Of a DNA stretch of 64,000 nt, positions 1 to 64,000 are shown one piece after another. The notes below the pieces were generated by a model. It saw only the letters and a list, made by a program, of their open reading frames with translations, made no database searches and was not told where the DNA came from. Position 1 is the stretch's first letter, and each line of letters starts with the position of its first letter. The stretch covers positions 3,782,001 to 3,846,000 of the forward strand of contig NC_063013.1 of the NCBI RefSeq assembly GCF_020509005.1. The letters run 5' to 3'. The DNA comes from Fulvia fulva. Lineage: Eukaryota > Ascomycota > Dothideomycetes > Mycosphaerellales > Mycosphaerellaceae. The translations under genes and the position numbers were made by a program.

Positions 1-1623
1 GACACGGTAAAGGTAGAGACTAGAATACCTTAGGGATCTACTCTCTCCCCTATCCTGTTTCTAATATTTATGTCTAATCTAATCCCCCTACTTACCTCTC
101 CGTAAACCTTAGTATCGGGGTTCGTAGACGATATAAACATTCTAGCCTAGTTAGACTCGATAGAAGAGAACTGTCGCCTCCTCGAAGATAGGCATAAGAA
201 ATGCGAGGAGTAGGTAAAGAAGTATAGTGCCTAGTTCGCCCCTAAAAAGTACCAACTTATACACTTTAGTAAAGCGAGAACATACTATAACATAAAGGCG
301 GCGGTAAGAATCTAAGGCTACGAGACAAAGCTATTAGCGGAGCTACGAGTACTAGGGATCTAGCTCGACCCGAAGCTAAGCTAGAATATATAGGTTAAGA
401 AAGCCTAGAGTCGAGCACAAGTTAACGAAGCCTCGATAAAGAGACTTACGGCATCTATATAGGGAGCAACATTCGACAAGGCAAGAGTAATGTATAAGGC
501 GATCGTTAGACTAGCTATACTATACGGGGTACAGATTTGGGGAACAGGAGGCGTAGGCAAGCCGATCCCGAAACGGATAGAGCAACCCCTAAACAGGATA
601 TAGGTAGGTAACCTACGTAGGGTACTAGGCGTATATAAGACAACGTTAATAAGCACGGTAGAAATAGAGACAGGAACACTACTAATCGGCCAGTATATCC
701 GGGGAATAAGAATTCAATACGCGGCAAGGACGACAGGTTACCTAGTATAAACTACGATCTAGGAGGCAAAGAATAAGATAGAAAGCTACTACCGGAGAGG
801 GGCCGGACATAGGACAAGCCAAAAAGAGGATGACCTTACTACCTTTACGGCTATATAGACAAGTACCGAATGGCTAGTACGAAAAGAGGAGGAGCGTAGG
901 ACTCGCTAGGCCGGCGGGAGCAAGGCTAAGACCTAAAGCCTAGCGGAATAGATAGCGAGCTACCTATAGGAGCAGGACTAGAAAAAGAAGCCCCCTAAGA
1001 CAATAGGCCCGATAGCGCTCCGAGCTTTCTAGAGACACAATTACTAGCTATATAGGGACCTAACAAGGGCCGAGGCAAGTATAGCGATCCAAATCAGGTC
1101 CGAATATATTAGGTTAAGGGCCTACCTGTTTAGAAGACGCGTACTAGACATCTATAGCCTAGCCTACTAGTATAGCTACCTATCGTAAAACCTAGAATAT
1201 ATACTATAACGATACCCGTAGTAGGCGAGAGGTAGGGGAAATTAGAGGCACTAAGTAGGAAGGAGAGACTATAAGTCAATTATTAGGGACAAAGGTAACA
1301 TTTGCCGAATCTCTTAGTGAAAACTATAGTAGGGATACCTCTAGTAGTTTAGCCTCGCTAGCGAGACGGAGGAGTAGATAGATAAGAGGCGGAAGCTAGG
1401 GGGGGTATAGATAGGGTAGTCATTAGGGCAGGCCTATAATACTAGCGTACCCCTAATAAGGGAAATCTAAGACGATAACTAGGGGGGAAGGACAGGCGGG
1501 AAGGAGGAGGGGTTTTTACTAATACGATTTCCCCTCTATATATACGAAAACAAGATAGTATAGCTATATAGGCTAAAGGATACTATAATAGCTTAATAAA
1601 ATATCTATCTATCTATCTATATA
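1..1623 (+). mobile_element. RIP-mutated LINE, family B, 3' portion (cut by window start)
   Basis: This is the 3' part of a non-LTR retrotransposon read on the plus strand. If RIP-type stops are read through, the start encodes the end of a LINE reverse transcriptase: a GIPQGSTLSPILF-like block near 25-60, then a GFVDDINIL block near 118-145 (the catalytic motif, with FVDD in place of the usual FADD), then a long C-terminal region up to roughly 1400. The 3' UTR follows and the element ends in a (TATC)n tail at about 1601-1621, as in the other LINE-B copy at 24220-28146. The 5' part lies outside the window. TAG/TAA stops are frequent, so it is dead. It probably sits in the gypsy-3 element, because a pogo element inserted at its 3' junction is followed by gypsy-3 sequence at 15709. 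Confidence 0.85.
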
Positions 1624-1692
1624 ACGTACTTTACTACCGAGCGGGCTATACTACCGAGCGGGCCACTTTTGCTAAGAACTATACTACTTCTA
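1624..1692 (+). repeat. pogo terminal inverted repeat, transposase 3' side
   Basis: Pairs with 15638-15706 in inverted orientation. It contains two direct copies of CTACCGAGCGGGC spaced by a few bases, a layout expected of subterminal transposase-binding sites. Confidence 0.85.
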
Positions 1693-1756
1693 CTTTAATT
1701 ACGACGGTATCTTAATACGACGACATCCTATAGAATCGTTACTAGGAGGACAATTC

Positions 1757-2275
1757 TGTTATAGTCTGCCTATAGAGTATATAGAAGGTAGGGACAGAAG
1801 AGCCTTAGAGTGCTCAGAAGTCGTTAAGAAGTGACAGTCTAGCTTAGTATATAAGCGCTAAGAATTATATGCCCCGTAACATTTACTACGGGACCTAGCC
1901 CTCTAAATTCACCCCTCTACTAAACCTTAACAGATTTACTTCGGCTCGTAACTATATAACTTACGGCACTCCCGCGAGTACCCGCGACTACGCTAGACCC
2001 TAGAAGAAGCACGTAGAAGACTCGGAACGTAGGGTAGGTTAGAATAAGGCTTTGAGCAAAGCTACTAAGCGCGGCTTCGTACGTATTAGCCCTATTAATA
2101 CGGGGATACGTACTCGCGAGGGTCGCGTATAAGTATCTAGCCTTCCCTAGGCCTCTCTTACTTTCTTCGTCTTTCGTTTTATATAGTAATTATACTATAC
2201 CCTTTATATCTATACTTCGTAACTATATTCTCGCTTTTACTTATATATCTTATAGGCTAGGCTCTCGCCCTAACA
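1757..2275 (+). repeat. gypsy-1 5' LTR
   Basis: 519 bp, TGTTA to TAACA, similar throughout to the other gypsy-1 LTRs in the window. Preceded by the AATTC target duplication. Confidence 0.9.
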
Positions 2276-2339
2276 TTACGAAAGACTAATAAACCGCTAA
2301 CTACTCGAGTCACCCTTATAGGTAACTATACTACCGATA

Positions 2340-2796
2340 GAGGTGTTAACCTCGACAACTAAGACACTCTATTCCACTTTAGTAAGTAGGCTAATATCCC
2401 CTTCTCGAACGCCGGTACCTTCGGTTCCTAGGTAAACGCTAACCCCGACACCGCCTACGCTCTTATTAACCGTACCGTCTCCTCTTTCCGCGAGACCGCC
2501 TAGTAGGTCGAGTAAGTAAACAACTAAGTAATATACCTTCAAGGTATTATAAACACCTTCTAGAACCTCGTCCCGTACGCCGACGATAACCGCCGCTAGT
2601 ACTTCTCTAAGAAGGTTAACGACCTAGACGAGTTCGACGGTAATAAGAGCAAGTTTAAGGCATTTAAGACATAGCTTACTATCAAGCTATTAGCTAATAC
2701 CGACTACTTTCCGTAAGAGAAGGACAAGGTTACGTACGTCTTCTCCCTCCTTCGGGGAGACGCCGCGGCTTAGGTATAATACTATATTAATAACGC
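2340..2796 (+). pseudogene. gypsy-1 gag remnant, N-terminal part
   Basis: Reads in one frame through RIP stops as a Gag N-terminus, for example a ZNF-free capsid-like stretch with QNLVPYADDNRR and FSKKVNDLDEFDG. It is interrupted at 2797 by the composite LINE (TSD near 2785-2796) and resumes at 8091. The same region is seen uninterrupted at about 39000-39500 in the 38453-44743 copy. Confidence 0.75.
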
Positions 2797-3876
2797 GGTC
2801 GACGACGAGAATCACCTATACGTAGTGTCGGCTACGAACCTCTCGTCTAGCTACGAGAGAGCTAAGTATTCTTACGCTAGAGCGTCGTAGGCGCGACGGG
2901 CGCGTAACGTAGGCGAAGCCGCGGCGAATAGAGGACTACTAGTAAAACGGGTATAAAAACTATCCGACGAGCGTATACTCGTGTCGGGAGCGAGTCCCTC
3001 TTCTTTCTACGTATAAGAAGGGCGCGGAACCGTGGCCTATACGCTCGATAGGACACCTCTAGTATAAGTATAGAATTTTTACCTCCGGAGACCGTAAACC
3101 GAGCGGGCTAAGCGACGAACATTAGACGAGCGGACTATAGAATAATAACTAAGCGGACTATATAACGGCGTCGAGCGGACTACGAAACAATCTAGTGTTT
3201 GCTAGCGGGCAATACGGTAGGTAGGTAGACACGCGACGAAGCCTATAAGGGCCTATTAAATACCCGGTATAGGAACGAGGGTTTTGCCTAAGGCACTACC
3301 TGTCCCGCTACACAACGTACCTAGTCTAATATAGTAGATTGCGACGAGGAAAAGACGATAGCCTAAGTAAGGAAAAGACGGCTATTAGGACGGGGAAAAG
3401 ACGTACAATACAAGTGGATTAGTTATATAATCGGGGAGGATTAAGGGTAGGGTAATAAGGAACTTTATATTAGTTAGTAGGTAGAAACGTAAGGAGTACG
3501 CTACCCGGCGTAGTATGTGCCCCGAGCAAACCTACGAGGTATAGACGGCCGCTTTCTAGAGATAGGCTACGGTAACGCGAAGGGCGTTAAAACCTAGGGC
3601 GTAGTGTATACTAGTAGCGACGGCTAACACTGTCTATATAGCCCGAGAGGACGGATACGTATATCGGTCAATAGAGAGCACTAAAGGGCTTAGGCCTATA
3701 GAGGTGGATATTGGCTTAAGGAGCAAATAGGGAGGGAGGGCGTAGAGGGAAGCTTTTGCTCCGGGCTAACCTCTCGAAACGAGGCTACACGGTAGTGCTA
3801 GATAAGTAGGAAAGCGCGGTTAAGACTTGTTACCTTATCTCGTAGCTAGCTTACTAAATACGATTCCTTCCTTACT
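2797..3876 (+). repeat. LINE-associated 5' module, copy 1
   Basis: About 1,080 bp, matching 27066-28146 on the other strand with mostly RIP-type differences. Both copies begin at the same base within 1 nt (GGTCGACGACGAG...) directly next to a TSD and end at the same base (...CCTTCCTTACT) at the LINE junction. The frame starting at 2797 has many TAG/TAA but I saw no TGA, compatible with a former reading frame of about 360 codons; since RIP removes TG, that is weak evidence. I recognise no protein domain. Not seen elsewhere in the window. Confidence 0.8.
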
Positions 3877-4610
3877 ACGACATACCTAAGGAGTTTGACC
3901 TAACTAACTAGGGTCACCTACGCGCTCTCTAAGAGGACAACCCGGTCACTCTTAACTCTCTAATCCAGAAGGCGACTTGGCTCTATAGGAAATGGCTAGA
4001 AGGCAAGAAGGCCTCGGCGCTAATAGTATAGCTATAAGACGCGAAAGCGGCGGATCTAGCGATAGAACAAGGCCTAGTCTAGTAATATAGCCTCAAGATA
4101 GTAGAAAAGCACTCCTTATCCTTTCGTGTCCTCTAATGCTTCAAATGCTAACAGTATAGACACCAAACCTATACGTGTATAAATAAGTAGGCCTACTCGA
4201 ACTATATAGGAGACTATATGTCTAGGGACTATATATCGACTACGAGACGGTACGCGAACTATCCGGGGCACTACCTATCGTATAGTACGGAATGCCTATA
4301 GCGGAAACTAGCGAAAAACAAGGCAATCACAAACAGAACCGTCGCCCTAAGATTCTACGGCGACCGTAAGGCTAGCCTATACCGGAACTAACTAGCGGCG
4401 GTCGGGTATAAGCGCCCTAGGGCCGAGAACGATATAAAGGATACGTAACCTAGGGCGTACGGGAGGCTACGTGCTCTACTAGCTACGGCGAGGGAATCTA
4501 ACTAGGCCCGGCTCCCCTTTAGTATATAGCCGATAGGCGTAGACTAGGACGTATAGGGCAGTAGGATATAGGACGATATAGAGGAAATGATTGTCGATAC
4601 CGATAACTAG
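3877..4610 (+). pseudogene. LINE-A ORF1 remnant, C-terminal part, in composite LINE
   Basis: Corresponds to residues about 183-425 of the intact ORF1 at 50973-52250, starting at the DMPKEFDP motif. The three zinc-knuckle segments are recognisable around 4130-4300, with Cys codons changed to Tyr and Trp/Gln codons to TAG. The former stop is at 4608-4610. The N-terminal 182 residues are replaced by the module. Confidence 0.8.
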
Positions 4611-7600
4611 CCTCGACACGCTTAGCATTATCTAGTATAACGTTAACTATAGTAAGGATATAGTCTAGAACCATTTCCTATATAAGGCGAACCCGCGCGT
4701 CTACTACGTCCTTATAATCTAGGAGCTATAGATTAACCCGCACTATAAGAGACTAACGACCTATAAGTTACTAGGCTATACGATATACCTACGAGGCGAC
4801 GGTAGACCCCGTACGTGCTTCTATGTTAGCAAGGACATACTAGAATCCGACTAGGAGGTAGTGTACTACGTAGACGAAGAAGGCGGGGGCGATATTACCT
4901 CCCTCTACGTAGGTAGCACCTAGATACACAACCTATATATACAACCGCTAGCCTCGAGGTCTAGCCGCGACCTAGGGGTCTATAGACACCTAGACAGTGC
5001 GCTTAAGAGACAAGGGTGCTATATCGTAGTAGGAGACTTCAATATATACTACCCTTCCTAGGAAAGCCTTATATAGCCGCACCCTATAGCCGACGAAGTA
5101 CTCGACTTGATAGCGAGCAACGCAATTGCCCTTAATACCCCGAAGGACCTAGGCACCTAGAAGAGAGGGGGACTCTAAGGCACGATCGACCTCTCCTAGA
5201 TCTTAGATAGCTACTACTATACGGTAACCTACTATAGGATCGAACATAAACTCGAGGCGTCGTCAGACTATATACTAGTCAGGACCTCTATTACGATATA
5301 GATACAACGTATACTAGCGGGAACCCCTAAGCTAAACTAGGGAAAGGCCTACTAGGCCAACATCTAGGCGTACCTCGATAACTCTAAGAGGCTAGTCCAG
5401 ATCGCGCAGTAGCAATATAATAGTAAAGACGAGATAGACGAAGTAGTCTAGGGGTTGATAGACGAAATAAGAAAAGCGACCTTACTTCACGTTCCGCTTG
5501 CCTAACTAACGATATAGTCCAAACTATACTAGACGCCGGAGTGCACTACGGTAGTAAGAGAAGTAAGGAGAGCCAGCCGGGTATAGACGAGCAGCTATAG
5601 CGAGGAGGCCTAGAACGTATATAGGGAGGCATGCTAACAGAAGAAAGCTATAATACGAAGGGAGAAAGTAGTAGGCTAGAGGGCTATAGTAGAAGAAATC
5701 GCCGGCAAGCTAGAGAGGATGTAGAAGCTAGCGAAATGGGCCCGACAGGACCCTATACAGGGCCCCTCCTTCTCTATCCTAGCGCTACAATCGCCTAGTG
5801 GCCCGGTTAGCGACCCCGAGGCTAAGGCGCGTCTACTAGCTAGCAAGTTCTTCCCGCCCCTAGTCGAGGCTAATCTAAGCGACATAAATAGCTCAACTCC
5901 CCTAGCCCCTAGTATCGCGGTCTAATAGGAGGTGTCCGAGGGAGAAGTTGCCGCTATACTAAGGAAGTTGCCGGCGAAGAAAGCCCCGGGGCCGGATAGG
6001 ATCCTAAACGAGCTACTAAAGAAGTATAGAGATCAACTAGCCCTAGTAGTTATAGCGACCTTTAACGCCTGCCTATAGACCGGGTACCACCCGATAGCTT
6101 TTAAACAATCGACGATAGTAGTCCTACGTAAGCCGTAGAAGGAAGACTATACGTAGGTAAAGTCGTACCGCCTAATTACGCTCCTTAACACTCTTAGGAA
6201 GGCGCTTAAGAAGCTGGTTATAACGAGACTCTCCGAGGCGGTAGAGGAACACTCCCTACTCCCGGACACCTAGATAGGTACGCGCCTATAGCGATCGACG
6301 CTATCCGCGATAGAACTTATCACCTCTTAGGTAAAGGCTATCTAGTATAAGAATAGGGACAAGGTGGCTTCCTTACTTAGCCTAGATATATTAGGAGCCT
6401 TCGACTACGTGTTATACCCGCGGCTACTCTATATCCTAAGGTCGAAAGGACTCCCTAAGTGGCTTATTAACTTCGTACGGTCCTACCTCTAAAACCGTAG
6501 TACGTCGATCCTAGTCGGCTAGTATAGAAGCCTATTTTAAGCAGTCTATACTAGAATCCCGTAAGGCTTAACGCTAGCACCTATTCTATTCCTCTTCTTT
6601 ATAGCGACGCTACTCCTAGCCCTAGAATCCCAGAACACCGCTACGAGCGGCTTCGTAGACGACACAAACATCCTAGCGTAGTCTTCCTCGACTAAGGAGA
6701 ACTATAGGCTACTAGAAGAGAAGCACAAGATCTACGAGGACTAGGCTAGGAGGCACGGGGCTCGGTTTGCCCTAGAAAAGTACAATCTAATACACTTTAC
6801 GCGCCGGCTACGGTTCTATAATATATAAGCTTCTATCTAGATATAGGGGCATACGACTAACCCGGTAAATCAGCTTAGGATCCTCGGACTATAGGTAGAC
6901 CCGGCGCTACGGTAGAGGAAGTACGTATAGGCAATATTACGGAAAGCTAAACAGAATATAGTATCATACTAGAGGCTCACTACGTCTATATAGGGGGCGG
7001 ACTTCCGGTAGTCACGACTTCTATATACGGCTATTATACGGCCAGTCCTTACCTATAGTAGCCAAGTGTGGTCCTTAGGCGAGAGGGCCTACCTATCGAA
7101 GGGACTCGTCGCGCCGCTAGCGAAGATCTAAAACTAATGCCTAAGGAAGGTCACCGGGGTATATAAGTCGACACTAACGAGGATGCTTAAGCACGAGACC
7201 GCTATACCGCCGATCGACCTATATATCTAGGGACTACGGACCTCCTACTTAGGCAAGTCGGCATAGTACCTAGTATAGAAGGCTATCGCTAGTATAGTCG
7301 TAAGGGCCCGCGAATTAGTACTAGCGTATAGGGGCATTCGACCCGGAAACGAGCCGAACTACCGGGTAAGGGACGAATAGCTAGTAATATAATAGGAAGG
7401 TAAGAAATCGTTTGTAGAGCAACTATAGAAAGAGAGGTAGAACAACTAGGTTGTAGGGTATAGTAGACGCCCTTAGCTAGCGGGACAACCTAAGGAATAG
7501 TTAGCTACAAAATCCGCGGTCAAGTACCCCCCGAAGCTTATCTACTACCGCCTTAAGAGGGTATAGAGTAGTATAGCAACCTAACTACGAAGCGAACACA

Positions 7601-7914
7601 TCGGCCTCTAGGGGTACCTATTATAGAGGAAGGTTCTAGGATATACGAATACTAGCTGCCCCTACGGCTATCGCTCCTAGAACGTACGGCACGTACTCCT
7701 CGTCTGTCCGAGGTGGTCGCTAGGAAGGGGGGAGTAGATAGTAAAGGCGAGGAACCGGACGATTAGGGCACTTCTTAATAACGCTAAGGACCTACGGCGC
7801 ATTACGAACTAGATACTAGAGAAGGGCTAGCTAGAATAGTACCGCCTAGTAGGAACAGTATAGGAAGAGAGGACACGACGTAGCGCGACGAGACCGGCTA
7901 GGAGCGGGGGCTAA
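4597..7914 (+). pseudogene. LINE-A ORF2 remnant (endonuclease-reverse transcriptase)
   Basis: Collinear over its whole length with the intact ORF2 at 47669-50986. The former start ATG reads ATA, and dozens of Gln and Trp codons are now TAG/TAA. The endonuclease block (GDFN-like) is near 5035, the RT block with GFVDDTNILA near 6650-6680, the former stop at 7912-7914. This is a dead copy that shows by comparison that RIP here changes almost only CpA/TpG. Confidence 0.85.
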
Positions 7915-8090
7915 CGGGGTAGTAATATAGACTACGTACGTTTAGAGGGAAAGCTAAACTAGATAAGGAGTAGTCGGGGGCGGGAAGGGTTTTCACCTAT
8001 TCGGGTTTCCCTTTGTATATAACAATAGATATATACCTATATAGGCCGGATAGGGTCCTAGAATAGGGGAATAACAAATCTATCTATCTA

Positions 8091-8850
8091 TATTAATAAC
8101 GCTACGTAGACTATCGGCTGCCCGGACGTCCTCACCTTAATATAGGACCTCCGTACTACCTTTAGTGATCTAGACCGTAGAGCTACCGCCTAGAACGCTA
8201 TCTATAACCTCCTCTAGAAGAACAAGAGCTTCGCCGAGTACCTCGCGGCCTTTAACCGCGACATCGGGTTTACCGGCTATAACGAAGAGACTAAGAAGAG
8301 TACTCTCCGCCGTAGCTTATTAGTAGAGCTTCTTCGAGCCCTCGAGGACAAGGACGTCGGTACTATAAGCTTCCGTAAGCTCGTCGAGACCTACTAGCGC
8401 CTCGACTCTAAGATAAAACACACCGCCTCTCTCCTCGCTTCCCGTTCTTAAGGTCGTTAGCCTCGTAGTCCCGGAAGCTACTTCGCTACTCTACTAGGCG
8501 CCGCCGCTCCTACGGCTCTCCCTCCCGTCTCTATAGGTGACGCTATAGATCTTAGCGCTAGTACCGCCGTCCCTCGAGTCTAGGGCCTCGTTAACGGTAA
8601 GCTTACTCCCGAAGAGAAGCTTCGACGTCGCTAGGCCGGACTCTATACCTACTACGGCGGTCTAGGCTATATTATAGTTAACTATCCGTAGCTCGCTACC
8701 CGTAACGCCCGTAACCCGGTTCGCGGCGCTATCGGCGCTATCGAGGCTACTCCTACTACTCCCGCTAAGTAGGAAAAAGCCTAGGTCTTCCTTATCGACG
8801 CGAGGAAGACTAAGAATAACGTTTACCGAAAGTGAAGAGAGGAAGGAAGT
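8091..8850 (+). pseudogene. gypsy-1 gag remnant, C-terminal part
   Basis: Continues the Gag frame after the LINE insertion: a retrotransposon capsid region (TLIQDLRTTFSDLDRRATAQ, then FAEYLAAFNRDIGF and LLVELLRALED) and a CCHC knuckle near 8640-8690 whose Cys codons partly became Tyr (TYYGGLGYIIVNYP in the mutated form). Neighbouring pol starts near 8860. The same Gag is seen uninterrupted at 39000-40220. Confidence 0.8.
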
Positions 8851-11800
8851 TGAGGATCAATATAGTATAGCTAGACCTATACGACGAGACGGGTAAGGAC
8901 TACGCTTATAAACCGTTCGTTACGAATATAAATATCGGCTTAAAGAAACTCTCTTCTTCCAATCTTACTCTTATAGACACTAGCGTACTAGGCGAGTCTT
9001 TTATAGACTATAAACTCGCGACCTCTCTTAACCTCGAACCCTAGGAACTAAAGTATCCTCGTACCCTTAAACTCTTTAACGGCACGGAGACTACTACTAG
9101 TAAGATTACTTATATTATATACACGTTAATTACCCTCGGAGGCAAGCGTATGTCGATTACTAGCTTCCTTACGTCCCTACCGTATTAGAAGTTTATCCTC
9201 GGCCTCCCCTAGTTTAGACGACACCGACCTATTATCGACTAGACTTCCCTTACTATTAGCTTCCCTCTAGAAGTTCCTCCGGTACCTCCGCTTTCTCCGC
9301 CGCCTTAGCGCGGTCCTAAGTATACTAAGATCTTCTAGGTGAACGCCGCTACCTTTACTACTACTACTAAGTATCCTAAAGCTTAAGTCTTCGCCGCCTC
9401 TCTCCGCGATATCGACATCGCCCTCGAGAAGCTCGATAAGAAGCGTACACCTACCGACCCTACTACGAAGGTCCCTCCTTAGGTACACTAGATCCTCTAC
9501 GTATTCGATACTAAAGCCGTAGACGAGCTGCCTCCTTATCGCCCTTACGACTATAAGATTAAGCTAGAAGAAGGTATAGAGACACCGTTCGGACCGCTAT
9601 ATTCTATGTCCCGAGAAGAGCTTATCGTCCTTAAGAGATACCTCGAAGAGAACCTAAAGAAGGGGTTTATTCGAGCGAGCCGTTCTAGCGCTAGTAGTCC
9701 CGTTATATTCGTTAAGAAGCCCGGCGGTAGTCTACGCTTCTACGTAGACTACCGAGGCTTAAACGCTATTATAAAGAAGAACCGCTACCTAATACCGTTG
9801 ATTTAGGAGACGCTCGAGCGCCTCTCTAAGGCTAAGTACTTTACTAAGCTCGATATTATCGCTACGTTTAACAAGTTACGAATAGTAGAAGGACACGAGT
9901 ATCTTATAGCCTTCCGTACTCGCTACGGGCTATTCGAGTCGCTCGTTATGCCCTTCGGCGTTTATAACGGGCCTAGTACCTTCTAGAACTTTATTAACGA
10001 TATCCTTTAAGAGTTCCTCGATTAGTTCTACACTACCTATATCGACGACATCCTAGTCTATAGCGAGACTAAGAAGGAGTACCGCGAGTACGTCTATAAG
10101 GTCCTTTAGAAGCTCGTAGACGCCGGCTTATAGCTCGATATCGACAAGTGCGAGTTTGAGAAGACCGAAGTCAAGTTCCTTAGTTTGATCATTACCGTAG
10201 ACGGCATTAAGACAGACTAAGAGAAGATCGACGCTATCGTCGAATAGGATACTCCTACGTACGTTAAGGAGGTCTAGGGTTTCCTAGGCTTTACTAACTT
10301 CTACCGCCGCTTTATCTACGTATTCTCGAGCGTAGTACGCCCTTTAACGAAGCTTACGCGTAAGGGTAAGAAGTTTGCCTAGACCGACGAATACTAGGAG
10401 GCCTTTGACTTACTTAAAGCGAAGTTTATTAAGAACCCGCTCCTATAGCACTTCGATTTCGAACTAGAGACCCGTATAGAGACTAACGTATCCGACGGCG
10501 TAGTAGGCGGTATCCTACTATAACGCCGCTCGCCTAAATCTCCCTAGTTACCTATCGCCTTCCTCTCTAAGAAGATGACCGCTACGGAGTATAACTACGA
10601 GATCTACGATAAGGAGCTTCTCGCTATCGTTAAAGCTTTTAAAGAGTAGCGCCCCGAGCTCGAAGGCTCTACTATACCCGTCTAAGTAAGCTCCGACTAT
10701 AAGAACCTCGTCTACTTTATAAAGAGCAAGCTACTTAATCGTCGCTAGGCCCGCTAGAGCGAGTTCCTCTCCCGGTTTAACTTTATAATCTCGTATACGC
10801 CCGGTAAGGCCAACTTGATAGCCGACGCCCTTACCCGCCGCCCTAGTAACTCTCTAGTTGATCGAAGAGGGGGCTAGTAAATCGTAGAGTAACAAGTTAT
10901 TAAAGAGTATAACCTCTCTTCCGAGCTTCGAGAGTACCTATCGAACGGCTAGCCTACGCTCGCCGCTTCCTTTACTACTCTCGTACTCGCTCCTACCTAC
11001 CTTAACGAGAGTAATAATGAATCCGAGCCTAAAGAATACGCCTCGGACGCTAAGGACTTGAACGATAATAAAGAGGGCTTAGTAACGACCGAAGGCTTAT
11101 CCGAATTAGACTTCAAGGGGTTTAATAATAAGGAGTAACCTAAAGGCATTATAGTACGAGTACGAACAGCGTACGATACCGATATAGACGCCTAAGAGTT
11201 AGTTTAGGCCCTTAAATCTAGCGCGAGGACATTCCCGGGCTTCTCGCTATCCGAGTACGAGCTCTAGGAAGGTGTCGTCTACTTCCGTAAGAAGCTTTAC
11301 GTACCGTAGCCCGAAGGCTCTAATATCCGAGCTAAGATTCTTCAAATTGTCTACGACTCCGCCTCTAGGGGTCACCTAGGCGTAGCTAAGACCTATAAGC
11401 TCCTCGCTAGGTATTACTAGTAGCCGTATTCCTAGAAGGACGTCCGCCGCTACGTACTAAACTACGCTACTTACCGAAGAGCTAACGCTAACCGCTACCG
11501 CCCCTACGGTCTCCTATACCCTCTCCCGGCTCCTAATCGTACGTAGAAGCATATTACGATAGACTTTATTACCGATCTTCCTTACGGTAAGACCTTTAGC
11601 GGCGTAAAAGCAAAGGCCCTTCTAGTGATCGTAGACCGTTACTCTAAGGACCGGTATATAATCCCGTACTAGAGTATGACCGTAAAGGAGACTACTCGCT
11701 TATTCTACGAATTCGTCTAGCGCTTTTAAGGCCTCCCGGATAGCATCACCTCTAATAGGGGCACCTAGTTTATCTCGTACTTCTAGAAACGTCTATATAC

Positions 11801-12780
11801 TATCCTAGGCATTAAGTATAACCTCTCGACTAGTTTTTAGCTATAGACCGACGGCTAGACCGAAATTACGAACGCTATCCTCGAGTAGGTCCTTCGTTAC
11901 TTCGTCGACTACTACTAGAAGGATTGGCCTTAGTATATCCCTACGGTAGAGTTCGCTACTCGTAACTAGGACTCGGAGACTACTAGCTACTCTCCCTTCT
12001 ATACTACGAGAGGTTACTACCCTCGTATAGGTATAGAACTAGAAGAACCTCTCCCGCCTACCGAAGACGTAAACGAGCAAGTAGTAGACGAGTTCGCTAC
12101 TATACTCTTATAGATCTATAAAGAAGTTCACGACGAGATAGTATACGTATAAGCAATCTACGAGGATCAAGCTAATCGTCGTCGCTAGCTAGCTCCCGAC
12201 TACTAAGTAGGCGATATAGTCTACCTTAACTCTAAGAACATTAAGACGGACCGCCCCTCTAAGAAGCTAAACTAGAAGAACCTAGGTCCTTTTAAGATTA
12301 CCGAGCGTATTAGTTTATACGCCTACCGTCTAGCTCTTCCTACGAACATAAAGATCTACGACGTCTTCTATCCCGTACGCCTTCGGCCGTCGGCTAAGGA
12401 CCTATTCCCGAACTAAAACTAAGACATACTAGGTCCTCCCGATAAAGTAGAAGTCGACGAGCCTATTAACCTACCTTCTAACGACTATACCGTCCGTAAG
12501 ATCCGGGGAATCCGCGTAGAGCCTAACGACGTTAAAGGACTACCGCCGATTAAGTATAAAGTCGAATAGTAAGGTTGCCCTAAGTAGGATACCTTATAGG
12601 AACCTATCTAATATATCATCTTTAATCGTTAAGTAATCGAAGAATACTACGCCCGCGTAGACGGCCTAGAAGTTAATATCGGTAGGCTCTTCTAATCTAA
12701 GCTCTTCGACGGGGTTTACTAATAGTATATCGACTATAATATTAGGCCTAGGCCTAGTACTAAAGCTGAACATCCTCGAT
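8850..12780 (+). pseudogene. gypsy-1 pol remnant (protease, RT, RNase H, integrase, chromodomain-like end)
   Basis: Read through RIP stops the order is: protease-like segment near 8970-9010 (TLIDTS-like); reverse transcriptase from about 9600 with [17 protein letters not shown] at 9712-9765, [14 protein letters not shown] near 9945 and [10 protein letters not shown] near 10030-10065; RNase H from about 10480 (ETNVSDGVVGGIL, then SYTPGKANLIADALTRR near 10790-10840); integrase with a zinc-binding region near 11360-11480 and a catalytic core from 11560; and at 12500-12620 a chromodomain-like tail (YKVEWQG...TWEP pattern). The order is that of Ty3/gypsy chromoviruses. It has no long open frame; the longest open piece (9606-9806) lies in the RT. 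Confidence 0.85.
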
Positions 12781-12832
12781 ATATAGAACTACTACGGCTT
12801 CGTAGGAACTTAGCTTTATTCGGGGGGCCTAC

Positions 12833-13351
12833 TATTATAGTCTCCCTATAGAGTGTATAGAAGGTAGGGACAGAAGAGCCTTAGAGTGCTTAGAAGTCGT
12901 TAAGAAGTGACAGTCTAGCTTAGTATATAAGCGCTAAGAATTATATGCCCCGTAACATTTACTACGGGACCTAGCCCTCTAAATTCACCCCTCTACTAAA
13001 CCTTAACAGATTTACTTCGGCTCGTAACTATATAACTTACGGCACTCCCGCGAGTACCCGCGACTACGCTAGACCCTAGAAGAAGCACGTAGAAGACTCG
13101 GAACGTAGGGTAGGTTAGAATAAGGCTTTGAGCAAAGCTACTAAGCGCGGCTTCGTACGTATTAGCCCTATTAATACGGGGATACGTACTCGCGAGGGTC
13201 GCGTATAAATATCTAGCCTTCCCTAGACCTCTCTTACTTTCTTCGTCTTTCGTTTTGTATAGCAATTGTACTACACCCTTTACATCTGTACTTCGTACCT
13301 ATATTCTCGCTTTCACCCTTATATCTTATAGGCTAGGCTCTCGCCCTAATA
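12833..13351 (+). repeat. gypsy-1 LTR, middle of three
   Basis: 519 bp, ends TATTA...TAATA (RIP-changed TGTTA...TAACA). It follows the pol remnant as a 3' LTR should, but the next base (13352) starts a second copy of pol 3' sequence. Confidence 0.9.
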
Positions 13352-14182
13352 ATACTACGAGAGGTTACTACCCTTATATAGGTATAGAACTAGAAGAGCC
13401 TATCCCGCCTACCGAAGACGTAAACGAGCAAGTAGTAGACGAGTTCGCTACTATACTCTTATAGATCTCTAAAGAAGTCTACGACGAGATAGTATACGTA
13501 TAAGCAATCTACGAGGATCAAGCTAATCGTCGTCGCTAGCTAGCTCCCGACTACTAAGTAGGCGATATAGTCTACCTTAACTCTAAGAATATTAAGACGG
13601 ACCGCCCCTCTAAGAAGCTAAGCTAGAAGAACCTAGGTCCTTTTAAGATTACCGAGCGTATTAGTTTATACGCCTACCGTCTAGCTCTTCCTACGAATAT
13701 AAAGATCTATGACGTCTTCTATCCCGTACGCCTTCGGGCGTCGGCTAAGGACCTATTCCCGAACTAAAACTAAGATATACTAGGTCCTCCCGATAAAGTA
13801 GAAGTCGACGAGCCTATTAACCTACCTTCTAACGACTATGCCGTCCGTAAGATCCGGGGAATCCGCGTAGAGCCTAACGAAGTTAAAGGGCTACCGCCGA
13901 TTAAGTATAAAGTCGAATAGTAAGGTTGCCCTAAGTAGGATACCTTATAGGAACCTATCTAATATATTATCTTTAATCGTTAAGCAATCGAAGAATACTA
14001 CGCCCGCGTAGACGGCCTAGAGGTTAACATTAGTAGGCTTTTCGAATCTAAGCTCTTCGACGGGGCTTACTAATAGTATATCGACTATAACATTAGGCCT
14101 AGGCCTAGTACTAAAGCTGAACATCCTCGATATATAGAACTACTACGGCTTCGTAGGAACTTAGCTTTATTCGGGGGGCTAC
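13352..14182 (+). pseudogene. gypsy-1 second copy of pol 3' end
   Basis: This 831-bp stretch repeats 12002-12832 (start at ATACTACGAGAGG), covering the end of integrase and the chromodomain-like tail, with independent RIP changes (for example ccctcgtata at 12019 against cccttatata at 13369). It begins exactly at the end of the middle LTR and is followed by the outer LTR. Best explained as the 3' remnant of an outer gypsy-1 into which another gypsy-1 had inserted. Confidence 0.82.
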
Positions 14183-14701
14183 TGTTATAGTCTCCCTATA
14201 GAGTATATAGAAGGTAGGGATAGAAGAGCCTTAGAGTACTTAGAAGTCGTTAAGAAGTAACAGTCTAGCTTAGTGTATAAGCGCTAAGAATTATATGCCC
14301 CGTAACATTTACTATAGGACCTAGCCCTCCAAATTTACTCCTCTACTAAACCTTAACAGATTCACTTCGGCTCGTAACTATATAACTTACGGTACTCCCG
14401 CGAGTACCCGCGACTACGCTAGACCCTAGAAGAAGCTCGTAGAAGACTCGGAACGTAGGGCAGGTTGGAATAAGGTTTTGAGCAAAGCTACTAAGCGCGG
14501 CTTCGTACGGGTTAGCCCTATTAATACGGGGACACGTACTCGCGAGGGTCGCGTATAAATATCTGGCCTTCCCTAGGCCTCTCTTACTTTCTTCGTCTTT
14601 CGTTTTGTGTAGCAATCATACTATACCCTTTATATCTATACTTCGTACCTACATTCTCGCTTTCACTCTTACATCTTATAGGCTAGGCTCCCGCCCTAAA
14701 A
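14183..14701 (+). repeat. gypsy-1 outer 3' LTR
   Basis: 519 bp, starts TGTTA and ends TAAAA, followed by AATTC at 14702-14706, which matches 1752-1756. Confidence 0.9.
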
Positions 14702-14706
14702 AATTC

Positions 14707-15620
14707 CTCTTTAGATTCTTCGCTATCTAGCGAGTCTACTTAATAGGTACGTACGTTATACCCCGACTCGCTATATCGCTTATAGCGTCGTAGCCTTAGT
14801 ACTAGCCGAACACTATCTAGCGACTCTCTACTCACTTCCTACCTCCTAGTATCCTCTAGAGGTATTAATTGCGACGCCTTATCGAAGGTTAGAGACCCTC
14901 TAGGCTAAATGTACTTGCGCTTTCGTGCTTTCCGCTATATAAGGGCCTCGTTAGACTTACGTAGCTTACTAATCTCGCTTCGTATTAGAGCTATCTAATA
15001 CGCTATCTCTCTACTCCCTCTCTATTGCCCTATTAAACGACCTTCCTCTTTCTACTACGCCTTTCTAAACCCGTAACGACGCTCTAAGACGTAATAACAC
15101 CTTTTATAAACCCTATCTTGTCGAAGTTATAGGTGTTCTAGTTAAGGATACTATACTTCTCCTTTATATTACGTATAAGTAAGAACTACTTCTCGATAAC
15201 GTCTAGATCTTCTATTAGGGCTCGCTAACGATCGTATCTACGTGTTATACGAACCTTTAGCTCACGATACCGCCTAATAAACCTGTCTATCTAATTAAGA
15301 CTAGCGGGCTTAAGACCCTTCTCTTAGAGTAATAAATCGGCTATTACTCGTATACTAGCCTTTAATAGCGGGAAACCTCTAAGATCTAGCTCGAGTATAT
15401 ACTTAAGTATCACCCTCTCTTCTAGCTCTATAAGCTTCTTCGAATTGGGCTCGTAGTTACCCCGAGGAGGTCGTCTATTTAATAGATACCCTAGTATAGT
15501 TCGAGACGCGTTGTATACCTTTATAGCAAGTCGATTCGTAATTATCGCGTCGCGTTTCGTGGCCTAGACAGCTAAGGTCAGTTAAGCCTCGTTTGAAGAC
15601 AATATACGCTATAATAGTAG
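14707..15620 (-). pseudogene. pogo/Fot1-like transposase remnant, internally deleted
   Basis: Read on the minus strand through RIP stops, the N-terminal part (about 15550-15130) shows the helix-turn-helix and DDE start of a fungal Fot1/pogo transposase: an LEERVILKYILELDLRGFP block, an RRYRELKVRITRRYDRQRA block and YNFDKIGFIKGVI, matching the family motif YNFDETGFMMG that carries the first catalytic Asp. After a VVTGLERR motif the sequence jumps to a C-terminal region with RSEISKLRKSNEAL and KARKRKYI, and then a mutated CCHC-like tail (GYNVRTYQVD) where the Cys codons now read Tyr. The central catalytic core with the second and third acidic residues is missing, so even before RIP this copy could not have coded an active enzyme. 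It is cut at 14707 by the AATTC duplication of gypsy-1. Confidence 0.8.
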
Positions 15621-15637
15621 TTACATAGCTATATCTA

Positions 15638-15706
15638 TAGAAGTAGTACAGTTCTTAGTAAAAGTAGCCCGCTCGGTAGTATAGCCCGCTCGGTAGTAAA
15701 GTACGT
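15638..15706 (-). repeat. pogo terminal inverted repeat, transposase 5' side
   Basis: Inverted partner of 1624-1692; the three mismatches are transitions of RIP type. It is followed by the TA duplication at 15707-15708 and then by gypsy-3 sequence. Confidence 0.85.
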
Positions 15707-15708
15707 TA

Positions 15709-16427
15709 ACGGTTATTAATACGGTACTTCCTTAGTAAGGTATATAGATTATCTCGTTCTAGCTATTAAACGGCTTCCTTAGCCTCTAGTTACGTATAGA
15801 GTCCTCGAAAAGCGGTCGTAAGCCGAGTTATAACGTTATTATTATATACTAATAATACTCTAGTAGATAATAGGTTTAGGATACGATCTAGGCCTAGTAA
15901 TACCTAATACTACTATTAGTTTTATAGGTTATCTAGGTCTCTAGGATTCGATAAGTCCTATAAACGTCGGGTTAAGCTATCTAGCTTAGTACCTTAAACT
16001 CCTAGCCTATAGACGATCTTAAAGAAGAACTACGAGAGAAACTCGGCCTAGCGAGCTTGTCTACGGTTCAATTACTTCGTACTTATAAACTATTCGAGGT
16101 TCTTATAATCGGAGTATATAAGCGTCGGCTTATCCTTAGATCCTAGGTCTAGCGTATTCTTATAATCGTCGGTACCGTATTTATTAATAGTCAGCTCCGG
16201 TCGCTATTCCTCGAAAGCTTATATAATAGCTAGGAGCTCCTTATCGTAGATATTGTAGTTATATTACTAGGGATCTATCTTCTTAGATATATAAGCGATA
16301 GGATATAATACTCCTCGCTCGTTACGTTATAAGAGTACTACTACTATTACGTAATCTAAGGCATCTGTTTCTAGAATAGTCTCTCGCCCTAGGTAGAAGT
16401 GTTTTAAGATAGACGTATTAATAAATA
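15709..16427 (-). pseudogene. gypsy-3 pol remnant, RNase H to linker
   Basis: Minus-strand frame with RIP stops. It runs from TDALDYVIVVVLL (RNase H start) and SKKIDP through YDKELLAII near 16220-16250 and SDYKNLE near 16100 to a TKLDSLTRR motif near 15960, and is cut at 15709 by the pogo insertion. It continues on the other side of the LINE-A insertion at 21433. This order shows gypsy-3 runs right to left. Confidence 0.82.
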
Positions 16428-16605
16428 GATAGATAGATAGATTTGTCATTCCCCTGTTCTAGGACCCTATCCGGCCTATATAGGTATATATCTATTGTTA
16501 TATACAAAGGGAAACCCAAATAGGTGAAAACCCTTTCCGCCCCCGACTACTCCTTATCTAGTTTAGCTTTCCCTCTAAACGTACGTAGTCTATGTTACTA
16601 CCCCG

Positions 16606-19600
16606 TTAGCCCCCGCTCCTAGCCGGTCTCGTCGCGCTACGTCGTGTCCTCTCTTCCTATACTGTTCCTACTAGGCGGTACTGTTCTAGCTAGCCCTTCT
16701 CTAGTATCTAGTTCGTAATGCGCCGTAGGTCCTTAGCGTTGTTAAGAAGTGCCCTAATCGTCCGGTTCCTCGCCTTTACTATCTACTCCCCCCTTCCTAG
16801 CGACCACCTCGGACAGACGAGGAGTACGTGCCGTACGTTCTAGGAGCGATAGCCGTAGGGGCAGCTAGTATTTGTGTATCCTAGAACCTTCCTCTATAAT
16901 AGGTACCCCTAGAGGCCGATATGTTCGCTTCGTAGTTAGGTTGCTATACTACTCTATGCCCTCGTAAGGCGGTAGTAGATAAGCTTCGGGGGGTGCTTAA
17001 CCGCGGATTTTGTAGCTAACTATTCCTTAGGTTGTCCCGCTAGCTAAGGGCGTCTACTATACCCTACAACCTAGTTGTTCTACCTCTCTTTCTATAGTTA
17101 CTCTATAAACGATTTCTTACCTTCCTATTATATTACTAGCTATTCGTCCCTTACCCGGTAGTTCGGCTCGTTTCCGGGTCGAATGCCCCTATACGCTAGT
17201 ACTAATTCGCGGGCCCTTACGACTACACTAGCGATGACCTTCTATACTAGGTACTATGCCGACTTGCCTAAGTAGGAGGTCCGTAGTCCCTAGATATATA
17301 GGTCGATCGGCGGTATAGCGGTCTCGTACTTAAGTATCCTCGTTAGTATCGACTTATATGCCCCGGTGACCTTCCTTAGGCATTAGTTTTAGATCTTCGC
17401 TAGCGGCGCGACGAGTCCCTTCGATAGGTAGGCCCTCTCGCCTAAGGACTATACTTGGCTACTATAGGTAAGGACTGGCCGTATAATAGCCGTATATAGA
17501 AGTCGTAACTACCGGAAGTCCGCCCCCTATATAGACGTAGTGAGCCTCTAGTATAATACTATATTCTGTTTAGCTTTCCGTAATATTGCCTATACGTACT
17601 TCCTCTACCGTAGCGCCGGGTCTACCTATAGTCCGAGGATCCTAAGCTAATTTACCGGGTTAGTCGTATGCCCCTATATCTAGATAGAAGCTTGTATATT
17701 ATAGAACCGTGGCCGGCGCGTAAAGTGTATTAGATTGTACTTTTCTAGGGCAAACCGAGCCCCGTGCCTCCTAGCCTAGTCCTCGTAGATCTTGTGCTTC
17801 TCTTCTAGTAGCCTACAGTTCTCCTTAGTCGAGGAAGACTACGCTAGGATGTTTATGTCGTCTACGAAGCCGCTCGTAGCGGTGTTCTGGGATTCTAGGG
17901 CTAGGAGCAGCGTCGCTATAAAGAAGAGGAACAGAATAGGTACTAGCGTTAAGCCTTACGGGATTCTAGTATAGACTACTTGAAATGGGCTTCTATACTA
18001 GCCGACTAGGATCGACGTACTACGGTTTTGGAGGTAGGACCGTACGAAGTTAATAAGCTACTTAGGGAGTCCTTTCGACCTTAGGATATAGAGTAGCCGC
18101 GGGTATAACACGTAGTCGAAGGCTCCCGATATGTCTAGGCTAAGTAAGGAAGCCACCTTGTCCCTATTCTTATACTAGATAGCCTTTACCTAAGAGGTGA
18201 TAAGTTCTATCGCGGATAGCGTCGATCGCTATAGGCGCGCACCTATCTAGGTGTCCGGGAGTAGGGAGTGTTCCTCTACCGCCTCGGAGAGTCTCGTTAT
18301 AACTAGCTTCTTAAGCGCCTTCCTAAGAGTGTTAAGGAGCGTAATTAGGCGGTACGACTTTACCTACGTATAGTCTTCCTTCTACGGCTTACGTAGGACC
18401 ACTATCGTCGATTGTTTAAAAGCTATCGGGTGGTACCCGGTCTATAGGCAGGCGTTAAAGATCGCTATAACTACTAGGGCTAGTTAATCTCTACACTTCT
18501 TTAGTAGCTCGTTTAGGATCCTATCCGGCCCCGGGGCTTTCTTCGCCGGTAACTTCCTTAGCATAGCGGCAACTTCTCCCTCGGACACCTCCTATTAGAC
18601 CGCGATGCTAGGGGCTAGGGGAGTAGAGCTGTTTATATCGCTTAGATCAGCCTCGACTAGGGGCGGGAAGAACTTGCTAGCTAGTAGACGCGCCTTGGCC
18701 TCGGGGTCGCTAACCGGGCCACTAGGCGATTATAGCGCTAGGATAGAGAAGGAGGGGCCCTGTATAGGGTCCTGTCGGGCCCATTTCGCTAGCTTCTACA
18801 TCCTCTCTAGCTTGCCGGCGATTTCTTCTACTATAGCCCTCTAGCCGACTACTTTCTCCCTTCGTATTATAGCTTTCTTCTATTAGTATGCCTCTCTATA
18901 TACGTTCTAGGCCTCCTCGCTATAGCTGCTCGTCTATACCCGGCGGGCTCTCCTTGCTTCTCTTACTACCGTAGTGCACTCCGGCGTCTAGTATAGTTTG
19001 GACTATGTCGTTAGTTAGGTAAGCGGAACGTGAAGTAAGGTCGCTTTTCTTATTTCGTCTATTAACCCCTAGACTGCTTCGTCTATCTCGTCTTTACTAT
19101 TATATTGCTACTACGCGATCTGGACTAGCCTCTTAGAGTTATCGAGGTACGCCTAGATATTAGCCTAGTAGGCCTTTCCCTAGTTTGGCTTAGGGGTTCC
19201 CGCTAGTATACGTTATATCTATATCGTAATAGAGGTCCTGACTAGTATATAGTCTAACGACGCCTCGAGTTTATGTTCGATCCTATAGTAGGTTACCGTA
19301 TAGTAGTAGCTATCTAAGATCTAGGAGAGGTCGATCGTGCCTTAGAGTCCCCCTCTCTTCTAGGTACCTAGGTCCTTCGGGATATTAAGGGCAATTACGT
19401 TGCTCGCTATCAAGTCGAGTACTTCGTCGGCTATAGGGTACGGCTACATAAGGCTTTCCTAGGAAGGGTGGTGTATATTAAAGTCTCCTACTACGATGTG
19501 GCACCCTTGTCTCTTAAGCGTACTATCTAGGTGTCTATAGACCCCTAGGTCGCGGCTAGACCTCGAGGCTAGCGGTTATATATATAGGTTGTGTATCTAG

Positions 19601-19923
19601 GTGCTACCTACGTAGAGGGAGGTAATATCGCCCCCGCCTTCTTTGTCTACGTAGTATACTACCTCCTAGTCGGATTCTAGTATGTCCTTACTAATATAGA
19701 AGCACGTACGGGGTCTACCGTCGCCTCGTAGGCATGTCGTATAGCCTAGTGACTTGTAGGTCGTTAGTCTCTTATAGTACGGGTTAATCTATAGCTCCTA
19801 GATTATAAGGACGTAGTGGACGCGCGGGTCCGCCTCGTATAGGAAATAGTTCTAGACTATATCCTTACTATAGTTAACGTTATACTAGATAATGCTAAGC
19901 GTATCGAGGCTAGTTATCGGCAT
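16606..19923 (-). pseudogene. LINE-A ORF2 remnant
   Basis: Same length and order as the intact ORF2 at 47669-50986 with a constant coordinate offset of 31,063 over most of the gene. The ATG at 19921-19923 is preserved, but many TAG/TAA interrupt the frame. The RT FVDD block is near 17845-17875. Confidence 0.85.
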
Positions 19924-21187
19924 CGACAATCATTTCCTCTATATCGTCCTATGTCCTACTGCCCTATACGTCCTAGTCTACGCCTATTAGCTATATACTA
20001 AAGGGGAGCCGGGCCTAGTTAGATTCCCTCGCCGTAGCTAGTAGAGCACGTGGCCTCCCGTACGCCCTAGGTTACGTATCCTTTATATCGTTCTCGGCCC
20101 TAGGGCGCTTATACCCGACCGCCGCTAGTTAGTTCCGGTATAGGCTAGCCTTACGGTCGCCGTAGAATCTTAGGGCGACGGTTCTGTTTGTGATTGCCTT
20201 GTTTTTCGCTAGTTTCCGCTATAGGCATTCCGCACTATACGATAGGTAGTGCCCCGGACAGTTCGCGTACCGTCTCGTAGTCGATATATAGTCCCTAGAT
20301 ATATAGTCTCCTATATAGTTCGAGTAGGCCTACTTGTTTGTGCACGTGTAGGTTTAGTGTCTATACTGTTAGCATTTGAAGTATTAGAGGACACGAAAGG
20401 ATAAGGAGTGCTTTTCTACTATCTTGAGGCTATATTACTAGACTAGGCCTTGTTCTATCGCTAGATCCGCCGCTTTCGCGTCTTATAGCTATACTATTAG
20501 CGCCGAGGCCTTCTTGCCTTCTAGCCATTTCCTATAGAGCCAAGTCGCCTTCTGGATTAGAGAGTTAAGAGTGACCGGGTTGTCCTCTTAGAGAGCGCGT
20601 AGGTGACCCTAGTTAGTTAGGTCAAACTACTTAGGTATATCGTAGACTAGGATCGTAAATTGTTTCGTTAAGACCTTCGCTAATACCGTAACCTTAGATG
20701 CCTACTATAGCTATGCCTCTAGGTACCTCCTAGTAGTAGCAGAGCTAGTATAGATCTATAGAGTGCCGTTAGACTATTAGTTCACTACGACCACCCCTAG
20801 TTAGTTAATTCGTTAGGCGAGCTCCTTGTTCGATAGCTTCGCAACTTTGGCCTAGTCTTCCTTTACTATAATACGGATCGTAACTATATCGTACGTTAGG
20901 CGGGGGCCTAGTATCGATGCCGCGACCGATGCCTAGCTATAGGGGTGTTGATTCCGGGTGGCCTTACTAATCGCCTAGGACGTCGTCCTCATTTCTTATT
21001 GCCCTCGGTAATACGACAGTATAAGCGCCGTACGTAGCTAAGTGATCATTACCTATAGAGACCGGTAAGGGAGCTAATCGTTAGTTTCTATACTTTTTAC
21101 GTCCTCTATAAGTTGCTACTAGTTGTCTTAGGGGGGCTTCGCCTATAGGGCCGTAGGCGCCGTTAGTACCGTAGCCTAGGCTACTAT
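19910..21187 (-). pseudogene. LINE-A ORF1 remnant
   Basis: Collinear with the intact ORF1 at 50973-52250. The start ATG now reads ATA, and the zinc-knuckle Cys codons and several Trp/Gln codons are mutated. Confidence 0.83.
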
Positions 21188-21386
21188 TGCCTAGGAGTTG
21201 CCTAATGTAGCTAGGCACCTCCGCGGCGTTTAGAGCTAAAGAAACAGGGTGAAGAGAGCTTCAAGCTATCTAGATTGAATAAGGTAGAACTCCCTTAGTC
21301 CTAGGGGTAGTGGCCTGCTTTATATATCGTTAGAATGGCCTTAATAAGAGCTTTCGAATATGTCTTGTTTTGGCGTAGAGATCGAT

Positions 21387-21432
21387 AAGCCGACGCGTCG
21401 AGTAGTAATTCAAGTTTGATAATAAGAATATC
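21387..21432 (-). other. Foreign 5' segment of the LINE-A insertion (gypsy-like)
   Basis: 46 bp between the end of LINE-A homology and the TSD. On the minus strand it reads like a gypsy RT/RNase H linker (ILIIKLELLLDAS), homologous in position to the gypsy-3 sequence at the insertion site (16380-16413) but not identical to it. Confidence 0.6.
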
Positions 21433-21585
21433 CGTATTAATAAATACTTACTTTAATGCCTCGAACGCCTATTAATATACTAGAGACTAGTTCTATAGGA
21501 CATTCTTCCTCGTAAGCTTTGTTATAGGTAAGTAGATCTTACTAAAATCCTTAATAAACCTACGGTAGAAGTTAGTAAACCCTAT
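21433..21585 (-). pseudogene. gypsy-3 pol remnant, RT end (thumb)
   Basis: Minus-strand [24 protein letters not shown] and QAFEALK motifs of a gypsy reverse transcriptase, lying between the LINE-A insertion and the young LTR element. The CCTAT at 21581-21585 is the TSD of the latter. Confidence 0.8.
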
Positions 21586-21940
21586 TGTTAGGAACCGCTG
21601 TACGTTATCCCAACCGGGCTTGGATCTTTGCAATGATGTCTCTGACTCGTTGAGAAGGTAGTGGTCCCAAACAGTATATGGTGTATACTTAAAATGAGTT
21701 GAGCACGAGGCTCCTATCTACTTGCAAAAGAGCGTCGTCTATATAGTGCCGTGTCTTGGCGTAACTGATCAAACTGATCAGACTGATCACTGAGCATACT
21801 GATCAGACTGATCACTGAGTCATACTGATCAGACTGAGCGCTCAGTTGCCAAGGTCTCTGAGCTGATCAGTTTCGGATTCTCCCACTAGTGTCTAGGCAT
21901 CGATTGGTTGGCTGGAGCTTCCCCAAACCGATCCGTAACA
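21586..21940 (-). repeat. LTR of the young element (left; 3' LTR for gag)
   Basis: 355 bp with 5-bp inverted ends TGTTA/TAACA. It contains seven TGATCA palindromes between 21766 and 21869. Confidence 0.92.
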
Positions 21941-22020
21941 CCATCCCCCTTCTAGCTTAGTTCCGTCCCGGAACTTCTCACATAAGCCCGCTGTTCTTCA
22001 TCGTTTGCCTGGGCATCGCA

Positions 22021-22611
22021 ATGTCTCCTCCTTCCATTTCTTCCAAAAGTTCCCTCCGTCGACAAGCCCTTGCTGTCGACATACAACGATCCGGTATCGA
22101 GATGGCCCCCTGCCATCACTGTCGGTCCGCTCGAGTCGCTGCCACCGAGCAGCGCCCAAAATGTGTCGTTTCGCCCCGGTCGGGAAAATGCTCGGAGTGT
22201 GTGAGGAAGGGTTACTCTGATTGCGACGTGACCTTATCCGCACCCGAGCGGACGAAGTCCCGCGACGTTCGTGACGGCCTCCAGCGAGACCTCGAGCGTG
22301 CGGAGGAGAAGGAGGTGGAGCTTCTCCATCAGCAGGCCGAGCTCGCTCAGCGCATTATTCGCCAAAAGGCGAAGAAGATCCGTCTTCGCAAACAGCTTCG
22401 CCTCGCGTCCGGCAAGGCCGACGACGCCGTAGCGAAGGAGCTCGAAGATCTCGAGGCGGCGGAGGAGGAAGAAGTGGAGGAGTCTGCTGGGGTGGAGACC
22501 GCGTCGTCGTACAAGGAATTCGATCCTTGGCAGATGTCGGTCCAGGATTGGAACCAGCTGTGCGATCCTTCTTTTCCTTGGGTCGTGCCTCCTCTGGCCT
22601 CATCGTCGTAA
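22021..22611 (+). CDS. Cys-rich coiled-coil protein of unknown function, antisense to the LTR element
   Basis: 196 residues from an ATG, stop at 22609-22611, on the strand opposite to gag and occupying the place where pol would be. Residues about 31-72 hold six Cys in a CxxC...C...CxxC...C pattern (CHHC, KCVV, GKCSEC, DCDV), which looks metal-binding. Residues about 80-165 are highly charged and heptad-like, rich in Glu, Lys and Arg, so probably a coiled coil with an acidic patch (EAAEEEEVEE). The C-terminus is rich in aromatic and Pro residues. No signal peptide or membrane segment. Third codon positions are rich in C/G, as expected of a fungal coding gene, and no RIP stops are present. Small Cys-rich coiled-coil proteins of this kind occur in fungal repeats, but I cannot name a function. 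An alternative is a captured host gene. Confidence 0.75.
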   Translation: MSPPSISSKSSLRRQALAVDIQRSGIEMAPCHHCRSARVAATEQRPKCVVSPRSGKCSECVRKGYSDCDVTLSAPERTKSRDVRDGLQRDLERAEEKEVELLHQQAELAQRIIRQKAKKIRLRKQLRLASGKADDAVAKELEDLEAAEEEEVEESAGVETASSYKEFDPWQMSVQDWNQLCDPSFPWVVPPLASSS

Positions 22612-22718
22612 GTTATTGTTCCAGTAGTCTTTTATCCGTTGCTGTTGTTGACTTCTGTGTCCTAGGTCATCAAATCAAGAAGCCGCTGTTTGATGCCTTT
22701 GTCGTCAGGTCGTTTCTG

Positions 22719-23714
22719 CTAGGCAGATTTCGAGAAGAAATCCTCGCATTCCTGGTACGTCTTTGTCGCTGTCGCCCGATCCATCGCATTGAACTCGCGG
22801 CTGACAACATTCTTCTTTGGACAGTCTCTAGCATAGTGGCCTTTCTTTCCACATGCATAGCAAGTTAGATCTCTTGTTAACTGCTTGCTTCGTCCGCGCC
22901 TTTCCGTGGCGTCGAGTTCCATTAGATCTCCATAATCAGGGTCGTGACTTCTGGCCTTGAAGCCCCCTCTTCCGCCTCTCGCGGGTCTCTGGAATCCAGG
23001 CTGTACGAATCGGTCGTACTTCAATTCCTGGAGTCTCTCGTCGATTTCCTTTGCAGCCTTGACCATCGCGGCCCAGCTGGTGAGACTGGAGTTTCGAGAT
23101 AATTCGGCTTTGACGTTGTCCTTCAAGCCTAGGTAGAACTGGGAACGAAACGCTGCGTCGTTCCACTCGAGGTCGGCGGCATATCCTTGGAACTCAGAGG
23201 CGTATACGGCGACTGAGGTGTTTTGTCGGAGTTGTCGGATATGTCGGTCGGCATGAACCTCCTCGTTAGGTATCCCGTAGAGATCATTCAGTTTGATCTC
23301 GAACTCATCGTAGTCGGCAAATATCTTCCGGGTTTCTGTCTTCGGGTTGTCTCCTTCGTCCTGGTTGTTGAGCCAGTCTTTGAGGTATGGTCTGAATCCC
23401 CGGGCTGCCCTGCCCCTTAGGAAGGATGCGGCGTACAAGACCTTAGAGGCCTCGCCATTAAACTGTTGGGCGTTGAAGTAGAGGTACAGCTGAACCTGCA
23501 GCTGAAAAGCCTCCAGCTTCCCTTGTGTCCCATCGAACGTCTCCGGTGGTGACACCTTAGGTGCCTTGGTGAACTCGTGCATGCTGTTCGAGCTTGCAGA
23601 GGGTGTTGATCGTTTTCCGCTTCCAGTAATCGACATTTCGCTCATTCGTTCCGTGATGCCAGTTGACTGTGGCTGTTGTCGTGACGGACTCCGGGTAGCG
23701 TCTCTCCCAGACAT
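22719..23714 (-). CDS. gag: Gag polyprotein of the young LTR element
   Basis: 331 residues from the ATG at 23712-23714 (the frame stays open a few codons upstream, without ATG). Function: forms the particle that packages the element RNA. The N-terminus is Ser/Pro-rich; residues about 50-230 form a Ty3/gypsy capsid region (PPETFDGTQGKLEAF, then SFLRGRAARGF, then FEIKLNDLYG and YASEFQGYAADLEW); an Arg/Gly-rich stretch (RPARGGRGG) leads to one CCHC zinc knuckle, CYACGKKGHYARDC, near residue 285. The stop TAG (22719-22721) is followed by about 19 more open codons. No protease or RT follows, so particles would have to be completed in trans by a related full-length gypsy element. Confidence 0.9.
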   Translation of the reverse strand: MSGRDATRSPSRQQPQSTGITERMSEMSITGSGKRSTPSASSNSMHEFTKAPKVSPPETFDGTQGKLEAFQLQVQLYLYFNAQQFNGEASKVLYAASFLRGRAARGFRPYLKDWLNNQDEGDNPKTETRKIFADYDEFEIKLNDLYGIPNEEVHADRHIRQLRQNTSVAVYASEFQGYAADLEWNDAAFRSQFYLGLKDNVKAELSRNSSLTSWAAMVKAAKEIDERLQELKYDRFVQPGFQRPARGGRGGFKARSHDPDYGDLMELDATERRGRSKQLTRDLTCYACGKKGHYARDCPKKNVVSREFNAMDRATATKTYQECEDFFSKSA

Positions 23715-23746
23715 ATACAAAGGGCCCTGGTGGTGGTGCTCAAAGT

Positions 23747-24101
23747 TGTTAGGAACCGCTGTACGTTATCCCAACCGGGCTTGGATCTTTGCAATGATGT
23801 CTCTGACTCGTTGAGAAGGTAGTGGTCCCAAACAGTATATGGTGTATACTTAAAATGAGTTGAGCACGAGGCTCCTATCTACTTGCAAAAGAGCGTCGTC
23901 TATATAGTGCCGTGTCTTGGCGTAACTGATCAAACTGATCAGACTGATCACTGAGCATACTGATCAGACTGATCACTGAGTCATACTGATCAGACTGAGC
24001 GCTCAGTTGCCAAGGTCTCTGAGCTGATCAGTTTCGGATTCTCCCACTAGTGTCTAGGCATCGATTGGTTGGCTGGAGCTTCCCCAAACCGATCCGTAAC
24101 A
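23747..24101 (-). repeat. LTR of the young element (right; 5' LTR for gag)
   Basis: 355 bp, read as identical to 21586-21940. It would carry the promoter of gag; the TGATCA cluster lies at about 23927-24030. Confidence 0.92.
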
Positions 24102-24219
24102 CCTATAAACGACAAGATATCGGTAATATTCGCGGGTATAGGCCAATTCTTAACGTATTCAATCTTAGCTAGGTCTATCTTAATGCCCTTATTTGTAATA
24201 ATAACACCTAGATAAGTAG
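24102..24219 (-). pseudogene. gypsy-3 pol remnant, short RT piece
   Basis: Minus-strand LGVIITNKGIKIDLAKI and WPIPANITDILSF motifs of gypsy RT, between the young LTR element and the LINE-B insertion. It joins 21433-21585 on one side and 28147 on the other. Confidence 0.8.
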
Positions 24220-24559
24220 ATAGATAGATATTTTATTAAGCTGTTGTAGTGCCCTTTGGCCTATATAGCTATACTATCTTGTTTTCGTATATATAGAGGG
24301 GAAACCGTGTTAGTAAAAACCCCTCCTCCTTCCCGCCTGTCTTTTCCTCCTAGTTGTTGTCTTAATTTTCCCTTATTAGGGGTACGCTAGTGTTATAGGC
24401 CTACCCTAATAACTACCCTATCTACTACCCCCTAGCTTCCGCCTCTTGTCTATCTACTCCTCCGTCTCGCTAGCGAGGCTAAACTACTAGAGGTATCCCT
24501 ACTATAGTATCTACCGAGAGATTTGGCGAATGTTACCTTTGTCCCTAATAATTGACTTA

Positions 24560-27065
24560 TAGTCTCTCCTTCCCGCTTAGTGCCTCTAATTTCCCCTGCC
24601 TCTCGCCTACTACGGGCATCGTAGTAGCATATGTTCTAGGTTTTGCGATAGGTAGCTATACTAGTAGGCTAGGCTATAGATGTCTAGTACGCGTCTTCTA
24701 AATAGGTAGGCCCTTAACCTAATATATTCGGACCTGATTTGGATCGCTATGCTTGCCTCGGCCCTTATTAGGTCCCTATATAGCTAGTAATTGTGTCTCT
24801 GGAAAGCTCGGAGCGCTATCGGGCCTATTGTCTTAGGGGGCTTCTTTTTCTAGTCCTACTCCTATAGGTAGCTCGCTATCTATTCCGCTAGGCTTTAGGT
24901 CTTAGCCTTGCTCCCGCCGGCCTAGCGAGTCCTACGCTCCTCCTCTTTTCGTGCTAGCCATTCGGTGCTTGTCTATATAGCCGTAAAGGTAGTAAGGTCA
25001 TCCTCTTTTTAGCTTGTCCTATGTCCGGCCCCTCTCCGGTAGTGGCTTTCTATCTTATTCTTTGCCTCCTAGATCGTAGTTTGTACTAGGTAACCTGTCG
25101 TCCTTGCCGCGTATTAAATTCTTATTCCCCGGATATACTGGCCGATTAGTAGTGTTCCTATCTCTATTTCTACCGTGCTTATTAACGTTGTCTTATATAC
25201 GCCTAGTACCCTACGTAGGTTGCCTACCTATATCCTGTTTAGGGGTTGCTCTATCCGTTTCGGGATCGGCTTGCCTACGCCTCCTATTCCCTAAATCTGT
25301 GCCCCGTATAGTATAGCTAGTCTAACGATCGCCTTATATATTACTCTTGCCTTATCGAATGTTGCCCCCTATATAGATGCCGTAAGTCTCTTTATCGAGG
25401 CTTCGTTGACTTGTGCTCGACTCTAGGCTTTCTTAACCTATATATTCTAGCTTAGCTTCGGGTCGAGCTAGATCCCTAGTACTCGTAGCTCCGCTAATAG
25501 CTTTGTCTCGTAGCCTTAGATTCTTACCGCCGCCTTTATATTATAGTATGTTCTCGCTTTACTAAAGTATATAAGTTAGTACTTTTTAGGGGCGAACTAG
25601 GTACTATACTTCTTTACCTACTCCTCGCATTTCTTATGCCTATCTTCGAGGAGGCGACAGTTCTCTTCTATCGAGTCTAACTAGGCTAGGATGTTTATAT
25701 CGTCTACGAACCCCGATACTAAGGTTTACGGAGAGGTAAGTAGGGGGATTAGATTAGACATAAATATTAGAAACAGGATAGGGGAGAGAGTAGATCCCTA
25801 AGGTATTCTAGTCTCTACCTTTACCGGGTCGGACGTATACCTTCCTAGGACTAGGTATGTCGTCCGTTCCTAGAGAAAGGAGTAGACGAACGTCTTTGCC
25901 TACTAGGGGATACCTTTCTACTATAGGATGTGTATTAGCCTTTAGTATAAGACGTTGTCGAAGGCTTCTACGATGTCGAGGGATAGTAAGGACGCCGCTC
26001 GGTTCCTACCGTAGTGCTAGAGGGTCTGAATTTGCTCCGTAATTAGCTCTATTACTATTAGTATCGATCGCTAGCTTCTTCCCCCTATCTATATTACTAG
26101 GAGTACGTAGTTGTCCTCGGCTAGCTACGTAAGTCTCTAGGCTACTATCTTTTCTAGGACCTTCCCTATCGTGTTTAGAAGTACGATTGGTCTATACGAC
26201 TTGGGCTAAGTATAGTCCTCTTTCTATAGCTTACGTAGTACTACTGTTATAGACTCTCTATACGGCTTCGGGTGATACCCTAGCCGTAGGCACGCGGTAA
26301 ATAGGTTTGCTAGGCTCGGCGCGATCTCTTCTCTATACTCTTTTAGTAGTATGTTTAGTATCCTATCTAGGCCTAGAGCTCTCCGTCCTTTTAGCTTACT
26401 TATAACTCCTATTACTATATTAGAGCTAACCGCCTAATCTATGTCTAGGGGTTCCGGGTATATACTCGGGTCGATATCCGTAAGGTCTGCCTCTACTTAC
26501 GTCGAAAAGAAATGGTCGGCTAATGCTTTTGCCTTGCCCCGGGGCGTAGCCTAGGTAATCCCTTCGCGGTCTACGATTAGGGGGAAGTAAGGGGTTTGCT
26601 ACTCTTTAGGTAGTCGTGCCTATTTAGTAAGTCTCTACATCTATTCCGGGTTTTCTATAACGAGCCCGATCGTCGCTCTCTAGTCCTATAGCTTGTCGCG
26701 TCTTATCTATACCTTCTTCTCTTATGTCGCGCGACAGTATTGCTCCTACGTCTCTTAGGTATACTCCTTCGTCTACTGTCGCCTTGCCCTTCTAGCCTCC
26801 CTTACCTTCGTAGAGCATTTAGGGGTCTAGAAGGCCTTCTACTATATTAAGGGCCGGAGTAACGGCGTATATTGTTCCGCTACTTACTATATAACCGAGG
26901 TAATCTGTTCCGCTACTTGATCTAGCTAAGCTGTCGTCTCGAGTTCTCTATACTATAGTAGGTTCGCTATTAGGAAGCCTCTTATATCGTCCTAGCGTAC
27001 CTTCTTCTAGTTACGGCGTAGTTCGCTTACTAGCTCCTCTGTCGCCTTTACCCCTAGCGTCGTTT
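24560..27065 (-). pseudogene. LINE-B ORF2 remnant (reverse transcriptase and C-terminus)
   Basis: Minus-strand frame with RIP stops, beginning with TEELVSELRRN and DDIRGFLIANLLQYRELE (linker), then RT blocks: GRRAPGLDRIPN near 26365-26400, KSYRPIVLLNTIGK near 26165-26205, SLLSLDIVEAFDNV near 25950-25990, and GIPQGSTLSPILF followed by GFVDDINILA near 25690-25800. A long C-terminal region follows. The LINE family differs from LINE-A but is clearly related; it has no endonuclease in this copy. The plus-strand frames at 25104-25316 and 25857-26042 are shadows. Confidence 0.82.
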
Positions 27066-28146
27066 AGTAAGGAAGGAATCGTATTTAGTAAGCTAGCTAC
27101 GAGATAAGGTAACAATTCTTAACCGCGCTTTCCTACTTATCTAGTACTACCGTGTAGCCTCGTTTCGAGAGGTTAGCCCGGAGCAAAAGCTTCCCTCTAC
27201 GCCCTCCCTCCCTATTTGCTCCTTAAGCTAATATCCACCTCTATAGGCCTAAGCCCTTTAGTACTCTCTATTGACCGATATACGTATCCGTCCTCTCGGG
27301 CTATATAGATAGTATTAGCCGTCGCTACTAGTATACACTACGCCCTAGGTTTTGACGCCCTTCGCGTTACCGTAGCCTATCTCTAGAAAGCGGCCGTCTA
27401 TGCTTCGTAGGTTTGCTCGGGGCACACACTACGCCGGGTAGCGTACTCCTTACGTTTCTACCTACTAACTAATATAAAGTTCCTTATTACCCTGCCCTCG
27501 ATCCTCCCCGATTATAGAACTAATCTACTTATATTATACGTCTTTTCCCCGTCCTAATAGCCGTCTTTTCCTTACTTAGGCTATCGTCCTTTCCTCGTCG
27601 CAATCTACTATATTAGACTAGGTACGTTGTGTAGCGGGACAGGTAGTGCCTTAGGCAAAACCCTCGTTCCTATACCGGGTATTTAATAGGCCCTTATAGG
27701 CTTCGTCGCGTGTCTACCTACCTACCGTATTGCCCGCTAGCAAACACTAGATTGTTTCGTAGTCCGCTCGACGCCGTTATATAGTCCGCTTAGTTATTAT
27801 TCTATAGTCCGCTCGTCTAATGTTCGTCGCTTAGCCCGCTCGGTTTACGGTCTCCGGAGGTAAAAATTCTATACTTATACTAGAGGTGTCCTATCGAGCG
27901 TATAGGCCACGGTTCCGCGCCCTTCTTATACGTAGAAAGAAGAGGGACTCGCTCCCGACACGAGTACACGCTCGTCGGATAGTTTTTATACCCGTTTTGC
28001 TAGTAGTCCTCTATTCGCCGCGGCTTCGCCTACGTTACGCGCCCGTCGCGCCTACGACGCTCTAGCGTAAGAATACTTGGCTCTCTCGTAGCTAGACGAG
28101 AGGTTCGTAGCCGACACTACGTATAGGTGATTCTCGTCGTCGACCT
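27066..28146 (-). repeat. LINE-associated 5' module, copy 2
   Basis: About 1,081 bp, matching 2797-3876. Its 5' end abuts the TSD and its 3' end joins LINE-B. A series of GAGCGGGCTA/GAGCGGACTA-like motifs lies near its first third (27735-27845). Confidence 0.8.
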
Positions 28147-29990
28147 ACCTAGATAAGTAGTCTCGTGTCTAAAGAACTCGTATTTATTAATATCTAACTA
28201 GAGCCCGGCGGTATCTAGCTTTCGTAGGACCTTTAGGATATATTAGATATACTCTTGTCTTGTCTTACTAAAGATAAGTACGTTATTAAGGTAATATAAC
28301 ACGAAGTTATCTAGAAACTCCCTTAGTATGTCGTTTATAAATAACTAAAACGTTTCTAGTATATTATATAGTCTAAAAGGTATAACTACGTACTTAAACT
28401 ACCTATATCTAGTAGTAAAGGCCGTTTTCTACTCGTCTCCTACTACAATACGGATACGATTAAACGTAGTAATGAAATCTAGTTTAGTGAACTATAACGC
28501 GCTAGTAATACGATCTAAGATCTCTTAAAATAGTAGAATCGGGTAGCGACTCTTCGTCGTAAGCGCGTTTAGAGCTCTATAGTCTACGTATACTCGTAGC
28601 CCTCTACCCGGCTTTTTAACTATTAGAATAGGTACTACTACTAGTAATACGCTTCTCTAAATAAAACCTTTCTTAAGTTAGTCGTCGATCTACTTCTTAA
28701 TCACCTAGTTCTCTCGTATAGAGAAGGAGTATAGTCTTCGAAATAGCGGTATCTAACTATTCTTTAGCTTAATCTTATAGTCTACGCTAGGCCGTCGCGG
28801 TAGGACCTTATCTACTTCCTTACGGCTAAATAGCCTAGCCATTTCCCTAAACTCTACTAGTAACAAAGGGATAGGATCCTAGTCTTTGTCCTTACCGTTT
28901 ATAAAACGTTAATAGTCATTAGCTAATATAGTAGAGGCGTTAAGTTACCGCTAGGTATAGTCACCCCGGGGCTCCTCCTATCTATCTATGTTTTCTTAAG
29001 TATTAGTATCTACTAATATCGCCGCGCTACCTCCTAGTATAGGCTTCGCTCTTATACCGAAAGCCTTTAGTATATACGCGGATAGCGGGTCTCGCGCGAC
29101 TTACTTATTAGGATTTTCTTTCGGGTTAAACATCTATATTATATATACTTTATAGCCCTTCCTCCGGCTTATACGCCGAAGTACTTCTGTATTAATAGGC
29201 TTGATGTCGATCTCCGGCTTAGTCTCGACCTTTAGTTCTTTCTTCGTTCGACGCGCTAGGCGCTTAAGTATTTCAACCCTATTAGCGGGTAGTAGCTAGC
29301 GGACGTAGTAAGACGGTTCCGGTTTATCGTAGGTATCGACGGTATGTCGTATTACTACCTTGGTCGTATACGTCTCCTATACTACTATAGGTTCGTCTTT
29401 ATCCTCCTCTACGTAGGGTTTAGCGTAATTAGATAGAGCTTAAGGTTACGAACTCTCTAGTACTAGTATCTCGGTCTAAAGAACGCCTCTTAGTATAATA
29501 CCCTTGTTATTAATAGACTATACGTATACTAGTTTGGTTCCGAGTATATAGTTCTGTCGACAATATAGTAAGAATAGGGTTATAGTTCCTAACGTATAGT
29601 AGAACGTAGGTTAATGCTCGTCGTACTAGAGACGGCCGAGGACTATATCGTATTCTAGTAATACGTAGTAGCTAGACCTAGTCTCTACGTAGTTACCGAT
29701 CTAAATCTATACCGTTATTCGATAAGTAATAAGGTTACTAGTAGGTCGGCTATCTACTAATATTAGCCCTAACGGATTAGGTAGCTATATTATATTAAGG
29801 TTGTTCTTATACGTAAAGTCGATATTAAAGTACGTAGAGTTAGTACTATTTGTTACGAGATAGCCTTTTTGACGAACTGCCTCGTAATATAGTATCGTCG
29901 GCCGTACGCCCGCGCGCTAGCGGCCGCTAGTACCCGCTAGCTCGATTCGCGCGACTTTATCTTCTCGCGCTTCTCGCGCTTCTCGCGCTC
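28147..29990 (-). pseudogene. gypsy-3 pol remnant, protease to RT
   Basis: Minus-strand frame through RIP stops. From right to left: a charged segment encoded by a short TTCTCGCGC repeat; a retropepsin-like region (GYLVTNSTNSTYFNIDF, the active-site Asp changed) near 29830-29880; a long linker; and RT from about 28720 with [24 protein letters not shown] near 28570-28625, and YYLNNVLIFS where YLDDILIYS is expected, near 28270-28300. It is cut at 28147 within YLG by the LINE-B insertion and resumes at 24219. I did not find its gag or its LTRs with certainty. Confidence 0.82.
29962..29988 (+). repeat. Short tandem repeat, TTCTCGCGC x3
   Basis: Three direct copies of a 9-mer inside the gypsy-3 frame, coding for alternating Arg/Glu-type residues on the minus strand. 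Confidence 0.8.
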
Positions 29991-30479
29991 TCTTAGATAG
30001 CTCGCGTAACTATATATGTCTTTACCCGACCCTATTATAGTACTCTCGCCCGTAATAGTTAGTTACGCCTACCTACGAGTAGAGAGCTAACCTCTACGTA
30101 TAATACCGAGACCGCCCGAGATAGTACGATAGTACTAGACCGTACGATCAATTCGCGATAATAGAGAACGCCGACGAGACCTCTCGACGCCCTCTCCTAC
30201 GACCTTTAAGTATACGACCTAGCGACACTATTTAGCGATAGTAATACCTATATCGTACGCCCTCTATCTTAGCCGAGTTACTAACCGGAGACCCTTAGAA
30301 CCTAGATCTTTAGAACTAGCTCAACTCGATCCTTAGTAGTAGTATATATCCGGACCGCGTAAGTAGAATATAGTATAAGTAAGGAAACAGAATAGACAGG
30401 TCTACTCTCTCTTATCTTTATATACCCGAGTCACAAATTCCTATAACTAATAATACGCCTTAGTCTTTAATACGATACG
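29991..30479. other. RIP-mutated boundary between gypsy-3 and gypsy-2, no gene seen
   Basis: CpA/TpG-poor sequence with no frame that I can tie to a protein. Its position suggests it holds the 5' LTR or leader of gypsy-2 (plus), and possibly the gypsy-3 5' end, but I could not find paired LTR ends because the partner LTR is not in the window. Confidence 0.5.
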
Positions 30480-31174
30480 AGGGTAGTAGGGTAGAAGGTA
30501 AGAAGCTAGTACGACTAGATATCGAAGATACTCGTCTCTCGTCTTACGAGGACGATAGTAAAGATATCGACTTTATATAGTTTTTTAATAGTATATCGCC
30601 GCCTTATATAGACTAGATCGACTTCGACGATATAGACTTCGAGTACGATCTAATAAACTATAAGATCGCCGATACCGAAGTATTTAAGAGGGTAGTTACC
30701 TTACGGCCTAATACTATATATCTTAAGGTTAAGAGTACTATAGATAGGTACGCCTACTAGAAGGTTATACTCGACTACTCCTAAGCCTAGGTACGACGCT
30801 ATTACGAGGAACGCGATCAAGTCGATACTAAACTCACGAAGCTCTAAGAAGAATATAATGTCGTCTTTAAAGACCGATAGGATATAGCGACCGAGCGAGA
30901 TAAGATATAAGCCGATACTATAATATATTAAACATCCTAGGAAGATACTAAGGCCCGTATCAAGACACTATAAATAGCCTTAGACGACGCCGTAACTAAG
31001 GAACACTATAAGAAGATTACCGATAAGCTAGTAGGCCGTATTAATACCGCTAATAGCTATCTCGAGTAAGTAGAGGACGAAGTCGACTAACTTAAGGCCA
31101 AGATTATATAGTAGGATACTAAGATCTCGTAACTTAAGATATAAGCCTAGCTTACCGCCTTACTAAGCGAGTAA
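30480..31174 (+). pseudogene. gypsy-2 gag remnant, N-terminal coiled-coil part
   Basis: Plus-strand frame with RIP stops: acidic start (RLDIEDTRLSSYEDDSKDID), then a long heptad-like region (QVRRYYEERDQVDTKLTKL, KITDKLVGRINTANSYL, VDQLKAKI), so probably coiled coil. It is interrupted at 31180 by a solo gypsy-1 LTR and resumes at 31700. This large N-terminal extension is not part of gypsy-1. Confidence 0.7.
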
Positions 31175-31179
31175 GACCG

Positions 31180-31699
31180 TGTTAGGGCGAGAGCCTAGCC
31201 TATAAGATATAAGGGTAAAAGCGAGAATATAGGTACGAAGTGTAGATACAAAAGGGTATAGTATAATTGCTATACAAAACGAAAGACGAAGAAAGTAAGA
31301 GAGGCCTAGGGAAGGCTAGATATTTATACGCGACCCTCGCGAGTACGTGTCCCCGTATTAACAGGGCTAACCCGTACGAAGCCGCGCTTAGTAGCTTTGC
31401 TCAAAACCTTATTCTAACCTGCCCTACGTTCCGAGTCTTCTACGAGCTTCTTCTAGGGTCTAGCGTAGTCGCGGGTACTCGCGGGAGTACCGTAAGTCAT
31501 ATAGTTACGAGCCGAAGTGAATCTATTAAGGTTTAGTAGAGGGGTGAATTTGGAGGGCTAGGTCCCGTAGTAAATATTACGGGGCATATAATTCTTAGCG
31601 CTTATATACTAAGCTAGACTATTACTTCTTGACGACTTCTAAGCACTCTAAGGCTCTTCTGTCCCTACCTTCTATATACTCTATAGGGAGACTATAACA
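31180..31699 (-). repeat. Solo LTR of gypsy-1
   Basis: 520 bp, reading TGTTAGGGCG...ATAACA on the plus strand (minus orientation), flanked by a 5-bp TSD GACCG (31175-31179, 31700-31704). No internal sequence: the product of recombination between the two LTRs of a former insertion. An 89-codon open frame (31267-31536, plus) runs antisense to the LTR, as in two other copies. Confidence 0.92.
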
Positions 31700-33726
31700 G
31701 ACCGCCCGCTTACTTTCCCTAAGTAGTTACGACCCTAGTAATAGTCGTAGTAGTAAGAATAGTAGACTACTAGTCTAGAAGGATTCCTATAAGCCGGTAC
31801 CCGTCGTTCTTAGACTCTAGTAGGTAGTAGCTATCGGGCCCGTACCTATAACCGTACTACCCGCGCCGGTTCTCTCGTACCCTTAGTAGCCCGTACTAAG
31901 AATACTACGATATTTACCGCCTAGACCGACTAACGTTTCCCCTATCCTTAAGAGTTCGATAACTTAGGCGAGCTCTCCTATATTGACTAGAAAGAGAGCT
32001 ATAAGGACTCTATCGCGGTACGATATACTATATAAACATCTTGCCTTAATATCTTTAACTACGTTAAGCGTTATACTCTCGGTACCCCTAGGGATATTAT
32101 CCGTATAGCTATAGAGAACGACGATTAGGTAAGCCTCGAGGATAAATAGGACGATTTAGACGACAACTTCGGTAAGAATCCTCGAGACATTAAGCTTAAG
32201 GCTAGACGCGACCTACACTAGCTAAAGTAGAAGTACGGCTAGGAGTTTAGTAAATATATCGTCGAATACCGCCGCCTTAGCGCTAAGGCCGGTAAGTCTA
32301 TAGTATTATACGAGCTATAGATTAGCCTAAACGAGTTCTAGATAAAGAGAGTAGAGGACTACTAGCTTATAGAACCCGTTAGCCAGTTCATTCGTATCGC
32401 TAAAGATAAAGAAGAGGTATATAATACCGTAAAGAGTATATATAGTAAGAGGGATAAGGATAAGGACACTAAGGTAGTAACGGACGTCGTAGTAGTTAAG
32501 GACTAGGCTAATAGGGCTTTAGATAATAGAGCGCTAGTATAGCACTACGAGCCGCGCCGCCTACTATAAATAACACGCTTACGGTCTCTATATATACCTA
32601 GAACGCTAGCCCGGCCGTACGCCTTATTCCCTAGCGTTATACTATACTACCTAAGCTTACTAACAAACTCCGGGACCGGCTACGCTAGTAAGGCCGCTAC
32701 TTCCGCTATCGTAAACCTAGATATACCGGCCTCGACCCCGTATATATTCTTTATAACTCCCGCGGTAAGTAGCGTACCGGCGACGTCGACCGCGAGATAC
32801 CTATCGCTCTTAACGCTATAACTAACGCGCTAGCCCTCTAGATCGAAGTACTACCCGTATAGGGAAATACCTAGCTCCTTAGTACCGTCGCGCTAAAGGA
32901 GTAATATATAAATCTACGAATTATAAACACGAAGAACAAGACTACGAGATATATACCTAAGAGGAAGAATACCTATATATAGTAATAGCTAAGGGTAATA
33001 CCTATACGCCTATATATATATAACTAACGTATAAAAAGTATATAGTATATACTAGTACTATAACTAGTATATTAGGTAGAAAAGCAAACGTACTTACCCT
33101 CTCTAATACTAGCGCCTCCTCTAAGTTTATTAACCTAAGATTCGTTTACGTGAACAAAGTCCCTACCTTCGAGCTAGAAAGGCTAAGACGCCTACGTATA
33201 GCTAACGGAGCGGCTATACGACTACTCGAAGTAGTACTAATAGACGTTACTATCGGTAGCTATACTAGTTAAGAGCTATACTACGTTACTAACCTCGATA
33301 AGTACGACCTAGTACTAGGCATCTCCTAGCTCGAAGAATACGACCCTTCGTATAGCTTTAAACATAAGACACTTAGCTTCGACAAGCCTACCTACTACTA
33401 ACATTATTATTAGAACGGTATACCTTATATAATTATAATAGAAGCCGATAATAGTAAGCCTAAGGCGCCGAAACTAGTATTACCCGAGCTAGAACCCGAT
33501 ATCTATTTCATTAGCGCGGACGCCTATTATCGTATAGTAAAGCGAGTCTAGAAGCGATAAGACTAACTAGACGCCGATAAGCTCTTCGTAATATAGCCGG
33601 AGGATTTCGACGACGAGGAGTATACCTCTACCTTTACTATATCGCTAGATAATTTAGAAATCTTTATAAATAAGAACAAGGTATAGGACCCGAAGGTTAA
33701 GCTACCGCCCGAATATTACGACCTAG
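31700..33726 (+). pseudogene. gypsy-2 gag end and protease remnant
   Basis: Plus strand, RIP-mutated. A capsid region near 32190-32480 (LKARRDLHQLKQKYGQEFSKY, cut here at 20 residues: LKARRDLHQLKQKYGQEFSK; then IVEYRRLSAKAGKS). A destroyed zinc knuckle lies near 32660-32720 (YFRYRKPRYTG, Cys to Tyr). A retropepsin-like segment lies at 33080-33330 (LTLSNTSASSKFINL, where the active site DSGAS now starts Asn), then FDDEEYTSTFTI and LPPEYYDL, the usual end before RT. The gypsy-1 complex inserted at 33727 after CCTAG; RT continues at 46314. Confidence 0.78.
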
Positions 33727-34246
33727 TGTTAGGGCGAGAGCCTGGCCTATAAGATATAAGGGTGAAAGCGAGAATGTAGGTACGAAGTGTAGATACAAAA
33801 GGGTATAGTATGATTGCTACACAAAACGAAAGACGTAGAAAGTAAGAGAGGCCTAGGGAAGGCTAGATATTTATACGCGACCCTCGCGAGTACGTGTCCC
33901 CGTATTAATAGGGCTAACCCGTGTAAAGCCGCGCTTAGTAGCTTTGCTTAAAACCTTATTCTAACCTACCCTACGTTCCGAGTCTTCTACGTGCTTCTTC
34001 TAGGGTCTAGCGTAGTCGCGGGTGCTCGCGGGAGTGCCGTAAGTCATATAGTTACGAGCCGAAGTAAATCTATTAAGGTTTAGTAGAGGGGTGAATTTGG
34101 AGGGCTAGGTCCCGTAGTGAATATTACGGGGTATATAATTCTTAGCGCTTATATACTAAGCTAGACTATTACTTCTTAACGACTTCTAAGTACTCTAAGG
34201 CTCTTCTGTCCCTACCTTCTATATACTCTATAGGGAGACTATAATA
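33727..34246 (-). repeat. gypsy-1 outer copy, 3' LTR
   Basis: 520 bp, TGTTA on the left, TAATA on the right (RIP-changed TAACA). Preceded by the CCTAG duplication. Confidence 0.9.
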
Positions 34247-34289
34247 GTAGCCCCCCCGAACAAAGCTAAGTTCCTACGAAGCCGTAGTA

Positions 34290-37200
34290 GTTCTATATAT
34301 CGAGGATGTTCAGCTTTAGTACTAGGCCTAGGCCTAATATTATAGTCGATATACTATTAGTAAGCCCCGTCGAAGAGCTTAGATTCGAAGAGCCTACCGA
34401 TATTAACTTCTAGGCCGTCTACGCGGGCGTAGTATTCTTCGATTGCTTAACGATTAAAGATGATATATTAGATAGGTTCCTATAAGGTATCCTACTTAGG
34501 GTAACCTTGCTATTCGACTTTATACTTAATTAGCGGTAGTCCTTTAACGTCGTTAGGCTCTACGCGGATTCCCCGGATCCTACGGACGGTATAGTCGTTA
34601 GAAGGTAGGTTAATAGGCTCGTCGACTTCTACTTTATCGGGAGGACCTAGTATGTCTTGGTTTTAGTTTAGGAATAGGTCCTTAGCCGACGCCCGAAGGC
34701 GTACGGGATAGAAGACGTCGTAGATCTTTATGTTCGTAGGAAGAGCTAGACGGTAGGCGTATAAACTAATACGCTCGGTGATCTTAAAAGGACCTAGGTT
34801 CTTCTACTTCAGCTTCTTAGAGGGGCGGTCCGTCTTAATGTTCTTAGAGTTAAGGTAGACTATATCGCCTACTTAGTAGTCGGGAGCTAGCTAGCGACGA
34901 CGATTAGCTTGATCCTTGTAGATTGCTTATACGTATACTATCTCGTCGTGAACTTCTTTATAGATCTATAAGAGTATAGTAGCGAACTCGTCTACTACTT
35001 GCTCGTTTACGTCTTCGGTAGGCGGGAGAGGTTCTTCTAGTTCTATACCTATACGAGGGTAGTAACCTCTCGTAGTATAGAAGGGAGAGTAGCTAGTAGT
35101 CTCCGAGTCCTAGTTACGAGTAGCGAACTCTACCGTAGGGATATACTAAGGCCAATCCTTCTAGTAGTAGTCGACGAAGTAACGAAGGACCTACTCGAGG
35201 ATAGCGTTCGTAATTTCGGTCTAGCCGTCGGTCTATAGCTAAAAACTGGTCGAGAGGTTATACTTAATGCCTAGGATAGTATATAGACGCTTCTAGAAGT
35301 ACGAGATGAACTAGGTGCCTCTATTAGAGGTGATGCTATCCGGGAGGCCTTAAAAGCGCTAGACGAATTCGTAGAATAAGCGAGTAGTCTCCTTTACGGT
35401 TATACTCTAGTACGGGATTATATACCGGTCCTTAGAGTACCGGTCTACGATTACTAGAAGGGCCTTTGCTTTTACGCCGCTAAAGGTCTTACCGTAAGGA
35501 AGATCGGTAATAAAGTCTATCGTAATATGCTTCTACGTACGATTAGGAGCCGGGAGAGGGTATAGGAGACCGTAGGGGCGGTAGCGGTTAGCGTTAGCTC
35601 TTCGGTAAGTAGCGTAGTTTAGTACGTAGCGGCGGACGTCCTTCTAGGAATACGGCCACTAGTAATACCTAGCGAGGAGCTTATAGGTCTTAGCTACGCC
35701 TAGGTGACCCCTAGAGGCGGAGTCGTAGACAATTTGAAGAATCTTAGCTCGGATATTAGAGCCTTCGGGCTACGGTACGTAAAGCTTCTTACGGAAGTAG
35801 ACGACACCTTCCTAGAGCTCGTACTCGGATAGCGAGAAGCCCGGGAATGTCCTCGCGCTAGATTTAAGGGCCTAAACTAACTCTTAGGCGTCTATATCGG
35901 TATCGTACGCTGTTCGTACTCGTACTATAATGCCTTTAGGTTACTCCTTATTATTAAACCCCTTGAAGTCTAATTCGGATAAGCCTTCGGTCGTTACTAA
36001 GCCCTCTTTATTATCGTTCAAGTCCTTAGCGTCCGAGGCGTATTCTTTAGGCTCGGATTCATTATTACTCTCGTTAAGGTAGGTAGGAGCGAGCACGAGA
36101 GTAGTAAAGGAAGCGGCGAGCGTAGGCTAGCCGTTCGATAGGTACTCTCGAAGCTCGGAAGAGAGGTTATACTCTTTAATAACTTGTTGCTCTACGATTT
36201 GCCGGCCCCCTCTTCGATCAACTAGAGAGTTACTAGGGCGGCGGGTAAGGGCGTCGGCTATCGAGTTGGCCTTACCGGGCGTATACGAGATCACGAAGTT
36301 AAACCGGGAGAGGAACTCGCTCTAGCGGGCCTAGCGACGATTAAGCAGCTTGCTCTTTATAAAGTAGACGAGGTTCTTATGGTCGGAGCTTACTTAGACG
36401 GGTATAGTAGAGCCTTCGAGCTCGGGGCGCTACTCTTTAAAAGCTTTAACGATAGCGAGAAGCTCCTTATTATAGATCTCGTAGTTATACTCCGTAGCGG
36501 TCATCTTCTTAGAGAGGAAGGCGATAGGTAACTAGGGAGATTTAGGCGAGCGGCGTTATAGTAGGATACCGCCTACTACGCCGTCGGATACGTTAGTCTC
36601 TATACGGGTCTCTAGTTCGAAATCGAAGTGCTATAGGAGCGGGTTCTTAGTAAACTTCGCTTTAAGTAAGTCAAAGGCCTCCTAGTATTCGTCGGTCGAG
36701 GCGAACTTCTTACCCTTACGCGTAAGCTTCGTTAAAGGGCGTACTACGCTCGAGAATACGTAGATAAAGCGGCGGTAGAAGTTAGTAAAGCCTAGGAAAC
36801 CCTAGACCTCCTTAACGTACGTAGGAGTATCCTATTCGACGATAGCGTCGATCTTCTCTTAGTCTGTCTTAATGCCGTCTACGGTGATAATCATACTAAG
36901 GAACTTGACTTCGGTCTTCTTAAACTCGCACTTGTCGATATCGAGCTATAAGCCGGCGTCTACGAGCTTCTAAAGGACCTTATAGACGTACTCGCGGTAC
37001 TCCTTCTTAGTCTCGCTATAGACTAGGATGTCGTCGATATAGGTAGTGTAGAACTAATCGAGGAACTCTTAAAGGATATCGTTAATAAAGTTCTAGAAGG
37101 TACTAGGCCCGTTATAAACGCCGAAGGGCATAACGAGCGACTCGAATAGCCCGTAGCGAGTACGGAAGGCTATAAGATACTCGTGTCCTTCTACTATTCG

Positions 37201-38230
37201 TAACTTGTTAAACGTAGCGATAACATCGAGCTTATTAAAGTACTTAGCCTTAGAGAGGCGCTCGAGCGTCTCCTAAATCAACGGTATTAGGTAGCGGTTC
37301 TTCTTTATAATAGCGTTTAAGCCTCGGTAGTCTACGTAGAAGCGTAGACTACCGCCGGGCTTCTTAACGAATATAACGGGACTACTAGCGCTAGAACGGC
37401 TCGCTCGAATAAACCCCTTCTTTAGGTTCTCTTCGAGGTATCTCTTAAGGACGATAAGCTCTTCTCGGGATATAGAATATAACGGTCCGAACGGTGTCTC
37501 TATACCTTCTTCTAGCTTAATCTTATAGTCGTAAGGGCGATAAGGAGGCAGCTCGTCTACGGCTTTAGTATCGAATACGTAGAGGATGTAGTGTGCCTAA
37601 GGAGGGACCTTCGTAGTAGGGTAGGTAGGTATACGCTTCTTGTCGAGCTTCTCGAGGGCGATGTCGATATCGCGGAGAGAGGCGGCGAAGACTTAAGCTT
37701 TAGGATACTTAGTAGTAGTAGTAAAGGTAGCGGCGTTCACCTAGAAGATCTTAGTATACTTAGGACCGCGCTAAGGCGGCGGAGAAGGCGGAGGTACCGG
37801 AGGAACTTCTAGAGGGAAGCTAATAGTAAGGGAAGTCTAGTCGATAATAGGTCGGTATCGTCTAAACTAGGGGAGGCCGAGGATAAACTTCTAATACGGT
37901 AGGGACGTAAGGAAGCTAGTAATCGACATACGCTTGCCTCCGAGGGTAATTAACGTGTATATAACATAAGTAATCTTACTAGTAGGAGTCTCCGTGCCGT
38001 TAAAGAGTTTAAGGGTACGAGGATACTTTAGTTCCTAGGGTTCGAGGTTAAGAGAGGTCGCGAGTTTATAGTCTATAAAAGACTCGCCTAGTACGCTAGT
38101 GTCTATAAGAGTAAGATTGGAAGAAGAGAGTTTCTTTAAGCCGATATTTATATTCGTAACGAACGGTTTATAAGCGTAGTCCTTACCCGTCTCGTCGTAT
38201 AGGTCTAGCTATACTGTATTGATCCTTAAC
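34290..38230 (-). pseudogene. gypsy-1 outer copy, pol remnant
   Basis: Mirror image of the pol remnants at 8850-12780 and 40240-44170: chromodomain-like tail near 34450-34560, integrase near 34950-35720, RNase H near 36230-36600, RT near 37010-37480, protease-like near 38030-38120, all read right to left. RIP stops throughout; the frame at 37591-37812 on the plus strand is a shadow. No part looks functional. Confidence 0.85.
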
Positions 38231-38239
38231 TTCCTTCCT

Positions 38240-38447
38240 CTCTTTACTTTCGGTAAACGTTATTCTTAGTCTTCCTCGCGTCGATAAGGAATACCTAGGC
38301 TTTTTCCTACTTAGCGGGAGTAGTAGGAGTAGGCTCGATAGCGCCGATAGCGCCGCGAACCGGGTTACGGGCGTTACGGGTAGCGAGCTACGGATAGTTA
38401 ACTATAATATAGCCTAGACCGCCGTAGTAGGTATAGAGTCCGGCCTA
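38240..38447 (-). pseudogene. gypsy-1 outer copy, gag C-terminus
   Basis: Zinc-knuckle end of Gag (AGLYTYYGGLGYI-like, Cys partly Tyr), cut by the inner gypsy-1; the rest of Gag is at 44749-45760. The GTAAC at 38448-38452 is the TSD of the inner element. Confidence 0.78.
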
Positions 38448-38452
38448 GTAAC

Positions 38453-38972
38453 TGTTATAGTCTCCCTATAGAGTATATAGAAGTTAGGGACAGAAGAGCC
38501 TTAGAGTGCTTAGAAGTCGTTAAGAGGTAATAGTCTAGCTTAGTATATAAGGGCCAAGAATTATATACCCCGTAATATTTACTACGGGACCTAGCCCTCC
38601 AAATTCACCCCTCTACTAAACCTTAACAGATTTACTTCGGCTCGTAACTATGTGACTTACGGCACTCCCGCGAGTACCCGCGACTACGCTAGACCCTAGA
38701 AGAAGCACGTAGAAGACTCGGAACGTAGGGCAGGTTAGAATAAGGTTTTAAGTAAAGCTACTAAGCGCGGCTTCGTACGGGTTAGCCCTATTAATACGGG
38801 GACACGCACTCGCGAGGGTCGCGTATAAATATCTGGCCTTCCCTAGGCCTCTCTTGCTTTCTACGTCTTTCGTTTTGTGTAGTAATTATACTATACCCTT
38901 TTGTATCTATACTTCGTACCTATATTCTCGCTTTTACCCTTATATCTTATAGGCTAGGCTCTCGCCCTAACA
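38453..38972 (+). repeat. gypsy-1 inner copy, 5' LTR
   Basis: 520 bp, TGTTA...TAACA. Confidence 0.92.
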
Positions 38973-38999
38973 TTACAAAAGACTAACAAACCGTTAACT

Positions 39000-40220
39000 A
39001 CTCGAGTTATCCTTATAGGTGACCACGCTACCGATAGAGGTGTTAACCTCGACAACTAGGACACTCTATTCCACTTTAGTAAGTAGGCTAATATCCCCTT
39101 CTTAAACGCCGCTACCTTCGGTACCTAGGCAAACGCTAACCCGGACACCGCCTACGCTCTTATTAACCGTACCGTCTCCTCTTTCCGCGAGACCGCCTAG
39201 TAGGTCGAGTAAGCAAACAACTAAGTAATATACCTTCAAGGTATTATAAACACCTTCTAGAACCTCGTCCCGTACGCCGACGACAACCGCCGCTAGTACT
39301 TCTCTAAGAAGGTTAACGACCTAGACGAGTTCGACGGTAATAAGAGTAAGTTTAAGGCATTTAAGACATAGCTTACTATCAAGCTATTAGCTAATACCGA
39401 CCACTTTCCGTAAGAGAAGGACAAGGTTACGTACGTCTTCTCCCTCCTTCGGGGAGACGCCGCGGCTTAGGTATAACACTATATCGAGAACGCTACGTAG
39501 ACTATCGGCTACCCGGACGTCCTTACCTTAATATAGGACCTCCGTACTACCTTTAGTGATCTAGACCGTAGAGCTACCGCCTAGAACGCTATCTATAACC
39601 TTCTCTAGAAGAACAAGAGCTTCGCCGAGTACCTCGCGGCCTTTAACCGCGATATCGGGTTTACTAGCTATAACGAAGAGACTAAGAAGAGTACTCTCCG
39701 CCGTAGCTTATTAGTAGAGCTTCTTCGAGCCCTCGAGGACAAGGACGTCGGTACTATAAGCTTCCGTAAGCTCGTCGAGACCTACTAGCGCCTCGACTCT
39801 AATATAAAACACACCGCCTCTCTTCTCGCTTCCCGTTCTTAAGGTCGTTAGCCTCGTAGTCTAGGAAGCCACTTCGCTACTCTACTAGGCGCCGCCGCTC
39901 CTACGGCTCTCCCTCCCGTCTCTATAGGTAACGCTATAGATCTTAGCGCTAGTGCCGCCGTCCCTCGAGTCTAGGGCCTCGTTAACGGTAAGCTTACTCC
40001 CGAAGAGAAGCTTCGCCGTCGCTAGGCCGGACTCTATACCTACTACGGCGGTCTAGGCTACATCGTAGCTAACTGTCCGTAGCTCGCTACCTATAACGCC
40101 CGTAACCCGGTTCGCGGCGCTATCGGCGCTATCGAGCCTACTCCTACTACTCCCGCTAAGTAGGAAAAAGCCTAGGTCTTCCTTATCGACGCGATAAAGA
40201 CTAAGAATAACGTTTACCGA
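39000..40220 (+). pseudogene. gypsy-1 inner copy, gag remnant
   Basis: Plus-strand Gag with RIP stops: N-terminal part near 39040-39420 (QNLVPYADDNRR), capsid near 39500-39800 (FAEYLAAFNRDIGF, LLVELLRALEDKD), zinc knuckle near 40030-40080 (TYYGGLGYIVANCP, with the third Cys still present). It is the uninterrupted version of the Gag split at 2797 by the composite LINE and at 38448 by this element itself. Confidence 0.82.
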
Positions 40221-40239
40221 AAGTAAAGAGAGGAAAGAA

Positions 40240-43200
40240 GTTGAGGATTAATACAGTATAGCTAGACCTATACGACGAGACGGGCAAGGACTACGCTTAT
40301 AAACCGTTCGTTACGAATATAAATATCGGCTTAAAGAAACTCTCTTCTTCTAATCTCACTCTTATAGACACTAGCGTACTAGGCGAGTCTTTTATAGACT
40401 ATAAACTCGCGACCTCTCTTAACCTCGAACCCTAGGAACTAAAGTACCCTCGTACCCTTGAACTCTTTAACGGCACGGAGACTACTACTAGTAAGATTAC
40501 TTATATTGTATATACGTCAATCACCCTCGGAGGCAAGCGTATGTCGATTACTAGCTTCCTTACGTCCCTACCGCATTAGAAGTTTATCCTCGGCCTCCCC
40601 TAGTTTAGACGATACCGACCTATTATCGACTAGACTTCCCTTACTATTAGCTTCCCTCTAGAAGTTCCTCCGGCACCTCCGCCTTCTCCGCCGCCTTAGC
40701 GCGGTCCTGAGTATACTAAGATCTTCTAGGTAAACGCCGCTACCTTTACTACTACTACTAAGTATCCTAAAGCTTAAGTCTTCGCCGCCTCTCTCCGCGA
40801 TATCGACATCGCCCTCGAGAAGCTCGACAAGAAGCGTATACCTACCTACCCTACTACGAAGGTCCCTCCTTAGGCACACTATATCCTCTACGTATTCGAT
40901 GCTAAAACCGTAGACGAGCTGCCTCCTTATCGCCCTTACGACTACAAGATTAAGCTAGAAGAAGGTATAGAGACACCGTTCGGACCGTTATATTCTATGT
41001 CCCGAGAAGAGCTTATCGTCCTTAAGAGATACCTCGAAGAGAACCTAAAGAAGGGGTTTATTCGAGCGAGCCGTTCTAGCGCTAGCAGTCCCGTTATATT
41101 CGTTAAGAAGCCCGGCGGTAGTCTACGCTTCTACGTAGACTACCGAGGCTTAAACGCTATTATAAAGAAGAACCGCTACCTAATACCGTTAATTTAGAAG
41201 ACGCTCGAGCGCCTCTCTAAGGCTAAGTACTTCACTAAGCTCGATATTATCGCTACGTTTAACAAGTTACGAATAGTAGAAGGATACGAGTATCTTATAG
41301 CCTTCCGTACTCGCTACGGGCTATTCGAGTCGCTCGTTATGCCCTTCGGCGTTTATAACGGGCCTAGTACCTTCTAGAACTTTATTAACGATATCCTTTA
41401 GGAGTTCCTCGATCAGTTCTATACTACCTATATTGACGACATCCTAGTCTATAGCGAGACTAAGGAGGAGCACCGCGAGCACGTCTATAAGGTCCTTTAG
41501 AAGCTCGTAGACGCCGGCTTGTAGCTCGATATCGACAAGTACGAGTTTAAGAAGACCGAAGTCAAGTTCCTTAGTTTGATTATTACCGTAGACGGCATTA
41601 AGATAGACTAAGAGAAGATCGACGCTATCGTCGAATAGGATACTCCTACGAACGTTAAAGAGGTCTAGGGTTTCCTAGGCTTTGCCAACTTCTATCGCCG
41701 CTTTATCTACGCATTTTCGGGCGTAGTACGCCCTTTGACGAAGCTTACGCGTAAGGGTAAGAAGTTCGCCTAGACCGACGAATACTAGGAGGCTTTTGAC
41801 TTGCTTAAAGCGAAGTTTGTTAAGAACCCGCTTCTATAGTACTTCGATTTCGAATTAGAGACCCGTATAGAGACTAACGTATCCGACGGCGTAGTAGGCG
41901 GTGTCCTACTATAACGCCGCTCGCCTAAATCTCCCTAGTTACCTATCGCCTTCCTCTCTAAGAAGATGACCGCTACGGAGTATAACTACGAGATCTACGA
42001 TAAGGAGCTTCTCGCTATCGTTAAAGCTATCGAAGAGTAGCGCCCCGAGCTCGAAGGCTCTACTATGCCCGTCTAAGTAAGCTCCGACCATAAGAACCTC
42101 GTCTACTTTATAAAGAGCAAGCTACTTAATCGTCGCTAGGCCCGCTAGAGCGAGTTCCTCTCCCGGTTTAACTTCGTGATCTCGTATACGCCCGGTAAGG
42201 CCAACTCGATAGCCGACGCCCTTACCCGCCGCCCTAGTAACTCTCTAGTTGATCGAAGAGGGGGCCGGCAAATCGTAGAGCAACAAGTTATTAAAGAGTA
42301 TAACCTCTCTTCCGAGCTTCGAGAGTACCTATCGAACGGCTAGCCTACGCTCGCCGCTTCCTTTACTACTCTCGTGCTCGCTCCTACCTACCTTAACGAG
42401 AGTGACGATGAATCCGAGCCTAACAAATACGCCTCGGACGCTAAGGACTTGAACGACGATAAAGAGGGCTTAGTAACGACCGACGGCTTATCCGAATTAG
42501 ACTTTAAGGGGTTTAATAATAAGGAGTAGCCCGAAGGCATTATAGCACGAGTACGAATAGCGTACGATGCCGATATAGACGCCTAAGAGTTAGTTCAGGC
42601 CCTTGAATCTAGCGCGAGGACATTCCCGGGCTTCTCGCTATCCGAGTACGAGCTCTAGGAAGGTGTCGTCTACTTCCGTAAGAAGCTTTACGTACCGTAG
42701 CCCGAAGGCTCTAATATCCGAGCTAAGATTCTTCAAATTATCTACGACTCCGCCTCTAGGGGTCACCTAGGCGTAGCTAAGACCCATAAGCTCCTCGCTA
42801 GGTATTACTAGTAGCCGTATTCCTAGAAGGACGTCCGCCGCTACGTACTAAACTACGCTACTTACCGAAGAGCTAAAGCTAACCGCTACCGTCCCTACGG
42901 TCTCTTATACCCTCTCCCGGCTCCTAATCGTCCGTAGAAGCATATTACTATAGACTTTATTACCGATCTTCCTTACGGCAAGACCTTTAGCGGCGTGAAA
43001 GTAAAGGCCCTTCTAGTGATCGTGGACCGTTACTCTAAGGACCGGTATATAATCCCGTACTAGAGTATAACCGTAAAGGAGACTACTCGCTTGTTCTACG
43101 AATTCGTCTAGCGCTTTTAAGGCCTCCCGGATAGCATCACCTCTAATAGAGGCACCTAGTTCATCTCGTACTTCTAGAAGCGTCTATGTGCTATCCTAGG

Positions 43201-44170
43201 CATTAAGCATAACCTCTCGACTAGTTTTTAGCTACAGACCGACGGCTAGACCGAAATTACGAACGCTATCCTCGAGTAGGTCCTTCGTTACTTCGTCGAC
43301 TACTACTAGAAGGATTGGCCTTAGTATATCCCTACGGTAGAGTTCGCTACTCGTAACTAGGACTCGGAGACTACTAGCTACTCTCCCTTCTATACTACGA
43401 GAGGTTACTACCCTCGTATAGGTATAGAACTAGAAGAACCTCTCCCGCCTACCGAAGACGTAAACGAGTAAGCAGTAGACGAGTTCGCTACTATACTCTT
43501 ATAGATCTATAAAGAAGTCTACGACGAGATAGTATACGTATAAGCAATCTACGAGGATTAAGCTAATCGTTATCGCTAGCTAGCTCCCGACTACTAAGTA
43601 GGCGATATAGTCTACCTTAACTCTAAGAATATTAAGACGGACCGCCCCTCTAAGAAGCTGAACTAGAAGAACCTAGGTCCTTTTAAGATCACCGAGCGTA
43701 TTAGTTTATACGCCTACCGTCTAGCTCTTCCTACGAACATAAAGATCTACGACGTCTTCTATCCCGTACGCCTTCGGGCGTCGGCTAAGGACCTATTCCT
43801 AAACTAAAACCAAGACATACTAGGTCCTCCCGATAAAGTAGAAGTCGACGAGCCTATTAACCTACCTTCTAACGACTATACCGTCCGTAGGATCCGGGGA
43901 ATCCGCGTAGAGCCTAACGACGTTAAAGGACTACCGCTAATTAAGTATAAAGTCGAATAGCAAGGTTACCCTAAGTAGGATACCTTATAGGAACCTATCT
44001 AACATATCATCTTTAATCGTTAAGCAATCGAAGAATACTACGCCCGCGTAGACGGCCTAGAAGTTCATATCGGTAGGCTCTTCGAATCTAAGCTCTTCGA
44101 CGGGGCTTACGAATAGTGTATCGACTATAATATTAGGCCTAGGCCTAGTACTAAAGCTGAACATCCTCGA
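40240..44170 (+). pseudogene. gypsy-1 inner copy, pol remnant
   Basis: Order: retropepsin-like near 40360-40400; RT 40990-41700 with [17 protein letters not shown] at 41106-41158, [14 protein letters not shown] near 41333-41375 and [10 protein letters not shown] near 41428-41460; RNase H 41860-42240 ending in TPGKANSIADALTRR; integrase zinc-binding part near 42760-42880; and the integrase core with TIDFITDLP near 42945-42980, an SNRGTQF-like block near 43145 (the catalytic Asp now reads Asn) and TEITNAILE near 43250. The chromodomain-like tail lies near 43890-44000. The longest open piece is 40997-41197 within RT. Typical chromovirus layout, inactive. Confidence 0.86.
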
Positions 44171-44223
44171 TATATAGAACTACTACGGCTTCGTAGGAAC
44201 TTAGCTTTGTTCGGGGGGGCTAC

Positions 44224-44743
44224 TATTATAGTCTCCCTATAGAGTGTATAGAAGGTAGGGACAGAAGAGCCTTAGAGTGCTTAGAAGTCGTTAAGAAGTG
44301 ACAGTCTAGCTTAGTATATAAGCGCTAAGAATTATATACCCCGTAACATTTACTACGGGACCTAGCCCTCCAAATTCACCCCTCTACTAAACCTTAATAG
44401 ATTCACTTCGGCTCGTAACTATATAACTTACGGTACTCCCGCGAGCACCCGCGACTACGCTAGACCCTAGAAGAAGCACGTAGAAGACTCGGAACGTAGG
44501 GCAGGTTAGAATAAGGTTTTAAGCAAAGCTACTAAGCGCGGCTTCGTACGGGTTAGCCCTATTAATACGGGGATACGTACTCGCGAGGGTCGCGTATAAA
44601 TATCTAGCCTTCCCTAGGCCTCTCTTACTTTCTTCGTCTTTTGTTTTGTGTAGCAATCATACTATACCCTTTTGTATCTATACTTCGCACCTATATTCTC
44701 GCTTTCACCCTTATATCTTATAGGCTAGGCTCTCGCCCTAATA
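44224..44743 (+). repeat. gypsy-1 inner copy, 3' LTR
   Basis: 520 bp, TATTA...TAATA (RIP-changed ends), followed by GTAAC. Confidence 0.92.
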
Positions 44744-44748
44744 GTAAC

Positions 44749-45760
44749 GGCGAAGCTTCTCTTCGGGAGTAAGCTTACCGTTAACGAGGCCCTAGACTCG
44801 AGGGACGGCGGCACTAGCGCTAAGATCTATAGCGTTACCTATAGAGACGGGAGGGAGAGCCGTAGGAGCGGCGGCGCCTAGTAGAGTAGCGAAGTGGCTT
44901 CCTAGACTACGAGGCTAACGACCTTAAGAACGGGAAGCGAGGAGAGAGGCGGTGTGTTTTATATTAGAGTCGAGGCGCTAGTAGGTCTCGACGAGCTTAC
45001 GGAAGCTTATAGTACCGACGTCCTTGTCCTCGAGGGCTCGAAGAAGCTCTACTAATAAGCTACGGCGGAGAGTACTCTTCTTAGTCTCTTCGTTATAGCT
45101 AGTAAACCCGATATCGCGGTTAAAGGCCGCGAGGTACTCGGCGAAGCTCTTGTTCTTCTAGAGAAGGTTATAGATAGCGTTCTAGGCGGTAGCTCTACGG
45201 TCTAGATCACTAAAGGTAGTACGGAGGTCCTATATTAAGGTAAGGACGTCCGGGTAGCCGATAGTCTACGTAGCGTTCTCGATATAGTGTTATACCTAAG
45301 CCGCGGCGTCTCCCCGAAGGAGGGAGAAGACGTACGTAACCTTGTCCTTCTCTTACGGAAAGTGGTCGGTATTAGCTAATAGCTTAATAGTAAGCTATGT
45401 CTTAAATGCCTTAAACTTACTCTTATTACCGTCGAACTCGTCTAGGTCGTTAACCTTCTTAGAGAAGTACTAGCGGCGGTTGTCGTCGGCGTACGGGACG
45501 AGGTTCTAGAAGGTGTTTATAATACCTTGAAGGTATATTACTTAGTTGTTTGCTTACTCGACCTACTAGGCGGTCTCGCGGAAAGAGGAGACGGTACGGT
45601 TAATAAGAGCGTAGGCGGTGTCCGGGTTAGCGTTTGCCTAGGTACCGAAGGTAGCGGCGTTTAAGAAGGGGATATTAGCCTACTTACTAAAGTGGAATAG
45701 AGTGTCCTAGTTGTCGAGGTTAACACCTCTATCGGTAGCGTGGTCACCTATAAGGATAAC
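44749..45760 (-). pseudogene. gypsy-1 outer copy, gag remnant (main part)
   Basis: Minus-strand mirror of 39000-40010: capsid motifs near 44990-45240, N-terminal part near 45400-45760. Interrupted at 44748 by the inner gypsy-1. Confidence 0.8.
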
Positions 45761-45793
45761 TCGAGTAGTTAACGGTTTGTTAGTCTTTTATAA

Positions 45794-46313
45794 TGTTAGG
45801 GCGAGAGCCTAGCCTATAAGATATAAGGGTAAAAGCGAGAATATAGGTACGAAGTATAGATACAAAAGGGTATAGTATAATTACTACACAAAACGAAAGA
45901 CGTAGAAAGCAAGAGAGGCCTAGGGAAGGCCAGATATTTATACGCGACCCTCGCGAGTACGTGTCCCCGTATTAATAGGGCTAACCCGTACGAAGCCGCG
46001 CTTAGTAGCTTTGCTTAAAACCTTATTCTAACCTGCCCTACGTTCCGAGTCTTCTACGTGCTTCTTCTAGGGTCTAGCGTAGTCGCGGGTGCTCGCGGGA
46101 GTACCGTGAGTTATATAGTTACGAGCCGAAGTGAATCTATTAAGGTTTAGTAGAGGGGTAAATTTGGAGGGCTAGGTCCCGTAGTAAATGTTACGGGGTA
46201 TATAATTCTTAGCGCTTATATACTAAGCTAGACTGTCACTTCTTAACAACTTCTAAGCACTCTAAGGCTCTTCTGTCCCTACCTTCTATATACTCTATAG
46301 GGAGACTATAACA
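45794..46313 (-). repeat. gypsy-1 outer copy, 5' LTR
   Basis: 520 bp, TGTTA...TAACA on the plus strand, followed by CCTAG at 46314-46318. Confidence 0.92.
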
Positions 46314-47494
46314 CCTAGCCGACGCCTTTAGGTATAAGAGCGAGTTCAAGCTACCTAAGTACAGCCCGTCTAACTATACGATCAACTTGAAACTAGGATT
46401 AGAAGCGTAGCGACCCTATAAGAAGGCCTTTAGTATAAACTCGGATTAGCTAGTAGTCGTTAAGAAATTCATTAATAATAGTATAGCTAACGGTACGGTC
46501 GAACTATCTAAATTAGACATGTCGTCCCCCGTATTAATTATTAAAAAGCTAGGAGGCGGACTCCGCGTCTACGTCGTCTACTACGCCCTAAATACTATTA
46601 TAGTTAAGGACCGATACCTAATACCTCTATTAAGGGAGACACTTAAGCGAGTTTCTAAGGCCAAGTAGTTTTCTAAGCTTAATATCGTCGCCGTATTTAA
46701 TAATATACGTATCCGTAAGGGAGAGAAATAGATAACCGCCTTTATTACTAGGTATAGATTATACTAGTTTAAGGTCCTTCCGTTCGGCCTCTATAATAGC
46801 CCTAGTAGTTAGTAGCGCAAGATTAACGACATCCTCCGAGAATTCCTAGACGACTTCGCTATAGTATACCTCGATAATGTCCTAATTTATACGGACGGCT
46901 CCTTAGATAATTATAGAGCTTACGTACAAAAGGTCTAATATAGACTACGGAATATAGGACTACTAGTAGACATCGACAAGTATAAATTCTACGTTAAACG
47001 AATTAAATACCTAGGCCTTATTATTACGACGGAGGGCGTTAAGATAGACCCTATAAAGATTGAAGCTATTATAAACTAGGAGGTACCTCGTAACGTTAAG
47101 GACGTTCTTACGTTCCTTAGCTTTACTAGATTCTATAGGAAGTTTATCTACGCCTTCTCTAAAGTAACCGCGTGCCTTATAGACCTTACGAAGATAGGTA
47201 AAAAGAGCAAAGTCGACGGTAAGGTAGTTAAGAAGCTACCCTTCGTATAGACCTAATAGTATAATATAGCCTTTAAGGAACTTAAGTAGCGCTTTAGCTA
47301 AGTAGGTATACTGGCCTATTATTAACTAGGCGAGTAGATTTAGGTGGAAATAGACTCTAGCGACTAGGTCAATATAGAGGTACTATTATAGATAATTAAC
47401 GGCGTCCTTAGACCCGTAGCGTTCTACTCGAAGAAGCTTAGTCCGTAAGAATATAACTACGACATTTACGATAAAGAGCTACTAGCTATTATTA
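46314..47494 (+). pseudogene. gypsy-2 pol remnant, reverse transcriptase to RNase H
   Basis: Plus strand. It continues LPPEYYDL (33720) with ADAFRYKSEFKLP, then RT with SSPVLIIKKLGGGLRVYV at 46527-46580, KVLPFGLYNSPSS near 46770-46810 and VYLDNVLIYTDGS near 46865-46905 (Asp to Asn in YLDD), and RNase H starting QVEIDSSDQVNIEVLL near 47340 up to YDKELLAII at 47493. Fewer stops than gypsy-1 but still RIP-mutated. Cut by LINE-A at 47495. Confidence 0.83.
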
Positions 47495-47668
47495 GATAGA
47501 TAGATTTGTCATTCCCCTGTTCTAGGACCCTATCCGGCCTATGCAGGTATATATCTATTGTTATGTACAAAGGGAAACCCGAATAGGTGAAAACCCTTCC
47601 CGCCCCCGACTACTCCTTGTCTAGATTAGCTTTCCCTCTGAACGTACGTAGTCCATGTCACTACCCCG

Positions 47669-50600
47669 TTAGCCCCCGCTCCTAGCCGGTCTCGTCGCGC
47701 TGCGTCGTGTCCTCTCTTCCTGCACTGCTCCTACTAGGCGGTACTGTTCTAGCCAGCCCTTCTCTAGTATCCAGTTCGTAATGCGCCGTAGGTCTTCAGC
47801 GTTGTTAAGAAGTGCCCCAATCGTCCGGTTCCTCGCCTTTGCCATCCACTCCCCCCTTCCTAGCGACCACCTCGGACAGACGAGGAGTGCGTGCCGTACG
47901 TTCTGGGAGCGATAGCCGCAGGGGCAGCTAGTATTCGTGTATCCTGGGACCTTCCTCCATGATAGGTACCCCTGGAGGCCGATGTGTTCGCTTCGCAGTT
48001 GGGTTGCTATGCTACTCTGTGCCCTCGTAAGGCGGTAGTGGATGAGCTTCGGGGGGTGCTTGACCGCGGATTTTGTAGCTGACCATTCCTTAGGTTGTCC
48101 CGCTGGCTGAGGGCGTCCACTATGCCCTACAACCTGGTTGTTCCACCTCTCTTTCCATAGTTGCTCTACAAACGATTTCTCACCTTCCCATTGTGTTGCT
48201 AGCTGTTCGTCCCTTGCCCGGTAGTTCGGCTCGTTTCCGGGTCGAATGCCCTTATGCGCTGGTACTGATTCGCGGGCCCTTGCGACTGCACTGGCGATGA
48301 CCTTCTGTACTGGGTACTGTGCCGACTTGCCTAAGTAGGAGGTCCGTAGTCCCTGGATGTATAGGTCGATCGGCGGTATAGCGGTCTCGTGCTCAAGCAT
48401 CCTCGTTGGTGTCGACTTATATGCCCCGGTGACCTTCCTTAGGCATTGGTTTTGGATCTTCGCTAGCGGCGCGACGAGTCCCTTCGATGGGCAGGCCCTC
48501 TCGCCTAAGGACCACACTTGGCTGCCATAGGTAAGGACTGGCCGTACAATAGCCGTATATAGAAGTCGTGACTGCCGGAAGTCCGCCCCCCATGTGGACG
48601 CAGTGAGCCTCTGGCATGATGCCATATTCTGTTCAGCTTTCCGTAATATTGCCTGTACGTGCTTCCTCCACCGTAGCGCCGGGTCCACCCATAGTCCGAG
48701 GATCCTGAGCTGATTTGCCGGGTTAGTCGTGTGCCCCTGTATCTGGATAGAAGCTTGCATATTGTGGAACCGTGGCCGGCGCGTAAAGTGTATCAGATTG
48801 TACTTTTCTGGGGCAAACCGAGCCCCGTGCCTCCTAGCCCAGTCCTCGCAGATCTTGTGCTTCTCTTCTAGTAGCCTACAGTTCTCCTCAGTCGAGGAAG
48901 ACCACGCTAGGATGTTTGTGTCGTCTACGAAGCCGCTCGCAGCGGTGTTCTGGGATTCTAGGGCTGGGAGCAGCGTCGCCATAAAGAAGAGGAACAGAAT
49001 AGGTGCTAGCGTTGAGCCTTGCGGGATTCCAGTGTGGACTGCTTGAAATGGGCTTCTGTACTGGCCGACCAGGATCGACGTACTGCGGTTTTGGAGGTAG
49101 GACCGTACGAAGTTGACAAGCCACTCAGGGAGTCCTTTCGACCTTAGGATGTAGAGAAGCCGCGGGTGTGACACGTAGTCGAAGGCTCCCGATATGTCTA
49201 GGCTAAGTAAGGAAGCCACCTTGTCCCTATTCTTATACCAGATGGCCTTTACCTGAGAGGTGATAAGTTCCATCGCGGATAGCGTCGATCGCTGTGGGCG
49301 CGCACCCATCTGGGTGTCCGGGAGTAGGGAGTGTTCCTCTGCCGCCTCGGAGAGTCTCGTTGCAACCAGCTTCTCAAGCGCCTTCCCAAGAGTGTTAAGG
49401 AGCGCAATTGGGCGGTACGACTTCACCTGCGTATAGTCTTCCTTCTGCGGCTTGCGTAGGACCACTGTCGTCGATTGTTTAAAAGCTATCGGGTGGTATC
49501 CGGTCTGTAGGCAGGCGTTGAAGATCGCTGCAACTGCTGGGGCTAGTTGATCTCTACACTTCTTTAGTAGCTCGTTTGGGATCCCATCCGGCCCCGGGGC
49601 TTTCTTCGCCGGCAACTTCCTCAGCACAGCGGTAACTTCTCCCTCGGACACCTCCTGTTGGACCGCGATGCTAGGGGCTAGGGGAGTAGAGCTGTTTATG
49701 TCGCTTAGATCAGCCTCGACTGGGGGTGGGAAGAACTTGCTAGCCAGTAGACGCGCCTTGGCCTCGGGGTCGCTAACCGGGCCACTAGGCGATTGTAGCG
49801 CTGGGATAGAGAAGGAGGGGCCCTGTGTAGGGTCCTGTCGGGCCCATTTCGCTAGCTTCCACATCCTCTCTGGCTTGCCGGCGATTTCTTCCACTGTGGC
49901 CCTCCAGCCGACTGCTTTCTCCCTCCGTATTATGGCTTTCTTCTGTTGGCATGCCTCCCTGTATACGTTCCAGGCCTCCTCGCTATGGCTGCTCGTCCAC
50001 ACCCGGCGGGCTCTCCTTGCTTCTCTTACTACCGCAGTGCACTCCGGCGTCCAGTATGGTTTGGACCATGTCGTTGGTTGGGCAAGCGGAACGTGAAGTG
50101 AGGTCGCTTTTCTTATTTCGTCTGTCAACCCCTGGACTGCTTCGTCTATCTCGTCTTTACTGTTGTATTGCTGCTGCGCGATCTGGACTAGCCTCTTGGA
50201 GTCATCGAGGTACGCCTGGATGTTGGCCCAGTGGGCCTTTCCCCAGTTTGGCTTAGGGGTTCTCGCTGGTGTGCGTTGTATCTGTGTCGCAATAGAGGTC
50301 CTGACTGGCATGTGGTCTGACGACGCCTCGAGTTCATGTTCGATCCCACAGTAGGTTACCGTGTGGTAGTGGCTATCTGAGATCCAGGAGAGGTCGATCG
50401 TGCCTTGGAGTCCCCCTCTCTTCCAGGTGCCCAGGTCCTTCGGGGTATTGAGGGCAATTGCGTTGCTCGCCATCAAGTCGAGTACTTCGTCGGCTATAGG
50501 GTGCGGCTGCATAAGGCTTTCCCAGGAAGGGTGGTGTATGTTGAAGTCTCCTACTACGATGTGGCACCCTTGTCTCTTGAGCGCACTGTCTAGGTGTCTG

Positions 50601-50986
50601 CAGACCCCTAGGTCGCGGCTAGACCTCGAGGCTGGCGGTTGCATGTATAGGTTGTGTATCCAGGTGCTACCCACGTGGAGGGAGGTAATATCGCCCCCGC
50701 CTTCTTCGTCTGCGTAGTACACTACCTCCCAGTCGGATTCTAGTATGTCCTTGCTGACATAGAAGCACGTGCGGGGTCTGCCGTCGCCTCGTAGGCATGT
50801 CGTGTAGCCTGGTGACTTGCAGGTCGTTGGTCTCTTATGGTGCGGGTTAATCCATGGCTCCTGGATTGCAAGGACGTGGTGGACGCGCGGGTCCGCCTCG
50901 TGTAGGAAATGGTTCTGGACTATATCCTTGCTATGGTTGACGTTATACTGGATGATGTTAAGCGTGTCGAGGCTAGTCATCGGCAT
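47669..50986 (-). CDS. LINE-A ORF2, endonuclease-reverse transcriptase
   Basis: 1,105 residues from the ATG at 50984-50986 (the open frame reaches a TTG two codons upstream; residue numbers below count from that TTG). Domains: apurinic-type endonuclease at about 10-235 (IIQYNVNHSK, AIQEPW 42-47, GDFNIHHPSW 148-157, SSDHMPV 224-230), which nicks the target; reverse transcriptase at about 450-780 (KKAPGPDGIPNELL, SYRPIALLNTLGK, LLSLDISGAFDYV near 598-607, GIPQGSTLAPILF 655-667, GFVDDTNIL 687-695 with the catalytic Asp pair, GLWVDPALRW); C-terminal CxC...H...C cluster at 1023-1039. I see no RNase H domain, which many Tad elements carry. Start overlaps ORF1 by 14 nt in the +1 frame, pointing to termination-reinitiation. 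No RIP stops; probably functional. Confidence 0.94.
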   Translation of the reverse strand: MPMTSLDTLNIIQYNVNHSKDIVQNHFLHEADPRVHHVLAIQEPWINPHHKRPTTCKSPGYTTCLRGDGRPRTCFYVSKDILESDWEVVYYADEEGGGDITSLHVGSTWIHNLYMQPPASRSSRDLGVCRHLDSALKRQGCHIVVGDFNIHHPSWESLMQPHPIADEVLDLMASNAIALNTPKDLGTWKRGGLQGTIDLSWISDSHYHTVTYCGIEHELEASSDHMPVRTSIATQIQRTPARTPKPNWGKAHWANIQAYLDDSKRLVQIAQQQYNSKDEIDEAVQGLTDEIRKATSLHVPLAQPTTWSKPYWTPECTAVVREARRARRVWTSSHSEEAWNVYREACQQKKAIIRREKAVGWRATVEEIAGKPERMWKLAKWARQDPTQGPSFSIPALQSPSGPVSDPEAKARLLASKFFPPPVEADLSDINSSTPLAPSIAVQQEVSEGEVTAVLRKLPAKKAPGPDGIPNELLKKCRDQLAPAVAAIFNACLQTGYHPIAFKQSTTVVLRKPQKEDYTQVKSYRPIALLNTLGKALEKLVATRLSEAAEEHSLLPDTQMGARPQRSTLSAMELITSQVKAIWYKNRDKVASLLSLDISGAFDYVSHPRLLYILRSKGLPEWLVNFVRSYLQNRSTSILVGQYRSPFQAVHTGIPQGSTLAPILFLFFMATLLPALESQNTAASGFVDDTNILAWSSSTEENCRLLEEKHKICEDWARRHGARFAPEKYNLIHFTRRPRFHNMQASIQIQGHTTNPANQLRILGLWVDPALRWRKHVQAILRKAEQNMASCQRLTASTWGADFRQSRLLYTAIVRPVLTYGSQVWSLGERACPSKGLVAPLAKIQNQCLRKVTGAYKSTPTRMLEHETAIPPIDLYIQGLRTSYLGKSAQYPVQKVIASAVARARESVPAHKGIRPGNEPNYRARDEQLATQWEGEKSFVEQLWKERWNNQVVGHSGRPQPAGQPKEWSATKSAVKHPPKLIHYRLTRAQSSIATQLRSEHIGLQGYLSWRKVPGYTNTSCPCGYRSQNVRHALLVCPRWSLGRGEWMAKARNRTIGALLNNAEDLRRITNWILEKGWLEQYRLVGAVQEERTRRSATRPARSGG

Positions 50987-52250
50987 CGACAATCATTTCC
51001 TCTGTATCGTCCTGTGTCCTACTGCCCTGTGCGTCCTGGTCTACGCCTATCGGCTGTGTACTAAAGGGGAGCCGGGCCTGGTTAGATTCCCTCGCCGCAG
51101 CTAGCAGAGCACGTGGCCTCCCGTACGCCCTAGGCTGCGCATCCTTTACATCGTTCTCGGCCCTAGGGCGCTTGTGCCCGACCGCCGCTAGTTGGTTCCG
51201 GTGTGGGCTAGCCTCACGGTCGCCGTAGAATCTTGGGGCGACGGTTCTGTTTGTGATTGCCTTGTTTTTCGCTAGTTTCCGCTGTGGGCATTCCGCACTA
51301 TACGATGGGTGGTGCCCCGGACAGTTCGCGCACCGTCTCGTAGTCGATGTACAGTCCCTAGACATATGGTCTCCTGCACAGTTCGAGCAGGCCTGCTTGT
51401 TTGTGCACGTGTAGGTTTGGTGTCCATACTGTTGGCATTTGAAGCATTGGAGGACACGAAAGGATGAGGAGTGCTTTTCTACTGTCTTGAGGCTGTATTG
51501 CCAGACCAGGCCTTGTTCTATCGCTAGATCCGCCGCTTTCGCGTCTTGTAGCCATACTATTAGCGCCGAGGCCTTCTTGCCTTCTGGCCATTTCCTATGG
51601 AGCCAAGTCGCCTTCTGGATTGGAGAGTTAAGAGTGACCGGGTTGTCCTCTTGGAGAGCGCGTAGGTGACCCTGGTTGGTTGGGTCAAACTCCTTAGGCA
51701 TGTCGTGGACTAGGATCGTGAATTGTTTCGTTGAGACCTTCGCTGATGCCGCAACCTTAGATGCCCACTGTGGCTGTGCCTCTAGGTGCCTCCTAGCAGT
51801 AGCAGAGCTAGTATAGATCTGTAGAGTGCCGTTAGACTGTTGGTTCACTGCGACCACCCCTGGTTGGTTAATTCGTTGGGCGAGCTCCTTGTTCGATAGC
51901 TTCGCAACTTCGGCCTGGTCTTCCTTTGCTGCAATGCGGATCGTAACTGCATCGTGCGTTGGGCGGGGGCCTGGTATCGATGCCGCGACCGATGCCCAGC
52001 TATGGGGGTGTTGATTCCGGGTGGCCTTGCTAATCGCCTGGGACGTCGTCCTCATTTCTTGTTGCCCTCGGTAATACGACAGTACAAGCGCCGTGCGTAG
52101 CTGAGTGATCATTACCTGTAGAGACCGGTAAGGGAGCTGATCGTTAGTTTCCATGCTTTTTGCGTCCTCTATAAGTTGCTGCCAGTTGTCCTGGGGGGGC
52201 TTCGCCTGTAGGGCCGTAGGCGCCGTTAGTACCGTAGCCTGGGCTGCCAT
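50973..52250 (-). CDS. LINE-A ORF1, nucleic-acid-binding protein with three CCHC knuckles
   Basis: 425 residues from the ATG at 52248-52250; stop TAG at 50973-50975. It is the Gag-like ORF1 that binds LINE RNA and forms the ribonucleoprotein used for target-primed reverse transcription. Residues 1-90 are Gln/Ala-rich; 95-260 form a mixed alpha/beta region typical of Tad-clade ORF1 proteins (VTIRIAAKED, FTILVHDMPKEFD); three zinc knuckles follow at about 269-282 (CFKCQQYGHQTYTC), 288-300 (CSNCAGDHMSRDC) and 307-321 (CANCPGHHPSYSAEC). The tail is basic, with a possible nuclear signal (GHKRPRAE). The stop overlaps the start of ORF2. Upstream, an in-frame stretch of 68 open codons is separated by one TAG, two codons before the ATG. 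No RIP stop in the ORF. Confidence 0.93.
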   Translation of the reverse strand: MAAQATVLTAPTALQAKPPQDNWQQLIEDAKSMETNDQLPYRSLQVMITQLRTALVLSYYRGQQEMRTTSQAISKATRNQHPHSWASVAASIPGPRPTHDAVTIRIAAKEDQAEVAKLSNKELAQRINQPGVVAVNQQSNGTLQIYTSSATARRHLEAQPQWASKVAASAKVSTKQFTILVHDMPKEFDPTNQGHLRALQEDNPVTLNSPIQKATWLHRKWPEGKKASALIVWLQDAKAADLAIEQGLVWQYSLKTVEKHSSSFRVLQCFKCQQYGHQTYTCTNKQACSNCAGDHMSRDCTSTTRRCANCPGHHPSYSAECPQRKLAKNKAITNRTVAPRFYGDREASPHRNQLAAVGHKRPRAENDVKDAQPRAYGRPRALLAAARESNQARLPFSTQPIGVDQDAQGSRTQDDTEEMIVDADD

Positions 52251-52253
52251 TGC

Positions 52254-52460
52254 CTAGGAGTTGCCTAATGTAGCTAGGCACCTCCGCGGCGTTTGGAGCT
52301 GAAGAAACAGGGTGAAGAGAGCTTCAAGCTGTCCAGATTGAATGGGGTAGAACTCCCTCAGTCCTAGGGGCAGTGGCCTGCTTTTTATATCGTTGGAATG
52401 GCCTTGATAAGAGCTTTCGAATGTGTCGTGTTTTGGCGCAGAGATCGATGATTCCGTCAA
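52254..52460 (-). other. In-frame open stretch upstream of LINE-A ORF1
   Basis: 68 codons open in the same frame as ORF1, ending in TAG at 52254-52256, one codon before the ORF1 ATG. It has no ATG of its own. The TAG could have been CAG or TGG before a RIP-type change, in which case ORF1 would have been longer; or it is plain 5' UTR. Repeated in unit 2 at 58974-59180. Confidence 0.4.
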
Positions 52461-52509
52461 TATCGTAGCGATGTAGACCTCTCTAGGCCTATAATACTAG
52501 CGTACCCTT
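52450..52509 (-). other. Foreign 5' segment of intact LINE-A
   Basis: 60 bp between the last base shared with the LINE-A copy at 16428-21432 and the TSD. It includes 23 bp (52485-52507) identical to LINE-B 3' UTR at 1430-1452, in antisense relative to the LINE-A direction. Confidence 0.65.
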
Positions 52510-54212
52510 CTACTAGCTATTATTAAGGCGTTCGAGGAATAGTAACCGGAACTTATCGGTGCTATAGACGACAAGCTAGTTCGGGTACTTACCGATTACC
52601 GTAATCTTAAGTACTTTATAACTACTAAGTAGCTTAACCGGCGCTAGGTACGCTAGGCTAAGTTCCTATCCTAGTTTAACTTTAAGATTACCTATCGCCC
52701 GGGCGCCTAAGGAACGAAACTAGATAGTCTTACCCGTCGCTCTTAGGACATACCGGCGGGGGTAGACGATACTAGAACGTAGTATTAATAATAGACTATT
52801 CTAAAACCCTATAACCTAGACATCGTTACTTAGTTCGCTATATAAGTATAGGACGACCTACTAACGAACTATTAAGTACTATCAATTTACGACTCGGACG
52901 ATAAAGAAGAAGACTACTATACTAGCGATGTCGCTACCTCCCGGCGATTAACCCGCCTCGCCTAGCGAGACGTAATATAGCCGTTACTCGAACTAAACGA
53001 CACCGAGGTAGGTAGTAACGTCGACTCGGAACTAGATAGTAGAGTCCTAGTCGAAGAGACGCCTAGTAACGAGTAACCTGTCGAAGGAGGTATAGAGCCG
53101 TTAGACGAACCTACGCTACTAGAGGAACGGGAGTAAACGGAGTTATATAAAGAAGAACTATATATAGAAGTATATAATAGCCGGTCTATAACGATACGTA
53201 TACTTAAACTAAAGTCCGATCTCTAGTAAGGGATTGCTAACGTATAGCTATAATAATAGAAGATCGCCGTATTAGATTACGAAATTATTACGGATCGACT
53301 ATACGTCGATAAAGCCTTATATATCCTAGCCTTTTAGAACCTCCGTACCCGGATAGTACGTAAATACTATAATAGTAGAGTAGCTAGCTACTAAGGCTTA
53401 GTAAGGACTTTTAGTCTACTATAGAGGTAAAACCTCTTCTAGCCTAGTATAGTAAGTAACGTCGTAAGATACGTACGATACTACCTAATATATAGGCGCT
53501 CGACTCTATTAAGACTAATAAAGTAAGGCACCCTGTCTCTATACTATACGCCCGGTTACGAATAGAAGTATATTACCGTAGACTTTATCGTCGACCTACT
53601 CGCTAGTAAAGATCCCGATACTAGACTAATCTATAAACACGTTATAATAGTTACTAATATACTAACTAAACGCGTACGGCTACTCCCTACTAATAACTTG
53701 AACGCTAAGTACGCCGCTACCTTGTTCTATAAGTATATATTCCCCGTATACGGCCTACCGGAGGTGGTCGTAAGCGATAGAGGTACGTAATTCGTTAGCG
53801 CGCTCTTCCGTAGACTCTACGTAAGGCTTAGTATCTACTAAAATCTTTCTATAGCCTTCTATCTAGAAACGAATAGGTAATTAGAACGTATAAACTAAGT
53901 ACTCGAATAGTATATCCGCGCCTATACTAACTATTTACAAGATAACTAGGTCGAGTTACTACCCGACGCCGAGTTCGCCCTTAATAATTACGAGTCTATA
54001 AGAACCGGAATGACTCTATTCTTCGCCGACTCTAGCCGCTACCCGCGGATAGAGTTTAGTAGCCTAGCTAAACTATAAGTTATAGCTCGGAAAGTACCTA
54101 ACGTCGAGGCCGCTAACGCGTTAGTTAATAATATATAAGATACTTAAGTATAAATACGGCGGGTACTCGAGTCTATACGCCGCGACCGCCTAGACGAGCT
54201 ACGCGACGTATA
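52510..54212 (+). pseudogene. gypsy-2 pol remnant, RNase H end and integrase
   Basis: Plus strand continuation after LINE-A: LLAIIKAFEE, LTDYRNLKYF near 52585-52620, TKLDSLTRRSQD near 52718-52750, a linker rich in acidic residues (52860-53160), and integrase with VDFIVDLLASKD near 53578-53615, VVVSDRGTQFVSALF near 53766-53810 (second catalytic Asp intact) and LERIN near 53880 (third acidic residue). RIP stops throughout. It is cut off at 54212 by the tandem junction, so the gypsy-2 3' end is not visible. Confidence 0.84.
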
Positions 54213-54388
54213 TAGATAGATAGATTTGTCATTCCCCTGTTCTAGGACCCTATCCGGCCTATGCAGGTATATATCTATTGTTATGTACAAAGGGAAACCC
54301 GAATAGGTGAAAACCCTTCCCGCCCCCGACTACTCCTTGTCTAGATTAGCTTTCCCTCTGAACGTACGTAGTCCATGTCACTACCCCG

Positions 54389-57300
54389 TTAGCCCCCGCT
54401 CCTAGCCGGTCTCGTCGCGCTGCGTCGTGTCCTCTCTTCCTGCACTGCTCCTACTAGGCGGTACTGTTCTAGCCAGCCCTTCTCTAGTATCCAGTTCGTA
54501 ATGCGCCGTAGGTCTTCAGCGTTGTTAAGAAGTGCCCCAATCGTCCGGTTCCTCGCCTTTGCCATCCACTCCCCCCTTCCTAGCGACCACCTCGGACAGA
54601 CGAGGAGTGCGTGCCGTACGTTCTGGGAGCGATAGCCGCAGGGGCAGCTAGTATTCGTGTATCCTGGGACCTTCCTCCATGATAGGTACCCCTGGAGGCC
54701 GATGTGTTCGCTTCGCAGTTGGGTTGCTATGCTACTCTGTGCCCTCGTAAGGCGGTAGTGGATGAGCTTCGGGGGGTGCTTGACCGCGGATTTTGTAGCT
54801 GACCATTCCTTAGGTTGTCCCGCTGGCTGAGGGCGTCCACTATGCCCTACAACCTGGTTGTTCCACCTCTCTTTCCATAGTTGCTCTACAAACGATTTCT
54901 CACCTTCCCATTGTGTTGCTAGCTGTTCGTCCCTTGCCCGGTAGTTCGGCTCGTTTCCGGGTCGAATGCCCTTATGCGCTGGTACTGATTCGCGGGCCCT
55001 TGCGACTGCACTGGCGATGACCTTCTGTACTGGGTACTGTGCCGACTTGCCTAAGTAGGAGGTCCGTAGTCCCTGGATGTATAGGTCGATCGGCGGTATA
55101 GCGGTCTCGTGCTCAAGCATCCTCGTTGGTGTCGACTTATATGCCCCGGTGACCTTCCTTAGGCATTGGTTTTGGATCTTCGCTAGCGGCGCGACGAGTC
55201 CCTTCGATGGGCAGGCCCTCTCGCCTAAGGACCACACTTGGCTGCCATAGGTAAGGACTGGCCGTACAATAGCCGTATATAGAAGTCGTGACTGCCGGAA
55301 GTCCGCCCCCCATGTGGACGCAGTGAGCCTCTGGCATGATGCCATATTCTGTTCAGCTTTCCGTAATATTGCCTGTACGTGCTTCCTCCACCGTAGCGCC
55401 GGGTCCACCCATAGTCCGAGGATCCTGAGCTGATTTGCCGGGTTAGTCGTGTGCCCCTGTATCTGGATAGAAGCTTGCATATTGTGGAACCGTGGCCGGC
55501 GCGTAAAGTGTATCAGATTGTACTTTTCTGGGGCAAACCGAGCCCCGTGCCTCCTAGCCCAGTCCTCGCAGATCTTGTGCTTCTCTTCTAGTAGCCTACA
55601 GTTCTCCTCAGTCGAGGAAGACCACGCTAGGATGTTTGTGTCGTCTACGAAGCCGCTCGCAGCGGTGTTCTGGGATTCTAGGGCTGGGAGCAGCGTCGCC
55701 ATAAAGAAGAGGAACAGAATAGGTGCTAGCGTTGAGCCTTGCGGGATTCCAGTGTGGACTGCTTGAAATGGGCTTCTGTACTGGCCGACCAGGATCGACG
55801 TACTGCGGTTTTGGAGGTAGGACCGTACGAAGTTGACAAGCCACTCAGGGAGTCCTTTCGACCTTAGGATGTAGAGAAGCCGCGGGTGTGACACGTAGTC
55901 GAAGGCTCCCGATATGTCTAGGCTAAGTAAGGAAGCCACCTTGTCCCTATTCTTATACCAGATGGCCTTTACCTGAGAGGTGATAAGTTCCATCGCGGAT
56001 AGCGTCGATCGCTGTGGGCGCGCACCCATCTGGGTGTCCGGGAGTAGGGAGTGTTCCTCTGCCGCCTCGGAGAGTCTCGTTGCAACCAGCTTCTCAAGCG
56101 CCTTCCCAAGAGTGTTAAGGAGCGCAATTGGGCGGTACGACTTCACCTGCGTATAGTCTTCCTTCTGCGGCTTGCGTAGGACCACTGTCGTCGATTGTTT
56201 AAAAGCTATCGGGTGGTATCCGGTCTGTAGGCAGGCGTTGAAGATCGCTGCAACTGCTGGGGCTAGTTGATCTCTACACTTCTTTAGTAGCTCGTTTGGG
56301 ATCCCATCCGGCCCCGGGGCTTTCTTCGCCGGCAACTTCCTCAGCACAGCGGTAACTTCTCCCTCGGACACCTCCTGTTGGACCGCGATGCTAGGGGCTA
56401 GGGGAGTAGAGCTGTTTATGTCGCTTAGATCAGCCTCGACTGGGGGTGGGAAGAACTTGCTAGCCAGTAGACGCGCCTTGGCCTCGGGGTCGCTAACCGG
56501 GCCACTAGGCGATTGTAGCGCTGGGATAGAGAAGGAGGGGCCCTGTGTAGGGTCCTGTCGGGCCCATTTCGCTAGCTTCCACATCCTCTCTGGCTTGCCG
56601 GCGATTTCTTCCACTGTGGCCCTCCAGCCGACTGCTTTCTCCCTCCGTATTATGGCTTTCTTCTGTTGGCATGCCTCCCTGTATACGTTCCAGGCCTCCT
56701 CGCTATGGCTGCTCGTCCACACCCGGCGGGCTCTCCTTGCTTCTCTTACTACCGCAGTGCACTCCGGCGTCCAGTATGGTTTGGACCATGTCGTTGGTTG
56801 GGCAAGCGGAACGTGAAGTGAGGTCGCTTTTCTTATTTCGTCTGTCAACCCCTGGACTGCTTCGTCTATCTCGTCTTTACTGTTGTATTGCTGCTGCGCG
56901 ATCTGGACTAGCCTCTTGGAGTCATCGAGGTACGCCTGGATGTTGGCCCAGTGGGCCTTTCCCCAGTTTGGCTTAGGGGTTCTCGCTGGTGTGCGTTGTA
57001 TCTGTGTCGCAATAGAGGTCCTGACTGGCATGTGGTCTGACGACGCCTCGAGTTCATGTTCGATCCCACAGTAGGTTACCGTGTGGTAGTGGCTATCTGA
57101 GATCCAGGAGAGGTCGATCGTGCCTTGGAGTCCCCCTCTCTTCCAGGTGCCCAGGTCCTTCGGGGTATTGAGGGCAATTGCGTTGCTCGCCATCAAGTCG
57201 AGTACTTCGTCGGCTATAGGGTGCGGCTGCATAAGGCTTTCCCAGGAAGGGTGGTGTATGTTGAAGTCTCCTACTACGATGTGGCACCCTTGTCTCTTGA

Positions 57301-57706
57301 GCGCACTGTCTAGGTGTCTGCAGACCCCTAGGTCGCGGCTAGACCTCGAGGCTGGCGGTTGCATGTATAGGTTGTGTATCCAGGTGCTACCCACGTGGAG
57401 GGAGGTAATATCGCCCCCGCCTTCTTCGTCTGCGTAGTACACTACCTCCCAGTCGGATTCTAGTATGTCCTTGCTGACATAGAAGCACGTGCGGGGTCTG
57501 CCGTCGCCTCGTAGGCATGTCGTGTAGCCTGGTGACTTGCAGGTCGTTGGTCTCTTATGGTGCGGGTTAATCCATGGCTCCTGGATTGCAAGGACGTGGT
57601 GGACGCGCGGGTCCGCCTCGTGTAGGAAATGGTTCTGGACTATATCCTTGCTATGGTTGACGTTATACTGGATGATGTTAAGCGTGTCGAGGCTAGTCAT
57701 CGGCAT
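54389..57706 (-). CDS. LINE-A ORF2, unit 2
   Basis: 1,105 residues from the ATG at 57704-57706, the same protein as 47669-50986 with endonuclease (AIQEPW, GDFN, SSDH), RT (GFVDDTNIL) and C-terminal Cys/His cluster, and no difference that I could find. Confidence 0.93.
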   Translation of the reverse strand: MPMTSLDTLNIIQYNVNHSKDIVQNHFLHEADPRVHHVLAIQEPWINPHHKRPTTCKSPGYTTCLRGDGRPRTCFYVSKDILESDWEVVYYADEEGGGDITSLHVGSTWIHNLYMQPPASRSSRDLGVCRHLDSALKRQGCHIVVGDFNIHHPSWESLMQPHPIADEVLDLMASNAIALNTPKDLGTWKRGGLQGTIDLSWISDSHYHTVTYCGIEHELEASSDHMPVRTSIATQIQRTPARTPKPNWGKAHWANIQAYLDDSKRLVQIAQQQYNSKDEIDEAVQGLTDEIRKATSLHVPLAQPTTWSKPYWTPECTAVVREARRARRVWTSSHSEEAWNVYREACQQKKAIIRREKAVGWRATVEEIAGKPERMWKLAKWARQDPTQGPSFSIPALQSPSGPVSDPEAKARLLASKFFPPPVEADLSDINSSTPLAPSIAVQQEVSEGEVTAVLRKLPAKKAPGPDGIPNELLKKCRDQLAPAVAAIFNACLQTGYHPIAFKQSTTVVLRKPQKEDYTQVKSYRPIALLNTLGKALEKLVATRLSEAAEEHSLLPDTQMGARPQRSTLSAMELITSQVKAIWYKNRDKVASLLSLDISGAFDYVSHPRLLYILRSKGLPEWLVNFVRSYLQNRSTSILVGQYRSPFQAVHTGIPQGSTLAPILFLFFMATLLPALESQNTAASGFVDDTNILAWSSSTEENCRLLEEKHKICEDWARRHGARFAPEKYNLIHFTRRPRFHNMQASIQIQGHTTNPANQLRILGLWVDPALRWRKHVQAILRKAEQNMASCQRLTASTWGADFRQSRLLYTAIVRPVLTYGSQVWSLGERACPSKGLVAPLAKIQNQCLRKVTGAYKSTPTRMLEHETAIPPIDLYIQGLRTSYLGKSAQYPVQKVIASAVARARESVPAHKGIRPGNEPNYRARDEQLATQWEGEKSFVEQLWKERWNNQVVGHSGRPQPAGQPKEWSATKSAVKHPPKLIHYRLTRAQSSIATQLRSEHIGLQGYLSWRKVPGYTNTSCPCGYRSQNVRHALLVCPRWSLGRGEWMAKARNRTIGALLNNAEDLRRITNWILEKGWLEQYRLVGAVQEERTRRSATRPARSGG

Positions 57707-58970
57707 CGACAATCATTTCCTCTGTATCGTCCTGTGTCCTACTGCCCTGTGCGTCCTGGTCTACGCCTATCGGCTGTGTACTAAAGGGGAGCCGGGCCTG
57801 GTTAGATTCCCTCGCCGCAGCTAGCAGAGCACGTGGCCTCCCGTACGCCCTAGGCTGCGCATCCTTTACATCGTTCTCGGCCCTAGGGCGCTTGTGCCCG
57901 ACCGCCGCTAGTTGGTTCCGGTGTGGGCTAGCCTCACGGTCGCCGTAGAATCTTGGGGCGACGGTTCTGTTTGTGATTGCCTTGTTTTTCGCTAGTTTCC
58001 GCTGTGGGCATTCCGCACTATACGATGGGTGGTGCCCCGGACAGTTCGCGCACCGTCTCGTAGTCGATGTACAGTCCCTAGACATATGGTCTCCTGCACA
58101 GTTCGAGCAGGCCTGCTTGTTTGTGCACGTGTAGGTTTGGTGTCCATACTGTTGGCATTTGAAGCATTGGAGGACACGAAAGGATGAGGAGTGCTTTTCT
58201 ACTGTCTTGAGGCTGTATTGCCAGACCAGGCCTTGTTCTATCGCTAGATCCGCCGCTTTCGCGTCTTGTAGCCATACTATTAGCGCCGAGGCCTTCTTGC
58301 CTTCTGGCCATTTCCTATGGAGCCAAGTCGCCTTCTGGATTGGAGAGTTAAGAGTGACCGGGTTGTCCTCTTGGAGAGCGCGTAGGTGACCCTGGTTGGT
58401 TGGGTCAAACTCCTTAGGCATGTCGTGGACTAGGATCGTGAATTGTTTCGTTGAGACCTTCGCTGATGCCGCAACCTTAGATGCCCACTGTGGCTGTGCC
58501 TCTAGGTGCCTCCTAGCAGTAGCAGAGCTAGTATAGATCTGTAGAGTGCCGTTAGACTGTTGGTTCACTGCGACCACCCCTGGTTGGTTAATTCGTTGGG
58601 CGAGCTCCTTGTTCGATAGCTTCGCAACTTCGGCCTGGTCTTCCTTTGCTGCAATGCGGATCGTAACTGCATCGTGCGTTGGGCGGGGGCCTGGTATCGA
58701 TGCCGCGACCGATGCCCAGCTATGGGGGTGTTGATTCCGGGTGGCCTTGCTAATCGCCTGGGACGTCGTCCTCATTTCTTGTTGCCCTCGGTAATACGAC
58801 AGTACAAGCGCCGTGCGTAGCTGAGTGATCATTACCTGTAGAGACCGGTAAGGGAGCTGATCGTTAGTTTCCATGCTTTTTGCGTCCTCTATAAGTTGCT
58901 GCCAGTTGTCCTGGGGGGGCTTCGCCTGTAGGGCCGTAGGCGCCGTTAGTACCGTAGCCTGGGCTGCCAT
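57693..58970 (-). CDS. LINE-A ORF1, unit 2
   Basis: 425 residues, same protein as 50973-52250: three CCHC knuckles at residues about 269-321, basic tail. Stop overlaps the ORF2 start as in unit 1. The duplicated unit brings along the same 5' region, so its expression should equal that of unit 1 if any promoter lies in the 5' part of the LINE. Confidence 0.92.
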   Translation of the reverse strand: MAAQATVLTAPTALQAKPPQDNWQQLIEDAKSMETNDQLPYRSLQVMITQLRTALVLSYYRGQQEMRTTSQAISKATRNQHPHSWASVAASIPGPRPTHDAVTIRIAAKEDQAEVAKLSNKELAQRINQPGVVAVNQQSNGTLQIYTSSATARRHLEAQPQWASKVAASAKVSTKQFTILVHDMPKEFDPTNQGHLRALQEDNPVTLNSPIQKATWLHRKWPEGKKASALIVWLQDAKAADLAIEQGLVWQYSLKTVEKHSSSFRVLQCFKCQQYGHQTYTCTNKQACSNCAGDHMSRDCTSTTRRCANCPGHHPSYSAECPQRKLAKNKAITNRTVAPRFYGDREASPHRNQLAAVGHKRPRAENDVKDAQPRAYGRPRALLAAARESNQARLPFSTQPIGVDQDAQGSRTQDDTEEMIVDADD

Positions 58971-59229
58971 TGCCTAGGAGTTGCCTAATGTAGCTAGGCA
59001 CCTCCGCGGCGTTTGGAGCTGAAGAAACAGGGTGAAGAGAGCTTCAAGCTGTCCAGATTGAATGGGGTAGAACTCCCTCAGTCCTAGGGGCAGTGGCCTG
59101 CTTTTTATATCGTTGGAATGGCCTTGATAAGAGCTTTCGAATGTGTCGTGTTTTGGCGCAGAGATCGATGATTCCGTCAATATCGTAGCGATGTAGACCT
59201 CTCTAGGCCTATAATACTAGCGTACCCTT

Positions 59230-60932
59230 CTACTAGCTATTATTAAGGCGTTCGAGGAATAGTAACCGGAACTTATCGGTGCTATAGACGACAAGCTAGT
59301 TCGGGTACTTACCGATTACCGTAATCTTAAGTACTTTATAACTACTAAGTAGCTTAACCGGCGCTAGGTACGCTAGGCTAAGTTCCTATCCTAGTTTAAC
59401 TTTAAGATTACCTATCGCCCGGGCGCCTAAGGAACGAAACTAGATAGTCTTACCCGTCGCTCTTAGGACATACCGGCGGGGGTAGACGATACTAGAACGT
59501 AGTATTAATAATAGACTATTCTAAAACCCTATAACCTAGACATCGTTACTTAGTTCGCTATATAAGTATAGGACGACCTACTAACGAACTATTAAGTACT
59601 ATCAATTTACGACTCGGACGATAAAGAAGAAGACTACTATACTAGCGATGTCGCTACCTCCCGGCGATTAACCCGCCTCGCCTAGCGAGACGTAATATAG
59701 CCGTTACTCGAACTAAACGACACCGAGGTAGGTAGTAACGTCGACTCGGAACTAGATAGTAGAGTCCTAGTCGAAGAGACGCCTAGTAACGAGTAACCTG
59801 TCGAAGGAGGTATAGAGCCGTTAGACGAACCTACGCTACTAGAGGAACGGGAGTAAACGGAGTTATATAAAGAAGAACTATATATAGAAGTATATAATAG
59901 CCGGTCTATAACGATACGTATACTTAAACTAAAGTCCGATCTCTAGTAAGGGATTGCTAACGTATAGCTATAATAATAGAAGATCGCCGTATTAGATTAC
60001 GAAATTATTACGGATCGACTATACGTCGATAAAGCCTTATATATCCTAGCCTTTTAGAACCTCCGTACCCGGATAGTACGTAAATACTATAATAGTAGAG
60101 TAGCTAGCTACTAAGGCTTAGTAAGGACTTTTAGTCTACTATAGAGGTAAAACCTCTTCTAGCCTAGTATAGTAAGTAACGTCGTAAGATACGTACGATA
60201 CTACCTAATATATAGGCGCTCGACTCTATTAAGACTAATAAAGTAAGGCACCCTGTCTCTATACTATACGCCCGGTTACGAATAGAAGTATATTACCGTA
60301 GACTTTATCGTCGACCTACTCGCTAGTAAAGATCCCGATACTAGACTAATCTATAAACACGTTATAATAGTTACTAATATACTAACTAAACGCGTACGGC
60401 TACTCCCTACTAATAACTTGAACGCTAAGTACGCCGCTACCTTGTTCTATAAGTATATATTCCCCGTATACGGCCTACCGGAGGTGGTCGTAAGCGATAG
60501 AGGTACGTAATTCGTTAGCGCGCTCTTCCGTAGACTCTACGTAAGGCTTAGTATCTACTAAAATCTTTCTATAGCCTTCTATCTAGAAACGAATAGGTAA
60601 TTAGAACGTATAAACTAAGTACTCGAATAGTATATCCGCGCCTATACTAACTATTTACAAGATAACTAGGTCGAGTTACTACCCGACGCCGAGTTCGCCC
60701 TTAATAATTACGAGTCTATAAGAACCGGAATGACTCTATTCTTCGCCGACTCTAGCCGCTACCCGCGGATAGAGTTTAGTAGCCTAGCTAAACTATAAGT
60801 TATAGCTCGGAAAGTACCTAACGTCGAGGCCGCTAACGCGTTAGTTAATAATATATAAGATACTTAAGTATAAATACGGCGGGTACTCGAGTCTATACGC
60901 CGCGACCGCCTAGACGAGCTACGCGACGTATA
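59230..60932 (+). pseudogene. gypsy-2 RNase H end and integrase, duplicated in unit 2
   Basis: Same sequence as 52510-54212, RIP mutations included, which shows that the duplication is younger than the RIP of gypsy-2. Ends in the GATA-repeat junction to unit 3. Confidence 0.88.
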
Positions 60933-63900
60933 TAGATAGATAGATTTGTCATTCCCCTGTTCTAGGACCCTATCCGGCCTATGCAGGTATATCTATTGTT
61001 ATGTACAAAGGGAAACCCGAATAGGTGAAAACCCTTCCCGCCCCCGACTACTCCTTGTCTAGATTAGCTTTCCCTCTGAACGTACGTAGTCCATGTCACT
61101 ACCCCGTTAGCCCCCGCTCCTAGCCGGTCTCGTCGCGCTGCGTCGTGTCCTCTCTTCCTGCACTGCTCCTACTAGGCGGTACTGTTCTAGCCAGCCCTTC
61201 TCTAGTATCCAGTTCGTAATGCGCCGTAGGTCTTCAGCGTTGTTAAGAAGTGCCCCAATCGTCCGGTTCCTCGCCTTTACCATCCACTCCCCCCTTCCTA
61301 GCGACCACCTCGGACAGACGAGGAGTGCGTGCCGTACGTTCTGGGAGCGATAGCCGCAGGGGCAGCTAGTATTCGTGTATCCTGGGACCTTCCTCCATGA
61401 TAGGTACCCCTGGAGGCCGATGTGTTCGCTTCGCAGTTGGGTTGCTATGCTACTCTGTGCCCTCGTAAGGCGGTAGTGGATGAGCTTCGGGGGGTGCTTG
61501 ACCGCGGATTTTGTAGCTGACCATTCCTTAGGTTGTCCCGCTGGCTGAGGGCGTCCACTATGCCCTACAACCTGGTTGTTCCACCTCTCTTTCCATAGTT
61601 GCTCTACAAACGATTTCTCACCTTCCCATTGTGTTGCTAGCTGTTCGTCCCTTGCCCGGTAGTTCGGCTCGTTTCCGGGTCGAATGCCCTTATGCGCTGG
61701 TACTGATTCGCGGGCCCTTGCGACTGCACTGGCGATGACCTTCTGTACTGGGTACTGTGCCGACTTGCCTAAGTAGGAGGTCCGTAGTCCCTGGATGTAT
61801 AGGTCGATCGGCGGTATAGCGGTCTCGTGCTCAAGCATCCTCGTTGGTGTCGACTTATATGCCCCGGTGACCTTCCTTAGGCATTGGTTTTGGATCTTCG
61901 CTAGCGGCGCGACGAGTCCCTTCGATGGGCAGGCCCTCTCGCCTAAGGACCACACTTGGCTGCCATAGGTAAGGACTGGCCGTACAATAGCCGTATATAG
62001 AAGTCGTGACTGCCGGAAGTCCGCCCCCCATGTGGACGCAGTGAGCCTCTGGCATGATGCCATATTCTGTTCAGCTTTCCGTAATATTGCCTGTACGTGC
62101 TTCCTCCACCGTAGCGCCGGGTCCACCCATAGTCCGAGGATCCTGAGCTGATTTGCCGGGTTAGTCGTGTGCCCCTGTATCTGGATAGAAGCTTGCATAT
62201 TGTGGAACCGTGGCCGGCGCGTAAAGTGTATCAGATTGTACTTTTCTGGGGCAAACCGAGCCCCGTGCCTCCTAGCCCAGTCCTCGCAGATCTTGTGCTT
62301 CTCTTCTAGTAGCCTACAGTTCTCCTCAGTCGAGGAAGACCACGCTAGGATGTTTGTGTCGTCTACGAAGCCGCTCGCAGCGGTGTTCTGGGATTCTAGG
62401 GCTGGGAGCAGCGTCGCCATAAAGAAGAGGAACAGAATAGGTGCTAGCGTTGAGCCTTGCGGGATTCCAGTGTGGACTGCTTGAAATGGGCTTCTGTACT
62501 GGCCGACCAGGATCGACGTACTGCGGTTTTGGAGGTAGGACCGTACGAAGTTGACAAGCCACTCAGGGAGTCCTTTCGACCTTAGGATGTAGAGAAGCCG
62601 CGGGTGTGACACGTAGTCGAAGGCTCCCGATATGTCTAGGCTAAGTAAGGAAGCCACCTTGTCCCTATTCTTATACCAGATGGCCTTTACCTGAGAGGTG
62701 ATAAGTTCCATCGCGGATAGCGTCGATCGCTGTGGGCGCGCACCCATCTGGGTGTCCGGGAGTAGGGAGTGTTCCTCTGCCGCCTCGGAGAGTCTCGTTG
62801 CAACCAGCTTCTCAAGCGCCTTCCCAAGAGTGTTAAGGAGCGCAATTGGGCGGTACGACTTCACCTGCGTATAGTCTTCCTTCTGCGGCTTGCGTAGGAC
62901 CACTGTCGTCGATTGTTTAAAAGCTATCGGGTGGTATCCGGTCTGTAGGCAGGCGTTGAAGATCGCTGCAACTGCTGGGGCTAGTTGATCTCTACACTTC
63001 TTTAGTAGCTCGTTTGGGATCCCATCCGGCCCCGGGGCTTTCTTCGCCGGCAACTTCCTCAGCACAGCGGTAACTTCTCCCTCGGACACCTCCTGTTGGA
63101 CCGCGATGCTAGGGGCTAGGGGAGTAGAGCTGTTTATGTCGCTTAGATCAGCCTCGACTGGGGGTGGGAAGAACTTGCTAGCCAGTAGACGCGCCTTGGC
63201 CTCGGGGTCGCTAACCGGGCCACTAGGCGATTGTAGCGCTGGGATAGAGAAGGAGGGGCCCTGTGTAGGGTCCTGTCGGGCCCATTTCGCTAGCTTCCAC
63301 ATCCTCTCTGGCTTGCCGGCGATTTCTTCCACTGTGGCCCTCCAGCCGACTGCTTTCTCCCTCCGTATTATGGCTTTCTTCTGTTGGCATGCCTCCCTGT
63401 ATACGTTCCAGGCCTCCTCGCTATGGCTGCTCGTCCACACCCGGCGGGCTCTCCTTGCTTCTCTTACTACCGCAGTGCACTCCGGCGTCCAGTATGGTTT
63501 GGACCATGTCGTTGGTTGGGCAAGCGGAACGTGAAGTGAGGTCGCTTTTCTTATTTCGTCTGTCAACCCCTGGACTGCTTCGTCTATCTCGTCTTTACTG
63601 TTGTATTGCTGCTGCGCGATCTGGACTAGCCTCTTGGAGTCATCGAGGTACGCCTGGATGTTGGCCCAGTGGGCCTTTCCCCAGTTTGGCTTAGGGGTTC
63701 TCGCTGGTGTGCGTTGTATCTGTGTCGCAATAGAGGTCCTGACTGGCATGTGGTCTGACGACGCCTCGAGTTCATGTTCGATCCCACAGTAGGTTACCGT
63801 GTGGTAGTGGCTATCTGAGATCCAGGAGAGGTCGATCGTGCCTTGGAGTCCCCCTCTCTTCCAGGTGCCCAGGTCCTTCGGGGTATTGAGGGCAATTGCG

Positions 63901-64000
63901 TTGCTCGCCATCAAGTCGAGTACTTCGTCGGCTATAGGGTGCGGCTGCATAAGGCTTTCCCAGGAAGGGTGGTGTATGTTGAAGTCTCCTACTACGATGT
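60933..64000. repeat. Tandem unit 3, cut by window end
   Basis: Differs from units 1 and 2 by a 2-bp deletion in a TA run near 60989 and one G-to-A change at 61279; otherwise the same up to 64000. Confidence 0.88.
60933..64000 (-). mobile_element. LINE-A, unit 3, cut by window end
   Basis: 3' UTR and most of ORF2 of a third LINE-A copy. Two differences from units 1-2: a 2-bp deletion near 60989 in the 3' UTR and G-to-A at 61279. Confidence 0.9.
61107..64000 (-). CDS. LINE-A ORF2, unit 3, N-terminus outside window
   Basis: The frame is open from the window end to the stop at 61107-61109; about 960 codons are visible, from the GDFN region of the endonuclease to the C-terminus, with RT GFVDDTNIL intact. 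One substitution, Ala to Val at residue about 1051 (GCA to GTA on the coding strand, position 61279), in the C-terminal region behind the Cys/His cluster. The Met at 63948-63950 is internal, not the start. Confidence 0.92.
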   Translation of the reverse strand, partial: IVVGDFNIHHPSWESLMQPHPIADEVLDLMASNAIALNTPKDLGTWKRGGLQGTIDLSWISDSHYHTVTYCGIEHELEASSDHMPVRTSIATQIQRTPARTPKPNWGKAHWANIQAYLDDSKRLVQIAQQQYNSKDEIDEAVQGLTDEIRKATSLHVPLAQPTTWSKPYWTPECTAVVREARRARRVWTSSHSEEAWNVYREACQQKKAIIRREKAVGWRATVEEIAGKPERMWKLAKWARQDPTQGPSFSIPALQSPSGPVSDPEAKARLLASKFFPPPVEADLSDINSSTPLAPSIAVQQEVSEGEVTAVLRKLPAKKAPGPDGIPNELLKKCRDQLAPAVAAIFNACLQTGYHPIAFKQSTTVVLRKPQKEDYTQVKSYRPIALLNTLGKALEKLVATRLSEAAEEHSLLPDTQMGARPQRSTLSAMELITSQVKAIWYKNRDKVASLLSLDISGAFDYVSHPRLLYILRSKGLPEWLVNFVRSYLQNRSTSILVGQYRSPFQAVHTGIPQGSTLAPILFLFFMATLLPALESQNTAASGFVDDTNILAWSSSTEENCRLLEEKHKICEDWARRHGARFAPEKYNLIHFTRRPRFHNMQASIQIQGHTTNPANQLRILGLWVDPALRWRKHVQAILRKAEQNMASCQRLTASTWGADFRQSRLLYTAIVRPVLTYGSQVWSLGERACPSKGLVAPLAKIQNQCLRKVTGAYKSTPTRMLEHETAIPPIDLYIQGLRTSYLGKSAQYPVQKVIASAVARARESVPAHKGIRPGNEPNYRARDEQLATQWEGEKSFVEQLWKERWNNQVVGHSGRPQPAGQPKEWSATKSAVKHPPKLIHYRLTRAQSSIATQLRSEHIGLQGYLSWRKVPGYTNTSCPCGYRSQNVRHALLVCPRWSLGRGEWMVKARNRTIGALLNNAEDLRRITNWILEKGWLEQYRLVGAVQEERTRRSATRPARSGG

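Follow-up and report, generated by a model that had tools for sequence, protein, structure and literature searches.

A fixed-end 1.08-kb module joined to truncated LINEs of several families in Cladosporium fulvum forms composites that resemble MINE elements in architecture

A 64,000-nt stretch of Chr2 (3782001–3846000) of the tomato leaf-mould fungus Fulvia fulva (Cladosporium fulvum), referred to here as the window, raises the question of how one and the same sequence came to stand directly in front of two different 5′-truncated LINEs. On the forward strand, a module at 2797–3874 is followed by a 5′-truncated, RIP-mutated LINE-A (3875–8078, 97% identity to the LINE-A at 20645–16437) and by a (TATC)n tail at 8079–8087, whose border with the flanking repeat is ambiguous by a few bases. 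On the reverse strand, a module at 27068–28145 with 98% identity to 2797–3874 precedes a 5′-truncated, RIP-mutated LINE-B and its tail (24224–27067). Both module copies are themselves RIP-mutated (TpA/ApT 2.44 and 2.34). A preliminary description had placed the modules at 2797–3876 (+) and 28145–27066 (−); the common first base and the existence of a common end hold, but its exact end does not, as the last two bases are LINE. Because LINE sequence begins directly past CCTTCCTT[G/A], the fixed end is 3874 (+) and 27068 (−), which gives a module of approximately 1,078 bp with the ends GGTCGACG ... CCTTCCTTA. Elsewhere in the window, 47490–64000 is a tandem repeat with a period of 6.72 kb that bears full-length LINE-A copies (54209–64000 against 47490–57282, 99.96% identity), and self-comparison reveals further repeated segments of 4.7–5.3 kb at 8088–13351, 33729–38448 and 39479–44743, which are 96–98% identical.

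The module, the truncated LINE and the tail had been described as lying within one target-site duplication (TSD), and both window composites carry such 15-bp TSDs. The repeat is exact for the LINE-A composite (2782–2796 and 8088–8102, + strand), while the two copies around the LINE-B composite (5′ copy 28146–28160, 3′ copy 24205–24219, − strand) differ by a single G-to-A mismatch of RIP type. When the flanks of the LINE-A composite are joined at one TSD copy, they match two paralogous empty sites, at 39394–39593 (+) and 45372–45173 (−), over 200 of 200 bases with no gap and 96.5% identity. Given these two ungapped empty sites, module, LINE and tail came as a single insertion. Across the genome, of 25 fully fetched elements that end in a simple tail, 20 have a TSD, which is an exact repeat in 11 and differs by one or two transitions in 9; a further element outside this count (L022) has a 15-bp TSD. 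In L013, a composite lies inside another module and splits it into pieces with an 11-bp overlap.

Patterns for the module ends and interior, allowed up to two mismatches, were searched against the 67.17-Mb assembly (14 contigs). They match 577 5′ ends, 572 internal sites and 623 3′ ends, so that the predicted recurrence with fixed ends extends to about 600 genome copies; read-backwards controls for the three patterns gave 1, 0 and 0 matches, and the chance expectation for the end patterns in the window is 0. Module length is 1,076–1,080 bp in 40 of 40 scored matches among the matches listed. The alignment is ungapped in 27 of 27 fully fetched copies, a sample biased to best matches (22 loci chosen on best matches, three further copies inside them and the two window copies), with 1,974 differing alignment cells of RIP type relative to an un-RIPped module copy and 115 of other types. 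Among eight modules drawn from the 5′-end listing, seven are 1,077–1,080 bp long (L136 has 5 gap positions) and one, in L137, is broken off after 351 bp. The earlier statement that the module is always complete needs correction: there are interrupted modules in L013 and L137 and truncated modules in L031, L138 and L152, each of which has a second module joined in front.

LINE 3′ ends number 1,410 for family A, 648 for B and 281 for C, and module 3′ ends equal approximately 27% of these. Pairing zero-mismatch modules with A, B and C tails over the first 4.65 Mb of Chr1, we found that 9 of 99 A tails, 13 of 44 B tails and 5 of 18 C tails lie within 8 kb behind a same-strand module as its nearest tail, and that 16 of 44 modules have no such tail within that distance. 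Some of these tail-less modules are explained by nested insertions, as in L020, and other LINE families would also account for modules without an A, B or C tail nearby. The L020 insertion is un-RIPped, lies in LINE-A behind the module (224–4892 of the downstream stretch, approximately 4.67 kb), is bounded by identical 113-bp direct repeats and is probably an LTR retrotransposon.

Junctions were read from the first 100 listed zero-mismatch module 3′ ends, all on Chr1, together with 150 bases behind each. Ninety-four lead into LINE or LINE-like sequence, 1 into a second module and 5 into sequence with no partner match by blastn or tblastx (L036, L046, L054, L062 and L085). The LINE junctions divide into 75 in families A, B or C (41 B, 23 A and 11 C under strict assignment) and 19 in other LINE-like sequence, and the 75 strict rows contain 42 distinct break points (21 in B, 15 in A, 6 in C). 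A first assignment of 44 B, 23 A and 17 C, with one module and 15 unassigned, was set aside, as nine of its rows match their reference at only 67–79%; these were re-counted as other LINE-like sequence. Ten of the 15 initially unplaced junctions are LINEs, identified by blastn (L045, L113), through LINE-like stretches elsewhere (L065, L121) or by tblastx (six). Variable junctions, first noted in two LINEs, are seen in three sequence-defined families, which are 64–79% alike across most aligned stretches, and in further LINE relatives. L011 contains an un-RIPped LINE-B frame with a match to RVT_1. By eye, the differing LINE-like starts behind the modules of L045 and L054 share a similar stretch, CCTARAATTACGGAG ... 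GCCTA ... TTAGG, which is perhaps a common 5′ UTR hairpin.

Could the module simply be the normal 5′ region of these LINEs, the truncated forms being internal deletions or splice products? In two composites (L034 and L113) it does precede a full-length LINE-A, ending 34–39 nt before LINE-A position 18–19. Full-length LINE-A copies nevertheless occur without it: three copies of 4,947 bp in the window, at 16442–21388, 47505–52451 and 54225–59171 (all −, the last two in tandem repeat with each other), begin without a module, and the 5′ ends of eight LINE-A copies in the sequence examined fall within a few tens of bases of each other. The commonest junctions sit in the RT domain, the break is preceded by a pyrimidine, where an AG splice acceptor would have its G, and one module serves LINE families of such limited similarity. 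We regard this explanation as extremely improbable; it is LINE-A for which the module-less full-length copies refute it. Unlike the composites, these three copies showed no TSD where one was sought.

The break points follow a rule. Among distinct, cleanly mapped points, with module, weakly mapped and reference-edge rows dropped, the LINE is broken between two pyrimidines (Y^Y) at all 34 of the strictly mapped ones, against a frequency of 0.196 in the references (P about 9e-25), and at 36 of 38 under the first family assignment; a purine precedes the Y^Y at 32 of 34 and 34 of 38 points, respectively. The base after CCTTCCTT[G/A] is C in 83, T in 16 and G in 1 of the 100 junctions. Breaks are also clustered, with 25 of 84 lying at most 3 bases from the leucine codon of RT motif A (SLDI.GAFD), at reference positions 3251 in LINE-A and 1629 in LINE-B. 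This hotspot takes 6 of 23 A junctions, 13 of 41 B, 0 of 11 C and six of the nine divergent rows; it is common to two sequence-defined families, LINE-A and LINE-B, and to divergent relatives, not to three families. Since the LINE-B hotspot group spans subfamilies that differ by transversions, joining has recurred at this point. A pause hairpin upstream of the breaks, as published for MINE, was not seen: 50-nt folding percentiles average 0.50 at 15 LINE-A points and 0.52 at 14 LINE-B points. Splicing as the joining step was rejected, there being no AG ahead of the break.

The data require that a defined RNA end and LINE sequence became connected either ahead of a single target-primed event or in the course of it. 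The explanation that we prefer, with moderate confidence, is that the LINE RT jumps from LINE RNA to the fixed 3′ end of one module RNA. Jumping RTs often add bases at joins. Clean joins, defined by six bases free of mismatches other than those of RIP type, make up 72 of 84 junctions and 67 of 75 in the strict set, and they speak against a jump, as do the hairpin-less breaks and the failure to find a solo source gene. Ligation of module RNA to LINE RNA before reverse transcription would yield clean joins, and an RNA-cutting enzyme could account just as well for the strictness of the Y^Y rule and for the shared hotspot; several LINE-B subfamilies are broken at one identical nucleotide, and other families at the homologous codon. 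Clean joins, Y^Y rule and hotspot keep ligation in play as a possible, if rather unlikely, alternative. A single chimeric template, however, should often be truncated inside the module, yet few modules lack their 5′ end, and the same type of RT also leaves plain truncated LINEs, such as the module-less LINE-B of L009 with its 17-bp TSD.

Several loci record more than one switch. L031 reads module(1–1078)–module(371–1077)–LINE-A, and L152 reads complete module–module(165–1079)–LINE-B; in L138, a complete module is followed by a module from 165 on, with LINE-A found behind approximately 850 unread bases. Ligation can claim these cases in so far as module fragments, at 165 and 371, would likewise serve as its 3′ partner. 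They nonetheless support RT jumping, because modules truncated at 371 or 165 bear the 3′ end of another module at that point. In L034 and L113, it is as if the RT ran past the LINE 5′ end before reaching the module. RT jumping is favored for three reasons: the scarcity of truncated modules (577 5′ ends against 623 3′ ends), the module-on-module loci and these run-past cases. The re-counted families, which reduce the hotspot to two sequence-defined families plus divergent relatives, left the weighing of jump against ligation unchanged; the other observations gain from the empty sites and from the stricter tally of Y^Y breaks.

Under this preferred explanation, the module would be a DNA copy of one RNA of about 1.08 kb whose 5′ end is fixed at GGTCGACG... 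and whose 3′ end, likewise fixed and lacking poly(A), is ...CCTTCCTTG, perhaps followed by C. LINE proteins would begin target-primed reverse transcription on a LINE RNA, and the RT would quit this template at R-Y^Y (a break between paired pyrimidines that follow a purine), resume synthesis at the 3′ end of the module RNA and copy this RNA up to its 5′ end, so that the whole product would integrate as a single insertion with a single TSD. An RT stalled within the module could shift to the 3′ end of another module RNA, and several LINE families would use the same module RNA, also recently. That the joining takes place during reverse transcription, that the module is a separate RNA and why this RNA is the one used are steps that we infer. 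As a whole, the interpretation offered in the preliminary description is supported by the fixed-end copies, the TSDs, the variable junctions and the module-less full-length LINE-A.

Some joins are recent. All 40 scored matches to an un-RIPped query module (of 656 candidates) span at least 1–1078 and round to 100% identity. The 3′ junctions of 20 of the best un-RIPped copies all reach LINE-like sequence, although L150 and L156 are only distantly LINE-like and L152 arrives there through its second module. Junction B1158 is shared by five un-RIPped composites and B1468 by three; these lie at different target sites and are identical over their first 125 bases, so that some same-junction composites may multiply as units. 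In L023, module–LINE-A(258–1085)–LINE-B(2997–3385) lie inside one TSD, and the module and LINE-A parts copy a resident element including its RIP mutations (3 of 647 and 1 of 830 differences). This suggests that a LINE-B RT copied the transcript of the resident composite up to the first base of the module, local recombination being the alternative. At Chr1:8826063, 8830730 and 8835401 (L109–L111, L172–L174), three un-RIPped module–LINE-C composites about 4.67 kb apart have identical 5′ flanks, i.e. a composite has been tandemly duplicated.

The B1158 and B1468 groups and the near-exact copy in L023 could be read to mean that composites multiply mainly as units, transcribed from the module start and mobilized in trans by intact LINEs, with new joining rare. 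We consider this very unlikely as the main route: 42 distinct break points in 75 strict joins require much new joining, one break point is common to LINE-B subfamilies that differ by transversions, and recent LINE copies are alike anyway, so that identity over 125 bases is no proof of unit transposition. Unit multiplication and the RT-jump explanation are not mutually exclusive.

What the module RNA could be was approached from its sequence. The longest stop-to-stop frames overlapping the module reach 101 aa, on the minus strand, and the RNA is apparently non-coding. No Rfam family reached its gathering score in the module; a relaxed scan of L011 3500–5000 produced one match in the LINE (E 0.49) and one in the module (E 3.1), both far under that score. 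Folding of 943 of the 1,080 nt of the un-RIPped module gave z +1.89, with 19 of 20 shuffles at least as stable. Telomerase RNA was rejected on a single CTAACC hexamer with no repeat template, and a Pol III gene on one A-box-like match with no B box and three internal TTTT runs. A lower divergence of the module than of the LINE parts (1.17 versus 3.99 and 4.42 transversions per kb) was discarded as a property of best-match copies, since seven modules spread over the listing gave 3.9. A solo source was not found among 20 of the best un-RIPped copies, and a search for a purine after the module 3′ end gave seven places, of which the 4 read are all linked to a LINE or a module. The preliminary description suggested that the module RNA is perhaps a parasite of the LINE machinery, which may or may not be so.

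In architecture, the C. fulvum composite resembles the little-understood MINE/WEIRD chimeras of the rice blast fungus, Magnaporthe, as judged by comparison with published descriptions. Fudal et al. 2005 is reportedly cited in connection with Magnaporthe MINE. The excerpts available from the MINE study of M. grisea/oryzae (PMC2104539) describe 31 MINEs among 33 chimeras, one LINE (MGL), the motif GCC*A/U, hotspots and one tripartite element; WEIRD is 1,113 nt long and expressed as RNA, had no solo copy and no relatives in the genomes then available, and the chimeras were likewise explained by an RT template jump. Set against these excerpts, the C. fulvum composites share a full-length, non-coding 5′ module of about 1.1 kb with fixed ends, a same-orientation LINE truncated at variable points, a single TSD around the whole, hotspots, multipartite cases, a solo module that was not found and a pyrimidine-rich donor motif (R-Y^Y here). 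They differ in number (about 600 copies versus 31) and in partners (several LINE families versus one LINE, plus Mg-SINE), in a fungus of another class. Beyond the MINE paper, as far as its available text goes, are the sharing of one module by several LINE families, module-on-module joining (3 loci), the Y^Y rule and the RT motif-A hotspot shared between families. Three MINE/WEIRD primers from the available part of PMC3978060 gave no match above chance in C. fulvum, primers alone being a weak test.

A second parallel is provided by the U6 snRNA/L1 chimeras of mammals (available text of PMC13174262), in which a full-length small RNA stands in sense orientation before a truncated L1 with a TSD; RNA ligation is discussed there alongside template switching, a point in favor of ligation in C. 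fulvum as well. U6 is, however, a known 106-nt snRNA, whereas the C. fulvum module is 1.08 kb long with no Rfam family at gathering score and, unlike U6, dominates the joins of several LINE families. The Tad1 LINEs of C. fulvum are treated in PMC9453070, PMC10823647 and PMC3510045, the first on the same assembly (Race 5, where Tad1 makes up 16.3% of the genome and 39.2% is RIP-affected). The available text of these three papers contains no mention of module–LINE chimeras, the word 'chimeric' having 0 occurrences in the main text of PMC10823647, and in the accessible part of the open-licence literature we found no account of them for C. fulvum or for any other fungus outside Magnaporthe.

The nature of WEIRD and the choice of a second template by a LINE RT had only 33 chimeras to be studied on in 2007. 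In C. fulvum about 600 copies can be compared; they are joined to several LINE partners and include un-RIPped recent insertions and module-on-module cases, and empty sites are available as well. These composites could separate template jumping from RNA ligation and identify the acceptor RNA. Quite tentatively, and as an idea that we would call speculative, one RNA may generally cap the 5′ ends of LINE intermediates that are broken or stalled. It would be attached at R-Y^Y, in many cases at the conserved motif-A codon of the RT, either through a jump or through ligation, and re-joined if cut short, and the product would then be transcribed from the module's own first base. If this were true, one non-coding RNA would ride several LINE families of one genome simultaneously.
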